Assembly (NCBI GenBank): GCA_013373205.1
Contig: JABXIG010000030.1
Coordinates: 1 to 36,477, forward strand
Source of the DNA: Methylocystaceae bacterium
GTDB lineage: Bacteria; Pseudomonadota; Alphaproteobacteria; Rhodospirillales; Terasakiellaceae
DNA length: 36,477 nucleotides
Direction of reading: 5' to 3'
The notes beneath the pieces were generated by a model. It did not search any database. It worked only from the letters and a program-made list of their open reading frames with translations, and was not told where the DNA came from. A program made the position numbers and the translations under genes. Positions 1-36,477 of this stretch are shown one piece after another (position 1 is the stretch's first letter; every line of letters begins with the position of its first letter).

Positions 1-96
1 ATAGGGTTTGACATGAAGTTATATCTTATTGAATTATATATATAATCTATGTTCAAACGCACTCATGAGGCTTAGGGATAAAGATTGGATTTCAAA

Positions 97-141
97 CTCA
101 TAACCTGAAGGTCGTCAGTTCAAATCTGGCCCCCGCAACCA
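97..141 (+). other. tRNA-fMet 3' remnant with att core (left)
   Basis: The stretch reads like the anticodon loop (CTCATAA), variable region, T arm and CCA end of an initiator tRNA. The T stem GTCAG/CTGGC and loop TTCAAAT are intact. The anticodon stem is broken (the three G:C pairs typical of initiator tRNA are absent) and no matching 5' half precedes it, so this is not a functional tRNA. Its last 12 bases, CCCCCGCAACCA (130-141), recur at 35612-35623 in the same orientation. Known: many integrative elements insert at tRNA 3' ends and duplicate that end. Inferred: this is one attachment site of the element. Confidence 0.65.
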
Positions 142-166
142 CTTTTCTCTTATCGTCAACCGATGC

Positions 167-199
167 GACAGACTATGGGACCACTCCCCATAGTCTGTC
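167..199. repeat. Perfect 13-bp inverted repeat, 7-nt loop (site A)
   Basis: The arms GACAGACTATGGG (167-179) and CCCATAGTCTGTC (187-199) pair perfectly around ACCACTC. The centre contains GGGACCAC, also found at the centres of two further noncoding sites at about 9.79 kb and 15.17 kb. GTCAACCG occurs as a direct repeat at 155-162 and 197-204. A single TTTTCTACG (205-213) follows, matching the repeat tract at 9.64 kb. It could be a recombinase, relaxosome or regulator site; the sequence does not decide. Confidence 0.6.
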
Positions 200-299
200 A
201 ACCGTTTTCTACGTTTGGGGACGCAGGGAGAGTGTATACAAGCTCTAATTGAAACCGACTCTTAATTCCGCTTTTTCTGCATAAGCTACTGATTATAAT

Positions 300-388
300 G
301 CGGAAAAAACAAAACCTCCGAACTGCAATTCGGAGGTTTTGGAAGCTGATTTGACACAGAGAAAACCTGCACCAACCAATGAAAACTG
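300..388 (-). ncRNA. Putative antisense (countertranscript) RNA upstream of repC
   Basis: A transcript starting near 388 from the promoter at 395-422 would run leftward about 85-90 nt. Its 5' part forms a hairpin (CAACCA/TGGTTG arms around GTTTTCAT). It ends in a strong terminator with arms CAAAACCTCCGAA/TTCGGAGGTTTTG followed on the minus strand by a T run. Known: RepABC replicons encode such a small antisense RNA just upstream of repC; it binds the repC leader and limits translation. Position, orientation, size and architecture all fit that scheme. No conservation or expression data are available here. Confidence 0.55.
310..341 (-). terminator. Rho-independent terminator (minus strand)
   Basis: The 13-bp perfect stem is 310-322 with 329-341 and the loop is CTGCAA. 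On the minus strand the stem is followed by TTTTTT; on the plus strand there is no good T run, so it should stop mainly leftward transcription. Confidence 0.7.
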
Positions 389-422
389 GTTGCAATTCTA
401 GTGCATTCTGCCTCTGTGTCAA
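351..422. repeat. Nested inverted repeats in the repC leader
   Basis: The outer arms TTGACACAGAG (351-361) and CTCTGTGTCAA (412-422) enclose inner pairings GCAC/GTGC and CAACCA/TGGTTG. In the plus-strand repC leader this can form one long interrupted hairpin, overlapping the region complementary to the proposed antisense RNA. It probably serves as the regulatory target structure. Confidence 0.5.
395..422 (-). promoter_or_regulatory. Minus-strand promoter for countertranscript RNA
   Basis: Read on the minus strand, TTGACA (417-422) is separated by 16 nt from TAGAAT (395-400). It points away from repC and is followed about 50 bases later by a terminator. The hexamers are close to sigma-70 consensus. 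The -35 lies inside an 11-bp inverted repeat arm (351-361 with 412-422). Confidence 0.55.
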
Positions 423-472
423 GCATAGAATAAGGTTTTTTTAACCATTCGAGCTTGTCGCATTTATGAAAA

Positions 473-1927
473 ATGCTGACATCAGATATAGCGATGAATC
501 CAGACGTAGCGGAAATATCCCGCTGTGCGTATGGGGCAAGAAAATCATCACCAGAACGCCGTAAAAATAACGAACTGGTCAAACAATACGATGGCTTACA
601 GACTTACCAGATCGAAGAGCGTTGGGAAGTCTTAGAGATTTTACGACGAGTAAAAAGTATCATTGGTTTAAATGATGCTCTCATAAACCATTTAGATTAC
701 ATCATGAAGCGGATACCTGTTCGTGAATGGGAACAGGGCGGTTGTCCGATCTTTTATCAGACCATTGTCAATCAAACTGATGAATTAGGTATCTGCCCCA
801 GGGCGATACGTTATCGCGAAAGCAAGCTTGCGGAACTTGGTTTTCTTGCCTTTCATGACAGCGCGAACGGTCGTCGTCATCCTGTTAAGCCCAATGGTGT
901 ATTAGCCGGCGCATATGGTGTTTCTCTCATTCCTTTAATGATGCGTGTCGATGAATTAAGGCAGATCGATTACGAGCATCGTCTAATCATTCATCGCAAA
1001 AGAAAATTACGTGCTGAAGCGGCTGCGCTCAAAAGGAGAATTGCAGTTCTAATCGATGAAGCGTTGATGTCTTACGAAGGGTTAGAAGAAAGATGTATTG
1101 AATGGGCAGAAAGGCGCAAGTCAATTCGCTCTATTCGTTCTGACGATAGTTTCAACGTCATGGAAAGACGTTTGGATGCCTATGTTGATTTAGAGCGTGA
1201 AATATTGCTAGTTTTAGCTGATTGTGACGCTCAAAAAAAAGCTAAAAGTAGTGAAGCGACGATGGGGAAAACCTGTGGAATGACGAAAGATATTTCCTCC
1301 ACGGCGGAAAATGATTTCCCTCACATATATACCAATACAGAGTCCAATAACTCTAAAGGTTATTACAGTAATACCCCTGAGCATAGCTCTGGGGATAAAT
1401 CAAAGCAGAGTTCGCCTAAAGGCTCACAAGTGGACGGCCTTGATGTGAGCAAAGCTCACGCCGCCCATGTAAATGCCTCCAAGGAAGAGGCTTGCGCAAA
1501 AAATCGAGTGAGCAAGGGTAGAAGTTATAACTTTGCAGCCGATTTTGACGAATTGGAGCATCTGTCAGGAGCCGAATATCTGTCTCCATCCCACATTTAC
1601 GAAGCAGCTTGCCGAAAATTCAGGGAAGCAGTCGATATTGTTTCCAATAATGCCATTCCGAAAGACCTGACCATTACTGATATCAAGCTTGCCGGTGAAT
1701 ACCTGTCTTCTCACCTGTCGATATCTCCATACACATGGAATAATGCCAATCAGGTTTTAGGTAGATATGCTGCGGCCATCGGTATCATGTTGGCTTGCCG
1801 GACACATGTGAGAAATGCCGGCGCTTACTTGAATGGCCTGATTACCAAACAACACAATGGAGAATTGCACCTTCATAAATCTGTATTTGGACAACTTTCA
1901 ACTAGCAAAAGGGGGAGGTTGAACTAA
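473..1927 (+). CDS. repC: RepC-like replication initiator (orphan)
   Basis: The 484-residue protein resembles RepC initiators of alphaproteobacterial RepABC replicons. The N-terminal third has the winged-helix-type stretch around LGICPRAIRYRESKLAELG followed by a DSANGRR segment, as RepC has in its DNA-binding core. The last about 110 residues match the RepC C-terminal pattern ending near AGAYLNGLI. A polar, low-complexity linker (about 265-340) joins them. No repA or repB precedes it, so segregation genes are missing. The upstream leader carries the proposed antisense RNA. No convincing ribosome binding site is visible before the ATG; a second in-frame ATG lies at 494. Known: RepC binds an origin usually located inside its own gene. 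Inferred: the excised element can replicate. Confidence 0.8.
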   Translation: MLTSDIAMNPDVAEISRCAYGARKSSPERRKNNELVKQYDGLQTYQIEERWEVLEILRRVKSIIGLNDALINHLDYIMKRIPVREWEQGGCPIFYQTIVNQTDELGICPRAIRYRESKLAELGFLAFHDSANGRRHPVKPNGVLAGAYGVSLIPLMMRVDELRQIDYEHRLIIHRKRKLRAEAAALKRRIAVLIDEALMSYEGLEERCIEWAERRKSIRSIRSDDSFNVMERRLDAYVDLEREILLVLADCDAQKKAKSSEATMGKTCGMTKDISSTAENDFPHIYTNTESNNSKGYYSNTPEHSSGDKSKQSSPKGSQVDGLDVSKAHAAHVNASKEEACAKNRVSKGRSYNFAADFDELEHLSGAEYLSPSHIYEAACRKFREAVDIVSNNAIPKDLTITDIKLAGEYLSSHLSISPYTWNNANQVLGRYAAAIGIMLACRTHVRNAGAYLNGLITKQHNGELHLHKSVFGQLSTSKRGRLN

Positions 1928-2385
1928 TGAGGCATGCTTATTTTATGTCGCTTGTAACTGGCTTGTGTTTCTTTGCAACCGCTTTGTCGGCTGGCGAAAT
2001 GCCTGATCATGTGCCGGCAAAGGTTTTGTATGTGAAAGATGGTGATACATTCAGGGCAATTGTTACGATCTGGCCTGATTTGTCACTGGAAACAGATGTG
2101 CGGGTCGCGCACATTGATACGCCAGAGGAAAAGCGCGGGTCGGAATGTGAAGCAGAAAGACAGGCTGGCAAGCTTGCTTCTGAGTACGCAAAATCTCTCC
2201 TTCGTCGTCAACAAACGGTTTTCTTGTCCAAAATACGGAAAGGAAAATATGCAGGACGGATAATAGCTGAAGTCACCTTACCAGACGGACGCGACTATGG
2301 TTCAGCAATGCTGAAAGCGAAACATGCCATCCCATATGAAGGCGGGAGAAAACGTAAAGTTTGGTGTAAGGGAGAGAAGTCATGA
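1927..2385 (+). CDS. Secreted SNase-like (thermonuclease family) nuclease
   Basis: This is a 152-residue staphylococcal-nuclease-fold protein with a signal peptide (hydrophobic about 5-20, possible cleavage near LSAG). Residues corresponding to the SNase active site are visible: D40 in KDGDTF, R59 and E67 in VRVAHIDTPE, and R111 in KYAGR. It probably acts in the periplasm as a Ca-dependent DNase or RNase. The ATG overlaps the repC stop by one base (TAATG) behind GGGGGAGG, so the two are translationally coupled. Small SNase homologues are frequent on conjugative plasmids. Its role here is unknown. Confidence 0.8.
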   Translation: MRHAYFMSLVTGLCFFATALSAGEMPDHVPAKVLYVKDGDTFRAIVTIWPDLSLETDVRVAHIDTPEEKRGSECEAERQAGKLASEYAKSLLRRQQTVFLSKIRKGKYAGRIIAEVTLPDGRDYGSAMLKAKHAIPYEGGRKRKVWCKGEKS

Positions 2386-2690
2386 AATGTTACGACAAAG
2401 AAGGAAATGAGATCAAAGGCACCTTGCTTCTGGCACCAAAAAAATATCCAGATCATGCAGTTTTTCGAGATGAAAACCATCAACTCTATATGGTTCATAT
2501 TTCTAACGGACGGGCCACTCTTAAAAATGGTTCGGTTTCGCGAAATAAGGCTTTCTCTGTTGCTGAAAAATGTCTTGCCGGTATTCCAATTCAAGGAAGT
2601 ATGTCTGATGCCATGAATGCAATGGCTGTCACCATGCTTGCTGCGATTAGTGAATATGAGGAACGCCTTCAGGAGTTGGAAAGTATGTAG
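2382..2690 (+). CDS. Hypothetical protein, 102 aa
   Basis: I do not recognise this small soluble protein. The N-terminal half is beta-rich and polar (residues 1-50) and the C-terminal half is helical with an acidic end (YEERLQELE). There is no signal peptide or membrane segment. Its ATG overlaps the nuclease stop (ATGA) behind GGGAGAGAAG, making it the third gene of a repC-nuclease-orf operon. Coupling by overlap supports it being real. Confidence 0.6.
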   Translation: MKCYDKEGNEIKGTLLLAPKKYPDHAVFRDENHQLYMVHISNGRATLKNGSVSRNKAFSVAEKCLAGIPIQGSMSDAMNAMAVTMLAAISEYEERLQELESM

Positions 2691-2698
2691 TATTTATC

Positions 2699-2724
2699 GC
2701 CAATAAAAATTATAAAATATTGGC
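2699..2724. repeat. Inverted repeat GCCAATA/TATTGGC
   Basis: Arms at 2699-2705 and 2718-2724 flank an AT-only loop in the 88-bp gap before the HTH-like gene. There is no clear T tract directly after the stem, so it may be an operator or a weak terminator of the repC operon. Confidence 0.35.
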
Positions 2725-2778
2725 AATAACATTTTTATGATATATATTGAAAATTGTACTTAATAACAGAGTTTAAAC

Positions 2779-3159
2779 ATGAGTCGCCCACTTTCGAAAC
2801 GTATTATGGACAGTCAGGAGTTCAACTTTCTTGCTGAAAATATAGCAGGAAGTGCAGATCGGTGGCTTGATCGGCTTCATGATTTGACGGCAATTGATAA
2901 ACCAACACTGACGAAATATGCTTCAGGTGAGAGGCCAATATCTAATACACATGCCCTGTTCATTCGTCAGATGTTCTTATTGCAAAAGGTCTATCCTGAT
3001 TTGGCTAGTGATATCAATGTTTTGATGCGAAAGCCAGTTCATGAAGGAAACTCTCTTCCGTCGTATGATGCAATGACTGAAAAGGTAAACTTGCTTGCGG
3101 AGGTGAAAAGCTTAGAAGCACTTCTAAAGCGGATAAACAGATTAACGAATGGGCTATAA
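2779..3159 (+). CDS. Small HTH-like protein, possible regulator
   Basis: The 126-residue protein has a central segment (LTAIDKPTLTKYASGERPIS) resembling a Cro/CI-type helix-turn-helix, in which a second helix is followed by the usual SG-R-P turn. The C-terminal 30 residues are a likely coiled coil (VNLLAEVKSLEALLKRINRL), suggesting dimerisation. It stands alone, 88 bp after the repC operon and 120 bp before cas13a. Both flanking gaps contain inverted repeats. Inferred: it could regulate itself and the downstream CRISPR effector. The family is not recognised with certainty. Confidence 0.55.
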   Translation: MSRPLSKRIMDSQEFNFLAENIAGSADRWLDRLHDLTAIDKPTLTKYASGERPISNTHALFIRQMFLLQKVYPDLASDINVLMRKPVHEGNSLPSYDAMTEKVNLLAEVKSLEALLKRINRLTNGL

Positions 3160-3244
3160 CCGTTTCTGGCAAGGACTTGTCTTATTTTATGTGATAAACA
3201 TTTAAGGTTGTTGATGTTTTACTGACGTTCGAATAACCTATCTT

Positions 3245-3259
3245 ACAATTCATAATTGT
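3245..3259. promoter_or_regulatory. Palindrome before cas13a, possible operator
   Basis: ACAATT-CAT-AATTGT is a perfect 6-bp palindrome ending just before the GGAGAGGG ribosome binding site of cas13a. It lies where a promoter -10 or +1 would be expected; weak -10-like hexamers (TATCTT, CATAAT) overlap it. Confidence 0.35.
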
Positions 3260-3279
3260 GGGGTTGGAGAGGGTTATAA

Positions 3280-6200
3280 ATGAAAATCATTAAGCCATAC
3301 GGGCGAAGTCAAGTAGATAACAAAATTCGAAAAATTCAACAAACACCTGATAGTCTGCTTCTTAACATTCCTGAATTTTCGCAAGAGCATGACCAATTGG
3401 TCATAGGGCAATGGATTTCAATTATTGATAAAATTGCTACAAAGCCCAATAGCTCTAGAGCGAGCGCCACCAAAGAACAGCATGATTTACGTAGTTCTAT
3501 TGGGGAAGCTTGTTGGCAACTTATTGTTCAAAACAAACATATTTCATTGCCTGTTGAAGAAAAACTCATTCCAATTTGGCAAGCAAAAATAACACCTTAT
3601 AGAACAGATAAATTTGAGCAAAAATATAGGAATGCAAAGGGGCGTTGGTATAAACGATTGGTTGGAGATATAAAGCCGCATGATATCAATCCTGCCGTGA
3701 TTGCAAAAAAAATAGAGCAACATCTTTATGAGAATGAGTTTCGATTAAATGAAGGTTCTGCGGATAAGCGAAAGGGGCTGATAGAAGCTCGTGCGCTGAG
3801 TATTGAAAGAAATGTCCTCAAACCCGCACAAGAAGAAGGACGGCAATGGTCTGATAAAGATTGGGATGTGTACTTCAAGCAGTATGATATTGCGCAAAAA
3901 ATTTTTCAAAAATGCCAAAACCTCGAAAGTTCCAATGCAAAGAAAAATCATAGAGTTTTGCTAAATACAGCGGCCTCATGTTTGTATGATCATTATGCAA
4001 GTCTGTTCATTGCTGAAGATGGAACGATCCTGAAGATAGGACAGGTTAAAGACCAATATGCGGGCCTCTTTGCCCTGCATATGGAGGTAAAAGATTGTTA
4101 CCGACGGCAGTTAAAAGACAGTAAAAGGCATACACCTTTAAAAAATATGCCTAAAGATAAAGGCGCATTGAAGGCTCTACTTACCCACAAGTCTGAAAAT
4201 AGAAACACGAATGATTTAATTCGTTTGGGGCGAATTATCCATTATGAATATCTGCACAATGGAAACTGGCCTGATAAGACGCAAATCGCCAATAGTTCTT
4301 ACTGGACCAGTGCAGGCCAAAGCAAAATTAAGCGAAATGAGGCTTTTATTCGGGTCTGGCGCCATGTTTTGGCTTTGGCAGCCCGCACGTTAAAAGATTG
4401 GGCCGATCCTGAAGGGACGATCATTTCCGACGATATTTTAGGCGGCAACAGTATTTCCCGGGTCACAGGGAAGAAGACGTTTACACAAGAGCGCTTCAAT
4501 CGCAAGCTTCCCTTGTTGTTTGGTGAATATGCCGATGTCCTTTCTGCTTTGCCAAATGAGAGAAAGAAGGGGTTCCTCCGGCATGGGTTGCAAACGACGG
4601 CCAAGCTTCGCAACAACAGCTTTCATTTTAAAGATCTGAAGATTTTTAGCGAAACACTGGAAAATATTGAAACAAACAATGATGCAGACAGCCTTTGGCA
4701 AACGGACTGTGCGAAAAGGGAGGCTAGACTGCTTGCAACGCTGGAAGCTGTAAAGGCACAGGATTATTATAGTCCCGAACAGATCAAGGAACTTTATGAT
4801 CTGTTGAAAGGGGAGATAGGTAGTCTCCCCTTACCACGTTTCAAGAGATTGTTGACACGGGCAGAAAATGCCAAAACAAAAATTGCTCTGCCGTCCGCAC
4901 GAACACGAGAGGAAATGAAGGCACATCCTTCTCTGCTTTGTCAGTTCATCAGCCTGAAAATGGTGTATGAGGGTCCGTTCCGCCTGTGGCTGGAAGGTGA
5001 TGAACGCGATGTTCGTTCCTATATGGTACGCGCAATCGAACGCACGACGCAAGCGGCAAAAAGCATCAATTCCAAAGACCCGCATAAGGATTTGATTGAA
5101 GCCAAGGCTGCCCGATTGCTGGAGGGCATGGCCGATCAGCCGGATATAAAATCCTTTTTCTTTAGCTTAAGTGCCGCAACGGCCAAAGAAATGCAGGTGC
5201 AGAAAGGCTATGACCCCGATCCCGACAATGCTCGCCAGCAAAGCAAATTTATCGAGGATCTGAAATGCGATGTTCTGGCCCTTGCCTTTGAAGACTATGT
5301 GAAAGAAAAGCGGCTTGATTACATTGTGAATCTGACGGGCCAAACCGTACCTTTGGATACACCTTCTGCCTTTCCGGTGGTGCAAGCCGCAGCATCCGCC
5401 GCCCCGGTAACATGGGAGGGGAGCCTTTACCTTGTCTTGCACTTTGTTCCGGTGGACGAGGTGTCAAAACTGCTCCACCAACTTAGGAAATGGGAAATTC
5501 TGGCGGAAAAAGGAAAAGATCAGGCGGCAGATGCGGGTTTGGTGCGCAAGCTTCAACAGCCGCTTGTGTTGTATCTGTCCATGCACGATGCAGGGTTTCA
5601 GGGGCCGACGGAACTTGAAAAAGACCCTTCTTTTATAGGATTTCAATCTCTGTTTGAACGCCAGGAAGATTTCAAGACCCTGTATGCGACTATATCCGGC
5701 GATCAGCAGGTCTTGCCCGTTAGGGGCTTGCGCGAAATCATGCGTTTCGGGCATTTGCCGTTATTACGCAAGATTTGCGGTACTGTTGCGGTGACCGGAA
5801 AACATGTAGAGGAAAAGACGCAACTGGAAACCAGTTTGCCTGAAATGCAGGATCAGCGGGAAAAAGCACATGCGCTTTACGTCAAGGCCGGGAGAAACCT
5901 TAAGGAAGAAGACCTTAGAAACTATGCGCGGGCGCTACGTCCTGTGGTGCGACACCGGGTTCTGACGGCCCATGTCCATTTGACCAATCATGTTCGCCTG
6001 CATCGTCTGTTAATGGCCGTACTGGGGCGCTTGCTGGATTATAGCGGCTTGTGGGAACGCGACTTGTATTTCAAAATGCTGGCCAGTTTATACGACAAGG
6101 GGAAAAAGGTTGAAGATGCACTTGATGAAGGGGGGCTGGACTTATTACGCAAAGGGCAAATCGTTGCCGCCTTGCGACAGCAGACGTCTGCAACTCTTCT

Positions 6201-6711
6201 TGAAAAACCGGAAAAGGATCTGACCGATATACGCAACGATTTTGCGCATTTTAATATGCTTCAGGCAGAGCACCTTGATGATCTGGATTTGAACGAACAA
6301 ATCAACAGGGCGCGCCGCCTTATGGCCTATGATCGGAAACTTAAAAACGCCGTTTCCAAATCAATTAAAGAACTCCTGTACCGCGAGGGGGTGGAACTGT
6401 CTTGGCAGATGAAAGACCACGATTTGGTTGACCCCGTCATTACACCAAAACAGGCGCAACACTTACAAAAAGCCAGAGTTTCAGAGAAAATCTGCGAAAA
6501 TCTGCATGGTCGAGAATATCTGGAGATGATCGCGAACCTGTTTTCAGATAGCCGGGTTGAGGGTGTGAAAGATATCACCGATTGGTGCGATCAGGATATT
6601 GACCACCTGTGTTTTTCAAAAAAGGGGAAAAATTTCTCACGAAATGGGCAGAAAAGGACGAAAAATAAGTATTCAAACCGGAAAAATCAACATAGAAACA
6701 AAAGACTATAA
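3280..6711 (+). CDS. cas13a: Cas13a (C2c2), type VI-A CRISPR RNA-guided RNase
   Basis: This 1143-residue protein has two HEPN RNase motifs, RNNSFH (R444/H449) and RNDFAH (R985/H990). One HEPN mid-protein and one near the C terminus is the Cas13a layout; Cas13b has them near the two ends. The size fits compact Cas13a proteins. The RLGRIIHYEYLHNGN segment before HEPN-1 resembles the conserved helical part of known Cas13a. The C-terminal about 30 residues are strongly basic. Known: Cas13a processes its own pre-crRNA and, once bound to target RNA, cleaves that RNA and bystander RNA. The repeat array begins 7 nt after the stop. The start follows GGAGAGGG at good spacing. Base composition shifts inside the gene: AT-rich first third, GC-richer afterwards. 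No cas1/cas2 accompany it. The subtype is assigned from motif layout, not from a search. Confidence 0.87.
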   Translation: MKIIKPYGRSQVDNKIRKIQQTPDSLLLNIPEFSQEHDQLVIGQWISIIDKIATKPNSSRASATKEQHDLRSSIGEACWQLIVQNKHISLPVEEKLIPIWQAKITPYRTDKFEQKYRNAKGRWYKRLVGDIKPHDINPAVIAKKIEQHLYENEFRLNEGSADKRKGLIEARALSIERNVLKPAQEEGRQWSDKDWDVYFKQYDIAQKIFQKCQNLESSNAKKNHRVLLNTAASCLYDHYASLFIAEDGTILKIGQVKDQYAGLFALHMEVKDCYRRQLKDSKRHTPLKNMPKDKGALKALLTHKSENRNTNDLIRLGRIIHYEYLHNGNWPDKTQIANSSYWTSAGQSKIKRNEAFIRVWRHVLALAARTLKDWADPEGTIISDDILGGNSISRVTGKKTFTQERFNRKLPLLFGEYADVLSALPNERKKGFLRHGLQTTAKLRNNSFHFKDLKIFSETLENIETNNDADSLWQTDCAKREARLLATLEAVKAQDYYSPEQIKELYDLLKGEIGSLPLPRFKRLLTRAENAKTKIALPSARTREEMKAHPSLLCQFISLKMVYEGPFRLWLEGDERDVRSYMVRAIERTTQAAKSINSKDPHKDLIEAKAARLLEGMADQPDIKSFFFSLSAATAKEMQVQKGYDPDPDNARQQSKFIEDLKCDVLALAFEDYVKEKRLDYIVNLTGQTVPLDTPSAFPVVQAAASAAPVTWEGSLYLVLHFVPVDEVSKLLHQLRKWEILAEKGKDQAADAGLVRKLQQPLVLYLSMHDAGFQGPTELEKDPSFIGFQSLFERQEDFKTLYATISGDQQVLPVRGLREIMRFGHLPLLRKICGTVAVTGKHVEEKTQLETSLPEMQDQREKAHALYVKAGRNLKEEDLRNYARALRPVVRHRVLTAHVHLTNHVRLHRLLMAVLGRLLDYSGLWERDLYFKMLASLYDKGKKVEDALDEGGLDLLRKGQIVAALRQQTSATLLEKPEKDLTDIRNDFAHFNMLQAEHLDDLDLNEQINRARRLMAYDRKLKNAVSKSIKELLYREGVELSWQMKDHDLVDPVITPKQAQHLQKARVSEKICENLHGREYLEMIANLFSDSRVEGVKDITDWCDQDIDHLCFSKKGKNFSRNGQKRTKNKYSNRKNQHRNKRL

Positions 6712-6718
6712 CGGATCA

Positions 6719-6962
6719 GAGCAAGACCATTCCCAAATGAAGGGGAACTACACCCATGTGATCCTCTTGGGTTACTTAATCATTGAACGAGATCATCCCC
6801 AAATGAAGGGGAACTACACCATTAAATGGTGACGAAAATCGTATTTAGGCGAACGAGACCGCCCGCAAATGAAAGAGGCTTGCCAGGGACTTTACCCTGT
6901 TGTAGGCATACGAAACGTTTCATAGAGAAGGAGACTACTCCCACATGAAGGGAGACTATGCC
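6719..6962 (+). CRISPR. Miniature type VI-A array: 4 repeats, 3 spacers
   Basis: Repeats: R1 6719-6754, R2 6785-6820, R3 6851-6896, R4 6927-6962. Spacers 6755-6784, 6821-6850 and 6897-6926 are each exactly 30 nt. R1, R2 and R4 are 36 nt; R3 is 46 nt with a 10-nt insertion. R1 and R2 differ at 4 positions, R4 and R2 at about 10. R2 folds as TCCCC-AAATGAA-GGGGA followed by ACTACACC, the repeat layout seen in other type VI-A systems (short C/G stem, then an ACTA-type 3' tail). In R4 both outer stem pairs change together (C-G to T-A and T-A to C-G), keeping the stem. Degeneration increases away from cas13a, so the cas13a side is probably leader-proximal. Transcription probably continues from cas13a. 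Confidence 0.75.
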
Positions 6963-7119
6963 ATTTTATGGTGACTTTAATCAGTTATTGCAGGAATGAT
7001 TCCGACACTCTGAAAGCTTATGAGAGGAATTTGGGGAAACGAGCAAAAGTTATGAAAGTAAAAAGAAAGGAAGGATGCTCTATTCTTTTCTTTTCCTATA
7101 TCTATGTTAGTATTGAAGC
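6963..7119. other. Intergenic after the array
   Basis: No gene is visible. The first 20 bases match the start of spacer 2 at 15 of 20 positions. No fifth repeat can be recognised. The segment just before 7120 is T-rich with TAGTAT as a possible -10 for the antitoxin gene. Confidence 0.4.
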
Positions 7120-7362
7120 ATGCCTGAAATAAGTGTCTCGGTAGAGAAACCGAAGGTTCAAACGGTGTTGGAAATGAATATTGAGAAAATAGAAAAAGAA
7201 CCGTTTACTGTTCCAGATGAAATGTTGGCGCGTGGTGTGCCGATCCTGTATGTCGATGAAAGATGTACTGAAGATGATTTGATGATTATGGAACAACCGG
7301 ACGGTCAAAAGTTCCTTGTTCGCATTACTGACGAAGGACCGCAAAAGGTCGAAACCCTTTGA
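7120..7362 (+). CDS. Putative antitoxin partner of zeta-like toxin, 80 aa
   Basis: This is a small acidic protein directly upstream of, and overlapping, a zeta-toxin-family gene. The stop (TGA) overlaps the toxin's TTG start. It has no clear DNA-binding motif and is not an obvious epsilon homologue. Small genes of unrelated sequence commonly precede chromosomal zeta-like kinases. The function is assigned only from gene order, size and coupling. Confidence 0.55.
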   Translation: MPEISVSVEKPKVQTVLEMNIEKIEKEPFTVPDEMLARGVPILYVDERCTEDDLMIMEQPDGQKFLVRITDEGPQKVETL

Positions 7363-7964
7363 GAAACAAAACTCCTGAATTATGGATCGTCGCCGGTCCG
7401 AACGGTGCAGGTAAATCAACGGTCGTTGCCAAGCAAAATAAGGCTGGTTTACCTGTTGTGAATCCGGATGTGATCGCCGCGACCTTAACTGGCCAGAGCG
7501 AAACTCAAAAACATGTTATTGCTGGTCGCCAGGCATTAGGTTTGCAACAGCATTTCCTTTCTGAAGGGAAATCGTTCATCGTTGAAACAACCTTTTCTGG
7601 CCGTGCCGGGTTTAACCTGGTCGAAAAAGCAAAGAGCAGGGGATATCAAATTAACCTAGTCTTTGTTGCCTTGAAATCATTCCGGCAATCGCAGGGACGG
7701 GTTTTTACTCGCACTTCTGATGGTGGCCACAATGTATCTACCGTTGATATCAAACGTCGCTTTGATCGTGTGACAGATAATATAGCCATGATTTTGCCAA
7801 AGGTTGATCGGGCCTTTGTCCTGGATAATACCCGCCGTGCCCCTTTACTGGTCGCAAAACTCAAAAAAGGGAAGCTGGTTCGCAAGTATCCCACGCTTGA
7901 TAAATGGTTGAAAGATCGCTTTCCTGTTTTGAAACGTACAAGGTCACAATCCTTATCACACTGA
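7359..7964 (+). CDS. Zeta-toxin-family kinase
   Basis: The 201-residue P-loop protein has Walker A GPNGAGKST (K19) near the N terminus, then NPDVIA, TTFSG and a basic TSDGGHNV stretch, as in zeta-toxin/AAA_33 proteins. Known: zeta toxins phosphorylate UDP-N-acetylglucosamine, halting cell-wall synthesis; some relatives have other substrates. The TTG start lies behind AAAGGTC and overlaps the upstream stop. Together with the preceding gene it likely forms an addiction module stabilising the element. It converges on the serine recombinase gene with only 2 bp between stops. Confidence 0.8.
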   Translation: MRNKTPELWIVAGPNGAGKSTVVAKQNKAGLPVVNPDVIAATLTGQSETQKHVIAGRQALGLQQHFLSEGKSFIVETTFSGRAGFNLVEKAKSRGYQINLVFVALKSFRQSQGRVFTRTSDGGHNVSTVDIKRRFDRVTDNIAMILPKVDRAFVLDNTRRAPLLVAKLKKGKLVRKYPTLDKWLKDRFPVLKRTRSQSLSH

Positions 7965-7966
7965 TT

Positions 7967-9553
7967 TTATCTGAAGGCCAATACCAGTTCTTCCAGTTCG
8001 TAATCAATTATGTATGTTCGCCCTTCTGTTACATTGATTTGCCGAATGAATGATTGAATGCGGCGCACTATTGTTTCATCTGTCATGTCTTGTTCATACT
8101 GGCTTAACAACAAGCGAATTCGGCGCTGAATTGTTTTTGCCTGATATTCGGTCAAAGGTTTTAGTTCCTTCAGGCGCTTGTCTACTCTGGCCAGTTTGCA
8201 CTTAACCCCAAGGCATGCCTTTTCTTGTTCATCTAAAAACGCCATTGTCTCACTGCCTCGGCGATCCTGCTGTCCTATCTGTTCAAGGATCCTTCTGATG
8301 CCAGTTCGTTTTTCTTCCAATTCCGTTGTCAGTAGTTCTTTCATTTCAATAAGGCTATCCTTTGGAAGATCATTGAAGGCCATAATTTCTTCCAGTGTGA
8401 TGCTTTTAAATCTCGCCAGTGTTTTTTCAACGCTGTGTGATCTTTTCAGTGAAGTATGGTGTTGATACTCCCTGTTCTGGCAACGATCTGTCTGTCCTTT
8501 GTAGCTTGTAATTTTTAAGTCGCAATGAGAGCAAAATAATCGGCGAGAGGTGATGTATTGTCGGTATGCGGTTGGGCGATACTGCCGTGCCCTCCATTTA
8601 CGCATATCTTTCTTTTTATCGTCTTTAGTTTCTTCAACTGTTTTATGTTCGTCTTTGCTGACTGTTTTTCGGCGTTCTTCAGCTCGCTTTCCGATTAGTG
8701 CCTGAACCTGGTCAAATGTTTCTTCACTTATGATGGACAGTTCTGGAATAGGAACTGTGATCCATTCAGATTCATCACGAACGACGGCCACTCTTTTTCC
8801 TGTCTTTGGATGTTTTTTATAGGCCATCCGATTAAAGGTAATTTCACCTTTGTACAATGTCTGTCTAAGTAGGCCTGTTTTGCGTGACTGTGTGCCGACT
8901 AATGTTGTCATTAACCACTTACCGCCTTTAGCGCTTGGGATTGATTGTCTGTTTAGAATGTCACAAATTTCATAGGTTGATTTGCCTTCAAGATACCAAG
9001 TGAAAATATTGCGAACGACTTCCGCCTGCTTCTGGTTAATCTTGCGAAGTCCCTTTACCGGTTCTCCATCAGAAAGTGCTTTCACTGTATCATAGCCATA
9101 TGTCCGTCCACCTGGCACGGCACCTTTCAGGACCGATGCGATCATTCCTCTATGTGTTTTGTCGCCCAGGTCTTTCAAATAGAGGGCATTCATTGTTCCC
9201 TTCAGGCCAATGTGTAATTCCGAAATTGTTCCTTCGGTAACGGTTTCAATCTCAATATCTAGGAACTTCATTTTTTTAAAAAATATAGCGATATCCCCCT
9301 GGTCGCGTGAAAGGCGAGACAGATCTTCACAGATAATCTTTTCAAAGCTTTCCTGGACGGCCTGATCAAGCAGCTTTTGAATTCCTTTCCGGAGCTTGAT
9401 CGGGATGGCGCCGGAAACGGCTTCGTCTGAGAGAATACTTTCGACTTTGTAGCCTTTGGCTTCGCAATATTTTTTGCAGCGTTCGATTTGGTCTGCTGTG
9501 GAAGTGACTTGTTTATCAGAGGAGTGACGCGCGTAGATTACGACGGATTGCAT
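7967..9553 (-). CDS. Large serine recombinase
   Basis: The 528-residue protein has an N-terminal resolvase/invertase catalytic domain with nucleophile S11 in YARHSSDKQ and the SRLSRDQGD segment. It is followed by the recombinase domain (about 160-270), a zinc ribbon with CSHC and a later Cys (about 345-365), and a coiled-coil region (about 400-470). Known: such enzymes integrate or excise phages and elements at short non-homologous att sites using a 2-bp crossover. It is the only intact site-specific recombinase between the two tRNA-derived repeats. It may move the whole element or only a nested segment. The start follows GAG at a good distance. The region upstream carries phased repeats and a palindrome. 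Confidence 0.88.
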   Translation of the reverse strand: MQSVVIYARHSSDKQVTSTADQIERCKKYCEAKGYKVESILSDEAVSGAIPIKLRKGIQKLLDQAVQESFEKIICEDLSRLSRDQGDIAIFFKKMKFLDIEIETVTEGTISELHIGLKGTMNALYLKDLGDKTHRGMIASVLKGAVPGGRTYGYDTVKALSDGEPVKGLRKINQKQAEVVRNIFTWYLEGKSTYEICDILNRQSIPSAKGGKWLMTTLVGTQSRKTGLLRQTLYKGEITFNRMAYKKHPKTGKRVAVVRDESEWITVPIPELSIISEETFDQVQALIGKRAEERRKTVSKDEHKTVEETKDDKKKDMRKWRARQYRPTAYRQYITSRRLFCSHCDLKITSYKGQTDRCQNREYQHHTSLKRSHSVEKTLARFKSITLEEIMAFNDLPKDSLIEMKELLTTELEEKRTGIRRILEQIGQQDRRGSETMAFLDEQEKACLGVKCKLARVDKRLKELKPLTEYQAKTIQRRIRLLLSQYEQDMTDETIVRRIQSFIRQINVTEGRTYIIDYELEELVLAFR

Positions 9554-9637
9554 ACTATCTCAGCCTGTATTAATTTTTTTAAGCGGCAAATGTAATCAAG
9601 TTATCATGTTTTGGCAAACCGTTGATTAAACAGGGTG

Positions 9638-9759
9638 TTTTCTACGTTTTTCTACATGTTTCTACGACTATGAAAGGTTTTACGGCCTTTTCTACGAGTT
9701 TCTACATGTTTCTACAGTATTCTACGTTTTCAAAAGTCCTTTTCCGTTCCCATTCTACG
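9638..9759. repeat. 10-bp-phased TCTAC direct repeat tract (iteron-like)
   Basis: TCTAC begins at 9641, 9651, 9661, 9691, 9701, 9711 and 9721, exactly 10 bp apart apart from two degenerate units (9671, 9681). One off-phase copy lies at 9754. Units look like TCTACGTTTT or TCTACATGTT. A single TTTTCTACG also occurs at 205-213. A 10-bp period places each copy on the same helical face, as in iterons, centromere sites or cooperative binding sites. Apparent open reading here is a by-product of the repeats. Confidence 0.7.
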
Positions 9760-9770
9760 ACGTTACGGTG

Positions 9771-9809
9771 GCAGGTTATGCAAAGTGGGACCACCACTTT
9801 ACGACCTGC
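9771..9809. other. Candidate oriT palindrome (site B)
   Basis: The inner arms AAAGTGG (9782-9788) and CCACTTT (9794-9800) are flanked by GCAGGT (9771-9776) and ACCTGC (9804-9809). Read on the minus strand, CCACTTT-GCATAACCTGCC resembles the IncP-type layout: an inverted-repeat arm, then a nic sequence of the type TATCCTG with the cut after G. The relaxase in this element is of that family. Alternatives are an att site for the recombinase or an operator. Confidence 0.4.
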
Positions 9810-9948
9810 TCGACTATGGCCGAGTGTCTTATTCGCATCTAAAGATGCTCAACGAATTTGATTCGGGTTGTCTGTTCGACAAGGAAAGCAGATCGGCTTG
9901 AATCCGATTGCCTGATTGGACGCATTTGTTCATCATGTGAAATCAAAA

Positions 9949-10770
9949 ATGGATGATAATACTATGATGTACGAACCTTTGCTCAAGAACACTATGCGAC
10001 ACTTATTAGGGCCAGTTGGGGATACCCGTTCGACCCTTTCAAATAGAGAAGTCTTTCGTCGAATAATGGGAAGTGTGAGGTTGGCAGATTTTCAAGCGGA
10101 AAATAGAGCAACAGATGTTTCCCAATATTATCAAGACAGGGAGTTTTATCTTCGCTTCATCCGGGCGTTAGCTACTCCACTTCAGTCAGCTCTGGTTGCT
10201 CGATTATTCCTTACAAACGGCTCTCTTTCAGGGAAGGTTGAAGCCGAGGTAAGTTCACGCACACTTTGGTTCTCTCAGACAGCCAAGCTGGATGGAGAGC
10301 GTGATTTTTTGTGGTCGCGTTGTGATAAGACTTTAAAGGATGATATCACGTTGGCGCTTGGGCGCGACCCGGTTATGCCTTGGCCGTGGGACGCTGGTCG
10401 TTTAAATGATTCTTTCGCTTGCATAGGAGAAGGTCGCCCCAAAGGCCCATGGCAGCAGGGGGAACAATCATATACCGTGATCTTGCCTGTTCGGATCGGA
10501 TTTATCAGCGGTGGTGGCAATCATTCGACGGCGACAGGGATTGTAATGGCGGAAGGCGAGATACGGACAAAGGAGGTTTACGATTTTGCCGCCATCTATC
10601 CGCACGTCCATACTGATGGGCGACACTATTTACGCAGTAGTGATAACAAGGTAATCGAGCCGGTCCGTAATCCGGTGTTTGCTGCAATTTTTGAAATTGG
10701 CCGGCTTATTCATCAGCTTGAAATCTCTGGCCAGGAGACATTACCTGAAAGAAAAGAACATGAGATTTAA
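9949..10770 (+). CDS. Hypothetical protein, about 273 aa
   Basis: I do not recognise this protein. It is soluble, mixed alpha/beta, with an N-terminal helical half and a C-terminal half rich in short strands (VILPVRIGFISGGG, HVHTDGRHYLRSSDNK). No catalytic motif is obvious. ATG at 9949 is the first methionine; TTG at 9916 is also possible, and neither has a good ribosome binding site. It overlaps the next gene by 11 nt, so the two are probably one operon. It is the first gene of the accessory cassette. Confidence 0.6.
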   Translation: MDDNTMMYEPLLKNTMRHLLGPVGDTRSTLSNREVFRRIMGSVRLADFQAENRATDVSQYYQDREFYLRFIRALATPLQSALVARLFLTNGSLSGKVEAEVSSRTLWFSQTAKLDGERDFLWSRCDKTLKDDITLALGRDPVMPWPWDAGRLNDSFACIGEGRPKGPWQQGEQSYTVILPVRIGFISGGGNHSTATGIVMAEGEIRTKEVYDFAAIYPHVHTDGRHYLRSSDNKVIEPVRNPVFAAIFEIGRLIHQLEISGQETLPERKEHEI

Positions 10771-11542
10771 TCACGAGTTTTCGTTTCAAGATTATCTGGA
10801 TGCTGGCGAGGAAACGTTTAAAGATATTCAAAACCAAAAGTCCCCCCTTGTTTCTGCTATCGTTGAGTATCACGATTTTATCACGGACGGGTTGTGGGTT
10901 GGTGAGGTTGATATGTCACCGTACCAGGCGTTTCTTTCTATGAATGCCTTCATGGTCTATCTGAGTGCTGTTCGTATGGCTTTTACAGGGCAACCAGCCG
11001 CAACCTTCCCACTGTTCCGTACTGCTCTTGAGTCGGCTTGTTATGCATACATGATAAGCCAGAAGGAGGAACTTGGACTTATCTGGTCTAATCGTCACAA
11101 AGATGAGGAAGCCTTAAAACTGTGCCGGCGGAAATTTACCTCGGCAGTTTCCGACACGGCCAAAGCTGTTGCACGCAATCATGGTCGACCAAGTAATGAA
11201 GCTTGGATCAACGATTGTTACCAGTCAGCAATTGACTTCGGAGCACACCCTAACCCAAAATCCATCTTCGAAAACATAGGAAATCCAAAGGACGGAGGAA
11301 CGCATTACATATTCGAATTGACTGGAATATATCCGGCGAAATCTTTCCAAGTGTCCAGGTCTTTAATGGCTTGTTTGGATTACGGAATGGCGATCATTAC
11401 GATTTTGGCCTGTGGGATCAAAAATCCACCATCTAACATCTCGGATGAATTGAAGCGATTAAATGAGCTGAAGGAACAGTTGACCAAGGACTTGTTTCCA
11501 GAAACTTATAAACAGATGGGGCCTTTAAGCTCGTATTATTAA
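10760..11542 (+). CDS. Hypothetical protein, 260 aa, helical
   Basis: The protein is largely helical. Its segment FPLFRTALESACYAYMISQ recalls uncharacterised helical families with a conserved RxxLE motif, such as DUF5677-like proteins, but I cannot place it firmly. The ATG at 10760 overlaps the end of the upstream gene by 11 nt and has only a weak purine stretch before it. There is no signal peptide; the hydrophobic patches are too short to be certain membrane spans. Confidence 0.6.
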   Translation: MRFNHEFSFQDYLDAGEETFKDIQNQKSPLVSAIVEYHDFITDGLWVGEVDMSPYQAFLSMNAFMVYLSAVRMAFTGQPAATFPLFRTALESACYAYMISQKEELGLIWSNRHKDEEALKLCRRKFTSAVSDTAKAVARNHGRPSNEAWINDCYQSAIDFGAHPNPKSIFENIGNPKDGGTHYIFELTGIYPAKSFQVSRSLMACLDYGMAIITILACGIKNPPSNISDELKRLNELKEQLTKDLFPETYKQMGPLSSYY

Positions 11543-11559
11543 CGGTGCTTTTAATGTCA

Positions 11560-11640
11560 AAACTGAAACTTTGTTTTAGCTAGGGTATTAAAATAATGGT
11601 AGGTTCTCGTTAAAGATGCTTTATGTCGCTGTTTCAGTTT
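11560..11640. repeat. 10-bp inverted repeat upstream of tcmP
   Basis: AAACTGAAAC (11560-11569) is perfectly inverted as GTTTCAGTTT (11631-11640). The 61-nt interval holds promoter-like AT-rich sequence (TTGTTT and TAAAAT). It could be a pair of operator sites or a leader structure for tcmP. Confidence 0.35.
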
Positions 11641-11655
11641 CTATAAGGGTGGGTT

Positions 11656-12483
11656 ATGGGTGAGAAGATATTAGGTGATGATGGCTTAATTGCTTCAGAA
11701 GTAGGAGTTCAGGCAAAAGAAAAGCATGAATATCTACGAAGGTATTTAGACATCTCTAGTGGTGCAAGGAAACGATACATTGGGCCTAATAATGCAGGTG
11801 CAACTTTTGTTGATTTGTTTTGTGGAGCAGGAAGATCAAAAATAAAAGATACTGGTGAATGGATTGATGGTAGTGCGGTTGCGGCATGGAAAATAAGCAA
11901 GGAAAGTTCCTCGCCATTCACAGAAATTTATGTTGGTGATCTTGATGAAGAAAACCTAGATGCATCAGTACGTCGATTGAAGGACCTGGACGCTCTTGTA
12001 AAGGCTTTGCATGGTCCTGCTGTTGAGACCGTTCAAGAATATGTTAAAGCAGTTAGTCATTATGGTTTACATGTTGCGTTTGTAGATCCTTTTAGTCTTG
12101 GTGCCTTAAATTTTAGGATCATCGAAACATTAGCTACCTTGAAACGTCCTGATATGCTTCTCCATGTAAGTAAAATGGATTTACAGCGAAACTTAAATAA
12201 GGAACTCGAAGCCGATAACTCCATGTTTGATACATTTGTACCCAACTGGAGACCACTTGTGGATATAGAACGTCCACAACAAGCGATCCGTCAGCAAATG
12301 ATGGAATTATGGCAAGAAAAAATTACAGCACTAGGTTTAGAAGTCTCAAACGATACAAAATTGGTTAAGGGTAATCAAAACCAGCATTTATATTGGTTAT
12401 ACCTTGTAGCTAAGCATGATTTAGCAAAGAAGTTTTGGAAAATTGCAGGTGATACAGGTCAAGGAAGTCTTTTTGATTTCTAG
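11656..12483 (+). CDS. tcmP: Three-Cys-motif partner protein TcmP
   Basis: The 275-residue protein matches the TcmP pattern. There is an early basic KHEYLRRYL segment, a methyltransferase-like FVDLFCGAGRSK motif (about 53-64), GDLDEEN (about 95), VAFVDPFSLG (about 139-148) and LLHVSKMDLQRN. Known: TcmP genes accompany a gene for a three-Cys-motif Gp37/Gp68 protein, present here at 14355-15101; the biochemical role is not established. The nucleotide-binding-like N-terminal motif suggests a Rossmann-type enzyme. The gene is AT-rich compared with the transfer region, in keeping with separate acquisition. Confidence 0.8.
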   Translation: MGEKILGDDGLIASEVGVQAKEKHEYLRRYLDISSGARKRYIGPNNAGATFVDLFCGAGRSKIKDTGEWIDGSAVAAWKISKESSSPFTEIYVGDLDEENLDASVRRLKDLDALVKALHGPAVETVQEYVKAVSHYGLHVAFVDPFSLGALNFRIIETLATLKRPDMLLHVSKMDLQRNLNKELEADNSMFDTFVPNWRPLVDIERPQQAIRQQMMELWQEKITALGLEVSNDTKLVKGNQNQHLYWLYLVAKHDLAKKFWKIAGDTGQGSLFDF

Positions 12484-12542
12484 TAGCGACATATCTCTGT
12501 TTTATCACCATTATTGACACGTCCAGATCATTGAGAAATAGC

Positions 12543-13649
12543 ATGGTAATTAACTCTCCTTTTACGATAGAGCTCTGGGCTCAGTTAAAAAAACGTCAAG
12601 AAGAAAACCAAGCACAAGAGCGTGAGAAAATCCGACAGGTTGTTGCAGAAAGTGAAGCACCGCTGCCCCAAGCACTTGTTCAAAAAATCCTTAATCTTTC
12701 AAGTGAACATGCAAATGTTATTCTGCGCGAACATCCTGGTTATAAGTTGGCTGAACGACGTTCTTCATATTTGGAAAGTTTGAAAATTTTAGAGTTGAGC
12801 TTGAATGATTTGCTGACTTCTATTGATGAATTTGAACAAGCTGCGACTTCAGAGAATTCATCCCTTTTTGAGTATAAGAATGTTGAAGGTCTAGAAGCAA
12901 TTGAACGCCGTATTCAAAAGGAGTTATTTGCCACCACAAATGCTGCTGTTTCATTGGTTGATCATTCACGGCGGGTGCAGAAGTTAGTTAATTTTGAGAA
13001 TTTTAGTGATCAATTAAGCTTATGTTTTAGGACTGATGGGCTGCATGATTTTGTTATAGGACTTCGCATTTTGCTTCATCATTTGCATATTGTTAAAGCT
13101 GGCTGGTATATGCAAAGGAATTATGAGGGGGAAGATCAAGCTACATTTACACTGAATAAATCTGAATTGTTACGTGCAATTTCTCAGCATTCAAATCGTT
13201 TTGGTGGGAAAAAAGGTGAACCCTTAATGAACTATATAGATGCAGCATCAGAAACAATCGATTTAAAGAAAGTTTTTGAAGACTATAAGGAGCGGGTTGT
13301 ACAGTTTAATACGTGGCTTTGCGAACAGCTAGAGGCGAAAAGACTGGTGGAATTAAGAGATTATGACCACTGTATGAGTGAAAAGAAAAATCAGGGAACT
13401 AGAACATGGTGGAATTTCCTACTTGGTAATTGGCTGAAAAATTGGAAGGTCCCTCCTAATCCTCATGACCATTTGCATAAATACTTAACACCCGAGCAAC
13501 TAAATGATGTGTATAAATTACCAAGGAATTCAAAAGAGCAAGTGGATCTTGTGATTAGATATATTGATAAAGATCGGGCAATTAATGATAACTTGCGTGA
13601 AATGGTATATGAGCTGTTTGAGAGATCGGATGTGCCTGATAAAGCATAG
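12543..13649 (+). CDS. Hypothetical protein, 368 aa, helical
   Basis: I do not recognise this protein. It begins with a charged helical or coiled-coil region (AQLKKRQEENQAQEREKIRQ), continues with several amphipathic helices, has a conserved-looking LRILLHHLHIVKAGWYMQRN segment about halfway, and a Trp-rich patch (TRTWWNFLLGNWLKNWKVPP). The ATG at 12543 has a GAG-containing stretch upstream; a TTG at 12531 would add four residues. It lies between tcmP and a convergent membrane protein, with 1 bp between stops. Confidence 0.6.
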   Translation: MVINSPFTIELWAQLKKRQEENQAQEREKIRQVVAESEAPLPQALVQKILNLSSEHANVILREHPGYKLAERRSSYLESLKILELSLNDLLTSIDEFEQAATSENSSLFEYKNVEGLEAIERRIQKELFATTNAAVSLVDHSRRVQKLVNFENFSDQLSLCFRTDGLHDFVIGLRILLHHLHIVKAGWYMQRNYEGEDQATFTLNKSELLRAISQHSNRFGGKKGEPLMNYIDAASETIDLKKVFEDYKERVVQFNTWLCEQLEAKRLVELRDYDHCMSEKKNQGTRTWWNFLLGNWLKNWKVPPNPHDHLHKYLTPEQLNDVYKLPRNSKEQVDLVIRYIDKDRAINDNLREMVYELFERSDVPDKA

Positions 13650-13650
13650 T

Positions 13651-14286
13651 TTAAATTATGTTTGATGTTTTTATTGCATCAATTAAACGGTCAGTTAATT
13701 TTATATACCTTTTTGCTTGTTCTGCTGTGATTTCGGTATCACTGGTATGGATCGCTCGGTTTCTAATCATCCTTAGTTTACGAAAAGTATCTATCTCAGC
13801 TTTTGGTAAAAGATTATTTTCTGATAAAAAGCTTTGTAATTTGAATAGCGGGCGTTTTGGACTACCTGCAAGGGGGATGCCGCTGTTTTCTGCAACATCG
13901 CGTGCCGCTTCTTCTATATCATTCCATGCTTCAAGAATTGCTCCTGTTGGGCTTGAATTAGCCATTAAGGATAGTTCATTTAATCTATCTAATTTGTCTT
14001 GATTGCTATCAAGGTTTGCAGGTTCTATAGATTTAGCTTTTTCACTAACAGCGTCTAAATCTTGTTCAAATATTGCCTCTGCATCACCATATCGGAGGGA
14101 TCTTAGATTGTTTATTGCTGATATTATGTGCTTACGAAAGTGTAATGCGATTATTAGGATTACAACTGGCCAAGCTAAAGATGAAGTTATATCTGCTAAG
14201 AAAGTTAAAAAAGGCTCTAAGCATTGTTCAGTATTAGAGGAAATGTGAACGTTTTCAGTAGTACTTGGTGTGAGATTTTGTTCCAT
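13651..14286 (-). CDS. Membrane-anchored protein with HEPN-like C terminus, 211 aa
   Basis: One membrane span (about residues 26-49, LTFLADITSSLAWPVVILIIA) is followed by a charged linker and a helical C-terminal domain. That domain ends with RMIRNRAIH (R175 to H180), an Rx4H motif of the kind found in HEPN and DUF4145-like domains, where RN...H is typical. Known: HEPN domains often act as RNases in toxin or defence systems; some are inactive. Inferred: a membrane-tethered HEPN effector or regulator associated with the tcmP cassette. It is convergent with the 368-aa gene and precedes the three-Cys gene on the same strand. Confidence 0.65.
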   Translation of the reverse strand: MEQNLTPSTTENVHISSNTEQCLEPFLTFLADITSSLAWPVVILIIALHFRKHIISAINNLRSLRYGDAEAIFEQDLDAVSEKAKSIEPANLDSNQDKLDRLNELSLMANSSPTGAILEAWNDIEEAARDVAENSGIPLAGSPKRPLFKLQSFLSENNLLPKAEIDTFRKLRMIRNRAIHTSDTEITAEQAKRYIKLTDRLIDAIKTSNII

Positions 14287-14354
14287 TTCAGATAGGCTTT
14301 CTTTTTCAAGGGGATGAAAAATTTATTTGGTTATATTAATGTGAGAGAGTTTTA

Positions 14355-15101
14355 TTAGCTTGCGATTTGTTGGTTAGGATAACCATCCCATGTTTTGCCA
14401 TGAAGCAAGCGGCCATTCTTCTTTTTATCTCGTTTAACACCGTCTGAGCCCCAGCCGCCCCACTGTTTGAAAAAGAAAGCATTTCCGTATTTCTCTGTTT
14501 GTTTTTTGATATTCTCAACCCACTCTTCTTTCATAGGTCTAGCTTTATGGCCAGATTCACCACCCACAATCACCCAATGAATATCTGATAGATCTACTTG
14601 TCCGATATCTTCAAGAAGTGGCTCAACAGATAAAAATCGTATTTTTGCATTGACCTGACGTAAATAATTAATACGGGGAACGCCGTATTTTCTATCTTCT
14701 ACAGATACACCTAACCAGGCATTTTCAGGACAATCTCGGTTTGAGAAATATTCGGGAAGGCGTGCGGCTCTTTTTGTCAGAATTTGATATGTGTGATGTG
14801 GTGTTTTACGTATGACTTCGAATACTTGATCAAGGTAACTATCTGGAATTCCTTCGTGAAATAAGTCACTCATTGAATTCACAAAATAAGTTGTCGGTTT
14901 TTTCCGTTCTAAAGGTTGTTTGAGACGTTCCGGTTCAATAGATAGTTCAAAACCATTCTCATAGCCTTTTGTGCCTATAGCATGTAAACGACGAGCCATC
15001 ACTTCCGCATAACAATGTTTGCAGCCAGGAGAGATTTTGGTACATCCCGTAGTCGGGTTCCAAGTTTGCTCTGTCCATTCGATTTTCGAATTCGTGCTCA
15101 T
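14355..15101 (-). CDS. Gp37/Gp68-family three-Cys-motif protein (DUF5131)
   Basis: The 248-residue protein shows the family signature at its N terminus: IEWTEQTWNPTTGC and Cys20, Cys27, Cys30 (Cx6Cx2C) in GCTKISPGCKHCYAE. This is followed by FVNSMSDLFHE, YQILTKRA, WLGVSVE and VIVGGESG. Known: this phage-associated family (PF07505) has a radical-SAM-like Cys cluster and is a genomic partner of TcmP. Here the pair is separated by two further genes and lies on opposite strands, an unusual arrangement. Substrate and reaction are unknown. Confidence 0.85.
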   Translation of the reverse strand: MSTNSKIEWTEQTWNPTTGCTKISPGCKHCYAEVMARRLHAIGTKGYENGFELSIEPERLKQPLERKKPTTYFVNSMSDLFHEGIPDSYLDQVFEVIRKTPHHTYQILTKRAARLPEYFSNRDCPENAWLGVSVEDRKYGVPRINYLRQVNAKIRFLSVEPLLEDIGQVDLSDIHWVIVGGESGHKARPMKEEWVENIKKQTEKYGNAFFFKQWGGWGSDGVKRDKKKNGRLLHGKTWDGYPNQQIAS

Positions 15102-15164
15102 GGCCTTTATACCTACTCATACTTATGTTGTTGTTACAAGTTACACGTTAATGGTTAACGAAAC

Positions 15165-15183
15165 GTGGTCCCACTTCGCATAA
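15165..15183 (-). repeat. 19-bp motif, inverted copy of site B (site C)
   Basis: On the minus strand this reads TTATGCGAAGTGGGACCAC, identical at 18 of 19 positions to TTATGCAAAGTGGGACCAC at 9776-9794 on the plus strand. It sits between the relaxase stop and the three-Cys gene. The two copies face inward around the accessory cassette. Confidence 0.6.
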
Positions 15184-15185
15184 TG

Positions 15186-16295
15186 TCAACGTTGTTTCGT
15201 TGATTTTTTACCAAGCTTCTCAATTGGGCTGAAGACAGCATCCGCCATCTTCTTTTGGTATTGAATGATCGCCATGGCCAAAGGGTCGTCCAGGGCTTCA
15301 TATTGTAAAAACTCTTTGAAGTTCTTAAACGCCTTTGTCACTAGCGCCTGTTTGCCGTTTTTAGCCCCAATATAGCGTTTCCAGTATTTTTGGGTCTTTG
15401 GGTGCTTGGTTATCGGGCGAGGTTTATAGCTGTCCTTCTTACGGCTTTTGCCAGCTTTTTTCTTCTGTGCTTGGTCGTGATGTTTCTTGTATGCCTGATA
15501 GGGGCCGAATTTGTCTTCCAGGGCTTTCTTGGAAAACTCCCTTCCAAGTGCCGATGCTTTCACGCGATGTTTGCCTTTGGCGTCCTCGATGATCAGGCCG
15601 GCACCGCGGGGCTTAAAACGAATGTCGTATTGGTCCATTGCTTCATGGAAACTCTGCCACCCTTCAGCGGCCTTCAGGTCTTTTCTAATATCTACTTTGT
15701 GACGTTTCACATAACTGTCGAAGCTTTCTTCCCAAGTATGGGCTTCCTTGTCCTTGGCCTTTGCATTGTCCTTTTCTTTTTCGTCGTCCAGGGACATTTC
15801 TTTTTCTTTGTTGTGATCGGGGGAAAGATCATAATTGAGTTCAAGCTTTTCACATACTTCAGCCAACTTATAGAAATCCCATTCAGGAGAATGAGCGCGT
15901 AGCGTTTCTGGATGAATCCGATTGTAAGCGACGTGCATGTGAAAATTGTTTGTGTTCTGATGACAGCCTACGACGCGCTGATGTTCTTCAAACCCCAACG
16001 CCTTTGCAAATTCGCGCTCGATCTCCTTCAGCTCGTCCGGATCGGGGATGCGATCTTCCTCCCTGAAGGAAATCATGAGGTGATAGGTCTTGGTTCCTTT
16101 GACCCGGTTATTTAGCTTCTGCGTGGCGTGAGCTTCCAAGATGGCCAAATCCAAATCTTCAATCTCCGTGCCGGCATTGAATTCTTCCATCCAAAGGCTA
16201 TGGAGCTTTTCTCCTTTCTCTTTGGCGGCTGCGATGTAGTCCGCCAGTTTTCCGTATGTGTCGTTTGGATGTGGTTTGACCTTCTTGGCGATCAT
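15186..16295 (-). CDS. traI: MOBP (IncP TraI-like) relaxase
   Basis: The 369-residue protein begins MIAKKVKPHP as TraI-type relaxases do. The likely nicking tyrosine is Y20 (LADYIAAAK). The second motif is YHLMISFREE and the metal-binding motif is HMHVAYNRIHP (H119, H121, N125). The rest is charged and Lys-rich. It is shorter than RP4 TraI, covering the relaxase domain and a basic tail. Known: it nicks oriT and pilots the strand to the coupling protein. It starts 3 bp after the TraJ/MobC-like gene and is the last transfer gene of the operon. Confidence 0.9.
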   Translation of the reverse strand: MIAKKVKPHPNDTYGKLADYIAAAKEKGEKLHSLWMEEFNAGTEIEDLDLAILEAHATQKLNNRVKGTKTYHLMISFREEDRIPDPDELKEIEREFAKALGFEEHQRVVGCHQNTNNFHMHVAYNRIHPETLRAHSPEWDFYKLAEVCEKLELNYDLSPDHNKEKEMSLDDEKEKDNAKAKDKEAHTWEESFDSYVKRHKVDIRKDLKAAEGWQSFHEAMDQYDIRFKPRGAGLIIEDAKGKHRVKASALGREFSKKALEDKFGPYQAYKKHHDQAQKKKAGKSRKKDSYKPRPITKHPKTQKYWKRYIGAKNGKQALVTKAFKNFKEFLQYEALDDPLAMAIIQYQKKMADAVFSPIEKLGKKSTKQR

Positions 16296-16298
16296 TCT

Positions 16299-16604
16299 TT
16301 AAAGCTCTTTGATTTTTTGTTTCAGGAGGTCTTGTGTCGATTTTACCTGGTCGGCCAGTTCAAGAACGGCCATCGGTTGTTCTTCATCAATGGCAAGCTT
16401 CAGGAGATTGCCGAGCCGTGCCAGGTCTGCATTGATTTTCATTAGGTCTCGTATAGTTTCTGCATGACCAACATTGGGTAATCTTGCACCGGTTGCTGTA
16501 CGACGGACAAAATCAGAGAAGCTAAGACCGAGTTGTTTGGCCTTAGCTTTTCCATCTTCTTTTTCCTCTTTTGTCCAATAGCTTTTGACTAAAACGAGAT
16601 CCAT
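16299..16604 (-). CDS. Relaxosome accessory protein (TraJ/MobC-like)
   Basis: The 101-residue protein has an N-terminal ribbon-helix-helix-like segment (VLVKSYWTKEEKEDGKAKAKQLGLSFSDFVRRTATG) and the INADLARLGNLLKLAID helix characteristic of MobC/TraJ proteins, followed by a helical end. Known: these bind oriT next to the nick site and load the relaxase. The start overlaps the end of the upstream ArdC/primase gene by 16 nt and the stop is followed immediately by the relaxase. Confidence 0.85.
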   Translation of the reverse strand: MDLVLVKSYWTKEEKEDGKAKAKQLGLSFSDFVRRTATGARLPNVGHAETIRDLMKINADLARLGNLLKLAIDEEQPMAVLELADQVKSTQDLLKQKIKEL

Positions 16605-19495
16605 TTGGCGAGATCCATTTGCTTCTGTTTTTCCTTCTTGGGCTTCAGGGCTTTGACAACGGCTGCATATCCTTTGTCTTGTGCCAGATCGTTGTAATCT
16701 GTCAGGCCCTTCTCCTTCTGTTCTTTAGTGAAGCTAGGGAAGGTGTATTCCCCACCAACAACCGCTGCGGCTTCTTTCGCCTTCACAATTCCGATGTTTT
16801 TCTTTTGGGTTGGTTTTCTAGCCAGTTTGTGGTCGTTATCCCCTGCTACCAGGATGTTTGCCTCTGGATTAACTGCGCGGATCGCCTTGGCCACTGGTTC
16901 CAGGTTGCCACTGTCAAAGGCGATGATAACGGGCTTTTGTGTCGCTTCATGGATACTTGCGCCGGTGGCCACGCCCTCGCAGATCGTGATTTCTTTTTCC
17001 ACCTTCAGGTCGGCTTGTCCCATGATGTGAAACAGTCCTTCTTTGCGGCTGTCCTTCAGGAACAATTTATCGCCGGCTTCAGAGATCGCTTGCGTGGACC
17101 AAATGAAACCTTCTGCATCCTGCATCGATACAAGAATGCTGTTTGATTTTTCGTGCAGCTTCAGCCCGTTTGGCGTGATGCCTTTCTTTTGCAAATAAGG
17201 GTGACCGGGCATTGCCGGCTTTGCATTCACAATGCGGCCATATGCTGTTTTGGCCACTTCTTTTTCTTTAACCCGTTTTTGCTCTGCACGTTCTTCTTTG
17301 CGCAGTTCGATTTCACGACGGTATTCAATGCGTTCTTCTTCCGTCATTTGGCTGCCGGTGGCCACCCAAGTATGGGCATGGTCACCATCTTTGAAATTCT
17401 TGATTGCGCCAGCCGGTACGCCGTCCAGGTATCCGCGATAGGCACCGCTTTTACGACCTTTCTTGTCGTCAATGGTTGGTACCCGGTGCCATTCACCATC
17501 CATTTTCGGCAAACCATCAAGGACAAGGCCACGATCTTCAATGGCCTGTTTGAATTCTTCCATAGGGTTAAGTTCTGTGCGTGGCGTAAAGGTGTTTTCC
17601 GGTTTCCATTTGTCCAAACCTTCAACACCTTCCGGGGCATACCAGGATTTTACCTTTCTATCCCATTTTGCGCCGGCCTTTTTCGCTTCGTGACGATCAT
17701 CATATGGAACGTTGAGATATTGGCGTTCCTGTTTTGGCACAATTGAAAGCTGGTCAATCGTTGTATGCAATGCGGCTTCACTATCCGCAATACTTGCCAG
17801 AGTGTCATTGAGTGTTTCAAACGAAACAGGTTGTTTTGAAATCGGAAAACTCATTGCCTGGGCGCGATTGATTTCAGCACGATCAAAGAGATTGTTAATT
17901 TCTTTATGGTCTTTAGGGTCGCTGTTTTGAAGCAAGCTTTCACGTTCTTCTTGATAGTAATTTCTCTCTTTGTTCGCGGCTCTGCTGTCTAAAGTGTAGC
18001 GCCATTGGCCGTTTCCTTCTTGCAATCCAATTTCTTTGGCCATGTCAATTTCGTCAGGACCAACGGTTACACTAATCTGGATACCTTGCTCTTTCGGTAG
18101 CCATTGAGAAACCCGCGACGTATCGCCAACAACGTACCATTGTTTGGCTTCTTTATCCCATTGTGCGCCGGCTGCTTTCGCTTTCTTGCGTTCCATGTAA
18201 TGAACATCAAGATAGATACGCTCTTCCTGGTTACGTTCTCGCTCTGCTTTTCGTGCCGCTTGGTCTTCCATGATTCTCTGATAGGCTATGGGGTACTGTT
18301 GCTCAAAGCCTTCCGGATCATTTGCCAACGGGTCTTCTACGCGCTGTTTCCACCAGTCGGCCTCTGCTTGAAGATAATCAAACTCTACGGTCGGGTTTTG
18401 ACGCATGAATTCTTCAGTTGATTTCTTCCAGGCTTCGAAATCTTCTGTGAATTCATCTTTGGATACGTTCGTTTCTTCCGGAACCTGGTTATCCTGGTTT
18501 GCACCGAAAAGTGATTTGCCAGCATCGGCCATCTTTTGGAAAAAGGATTTCCCTTCTTCCTTTTGCATTGATTGCGCTTCTTTAGACAATGTTGCCACCT
18601 TCGCCATTTCAAGGCCTTTCTCTTTGTTCAGAACCCACTCCGTTATCAGTTCCGCATCACGTGCGGCCTGGAACAAAATGTTCTTGTCGTTCTCAATCGC
18701 CTTCATCCAGCTTTTGATATAAGGCGCGTGACGTTCTGGATTGTGGCCAAGGCCGAGTTCGGTCGTGATCATGTACGAAGCCATTTCGGCCCGTAGCTCC
18801 TCGATGGCGTATTTCTCAGAGCCAAAGAAGTCGCCCATATCACGATTAAGCCGGCTTTCATGGCCAGTTGAATGCCCGGCTTCATGGAGGGCTACAGCGT
18901 AATAGTTGTAGGCATTCTCGAAGCCTTCTTTTGGCACCATGTGAATTTCATCCGTTGAGCCGCCCTGATAAAAACAACGGTCGGCCTGGTCATGGATGAT
19001 CGGCACACCGATGTCGTCCAGGATGGCTTCCGCTTTTTCTACCGGGTCAAACGCCAGGGGCGGTTGCTCAAACGGTGGTAAGCCATCAATCTGTTCAGCG
19101 TTGAAGACATTGGCGCGGAACGTATTCGGACGCTGAAGGCGAACAGTTTGATATTGTTGCTTGCCCTCATTGTCCAATTGCGGGTTTCCGGCTTCGTCAA
19201 ACATCGGCTTTTGCTTAGTCCACTGCCAATATTCAATTTGTGTAGACTTCTCGCCTTTTTTGACTTGTGCACCCATTGCCGCTGCCTGTTTGTAGGTCAT
19301 CCAGCGGGGATCGGAATAGCCCTGCATTTCAAGCCAAAAGGAGTTCATCCCGCGATAGGTTTTCTCGCTGGTCGGGTTGAATGATGTTGAGCGAACCTTG
19401 TTTGGGTCCCAGGGCTTTTGCCAGGGCGCTGTTCCCTGGGCGATCAGCTTCAGCATTTCTTCAGCAACATTTTGCCGAAAGTTCGGTTTAGCCAT
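16589..19495 (-). CDS. ArdC-like antirestriction protein fused to DUF5710 and Toprim (TraC-like primase)
   Basis: About 968 residues. The N terminus (about 5-130) is the ArdC ssDNA-binding domain (APWQKPWDP, RGMNSFWLEMQGY, KGEKSTQIEYW). A zincin peptidase domain follows with HEAGHSTGHESRLNR (H204). Two DUF5710 repeats (YLDVHYMERKKAKAAGAQWD at about 425 and YLNVPYDDRHEAKKAGAKWD at about 587) precede a Toprim domain (ICEGVATGASI and AGDND, about 835-930). Known: ArdC and TraC-type proteins protect and prime incoming single strands. The ATG at 19495 follows GGGGAGG and overlaps the previous gene by 8 nt; the upstream in-frame ATG lacks such a site. Confidence 0.85.
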   Translation of the reverse strand: MAKPNFRQNVAEEMLKLIAQGTAPWQKPWDPNKVRSTSFNPTSEKTYRGMNSFWLEMQGYSDPRWMTYKQAAAMGAQVKKGEKSTQIEYWQWTKQKPMFDEAGNPQLDNEGKQQYQTVRLQRPNTFRANVFNAEQIDGLPPFEQPPLAFDPVEKAEAILDDIGVPIIHDQADRCFYQGGSTDEIHMVPKEGFENAYNYYAVALHEAGHSTGHESRLNRDMGDFFGSEKYAIEELRAEMASYMITTELGLGHNPERHAPYIKSWMKAIENDKNILFQAARDAELITEWVLNKEKGLEMAKVATLSKEAQSMQKEEGKSFFQKMADAGKSLFGANQDNQVPEETNVSKDEFTEDFEAWKKSTEEFMRQNPTVEFDYLQAEADWWKQRVEDPLANDPEGFEQQYPIAYQRIMEDQAARKAERERNQEERIYLDVHYMERKKAKAAGAQWDKEAKQWYVVGDTSRVSQWLPKEQGIQISVTVGPDEIDMAKEIGLQEGNGQWRYTLDSRAANKERNYYQEERESLLQNSDPKDHKEINNLFDRAEINRAQAMSFPISKQPVSFETLNDTLASIADSEAALHTTIDQLSIVPKQERQYLNVPYDDRHEAKKAGAKWDRKVKSWYAPEGVEGLDKWKPENTFTPRTELNPMEEFKQAIEDRGLVLDGLPKMDGEWHRVPTIDDKKGRKSGAYRGYLDGVPAGAIKNFKDGDHAHTWVATGSQMTEEERIEYRREIELRKEERAEQKRVKEKEVAKTAYGRIVNAKPAMPGHPYLQKKGITPNGLKLHEKSNSILVSMQDAEGFIWSTQAISEAGDKLFLKDSRKEGLFHIMGQADLKVEKEITICEGVATGASIHEATQKPVIIAFDSGNLEPVAKAIRAVNPEANILVAGDNDHKLARKPTQKKNIGIVKAKEAAAVVGGEYTFPSFTKEQKEKGLTDYNDLAQDKGYAAVVKALKPKKEKQKQMDLAKWISF

Positions 19496-19700
19496 TGTAG
19501 TCGACCTCCCCGGTGATTTCGATGCTTTCAAGCGCATCTTCAGGGGAAAGGGCTTCTTCCTTGAAAGCCCCCATATGGTCGGCCACTTCCGGATCGACAG
19601 CGACAGGGTCGCCTTTGCCGGCTAAACGGTCGGTTTCTTCGGCGAGATTCCGAATATATTCTTCGTATGTCTGAAAATGGTCTCTTGGATCTGATGACAT
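19488..19700 (-). CDS. Small acidic conjugation-operon protein, 70 aa
   Basis: The protein is rich in Asp and Glu, with a helical EEYIRNLAEETDRL segment and no membrane span. The ATG at 19700 lies 9 nt after AAAGGA, an excellent site, so longer in-frame extensions that run into virD4 are unlikely. It is sandwiched between virD4 and the ArdC/primase gene with tight coupling. Function unknown; small proteins at this position exist in IncP-like operons. Confidence 0.65.
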   Translation of the reverse strand: MSSDPRDHFQTYEEYIRNLAEETDRLAGKGDPVAVDPEVADHMGAFKEEALSPEDALESIEITGEVDYNG

Positions 19701-19704
19701 GTGT

Positions 19705-21486
19705 CTAGTCCTTTCGATAAGGTTGTGGTGCTGGGATTTGTGAACGTTCCAAAAGGTGTTTTTGGAAGAAGAAGAGGTATTGAATGCCCAAGAATGGAGC
19801 AAAGCCGGCAACCATTGTCAGCATGGCTCCGGCTTTTAGAATTTTCTTGCCATCGTCTGATTTGATAGCGCCCTGCAGGAGCATACATTCAGATGGAGTA
19901 AGTAAATCACGCCCGGTTTCACCGATGCTTTCAGATGTGCCGGCAGATCCACCGCCAGCCGCTTTCTTCGATGTAGATTTTTTGTGTTGAACGTATGTTG
20001 CCTTACCCAGCCTTTTTGAGAGATATTCGGCTGTTTCCACCTTGTTTGGCGCGTAGGCAGCTTGAACGTGGCAGTTCGACGAAATTGCTTCGTCTCGCCC
20101 ATAGCCTGTCTTTTCGCTTGTCAGTTGGGCGCGGTCCTGGACGATGATGTAGGCCTTCAGGCCGTAGCCGGCCATATAAGCAAGGGAGTCCTGAAATATG
20201 TCCAGCTTTCCAATGGATGTGAATTCATCCAGCATCAAAAGCATATCGTATTTACGTGTTTTCTTCTGTTCGCCGTTTTCAAACTCCAGGTCTTCCATTT
20301 GGAAGTTCAAAAACATATTCATCACCATTCTGATTAATGGTCGAAGGCGTTTGATTTCCTTTGGTGGAATTACAAGATAGAGCGATGCAGGATCGTCGCC
20401 GTTCATAAGTTCTCTCAGGCTGAAATCACTGCATTCCAGGTTCTTAGCAATGATCGGATCCCGATAAAGGTTGAGCGGTTCCTTTGCGGACGAATGAACA
20501 CCGGATTTTTCACTGAAGGCTTTAATCTTCATGCTGGCGCAACCACTGCGAACTGCCTGGTTCACATAATAGTCCTGATGATCATAGGCCATCATGTCGT
20601 TGAGAAGTTCGTTGAATCCTTCGTTGGCCGCGTCTTCGTCGTTTTCTGCTTCGTTGATAACGCCGGACACAAACAGCATGACATCAGAAAGGTTGGCATC
20701 ACGTTTTTCTTCGATCTTTGTTTTGTGCAAAACGTGCAAAAGCATGTTTGAGAGCCAGTCCCAACCATCTTTCATCCAGTGGTCTTTCAACCCCTTGCCG
20801 TCCGGATCAATCATCATCAATGCAACATTTTGACAGTCTGCAATGACGTGATCGGTTCCAATACGGATCTCGGCCAATGGATTGAAGCGTGTGGATCCGT
20901 TTGGTGATGCCGGAGCGAACTTTAAAACTTTCTGGCCGATCAGCTTTCGCCAACCGGCTGTCATGGCGTAGATTTCACCTTTGATATCGAGCACCAGGAC
21001 GGATTGAAGCCAGGTAAGAAGGGTAGGGATAACAAGACCGACACCTTTACCGGATCTTGATGGCGCAAAGACCAGGACATGTTCGGGGCCGTTGTGAAGG
21101 AGTGGCACGATTTTGCCAAAGAATGACTTTCGACCTCCGACAACAACCCTTTGCTTTTGAATAAGCCCTGCTTGTTTGAGATCCTTTTTTTGCGCCCAAC
21201 GTGCGGTGCCGTGCAGTTCATTCGATTTTCTATCACCACTTGTTCTGTTTTTCGCACGGTTACCAACGGCCAGAACAAAAGCCGGTGCAATGGCCAGTAA
21301 GGGGGTAATGGTATAAAGGGGAAGATAAAATTCTTCTGGAAGTGCGTCTGTGGCTTTTACATATTTAAAAAGCCAGATCCACCACTGCATATCCAGGGCG
21401 TCGAAACCGTTTAATTGGTTCCACCAGAAGAAAAGCGACGCAATTAGAACAGCGAAAATCAAAAAGGATATGGCACGATAGATCAT
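19705..21486 (-). CDS. virD4: VirD4/TraG type IV coupling protein
   Basis: The 593-residue ATPase has two N-terminal membrane spans (about 3-22 and 55-78), Walker A FAPSRSGKGVG (about residue 140), and the conserved ELHGTARWA, VLDIKGEIYAMTAGWR and LLMLDEFTSIGKLDIFQDSLAYMAGYG (Walker B and following) segments. Known: a hexameric inner-membrane pump that recruits the relaxosome to the VirB channel. The start overlaps the virB11 stop (ATGA). Confidence 0.93.
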   Translation of the reverse strand: MIYRAISFLIFAVLIASLFFWWNQLNGFDALDMQWWIWLFKYVKATDALPEEFYLPLYTITPLLAIAPAFVLAVGNRAKNRTSGDRKSNELHGTARWAQKKDLKQAGLIQKQRVVVGGRKSFFGKIVPLLHNGPEHVLVFAPSRSGKGVGLVIPTLLTWLQSVLVLDIKGEIYAMTAGWRKLIGQKVLKFAPASPNGSTRFNPLAEIRIGTDHVIADCQNVALMMIDPDGKGLKDHWMKDGWDWLSNMLLHVLHKTKIEEKRDANLSDVMLFVSGVINEAENDEDAANEGFNELLNDMMAYDHQDYYVNQAVRSGCASMKIKAFSEKSGVHSSAKEPLNLYRDPIIAKNLECSDFSLRELMNGDDPASLYLVIPPKEIKRLRPLIRMVMNMFLNFQMEDLEFENGEQKKTRKYDMLLMLDEFTSIGKLDIFQDSLAYMAGYGLKAYIIVQDRAQLTSEKTGYGRDEAISSNCHVQAAYAPNKVETAEYLSKRLGKATYVQHKKSTSKKAAGGGSAGTSESIGETGRDLLTPSECMLLQGAIKSDDGKKILKAGAMLTMVAGFAPFLGIQYLFFFQKHLLERSQIPAPQPYRKD

Positions 21487-22472
21487 AGACGTACCTCACC
21501 ATTTTGAACGACATAACGGTCATTGCGCGGTTCAAAGATGTCGGTGACTTTGCGGTAGCCTTTCTTGCACCGTTTGATTTGAACAACGACATCAACCAGT
21601 TCGGCTAAAAACTCAGGAACCCGGGGCATGTTTTCACCAGCCCATGCGATGTTCTGGTCGAACTTACGATGAATGGCTTGATAAGGGCTTTCTGCGTGGA
21701 TCGTACATTTAAAGCCTGTGATGCCAGAGTTCAGGGCAGCAAGGGCGGCAAAAGCGTTTTGCGTGGAGATTTCACCAAAGACCACTTCGTCAGGAGTAGC
21801 CCTCATAAGGTGATCATACAGTTCTCGCCATGTCAGCATACCGTTGCCGGTGCCGGCTTCCCGGGCAGCAATAAGGCCGACGCTATCCCAAAATCGGTCA
21901 AGATGGAGTTCCGGGGTATCTTCAACGCCAATCACACGACGGTTATCGTCAAGGAAAGATAGCAACATATTCAACAGAGTTGTTTTGCCGGTGTTGGTTG
22001 CGCCGGAAATGATGATGTTTTTCTCTGTTAAAATCGCGTTCTTTAGATACTCTTTGATACGCGGGGAGACACCGGCTTGTTCCCAACTTGGGGTGAACGG
22101 ATGTTTGCATCGGATAGCCAGAGAAATCTTGCTTTGGACGGATGCTCCAATCAAACATTCGAAACGATGGCCACCGGGTAAAACACAAGAGAGCTTAGGG
22201 GCATCGTCTTCGTGAAACGCAAGTCCCCGGATGTTTGCCAAAGATTTGCACAAACCCTTGATGGTTGCTGCGTTGAGTTCCGGGTCTTGTGATTTCTTTT
22301 TACCTTCACCGCGCCGATCGGTGATGACGTGGCCATATTCACAAACGCGAAGCTCTACTGTTGTTTCGTCTTTGTAGTGTTTGAGTAAAGGGCGAAGGAC
22401 TTCCCGCATAACCGGGTCTAGTTCTTCAACCGCTTTGGGTTGTTCAGTCTTAATGGCCGCTTCAGCGCACAT
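21483..22472 (-). CDS. virB11: VirB11 secretion ATPase
   Basis: The 329-residue traffic ATPase has Walker A ISGATNTGKTTLLN (about residue 155-168), an Asp box with GVEDTPELH, Walker B region EVVFGE and the His box CTIHAESP. Known: a hexameric cytoplasmic ATPase driving pilus assembly and substrate transfer. I chose the ATG at 22472 because AAAGGA precedes it by 9 nt; an in-frame ATG at 22490 would add six residues. The start overlaps the end of the Zn-finger gene by 11 nt. Confidence 0.92.
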   Translation of the reverse strand: MCAEAAIKTEQPKAVEELDPVMREVLRPLLKHYKDETTVELRVCEYGHVITDRRGEGKKKSQDPELNAATIKGLCKSLANIRGLAFHEDDAPKLSCVLPGGHRFECLIGASVQSKISLAIRCKHPFTPSWEQAGVSPRIKEYLKNAILTEKNIIISGATNTGKTTLLNMLLSFLDDNRRVIGVEDTPELHLDRFWDSVGLIAAREAGTGNGMLTWRELYDHLMRATPDEVVFGEISTQNAFAALAALNSGITGFKCTIHAESPYQAIHRKFDQNIAWAGENMPRVPEFLAELVDVVVQIKRCKKGYRKVTDIFEPRNDRYVVQNGEVRL

Positions 22473-22794
22473 TTTCTTTATTCCTTTCATATGATGGGGA
22501 AGAAAGGTTGAACCATGATGTGGTTGCCTTGAGCGTCATGCGAAGCCCAAGATGTAGTATGGTCGATGTAATACGGGTGGTTTTACTGGTTGCCGTCAGG
22601 CGGAATTTTGCAACATGAGTAGGCACAGGGCCGAAGCCGGCGATATAGTTGCCGGCTCCTTCCGCTGTGTATTCTTGGCTATGCCATCTTCGTTCTGAAA
22701 CAATGCCTGTCGCAGAACATTCACCGCAGTGTTTAACTTTGGATTTAAGACGGTAGCCGCCAGTCCCTACGCAATATTTGCAGTAAAACCACAT
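22462..22794 (-). CDS. Small DnaJ-type zinc-finger protein, 110 aa
   Basis: Two CxxCxxTG-like motifs, CKYCVGTG and CGECSATG, lie about 17 residues apart near the N terminus. They resemble half of the DnaJ central zinc domain. The remaining 75 residues are basic and Ser/Thr-rich and not recognised. The ATG at 22794 is 11 nt after the previous stop, and an in-frame ATG at 22866 would overlap that gene. The start is preceded only by a weak AAAG. Inferred: a folding or assembly factor within the transfer operon. Confidence 0.6.
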   Translation of the reverse strand: MWFYCKYCVGTGGYRLKSKVKHCGECSATGIVSERRWHSQEYTAEGAGNYIAGFGPVPTHVAKFRLTATSKTTRITSTILHLGLRMTLKATTSWFNLSSPSYERNKENVR

Positions 22795-22805
22795 GACTTT
22801 ACGAC

Positions 22806-24983
22806 CTAGAACCCGTATGTACCGCGTGCTGCGGTTACTGCCGTCCCATCCATGGTCGCAGAACAATTACCCGGATCAGATGCTATTTTTGTTTGACCGC
22901 ATTGATTTGAGTTTACCGAAGCGGAGTTGCTCATACTTGTTGACCAAGTATATGGGGTGTTACTTATTTCAGTTCCATCATCGCGAGTTACAGTGACTGA
23001 AGTTGCATAAGTACAGGACCGACTTGCTGTGTGGCTTCGTATTGTTGCCAGACTTTCATCCGGGTTTGTATAAGTACAACCATAACTGTGAGAAACGCCG
23101 GACTGGCTTTGTAGTGGCCAGTCGGCAGAGGATTGACCACCAGTTGTTTCACAAGCGTTTGAGGAAGCTGGATCGGCTGACCCAATAGTTTCGTTGAATA
23201 ATGTGCCGTTTGGGCGTTTCCATACTTTGACACTGTCATAAGGTTGCAGCTTATTGCATCCCTCGTATGTTGGCGTACCGCCTGCTGCAATATCAAACTT
23301 TTGGAACTCGTAAGGCATTTGTTGTGCGCCAATGAGAACTTCACTTGTTTTGATGTTATAGCGGCCAGTAGAAGGCGTTATGAAAACCGTGGTTTTAGGA
23401 TAGGCAAACAACTGATCATCATGTTCTTCCCAATCAACCGTTTCATGTTCATGAGTGTATGTCGTGGTTGAGTTTTGGCATGTGCCGATTGGAACTTGTT
23501 GGCCTTCATGCTCAAAGTAAAAACGCTCTTGGCCAAAGCTCTGTCCTGTCGAGAGATTATGTTCCCATTTTGATGGATCTGTACAATCCTGTGTCGTTGA
23601 TTTGATTGCGATGTTTGTTGTGTCAGGCGTACATTCCGTTACGAATTGAGAAAGGCCGTCTTTCGTGATCTTCATGCGATAACGAAGTGTGACTGAGGAA
23701 CCATTATTGATTGGAGTACACAGATATTCGCCAGCATCATCTTTATAAGTTTTGACGTGAGCATACTCTGTTCCATCATCAAGGCAGTTGCCGGCTTGAT
23801 AGGTCACGCCTTCACTTTGATATGTCCAGACTGATTGGCGAAATGACTTGTTGGTGGGTTCATATTCATGACGAAGGTTTGGACAATAGGCCGGACTAAG
23901 CACCATTGGTACAGCCGATTTTTCGACAGAAGCCGCACAATCGCGAACTTCTTCTTCTTTGTTGTCTTGACCTAAGTAAACGAGTTTAGATTGGAAAACT
24001 GCCTTTTCCGCCCCGGTCGTATAATCAAGATAGATCGGGCAGGTTCCATGCTTTTCGACAATCTCAAACTTAAGTTCTTCGTCTGGTTGGCAGTCGCCGT
24101 GTGTCTGGTTTGTCCCGCCTTGATCGACATAATACCATTGATATTGCGGGGTTGCTGTAGGTGGTGTGGCCGTCAGGTCAATGACATCTTGGCCTTTGCA
24201 GTTCCCATAGCTTTTATCAAGCTTGAAACTGACTTCAGAGTCAGTACAGCTTTCCTCACTTTGCACAACACCGTCTTTAAGATGCTGGATTTTTGATTGC
24301 TGAAATGCTGTCTTTTGCAAAACATCTACGCGGATCTTACAGCCCTCAGTCGTGATGTTTACCGTTTCAACAGGGTCTGCTTTCTTTTCGATTGGATCTG
24401 GTGATTGATAACCGGATGCATCATTGTTGCCACTTTCGCCAGTTGAGGTCGTTTCCGGGCTTTCGGCTTGCGCGACCTGTTCTTGCGGTTTTGCTTCCTC
24501 TGCCGTATCAGGTTCTTCCTGAAGGCGTTTTAGGGCTTCGATCAATTCAGGGCCGTTCCCCATGATCTTAACCGGTTGATCTGGTTTTAACTGGGTTTCA
24601 TCCAGATCAAATTGTGCGGTAAATACTGCGCTGTTCAGAGCTTCTTGCTTTTCCCCTTTGGCAACACCGGTTAGGACCACTTGTCCGATTGTTTTGTCTT
24701 CAACTTCGACAGATCGGGCGTAACCCTTGGCGACAACGCCTTGTGCCAGATCGTTTGTACCACCGGGGATATTGAGCAGTGTCATATCCAGTTCAATAGG
24801 TTGATTGACCGGAAGTTCGGTCACGTCAAGCGGGGCTGTAAGGATCTCAACTAATGCCGTTGTTGGCACAGTGTCAGATAATTTTTCAGGTTCTTCCTGT
24901 GTCGTTGTCGGTGCGGTTTGTGCAATTGCGACCAACGGGATCAACGACAAGGAAAGTAAAAAGGCGACTGTCTTTAACTTCAT
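22806..24983 (-). CDS. Large Cys-rich secreted protein of the transfer operon, 725 aa
   Basis: It has a signal peptide (LLSLSLIPLVAIA, cut before QTAP). A Pro/Glu/Thr-rich region (about 165-205) is followed by a chain of roughly 70-90-residue modules. Each carries a pair of cysteines and a pattern of Gln-Ser, hydrophobic strand, short turn, GxC or DC. The C-terminal 100 residues are Ser/Thr-rich with several Cys. It lies between virB10 and virB11, coupled to virB10 by ATGA overlap. No VirB family fits. Inferred: a disulfide-stabilised surface protein such as a pilus-tip adhesin or mating-pair stabiliser. Confidence 0.65.
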   Translation of the reverse strand: MKLKTVAFLLSLSLIPLVAIAQTAPTTTQEEPEKLSDTVPTTALVEILTAPLDVTELPVNQPIELDMTLLNIPGGTNDLAQGVVAKGYARSVEVEDKTIGQVVLTGVAKGEKQEALNSAVFTAQFDLDETQLKPDQPVKIMGNGPELIEALKRLQEEPDTAEEAKPQEQVAQAESPETTSTGESGNNDASGYQSPDPIEKKADPVETVNITTEGCKIRVDVLQKTAFQQSKIQHLKDGVVQSEESCTDSEVSFKLDKSYGNCKGQDVIDLTATPPTATPQYQWYYVDQGGTNQTHGDCQPDEELKFEIVEKHGTCPIYLDYTTGAEKAVFQSKLVYLGQDNKEEEVRDCAASVEKSAVPMVLSPAYCPNLRHEYEPTNKSFRQSVWTYQSEGVTYQAGNCLDDGTEYAHVKTYKDDAGEYLCTPINNGSSVTLRYRMKITKDGLSQFVTECTPDTTNIAIKSTTQDCTDPSKWEHNLSTGQSFGQERFYFEHEGQQVPIGTCQNSTTTYTHEHETVDWEEHDDQLFAYPKTTVFITPSTGRYNIKTSEVLIGAQQMPYEFQKFDIAAGGTPTYEGCNKLQPYDSVKVWKRPNGTLFNETIGSADPASSNACETTGGQSSADWPLQSQSGVSHSYGCTYTNPDESLATIRSHTASRSCTYATSVTVTRDDGTEISNTPYTWSTSMSNSASVNSNQCGQTKIASDPGNCSATMDGTAVTAARGTYGF

Positions 24984-26074
24984 GATTTAATCTCCTTGAG
25001 GTACCAGTCTTTGCGCAAACGGATCTGAACCCGTTTGCCTTGTGCGACCGTGATGGTCGGAACGATGTTTGTGTTCTTTTCGAGGATGGAGGCGGAAATC
25101 TCACCAAAACGAGTGCCGAGTTCTTGGCTGGCAGCATCTGCAATGTCTGCAGTGGTATTGCTCTCGCCATCACCACTGGACAGCATGGCCGAGGATCCAC
25201 GAACGCTGGCACTGATAAGCGACAGCATGATTGCGGTACCATACTGTTTGGCGAAATGGTTGTTCACATGGCCAGTGATGCCGGCACGACCTTGTTGATC
25301 ACCGACAGGCGCGTCTAGTTGACTGATTTCAACACGACGGCCTTTCTTGTCGCCGGCAAGCAGAATGCGATAGCATTTCAAGGCAATCCGGGTTGCATTG
25401 AGGCTTCCGGGTGTTTCGTAGGAACAGTTCATTCTTGATGCTTTAGGGATCAAGAGATTACGGGTTCCATACGCAAAAATGTCTCGGCTGACTTGAATGA
25501 TAACATCGCCACCTTCCTTAGATGAAAGCTGCGAGTTGATGCCAGTTTCAAGAACACCGGTGATATAGCGGTCAATTGTCAGCTTGCGCTTGTTGTCCAC
25601 AGGCAGGGTGGATTCACGTCTTTCAAATTCATATTCGGGTGTGTTTTCTTTTGTCGGTGACAATGAGGGCAGGGAAGGGGCTGTGAGGTTGTCAGCCTTG
25701 TTTCCACCTCTGGCGGCTGCAGAGATGTCGATATCTTCCCATGTCTTAGATGAAGCTGCGACAGAGGCGTTCAGGCTGCGTTGATTTTCCAGCCAGATAC
25801 GATAGGGATTGGGTTTCGGTTCTTCTTCAACAACCGGTTCTTCAACGACAGGTACAGGCACTTCGACCTTTTGTGTGATGACCTTCTCAATGACGATCGG
25901 CGGCATCACCGGTGCCGGCTTTGGTTTCGGCTTCGGTTTGTCAGGGATCTTATGTTCCCATACGGCGCGATCTTCTTCAGGGAGTTTCATCTGACTATCG
26001 GCGGGTTCGCCGCAGGTGCCGCTGAGAGAAAGCCCCATAACGCCAAGAACACCGCAAAGGGTAAAATCCACCAT
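24980..26074 (-). CDS. virB10: VirB10 channel scaffold protein
   Basis: The 364-residue protein has the VirB10 plan: a Pro-rich periplasmic linker (KPKPKPKPAPVMPP, VEVPVPVVEEPVVEEE), then the C-terminal TrbI domain with LTIDRYITGVLETGINSQLSS and the antenna region. Unusually, its hydrophobic segment is at residues 4-18, so almost no cytoplasmic tail is left; VirB10 normally has 20 or more residues there. The previous gene ends 4 bp upstream, so a longer start would have to lie within virB9. Confidence 0.88.
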   Translation of the reverse strand: MVDFTLCGVLGVMGLSLSGTCGEPADSQMKLPEEDRAVWEHKIPDKPKPKPKPAPVMPPIVIEKVITQKVEVPVPVVEEPVVEEEPKPNPYRIWLENQRSLNASVAASSKTWEDIDISAAARGGNKADNLTAPSLPSLSPTKENTPEYEFERRESTLPVDNKRKLTIDRYITGVLETGINSQLSSKEGGDVIIQVSRDIFAYGTRNLLIPKASRMNCSYETPGSLNATRIALKCYRILLAGDKKGRRVEISQLDAPVGDQQGRAGITGHVNNHFAKQYGTAIMLSLISASVRGSSAMLSSGDGESNTTADIADAASQELGTRFGEISASILEKNTNIVPTITVAQGKRVQIRLRKDWYLKEIKS

Positions 26075-26078
26075 GATC

Positions 26079-27026
26079 TTACCCTTCGAACTTCAGGCAA
26101 ATGTATTTCTTGCCAGATTTTAGAGAGATTAAACGGGAAGTGCTTTCGACAATGAAAGTGGTTCCTTGAACGTGGGTGTTTACGTTCTCGTCAATTTCAT
26201 CAATGACGACATAACCAACACCGAGTTCCAGTTCGGCCCACTGTTCTTTCGTGTATTTTATGTAGGTGAAATGGTTGTCACGAAAGACGGTAGCCGGCTT
26301 AAGTTCTTCATCACCCCAAAGGTCGTATTGTCCCCAGCCACGGAGTTTATCTACATCGACGGGAATATGTTTTACGAAGTCATCCTTATCGATCTCGACG
26401 GCCCCTTCAGGAACAATATCGGAAATCGCTTTGGCCATCTCCGGGTCCAGAGGTTTTGAGGGATGTCTTGGTTGATCATCCGCTGGAATTTCTATATCTG
26501 TCGGGATCTCGCCATGAATGCGAACGATTTGGTCCGGGATGTTTTTTGAATTCACGCTTTCTACACGAAGATAGAAAGGATAGAGGCGACCATCTTCCCC
26601 GGATACGATCATGTTGGTATCGCCGCCAAAGCCGATCGGCTTGACCGCGATTGTATTCATGTTGCGTACTTTGGTTTGGAAGTTATCCTGATCCCCTACA
26701 TCAATTTGAGTGATCTTTTCCCCTTTAGGCAAACGAATGTAAGTCGTCATATGTTCGCGTAGACGCACTTTGAAAGTGCAGTCGTCACATCGCTCATAGG
26801 TGAAAATACCTTCAAAATTATCGGTATCATCCCAAGCTTCTTGGATCTCGCCGCCTTGCAACTGGCGACGAGCCATTTTGGTGTATTTCCCTTCATGGTG
26901 ATTTTCTGTTTGCTGCACTTTGCTTTCCGGGATCGGCGGCAAAGCGGTTTGTGACAGTGCCGGCTTTGCCGCGAGAAAAATTGCAAACATGCTGGCTGTG
27001 GTCATTAGTTTAAGTGTGGTTTTCAT
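26079..27026 (-). CDS. virB9: VirB9 outer-membrane complex protein
   Basis: The 315-residue protein has a signal peptide (about 25 residues, ending ALS before QTALPP) and VirB9/TrbG features: FTYERCDDCTFKVRLREHMTTYIRLPKGEKI in the first half and the C-terminal YDLWGDEELKPATVFRDNHFTYIKY typical of the VirB7-binding domain. Two Cys (in RCDDC) may form disulfides. The start overlaps the virB8 stop (ATGA). Confidence 0.92.
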   Translation of the reverse strand: MKTTLKLMTTASMFAIFLAAKPALSQTALPPIPESKVQQTENHHEGKYTKMARRQLQGGEIQEAWDDTDNFEGIFTYERCDDCTFKVRLREHMTTYIRLPKGEKITQIDVGDQDNFQTKVRNMNTIAVKPIGFGGDTNMIVSGEDGRLYPFYLRVESVNSKNIPDQIVRIHGEIPTDIEIPADDQPRHPSKPLDPEMAKAISDIVPEGAVEIDKDDFVKHIPVDVDKLRGWGQYDLWGDEELKPATVFRDNHFTYIKYTKEQWAELELGVGYVVIDEIDENVNTHVQGTTFIVESTSRLISLKSGKKYICLKFEG

Positions 27027-27790
27027 TTGTTTGCTCTCTTCTTCAGGGACATATCCAAGACAGTTATTCCCAACGGGTTTTCGTATTTGTCGATCTCTTT
27101 GACTTCATGGGGACGTGTCGTCATTTCCAAGTACGCCCGGGCCAACAACGGTTTCTCTGGTTCCCCTGTTTTGGGATCAATGCGAGGTTTGCCGTTGTAG
27201 AGATCGGTTCTGGTGTAATCGACGGCGTACTTGTAAACGCCCTTGTCATTTTCCACGGCGTTCAGGCTCTCAACGGTGATTGAACGGATCCCGCCGGCAT
27301 TTAAAAATTCTCTGATCTCGCCACTGTCGATTTGTTCCTTTTTGAACTTCTCGTAATAGCGGGTGTCCGTCATTCTGAACGCTTCCTTGAAACGTTCGGT
27401 TTGAGTGATGTTGTCCCTCTCAAGCATAAGTCGTACATATCGACGTGCCTTTGCTTCCATGAGCATGTCGAAGCCCTCGACATCTTCGTGAATGGGTTCG
27501 ACCCGGTAGAGTTTGTCGTCTTTCGGATCCACACGAAGAAGGGCAATTTTGGGCTGATAGCTTTCTGCGATGCTTACGATCGCTTCAATGGCTGCGACCG
27601 TTGTACATGCAAGTACGACAATCAAAACAACACAGATCCTAACCATCCATGCAAGACGACGATGCGCGACTTCCCAACGATACGGATCCTTTTCCTGCAC
27701 TGGGGAGTGGTCATGGTCATTTGCCGGCAGATCATTTTCTTCGATCAGCTCGTCCGTTTTCTTTTTCTTGAAAGGATTTACGAATGCCAT
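27023..27790 (-). CDS. virB8: VirB8 inner-membrane scaffold
   Basis: The 255-residue protein has a charged cytoplasmic N terminus, one membrane span (about 50-72, MVRICVVLIVVLACTTVAAI), and a periplasmic NTF2-like domain with RYYEKFKKEQIDSGEI and YAVDYTRTDLYNGKPRIDPKTGEPEKPLLARAYLEM segments typical of VirB8. Known: it nucleates assembly of the inner-membrane complex. Its start overlaps the end of virB7 by 13 nt. Confidence 0.92.
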   Translation of the reverse strand: MAFVNPFKKKKTDELIEENDLPANDHDHSPVQEKDPYRWEVAHRRLAWMVRICVVLIVVLACTTVAAIEAIVSIAESYQPKIALLRVDPKDDKLYRVEPIHEDVEGFDMLMEAKARRYVRLMLERDNITQTERFKEAFRMTDTRYYEKFKKEQIDSGEIREFLNAGGIRSITVESLNAVENDKGVYKYAVDYTRTDLYNGKPRIDPKTGEPEKPLLARAYLEMTTRPHEVKEIDKYENPLGITVLDMSLKKRANK

Positions 27791-27942
27791 GTGAACCCCC
27801 GGCTATTGAAATCGACTTCATTGCAGACGCAGGGGCTTTTTTTCATTACGTCGCTTTCGTCACCTTCATTATCCGGTAGCTCACGTGTGGAGCCACAAGC
27901 GGCAAGAGTGATTGCGACAAGACAAATTGCGAGGTACTTCAT
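27778..27942 (-). CDS. virB7: VirB7-type lipoprotein, 54 aa
   Basis: The reading frame MKYLAICLVAITLAAC then GSTRELPD has a lipobox (LAAC) for acylation at Cys16. The mature part is 39 residues with two further Cys in SPCVCNE. The position between virB6 and virB8, the size and the lipobox all fit VirB7, which anchors VirB9 in the outer membrane core complex. The ATG follows AGGAAA closely and starts 3 bp after the virB6 stop. The stop lies inside the virB8 start region. Confidence 0.85.
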   Translation of the reverse strand: MKYLAICLVAITLAACGSTRELPDNEGDESDVMKKSPCVCNEVDFNSRGFTWHS

Positions 27943-27945
27943 TTC

Positions 27946-29082
27946 CTATTTTCCTTGTTTGGGATAAACAAAACTGTTGTAGCGGTCGATCAACTCAGAA
28001 GCCTTGCGGCCTACGGAGTTGCTTTGCATGGCCTTGTTGCCAAGATGTTTGGCAACAGCCTTGCCCGGATCCACGCCTAATGCTGATGCAGCCCAACCGG
28101 CCGGACCTGCCGCTTTTTGAGCAAGCGACAGGCCCGTACCGACCACACCAGCCGTCATGACCCCGGCTGCGGTGTTCGAAAGTGAGGTATTGGTGATGGA
28201 GTTGGCCAAGCCGATAGATTCCGTCAGCAGGGCAGAACCCGCCCAACCGAGGAATAGAACCATCAAGTATTTTGAATTAAATATTGAGATGCCTTCTTTG
28301 GCGGCGAGGATCTCTTTCTGGATGTCTTTACCAACATCGACGACACCATAAACGAGGATGGCTACCGAGATTGTCGCAGCGAGAAAGACCAAGAAGGAAG
28401 CCATCAATGTACGAAGGCCGTTGATCGCTTCACCTCGGAAGAAACCAAAACCAAAAGCCAGCATAAGATAGGGGGCAATGGTGGAAAGAAACACGCAGCG
28501 AAAGATCGTTACCAGTGTTTTGGATCCATAGATTACGACAACGAGCAGGTAGGGCAGAATGAGAGCCAATGCATAAAGAGCCGGCGCAAACCAGTTCGTG
28601 AGTGTGGCTTGTTTACCGATCGTCACACCAACACCCCAAACGGTCTGCATTGCTTGTTCGGTATAACAGACCAAAGCGGTCATCCCGGACTTCCCGACAG
28701 GCTGGAATTCCCCTACTCCCGGGTTATGTGTCGCAGCCGACTTCATGACGACTGATGCACCCGATCCAATGAGGTCTAAAGTTACCGTAAATATTTGATT
28801 TACAAGGTCTATTCCCTTGATGTTGAGAAGAAACCATGCTATACAAACAAAGGTAAATTCCTTAAGGATATCGATCGGAGAAATGAACCCCATGACAGCC
28901 CGTAAGCCTTGGATGACGATCCATAAACCGCAGATGGAAAGAAACATCGTTTGCATCGGTTCTGTAAGAACAGCACCAATGTCATTCGAAAAATTGTCAG
29001 CAAGTTTGATGTACGCATCAACGGTTTCATCCAGAACACAGGCGTATTGTTCCCCTGCTGTAGTATCTGTTCTATCTGTCAT
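27946..29082 (-). CDS. virB6: VirB6 polytopic inner-membrane protein
   Basis: The 378-residue protein has at least five to six hydrophobic spans (IDILKEFTFVCIAWFLL, WFAPALYALALILPYLLVVVIYG, FRCVFLSTIAPYLMLAFGF, LMASFLVFLAATISVAILVYG, YLMVLFLGWAGSALL) and an Ala/Gly-rich C terminus, as in VirB6/TrbL. Known: it forms part of the substrate path across the inner membrane. Its start codon overlaps the start of a plus-strand gene (29081). Confidence 0.9.
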   Translation of the reverse strand: MTDRTDTTAGEQYACVLDETVDAYIKLADNFSNDIGAVLTEPMQTMFLSICGLWIVIQGLRAVMGFISPIDILKEFTFVCIAWFLLNIKGIDLVNQIFTVTLDLIGSGASVVMKSAATHNPGVGEFQPVGKSGMTALVCYTEQAMQTVWGVGVTIGKQATLTNWFAPALYALALILPYLLVVVIYGSKTLVTIFRCVFLSTIAPYLMLAFGFGFFRGEAINGLRTLMASFLVFLAATISVAILVYGVVDVGKDIQKEILAAKEGISIFNSKYLMVLFLGWAGSALLTESIGLANSITNTSLSNTAAGVMTAGVVGTGLSLAQKAAGPAGWAASALGVDPGKAVAKHLGNKAMQSNSVGRKASELIDRYNSFVYPKQGK

Positions 29083-29635
29083 GTTTTTGACTTTCTTCTT
29101 GGCAATCAGTCCGGCTAAAGCAGAGATTAACCAATCTAGCTTTTTCGATTGGGACTACGCAGTTTGGGTATGGAAGAATGTTAAAACTGGTGATGCCTAT
29201 GACGCAGAGTGGGCCAAATACAGACAACCAGCGAAGGACTGGATGAAACGATATAAGGCCAATTCCGCAAAAGCTTTGGAGGAGCTGCAAAACAACCCAA
29301 AAGCTGACCTTATTAAGAAAGGGCACGATCTCAGTTTGGTATACAATTGGTGGGCATCTTTTTATAAACAGCGTGGTGGTAGTAACATTTGGATGGTCTA
29401 CGAACCCAATTGTTACGAGGGGAGCGATACCTACGCTCTTGGGTCCGCCGATAATGGTTATAGAGTTGATGACAAATGGTCTCGCTGGAACATTTTTACT
29501 GGAAAATGTGATTGGCCGGATTGGCGAATGCCGGCTCAAGTTTCTTATGACAAGAAACAAAAATCCGACTTTATGGCGCATTTGGAAAAGCGCAGGGAAT
29601 TTATCACCGAGCAACGTAGGAAGCAGGGATTGTAA
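29081..29635 (+). CDS. Exported hypothetical protein between virB6 and virB5, 184 aa
   Basis: It has a signal peptide (MFLTFFLAISPAKA, cut before EINQSS). The mature protein is Trp- and Tyr-rich (FFDWDYAVWVWKNV, VYNWWASFY, WSRWNIF, WPDWRMP) with two Cys that could bond (NCYEG, GKCDW). It is not recognised. It is transcribed against the transfer operon and its start overlaps the virB6 start; no ribosome binding site is visible, so an upstream non-ATG start is possible. In IncN/IncW-type systems the entry exclusion gene sits between the virB5 and virB6 homologues, which makes exclusion a reasonable but unproven guess. Confidence 0.6.
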   Translation: MFLTFFLAISPAKAEINQSSFFDWDYAVWVWKNVKTGDAYDAEWAKYRQPAKDWMKRYKANSAKALEELQNNPKADLIKKGHDLSLVYNWWASFYKQRGGSNIWMVYEPNCYEGSDTYALGSADNGYRVDDKWSRWNIFTGKCDWPDWRMPAQVSYDKKQKSDFMAHLEKRREFITEQRRKQGL

Positions 29636-29648
29636 ACCCTCGACCTTT

Positions 29649-29677
29649 TTTGACCTATCTTTGATTGTATAGTATTT
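29649..29677 (+). promoter_or_regulatory. Possible promoter for the 108-aa membrane protein
   Basis: TTGACC is followed after 17 nt by TATTTT on the plus strand, about 90 bp before the start of the gene at 29768. The hexamers deviate from consensus, so this is a weak call. Confidence 0.35.
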
Positions 29678-29690
29678 TGAACAAATAGGT

Positions 29691-29722
29691 GTGCAGCAGG
29701 GGATCCGACCCCCCTGCCGCAC
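29691..29722. terminator. GC-rich hairpin between the two plus-strand genes
   Basis: GTGCAGCAGGGG pairs with CCCCTGCCGCAC (one mismatch) around ATCCGACC. There is no T run after it on the plus strand, so termination is uncertain. It may be an mRNA structure separating the two genes. Confidence 0.4.
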
Positions 29723-29767
29723 ATTCCGCCCTTCCACTTCTTTCACGACAGAAAGGACAGAATAGGT

Positions 29768-30094
29768 ATGTTCGAAATTAAAATGATTGCTGCTGCGGTC
29801 ATCGCTGGCTTGGCGTTTATTGCCATAGCCCTGAGCAGAATTGCCATTATTATTGATGCCTCCACGGCCATACTGAAGTCGTGGCGATCCTTCAAGGAAA
29901 CAAGAGATAGTTCCCCCAGTGCGGTTCACGGTGTTTTCTTCAGAATACAAAATTGTATTCTGTTGATGGTTGGCCTCATTCTTGGACCAATTCTTTATGT
30001 AAAGGGTTTGCCAAATGTCGCGTTGGCCATGATGATTTGCACATACATGGTTTACATAGCCCGACGATTGTTTGTCTCTCGGTCCACGACTTAG
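29768..30094 (+). CDS. Small membrane protein, 108 aa
   Basis: Three hydrophobic spans are visible (about 5-28 MIAAAVIAGLAFIAIALSRIAII, 61-80 CILLMVGLILGPILYV, 84-98 ALAMMICTYMVYIAR), with a short polar loop between the first two. It is not recognised. AAAGGA and AGGT stretches precede the ATG. It forms a plus-strand pair with the exported 184-aa protein within the VirB operon, facing the end of virB5. Inner-membrane exclusion or immunity proteins have this general build; that is inference. Confidence 0.6.
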   Translation: MFEIKMIAAAVIAGLAFIAIALSRIAIIIDASTAILKSWRSFKETRDSSPSAVHGVFFRIQNCILLMVGLILGPILYVKGLPNVALAMMICTYMVYIARRLFVSRSTT

Positions 30095-30117
30095 AATTTG
30101 TTTAGCTAGAGGGGCGG

Positions 30118-30909
30118 TCATTTCTGATCTCCCTCTGCTTCACCAGTTTGCCGTTTGTCGATCGGTACTGTTGCTTGCATGACGTATGACGACATCACTT
30201 TAAGAAGCTGTGCCATAATCTTTGCATTCTGATTGTTTACCCGGGCGTTGACGACAAGCCCTTGTGCAATTGCAGCCAGTTGCTGCCGATTATCTTCTGC
30301 ATTTTCTGCCGTTGCCTGAAGGTCATCAATAGCATCACTGTTTTTATTGATGTTATTCAACGCAATGTCGGCTTGGCCAAGTCCCTTGGTTGTTGCGTCA
30401 TAAGAGAGGTTGTCTCTCCATTGGCGAACCTTCTGTCTTTGCTTTTCCAGTTCGTTCCAATCGACCTCGGTTCTTTCTGCACCGATTGTTGGATCTGTGA
30501 TAACCGACTTCCCTCCGACTTTCAGAGGATCTACCCACATATTATCTTTATAGAAGCGTGATTTGTCACAAACTGAGAACATTTGTTCTTCAGTTTTCAA
30601 TTCAGGCATAAGATCCTTTAAGTCAGGCTTCAAACACTGCAGGTCTTTTTTTAATTGGTTCCCGATCGCTTTGGCGTTGAAAGTCGGGATTGTGATCTTT
30701 CCGAATTCCCCAAGGGCTTTCAGTTCCTTTTCCGCATTGTCCTTTAACTCTTTGAGTTCTTCGAATTGCTTCTTAAGCTCATTGTGTTGTTCGACAGCCT
30801 TTGCGATTGCTGTGGCATCCGTGACAGGCCAAGCAGCCTCACTTGAGTGAGTGAACGACAGGGAAATAACTGACGCGAGTAGAATTGTTTTTAGACGTGA
30901 CTTAACCAT
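30118..30909 (-). CDS. virB5: VirB5 minor pilin-like protein
   Basis: About 263 residues. A signal peptide (LKTILLASVISLSFTHSSEA) precedes AWPVTDATAIAKAVEQHNELKKQFEELKE, the long N-terminal helix typical of VirB5/TraC. The C-terminal part is helical with NAEDNRQQLAAIAQGLVVNARVNNQNAKIMAQLL, also typical. Known: it sits at the pilus tip. I prefer the ATG at 30909, which follows GGGGGA; another in-frame ATG is at 30921. It overlaps the end of virB4. Confidence 0.85.
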   Translation of the reverse strand: MVKSRLKTILLASVISLSFTHSSEAAWPVTDATAIAKAVEQHNELKKQFEELKELKDNAEKELKALGEFGKITIPTFNAKAIGNQLKKDLQCLKPDLKDLMPELKTEEQMFSVCDKSRFYKDNMWVDPLKVGGKSVITDPTIGAERTEVDWNELEKQRQKVRQWRDNLSYDATTKGLGQADIALNNINKNSDAIDDLQATAENAEDNRQQLAAIAQGLVVNARVNNQNAKIMAQLLKVMSSYVMQATVPIDKRQTGEAEGDQK

Positions 30910-33251
30910 TGGTTCCCCCATTTGGCTTTAAGGCTTTTCAAGTAATCGTTGGCTTCATTGCCGGCGCGATAGAAACGAAGTGGATCCCCTAGCGGTGTTA
31001 GATCCACATCGACGATTGTGCTTTCATCCATTCCGCTTGCCGCCTCACGTTGAACAATGAGCACACGGCGACCGCCTTTTGAGGCGGGGCCGCCCATGAC
31101 AAAATCCATTTGCTCGTCATTAAGGTTGAAGGGGGCTAGGTTCTCTTCACTGGCGTTTGCATTGGGGAAGAAAAAGAATGTTCCGGTGTTTTCCAGAATT
31201 GCCCGGAAGATGTCTAACTTGGTCAAACCGTCGGGATCCTGAAAACACATCCCGACGCAACCATCCAGCTTGCCGTATTCGCGGTACATTTCGACAGCAA
31301 GTTTACGGAAGCCCGGGTTCTGCAGAAGCTTCGCCGCTTCTTCAATCAGAATGTTGAAGCCTCTTCTTTGTTTACCGGCTGCGCGGATCGCTTCACTGAT
31401 ATGGCCAACAACAGGAGGCCCAAGGACATCATCATCCAAGGCTTCGTTCATGTTGATGTCAAAGAGGTGCGTTTGAGCAAGAAGACTACTCAGGCTGTCA
31501 TGTGGGGCGTTCATCACATGACTGTGCAATCCTTCGTTCCCGTCTTTGTCCTTTACCCATTTGGCAAAAGCACGTTTCAGGTTTGAACGTTTGGCAAATG
31601 AATATTCAAACAGGTTGTTGAATGTTCTGTCCGGGGGCGAGATCTTAAACGCCATATCCATCATGTGATTGATGGTTTCATCCAGTTCAGGATCTTCGAT
31701 GTCACCAAGCATAGATCGAACGATAAGATTGATACGTTGGCGGTTTTTTTTCGTGTCTTCTCCAACATCCAACGGATTAAGGGAAAGTTCGTCATAGCCT
31801 TGGTACATTCCGCCCATGACCTCAATCATGAACCGAGAACCTTCCTTGGAATCAAAAATGTAACTGGGAACATCGTCAAACTTGGCTAACCCGCTTAACA
31901 AGTGCGCCATAAGTGTTGATTTACCGCTTCGCGATGGTGCGAAAACAAGATAGTTCCCCAATGATTGCCGTTTCTCCGACACATGGAACTGCATGGCGTA
32001 AGTTTGGCCACTGGGGGTTGCCAACAGGCGAACAGGTTTGTCACCATACGGAGATTTCATTCTTCCGATTGCCGTATGATGAAAGGGCCAGAGGGCCGCG
32101 ATCGGCCTGTTCATTAACTTGAGAGGATGAACAAGGCGGTTGTTTCCCATAATGCGGTTGAACCAACATTTACCGGTTTCAACGGTAGCCACGTTGTAAT
32201 TGATACGACGCTTGCCAAGGATATCTGAAACCTGTTGCACCAGTTCTTCCAGATAATCCGGGTTCTTGGATCTAACGACGATCTGATATTGGGTCTCAAA
32301 AAGAGTATTTTTGTTGTCGGCCAGCAGACCCGTTACGGCCTTGATTTCTTCGATTGCCTCGGGATCGCCAAGCTGAATTTTGACAAGCGGGATCTCGGCA
32401 GTTAATTCGTTATATTTGCGCAGCAACAGGGCTTTGACTTTGTTGTTGCTAATGGGAAGGCATGTTTGGCAAATTTCGATTTCACCCGGCAGGGACAGGA
32501 TTTCGTGTTGCGCAATTCCATCGCAACCTTCCGGCCAGAGTTGTACAGCAATGATTTTGTGATAATACGGCGAAGGTAGAAAAGTTGTGATCGTGCCGGT
32601 TTTCTTATCAACATCAAAACCGGAAGCCGGCAGACACCCGGATATTGACTTGGACAACGCCGATAGGTCTGTTCTGTAGTCACCAGACATCAACCCATTC
32701 AGGAAGCCGGTTAACTCACAGGCTTCGCCATTTTCGGATTTTTCAAGATAGCGGGGTTTATAGTCGGATAATCCCGACATGGCCGCATTCATGGCTTTCT
32801 CAAGGCGTGTGTTCTTGTTACCGGTTACTTGCATGTACCAGTTAACATCAAAGCTGCGACGATGTTTTTCGCGCTCCGCATCACCAATTTCCTTGAGGGT
32901 ACAGCAGGGCCATTCAGCATCATAAGAAATGTCTCTCTCACGTTTGACGGCATGAAAGCGTACCGCAAGGCCATGTTGGCCAAGGTCGTGAATGACTTGA
33001 TTGCGCCCCCTTAAAAGCTGCATTTGTGCTTGTGGGACTTTGGCGTCATAGTTGACACCTTCAATCTTTACAATGCGACTACGTAGGCCGGATTTTGTGC
33101 GAACGGTAATGTTATCGGCTTCCGTTTCTTCCATTTCCACCTGATCGGCAAGCCAGTCTTCTTCGATGTCGCCAAGAAGTATTTTTCTTGTTGTTGGAAC
33201 GGCCAATGCACCAGCGGTGCCGGCAAGCAACAGTGTGGTGAACATTCCCAT
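30891..33251 (-). CDS. virB4: VirB4 ATPase
   Basis: This is a 786-residue VirB4/TrbE ATPase. The N-terminal half has the CagE/TrbE region; the C-terminal half has Walker A FAPSRSGKSTLMAHL (about residue 437), and Walker B in RRGFNILIEEAAKLL. GCVGMCFQDPDGLTK matches the conserved late motif. A short N-terminal hydrophobic stretch (FTTLLLAGTAGALAVPTT) could anchor it. It starts one base into the virB3 stop. Known: it powers pilus biogenesis and transfer. Confidence 0.93.
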   Translation of the reverse strand: MGMFTTLLLAGTAGALAVPTTRKILLGDIEEDWLADQVEMEETEADNITVRTKSGLRSRIVKIEGVNYDAKVPQAQMQLLRGRNQVIHDLGQHGLAVRFHAVKRERDISYDAEWPCCTLKEIGDAEREKHRRSFDVNWYMQVTGNKNTRLEKAMNAAMSGLSDYKPRYLEKSENGEACELTGFLNGLMSGDYRTDLSALSKSISGCLPASGFDVDKKTGTITTFLPSPYYHKIIAVQLWPEGCDGIAQHEILSLPGEIEICQTCLPISNNKVKALLLRKYNELTAEIPLVKIQLGDPEAIEEIKAVTGLLADNKNTLFETQYQIVVRSKNPDYLEELVQQVSDILGKRRINYNVATVETGKCWFNRIMGNNRLVHPLKLMNRPIAALWPFHHTAIGRMKSPYGDKPVRLLATPSGQTYAMQFHVSEKRQSLGNYLVFAPSRSGKSTLMAHLLSGLAKFDDVPSYIFDSKEGSRFMIEVMGGMYQGYDELSLNPLDVGEDTKKNRQRINLIVRSMLGDIEDPELDETINHMMDMAFKISPPDRTFNNLFEYSFAKRSNLKRAFAKWVKDKDGNEGLHSHVMNAPHDSLSSLLAQTHLFDINMNEALDDDVLGPPVVGHISEAIRAAGKQRRGFNILIEEAAKLLQNPGFRKLAVEMYREYGKLDGCVGMCFQDPDGLTKLDIFRAILENTGTFFFFPNANASEENLAPFNLNDEQMDFVMGGPASKGGRRVLIVQREAASGMDESTIVDVDLTPLGDPLRFYRAGNEANDYLKSLKAKWGNQWLSHV

Positions 33252-33577
33252 TAGAATGCCCTCTCTTTTTTGGATTTCTTACGATTGGGAATGCCCGGTA
33301 TCAGGTGCCGGCTGTCCTTGCCCTTGAAAAAGGGCAAGGCAACCAGCAAGCGTTGTTCCATGTGGTGGTCTTCTTTGGCCTTTTGAGCGACAATGTAATT
33401 GCCAACGAAAAGAACCAACAATCCGACCAAGAAGGCTAAACCTTTGGAAACCGCAGAGCCGAGTAACAGAAACAAAAGAATGCCTGTTGTGCTCACGATT
33501 ACGAAAAGCTTGAATGGGACACCAAGAATGGTAAACGGCTTTTGAATGGTCGTGAAAATGTCACTCGGCGCTTTCAT
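33251..33577 (-). CDS. virB3: VirB3 membrane protein
   Basis: The 108-residue protein begins with the family's polar amphipathic stretch (FTTIQKPFTILGVPFK), followed by two membrane spans (about 24-41 and 46-64) and a basic cytoplasmic tail (PNRKKSKKERAF). Size, topology and position between virB2 and virB4 identify it. The start overlaps the virB2 stop. Confidence 0.88.
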   Translation of the reverse strand: MKAPSDIFTTIQKPFTILGVPFKLFVIVSTTGILLFLLLGSAVSKGLAFLVGLLVLFVGNYIVAQKAKEDHHMEQRLLVALPFFKGKDSRHLIPGIPNRKKSKKERAF

Positions 33578-33879
33578 GAACCACCTTTGGCTTTCAGAAG
33601 CGCGATAAGAATGTCCGGGCCAAAGAAGACACAGGCCCCACCGAATACCATCCCGGCCAAGCGTTTCCAGTTCGGTTCGCCTGTAAAGGTGGTGTAAAGG
33701 CCATAAATGATGATGGCCACACCAAGCGCACCAGCCCCCAGTTGAACGAACCCGGATTCAAGTGTGGCAATCAGGTCTGTACCCGGCTTGACCCATTCTG
33801 CATCGCTTGCATGGGCGGGTGCGCCTCGCAAAGCTGTCATTGCGGATAAGGCGGCGAGGATAAAACGTTTTTTAAGCAT
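33574..33879 (-). CDS. virB2: VirB2 major pilin
   Basis: The 101-residue prepilin has a signal peptide (LKKRFILAALSAMTALRGAPAHA, cut before SDAEW). Two hydrophobic segments (LGAGALGVAIIIYGLYTTF and LAGMVFGGACVFFGPDILIALL) are joined by a short polar loop (TGEPNWKR). This is the classic VirB2/TrbC layout. The mature pilin is about 78 residues. A gap of 9 bp separates it from the traM-like gene. Confidence 0.9.
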   Translation of the reverse strand: MLKKRFILAALSAMTALRGAPAHASDAEWVKPGTDLIATLESGFVQLGAGALGVAIIIYGLYTTFTGEPNWKRLAGMVFGGACVFFGPDILIALLKAKGGS

Positions 33880-33888
33880 GAATTATTC

Positions 33889-34344
33889 CTAGGAAAAAAC
33901 AGTGAAGAAGATTGCCAATGCCCCTGCAATTGAGAGGACATTGACGATGGTAAAAATGCGAAATTGTCGCGTAGCGACCCGGATTGCTTTAGCTAGTTTG
34001 TCAGCACGATTTGTTTGCTCAACTAAAGCAGCTAGACGTTCTTTGACGGTTTGGGTGTTGATCTCGTCGAGGATACTTTGAACAGCCGTTTCAGTTTCCG
34101 TATGAAAAAGTTCCAGGTGATCGCTGAAAACTTTATCCATACGTTCGGCTTGAAGATCCAGTAACCGTGCCTGGTCTTCCATTGCAGCAACATAAATTAC
34201 CTGTGCTGCATGGAGCGGATCGCCTTCGCCAATATCCAGTCCCGTCTTTTCCCAAATACGGGCTTTCAACGAAGTCGGGTCGAGGCTGACGATTGGAACT
34301 TCCAAGAGCTTTGGAAGACTTGTTTTGCTGCCTCCCTCACTCAT
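33889..34344 (-). CDS. traM: TraM-like conjugation protein with C-terminal anchor
   Basis: The 151-residue protein has a soluble helical body (LDLQAERMDKVFSDHLELFHTETETAVQSILDEI, likely coiled coil) and a C-terminal membrane span (FTIVNVLSIAGALAIFFTVF). In IncP-like plasmids the traK-traL-traM order is conserved and TraM has this tail-anchored layout. It is required for efficient mating in that family, but the mechanism is unknown. The start overlaps the traL-like stop (ATGA). Confidence 0.7.
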   Translation of the reverse strand: MSEGGSKTSLPKLLEVPIVSLDPTSLKARIWEKTGLDIGEGDPLHAAQVIYVAAMEDQARLLDLQAERMDKVFSDHLELFHTETETAVQSILDEINTQTVKERLAALVEQTNRADKLAKAIRVATRQFRIFTIVNVLSIAGALAIFFTVFS

Positions 34345-35138
34345 AGCTGTGCCATTTCCATTGTATCGAAAATGGTTTTGCTAACGGTCTTGAGACGTTG
34401 GCGTGACATAATCGAAAATGCTTCATTCTGAACGGCTTCATCGAATGTCAGGTGTTCGCGCATCATTGCTTTAATGTCTTCACCGAAGGTTTCTTTACGG
34501 ACTTCGGGGAGGGCGATGACTGATTGAATTTTGTCTAGATTACTCTGACAAATTTGCGTCTCTTCGAAGGGAAGGACGCCTTTCACTTTTCCTTTATCGT
34601 CTTTGACTTCTTCGACCACAGGACCAAAGAATTCATTCAGCCAAATGACGCATTTCGTTTCAGGAAAGTATTTGAACAGCTTGGCCAATCCGTCGATTGT
34701 ATCCTGGTAGGCTTGCCCACCAATCAGAACAGCATGAAATACGATTTCATGTCCGGAGGCTTTCAGCAGGTCTACAACTTCGTTTTCGACCATGTATGAA
34801 ATGAGAGGGAGGTATGTACCGCTGCCCACATCGATGACGAAATTGGTATCTTCTTCGATGGAGAACACAGTATCCATCAAGCGGTCAAAAGAACGTGGGT
34901 TGATTTCATCTACCGTGCTGCCGAGCTCGAAGATCTCAACGTTTAGTGCCTTGTAGCCGCCGAAGGTACGGTTTAATGGATCTGTATCAAAACAGGCGGT
35001 TGTTTTGCCCTTGCGCTTGTAGTGTTGCGCCAGGAGTGATGTTGCAAAAGATTTGCCAATCCCACCTTTTGGCATCATTGGGAAATTCAAAACTGCTTTT
35101 GGTTGGGCTTTGTCTTGCGACTTTGCTTTGGTGCTCAT
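34341..35138 (-). CDS. traL: TraL-like ParA/MinD-family ATPase
   Basis: About 265 residues. A deviant Walker A motif, PKGGIGKSFATSLLA (about 23-37), is followed by CFDTDPLNRTF and FVIDVGSGTYLPL, as in conjugative TraL proteins. Unlike plasmid ParA it has no partner parB here, and its place between traK- and traM-like genes points to transfer rather than partition. I chose ATG 35138 because AAGG precedes it by 7 nt; a TTG at 35156 is possible. Confidence 0.8.
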   Translation of the reverse strand: MSTKAKSQDKAQPKAVLNFPMMPKGGIGKSFATSLLAQHYKRKGKTTACFDTDPLNRTFGGYKALNVEIFELGSTVDEINPRSFDRLMDTVFSIEEDTNFVIDVGSGTYLPLISYMVENEVVDLLKASGHEIVFHAVLIGGQAYQDTIDGLAKLFKYFPETKCVIWLNEFFGPVVEEVKDDKGKVKGVLPFEETQICQSNLDKIQSVIALPEVRKETFGEDIKAMMREHLTFDEAVQNEAFSIMSRQRLKTVSKTIFDTMEMAQL

Positions 35139-35159
35139 TTTTAGACCTTGTTTCAATGG

Positions 35160-35501
35160 TTAATCTTCAAAACGCTTCAATTTTGGTCTTGCAACGAGCA
35201 AACCGGTTTCCTTTTCCGACGGTGCCGTGGGAGTTGGTCTCGGTTCTTCGATTTTTACCGGGGATGCTTCAACCGCCTTTTCTGCGGTCGGCAGGGTTTT
35301 GTTTTTGACTTCGCGTGGGTGCTGGTCGGAAAGTCTGTCGACCCACCGATAGAAGGCAGCTTTCTTGCAAGTGATTTTGCCTTGTGCCTTGTACATCTCG
35401 TAGATGCTGTTTTTTGTGTGTCCGTCGGCTAGATAGACATCAATGTCTTTCATCAATGCCAGGACTTCTCTTTTTGCTTCACCGTAGCTTAAGTTCGTCA
35501 A
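35160..35501 (-). CDS. traK: TraK-like oriT-binding protein
   Basis: About 113 residues. The first 60 residues resemble the IncP TraK pattern, with ALMKDIDVYLADGHTKNSIYEMYKAQGKI and KAAFYRWVDRL forming a small DNA-binding-like fold; the rest is Pro/Lys-rich and likely disordered. Known: TraK wraps oriT DNA and helps transfer. There is no ATG start. TTG at 35501 lies 7 nt after AAGGGG, whereas TTG at 35507 is too close to it. It is the first gene of the long transfer operon. Confidence 0.65.
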   Translation of the reverse strand: MTNLSYGEAKREVLALMKDIDVYLADGHTKNSIYEMYKAQGKITCKKAAFYRWVDRLSDQHPREVKNKTLPTAEKAVEASPVKIEEPRPTPTAPSEKETGLLVARPKLKRFED

Positions 35502-35508
35502 TTTCAAT

Positions 35509-35526
35509 CCCCTTCGTTACAAGGGG
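35509..35526 (-). promoter_or_regulatory. Hairpin covering the traK ribosome binding site
   Basis: On the minus strand CCCCTT-GTAACG-AAGGGG forms a perfect 6-bp hairpin whose 3' arm is the Shine-Dalgarno-like AAGGGG of traK. It could restrict translation of the first transfer gene, or act as an operator. Confidence 0.45.
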
Positions 35527-35555
35527 TTGACAACAAGAGATGTTTTACTGATTAT
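35527..35555 (+). promoter_or_regulatory. Outward promoter at the right end
   Basis: TTGACA, 17-nt spacer, GATTAT on the plus strand. It reads out of the element across the att copy at 35612. No gene of the element lies downstream in the integrated state. If the element excised through the two att copies, it would read into the left end toward repC. Confidence 0.5.
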
Positions 35556-35611
35556 CGTTCGCTAAAGGACATGTCTGTCCGTCGGAACGGTAGGGGATAG
35601 TTTGTATAGGT

Positions 35612-35623
35612 CCCCCGCAACCA
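35612..35623 (+). other. Right att copy (tRNA 3' end)
   Basis: CCCCCGCAACCA is identical to 130-141 in the same orientation. Flanks differ on both sides. The T arm of a tRNA is not present to its left, so this is only the duplicated end. Confidence 0.6.
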
Positions 35624-35627
35624 AATT

Positions 35628-35660
35628 AAGCCAGTAACTCATTGTAGTTGCTGGCTTTCT
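35628..35660 (+). terminator. Hairpin after the att copy
   Basis: AAGCCAGTAACT pairs with AGTTGCTGGCTT (12 bp, one G:T wobble) around CATTGT and is followed by TCTTAAT. Such a hairpin directly after a tRNA CCA end is what a native tRNA terminator looks like, so this sequence may derive from the original tRNA-fMet downstream flank. Confidence 0.6.
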
Positions 35661-35680
35661 TAATGCCTGCGGCGCTTAGT

Positions 35681-35709
35681 TTGACACGCTGAATCTCCCC
35701 TGTTATCGT
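35681..35709 (+). promoter_or_regulatory. Promoter of the integrase remnant
   Basis: TTGACA, 17 nt, TATCGT, ending about 48 bp before the ATG of the tyrosine integrase fragment. Confidence 0.5.
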
Positions 35710-35756
35710 TACACATTCCTTACACAGTTCTGCTCCACTGCACAGGAAACCGCGAT

Positions 35757-36350
35757 ATGACAGAGAAACACACCATTATGGGCGGCAAGGTCTATGTTTA
35801 CCGCCGCGAAAATTCCAAATACTGGCAATGCTCCACCTTTTTGGCGGGGAAAAATCATCGAACCTCGACCAAGGAAGAAAGCCTCTCTCTCGCCAAACAG
35901 TTTGCCGAGGACTGGTTCTTCTCCTTACGTGATAAAGACCGCCAAGGCTTAATCAAAAACGAAAAGACCTTTAAACAGGTCGCCGATCTCTTTGCCCATG
36001 AATATGAAGCCATGACCAAGGGGCAGCGCAGCCCCAAATGGGTTGAAGGCCATAAGGCGCGGTTGCGTCTTCATCTTGTCCCTTTCTTTGGTGACAAGGG
36101 ACTATCCGAGATCACGGCGGGGCTGATACAGGAATATCGTATCCACCGTATGGAGACTGCCGAGCGTCCTCCGGCACGAAGCACCCTGCATGATGAGGTT
36201 GTAACTCTGAGCCAAGTGCTAAAGGTGGCAATCCGCTATAACTGGCTGCAACACCTGCCGGATATGTCCCAGCCCTATGGCGCAGAGAGCAAGGTCGTGC
36301 ATCGCCCTTGGTTCAGTCCCAAGCAATACGAACAGCTTTATCCCGGATAA
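35757..36350 (+). pseudogene. Truncated tyrosine integrase
   Basis: 197 residues remain of a tyrosine recombinase normally near 350-400. An N-terminal arm-binding-like region (VYVYRRENSKYWQCSTFLAGKN) and the core-binding SAM-like domain (about 65-165) are intact. The frame stops at the very start of the catalytic domain (WFSPKQYEQLYPG), so none of the R-H-R-Y residues is present. The following 127 bases show no continuation. The gene begins 133 bp after the tRNA-type att copy and reads away from it, as integrases of tRNA-inserted elements do. It belongs to a neighbouring, probably decayed, element. Confidence 0.8.
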
Positions 36351-36477
36351 TTCACAAACTGATTTGTTGGGCGCTTTTTCCTTTCAAAATACCAAAATTT
36401 CTCTGCCAAAGGGCTGCAACTCATTCGCGGCCAGTGGGGTGCGGGTGGGATGTGTGGATATACACGCGCAAAAACAA

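What the first reader, a model, noticed from the sequence alone, without database searches (positions are those of the whole stretch)
3280..6962. Type VI-A (Cas13a) CRISPR system carried as cargo on a conjugative element
A 1143-residue protein with HEPN motifs RNNSFH (444-449) and RNDFAH (985-990) is followed 7 nt later by a 36-nt repeat array whose stem-loop and ACTACACC tail fit Cas13a crRNA. It sits between repC and a serine recombinase in an element with a full VirB transfer system. An RNA-targeting system on an ICE could police RNA of competing plasmids or phages. Seen: motifs, spacing, array. Known: HEPN and repeat layout of Cas13a. Inferred: function.
Basis: partly seen in the sequence, partly recalled or inferred. 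Interest (0 to 1): 0.92.

Follow-up and report, generated by a model that had tools for sequence, protein, structure and literature searches.

The report
Cas13a CRISPR carried by conjugative element
A mobile DNA element with genes for moving itself between bacteria carries an RNA-cutting CRISPR system (Cas13a with two or three short guides); the system is of a known kind, but a published survey found this kind on no plasmid, so the carrier is the unusual part.

Summary
The protein at 3280-6711 is Cas13a: NCBIfam NF038188 866 bits (cut-off 150); R. capsulatus Cas13a 4.6e-114. Both HEPN motifs are intact. A family-typical 36-nt repeat starts 7 nt downstream: R1 and R2 canonical, R3 broken, R4 diverged but with its stem kept by compensating changes. 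No Cas1 match was found in the own genome, so the two or three guides look fixed. The carrier is a conjugative element (MobP relaxase, most VirB/D4 genes, RepC) bounded by 12-bp repeats of the tRNA-fMet 3' end. A closed same-genus chromosome holds a sister element at tRNA-fMet with matching gene order but no Cas13a, so Cas13a fills a variable cargo slot. A plasmid survey and a review report every CRISPR type except VI on plasmids. In passing, two relatives' cas13a genes turned out to lie among prophage head and tail genes, so mobile carriage is not unique. Guide 1 is antisense to a stop/Shine-Dalgarno/start junction; its first 20 nt match two phage head-gene starts, but no full protospacer was found. 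Most likely: RNA-triggered abortive immunity with inherited guides. Ordinary type VI-A; the vehicle is the news.

The parts
3280..6711 (+). cas13a, 1143 aa; HEPN motifs at residues 444-449 and 985-990
6719..6754 (+). repeat R1 (canonical, one G-U pair in the stem)
6755..6784 (+). spacer S1; its reverse complement reads stop codon, Shine-Dalgarno-like stretch, start codon
6785..6820 (+). repeat R2 (canonical)
6821..6850 (+). spacer S2; can fold back on the 3' end of R2 (CACCAT/ATGGTG)
6851..6886 (+). broken repeat R3 (three of five stem pairs lost)
6927..6962 (+). diverged repeat R4, stem kept through two compensated pairs
6963..6992 (+). S4, 30 nt after R4, related to S2 (18 of 30)
2779..3159 (+). 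o126, small protein of unknown family just upstream of cas13a; backbone gene, 41% identical in the sister element of G005
473..1927 (+). RepC replication protein
7967..9553 (-). large serine recombinase
15186..16295 (-). TraI/MobP relaxase
19705..33879 (-). VirD4, VirB11, VirB10, VirB9, VirB8, VirB5, VirB4, VirB3, VirB2 and unnamed genes between them
130..141 (+). left att core CCCCCGCAACCA within a 3' half of tRNA-fMet
35612..35623 (+). right att core CCCCCGCAACCA
35757..36341 (+). tyrosine integrase, cut off at 36342 where sequence shared with contigs C29 and C65 begins; lies outside the right att core

Best explanation
A conjugative, tRNA-fMet-integrated element carries a type VI-A CRISPR system as cargo. 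Proposed working: cas13a and its short array are read as one transcript; Cas13a cuts the pre-crRNA before each stem-loop, giving two (S1, S2) or three (also S4) crRNAs. When a matching transcript appears, the two HEPN motifs form an RNase that cuts RNA at large and halts the cell, which protects kin cells and the resident element. With no Cas1 found in the host genome and with decaying repeats, the guides are not renewed but travel with the element. Shown here: family membership, intact HEPN motifs, covarying repeat stem, adjacency, element anatomy, the cargo slot, no Cas1 match. Inferred: transcription, processing, activity, target (perhaps a phage late gene), benefit to the element, present mobility.
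For: Cas13a models at 866 and 720 bits and the solved R. capsulatus Cas13a at 4.6e-114. HEPN Arg and His invariant in 20 rows. Repeat stem: 96.3% of cells paired, four of five pairs with changes on both sides, 0 of 500 shuffles reach the covariation score. Array 7 nt after the gene; 35-636 nt in 17 relatives. Conjugation genes. Matching gene order in the sister element of G005, without Cas13a. No Cas1 match in the own genome, 17 of 24 searched genomes have one. S1 antisense to a gene-start arrangement and 20-nt matches at two phage head-gene starts. Growth arrest on target expression is published for R. capsulatus Cas13a (PMC11089165, abstract and other passages seen).
Against: No full protospacer for S1 or S2 in 317 genomes of the order, in phage or plasmid records beyond chance-level E-values, or in IMG/VR 20-mer scans apart from the two partial S1 matches; S4 was scanned only once. 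R3 and the downstream part of the array are decayed. R2-S2 folds on itself, which might harm that guide. No expression data. The integrase is cut off and lies outside the right repeat, so present mobility is open. Integration is read from contig ends, not from a spanning contig.
Confidence: 0.72

Rival explanations
1. Weapon between mobile elements: the guides aim at transcripts of rival plasmids or ICEs, as many type IV systems do, and not at phages.
For: The carrier is conjugative and the genus has sister elements piled up at the same tRNA. Plasmid-borne type IV spacers mostly target conjugative plasmids (PMC11656645, passage).
Against: S1 and S2 have no match with up to 3 mismatches in 317 genomes of the order, the five same-genus ones included, and only chance-level matches in 72,556 plasmid records.
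Confidence: 0.13
2. Relic: an intact-looking gene with a dying array, no longer giving useful guides and on its way out.
For: R3 broken, R1, R2 and R4 all different, no Cas1 match, ancient duplication inside the array.
Against: 1143 codons open with invariant catalytic residues; R1, R2 and R4 keep their stems, R4 by compensating changes.
Confidence: 0.1
3. Gene regulator: the S1 crRNA with Cas13a blocks translation starts of host or element genes without cleavage.
For: The reverse complement of S1 looks like a translation start.
Against: The first 20 letters of S1, up to 3 mismatches in 6 genus genomes, occur only in S1 itself and once each, with 3 mismatches, in two other genomes. The catalytic motifs are intact.
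Confidence: 0.05

Closest known systems
Type VI-A system of Rhodobacter capsulatus (Cas13a, 7os0)
   Same: Effector of the same family (E 4.6e-114); a small array directly downstream of cas13a (figure legend in PMC11089165)
   Different: There chromosomal, with a cas1 gene and a second array of four spacers (same legend); here on a conjugative element, one short array, no Cas1 match in the genome
Chromosomal Cas13a loci of Thalassospira (L037, L012) and Insolitispirillum (L038)
   Same: 35-39% identical effectors, 36-nt repeats of the same stem and tail, array downstream
   Different: 4 to 20 near-identical repeats; on contigs of 0.67-1.6 Mb without a coupling-protein gene within about 1 Mb on the same contig
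Sister ICE at tRNA-fMet in G005 (same genus, closed chromosome)
   Same: Order: att, SNase, o102, o126, serine recombinase, o725, VirB10, 9, 8, 5, 4 (remnant), att core, integrase
   Different: Small unrelated genes in the place of Cas13a; a 442-aa gene in the place of RepC that neither RepC nor Pfam recognised; much of the transfer region missing
Type IV and V-M systems on plasmids and ICEs
   Same: CRISPR carried by conjugative elements, often without adaptation genes (PMC9071438, PMC11656645, passages)
   Different: Other effectors; type VI is the type reported absent from plasmids in both papers
Prophage-borne Cas13a of Chelativorans alearense (L030) and Tokpelaia (L042), noticed here
   Same: Same effector family on a mobile element
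   Different: Carrier is a prophage: neighbours are portal, terminase, head, tail-completion and tape-measure genes

Membership tests
Type VI-A CRISPR-Cas (Cas13a) | Effector matches Cas13a models over its whole length | tested here: met
   NF038188 866 bits, cut-off 150, model positions 1-1192; PADLOC 720 bits
Type VI-A CRISPR-Cas (Cas13a) | Two HEPN motifs RxxxxH | tested here: met
   residues 444-449 and 985-990, Arg and His invariant in 20 rows
Type VI-A CRISPR-Cas (Cas13a) | CRISPR array with a short stem-loop in the repeat next to the effector gene | tested here: met
   short and partly decayed
Type VI-A CRISPR-Cas (Cas13a) | Cas13a fold | not tested
   structure job failed and a new one was not accepted
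Type VI-A CRISPR-Cas (Cas13a) | crRNA-guided, target-activated RNA cleavage | not testable with these tools
   needs biochemistry
Adaptive (spacer-acquiring) CRISPR system | Cas1 in cis or in trans | tested here: not met
   0 matches to PF01867 in the own genome, estimated 100% complete; Cas2 was not searched
Integrative and conjugative element | Relaxase, coupling protein and type IV secretion genes | tested here: met
   VirB1, B6 and B7 not identified
Integrative and conjugative element | Integrated at a tRNA gene between direct repeats | tested here: met
   12-bp repeats at 130 and 35612, of the tRNA-fMet 3' end; sister element next to an intact tRNA-fMet in a closed chromosome
Integrative and conjugative element | Own integrase, excision and transfer | tested here: inconclusive
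   The tyrosine integrase lies outside the right repeat and is cut off at 36342; a serine recombinase lies inside; transfer cannot be tested here

The most novel reading that the evidence does not exclude
A first type VI system on a conjugative element: an ICE that ships a pre-programmed, non-learning abortive-infection weapon whose lead guide is antisense to the translation start of a phage head gene, so that phage late transcription trips general RNA decay; and mobile elements (ICEs here, prophages in Chelativorans and Tokpelaia) are the route by which this branch of Cas13a has spread between bacteria.
Probability: 0.35. Interest if true: 0.75.

Novelty: new member of a known kind. Interest (0 to 1): 0.52.

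Why it matters
A plasmid survey and a 2024 review both state that all CRISPR types except type VI occur on plasmids (PMC9071438, PMC11656645; passages seen). Here Cas13a sits in the cargo slot of a conjugative element. That offers a vehicle for the spread of Cas13a, which this scan also met in records labelled Nitrospirales, Binatia and Spirochaeta, and lets one ask how an element can afford a cargo that may stop the growth of its own host, with guides that cannot be renewed in that host.

Tried and rejected
Non-Cas HEPN family: rejected. Relatives on plasmids or phages: no tblastn match in 72,556 and 50,697 records at E 1e-5; this query would miss distant Cas13a. Self-targeting: S1 with up to 3 mismatches gives only itself in the window; S1 and S2 give only the array in the own genome. 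Spacers in phage and plasmid records: best E 0.05, for S2 in one Serratia phage, the rest 0.2 or more. IMG/VR 20-mers: S1 1-20 two contigs; S1 11-30, S2 1-20, S2 11-30 and S4 1-20 none; two control 20-mers with the same stop, Shine-Dalgarno and start letters none. Two controls are few, and gene-start letters raise chance matches. Do relatives' spacers share the gene-start pattern? Of 127 different spacers a 6-base Shine-Dalgarno plus ATG lies in the reverse complement of 3, forward 0, shuffled mean 0.245; the 4-base version 7, 2 and 2.4. Weak: two of the three look alike. Dropped first: rows L033 and L044 (spurious repeats) and the 148-repeat array of L047; in L035, L038, L046 and L050 the repeat was cut short, so repeat letters remain in their 'spacers'; the window's own array was not in the set. 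Chimeric Cas13a, suggested by a GC step (39% in 3280-4400, 48% after): the parts rank overlapping sets of relatives at the top; not pursued. Phage genes near cas13a were looked for in L030 and L042 with PHROGs; other relatives were only compared with the L030 flank proteins. Structure prediction did not run to an end.
Full report
What is there. The frame 3280-6711 codes for 1143 residues. It matches the NCBIfam Cas13a model at 866 bits (cut-off 150) over the whole model, four PADLOC models named Cas13a and the solved R. capsulatus Cas13a at E 4.6e-114. Pfam gave nothing above a cut-off. A tree of 23 Cas13a gives it no well-supported sister.

The array. R1 (6719-6754) begins 7 nt after the stop codon; R2 is 6785-6820, R4 6927-6962, and R3 (6851-6886) is a broken copy. 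In one search a simple repeat finder was run on 28 sequences; 17 relatives have arrays that I counted, with 3 to 20 repeats (median 7), 35-636 nt after cas13a. Left out of that count: L053 (2 repeats) and L055 (6 and 2), fragments of metagenome contigs; L033 and L044, spurious; the 148-repeat array of L047. No array was printed for L032, L039, L040, L041, L042 and L054, nor, at its exact-match setting, for the window. The window's repeats belong to the family: over 16 repeats the five-pair stem forms in 96.3% of cells, four of five pairs have changes on both sides, and 0 of 500 shuffles reach the covariation score. R4 differs from R2 at 10 sites but keeps all five pairs, two of them as other standard pairs; R3 loses three pairs. 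S4, the 30 nt after R4, is related to S2 (18 of 30; fraction of shuffles 1.3e-4). The stretch 6785-6926 aligns with that from 6927 on better than in any of 2000 shuffles; without the repeat 13 of 2000 shuffles do as well. So R1-S1, R2-S2 and perhaps R4-S4 could give crRNAs. R2 with S2 folds back at their junction (z -2.57).

No renewal. No Cas1 match was found in the own genome, while 17 of the 24 genomes searched had one; the repeat core occurs nowhere else in the genome with up to 3 mismatches. Cas2 was not searched.

The carrier. The window is the whole contig C44. It holds RepC, a nuclease-like protein, a zeta-toxin-like protein, a serine recombinase, a MobP relaxase, a NikA-like protein, an ArdC/primase-type protein, VirD4, VirB11, 10, 9, 8, 5, 4, 3 and 2, and a ParA-like protein below cut-off. 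The left end carries the 3' half of tRNA-fMet (ARAGORN calls no whole tRNA there) with CCCCCGCAACCA at 130-141; the same 12 bases recur at 35612, before a tyrosine integrase that is cut off at 36342 by sequence also found in contigs C29 and C65. The first 141 bases equal the end of contig C37. In the closed chromosome of G005, of the same genus, the same core follows a complete tRNA-fMet sequence; then come a 442-aa gene that neither RepC nor Pfam recognised, SNase (52%), o102 (67%), a ParA gene, o126 (41%), small genes, a serine recombinase (38%) in one frame with the start of o725, VirB10, 9 and 8 (54-55%), VirB5, a VirB4 remnant, the same core and the same integrase (89-90%). Between o126 and the recombinase, where the window has Cas13a, array and zeta-type gene, G005 has small unrelated genes. 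This is what makes Cas13a a cargo. In both genomes the integrase lies outside the right repeat; stacked elements are likely, and I do not claim to know which enzyme moves this one.

How unusual the carrier is. Cas13a was found in 4 of 198 other genomes of the relatives sample and 4 of 384 others of the class sample; in none of five same-genus genomes. In 34 relative loci (26 different contigs, flanks up to 10 kb and shorter in some) tblastn with 31 other window proteins gave only an ArdC hit on one contig and a DUF5131 hit on another. Of 23 genomes with relatives, 11 have a coupling-protein gene. It shares a contig with cas13a in four: 85 kb away in Chelativorans (G579, contig of 413,905 b) and about 1.0, 1.6 and 1.6 Mb away in G171, G584 and G592; in the other seven it is on another contig. 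In Chelativorans the coupling protein lies with VirB11-, VirB4- and VirB10-like genes at 259-270 kb, but cas13a at 345-349 kb lies among prophage genes: terminase and portal on one side, tail-completion and tape-measure genes on the other. In Tokpelaia (L042, the same contig as IMG/VR L054) cas13a is followed by a portal fragment, a minor head, a tail-completion and a major head gene. So two relatives are carried by prophages, and the present case is the only one I found on a conjugative element. Other relatives' flanks were not scanned for phage genes. Plasmid and phage records gave no match. A survey states that type VI is the one type not found on plasmids, and a review repeats it (PMC9071438, PMC11656645; passages). 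My searches listed no title or abstract start that reports type VI on a conjugative element or a prophage; I did not read those papers in full, many are not held, and the survey covered plasmids, not ICEs.

The targets. The reverse complement of S1 reads AATGATTAAG-TAA-CCC-AAGAGGA-TCAC-ATG: stop codon, Shine-Dalgarno-like stretch, start codon. Its last 20 letters occur exactly in two IMG/VR contigs, both times as stop, Shine-Dalgarno and start of a gene of the head region: the scaffolding gene after a P22-like portal gene in L073 (25 of 30 over the spacer) and the gene before the major head gene in L072 (22 of 30). The crRNA would be complementary to the mRNA in both. The two contigs have different head-protein families and no close named relative (below 60% identity). 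Two control 20-mers gave none. This is a lead, not a protospacer. S2 and S4 gave nothing.

Mechanism and verdict. The proposed working is that of known type VI-A systems; everything after the sequence anatomy is inferred. The system is ordinary type VI-A; the vehicle, with its cargo-slot comparison and its fixed guides, is the noteworthy part.

Noticed in passing
L030 1527-22724 (Chelativorans alearense, contig of 413,905 b): cas13a with a six-repeat array lies between prophage terminase/portal genes and tail-completion/tape-measure genes: a prophage-borne type VI-A system.
   Followed up: partly
L042 1120-10882 (Tokpelaia; same contig as IMG/VR L054): cas13a followed by a portal fragment, minor head, tail-completion and major head genes; no array was found by the script on this stretch.
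   Followed up: partly
window 11656-12483 and 14355-15101: TcmP (three-Cys-motif partner) and a DUF5131 protein, matching PADLOC candidate defence pairs PDC-M41/M30: a second possible defence cargo on the element.
   Followed up: no
window 7120-7964: Small gene plus zeta-toxin-like P-loop protein directly after the array, perhaps a toxin-antitoxin pair.
   Followed up: no
window 13651-14286: 211-aa protein with a weak, sub-cut-off match to Swt1-type HEPN.
   Followed up: no
L013 9546-10818 (Thalassospira profundimaris): Cas13a array in which several spacers occur two or three times in a row.
   Followed up: no
L078 and L082 (G005 chromosome, about 1815000-1851000): At least two att-core-plus-integrase junctions near tRNA-fMet: a site where elements pile up.
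   Followed up: partly
window 36342-36477: End sequence shared with contigs C29 and C65; its edge against three different neighbours looks like an insertion-sequence end.
   Followed up: no
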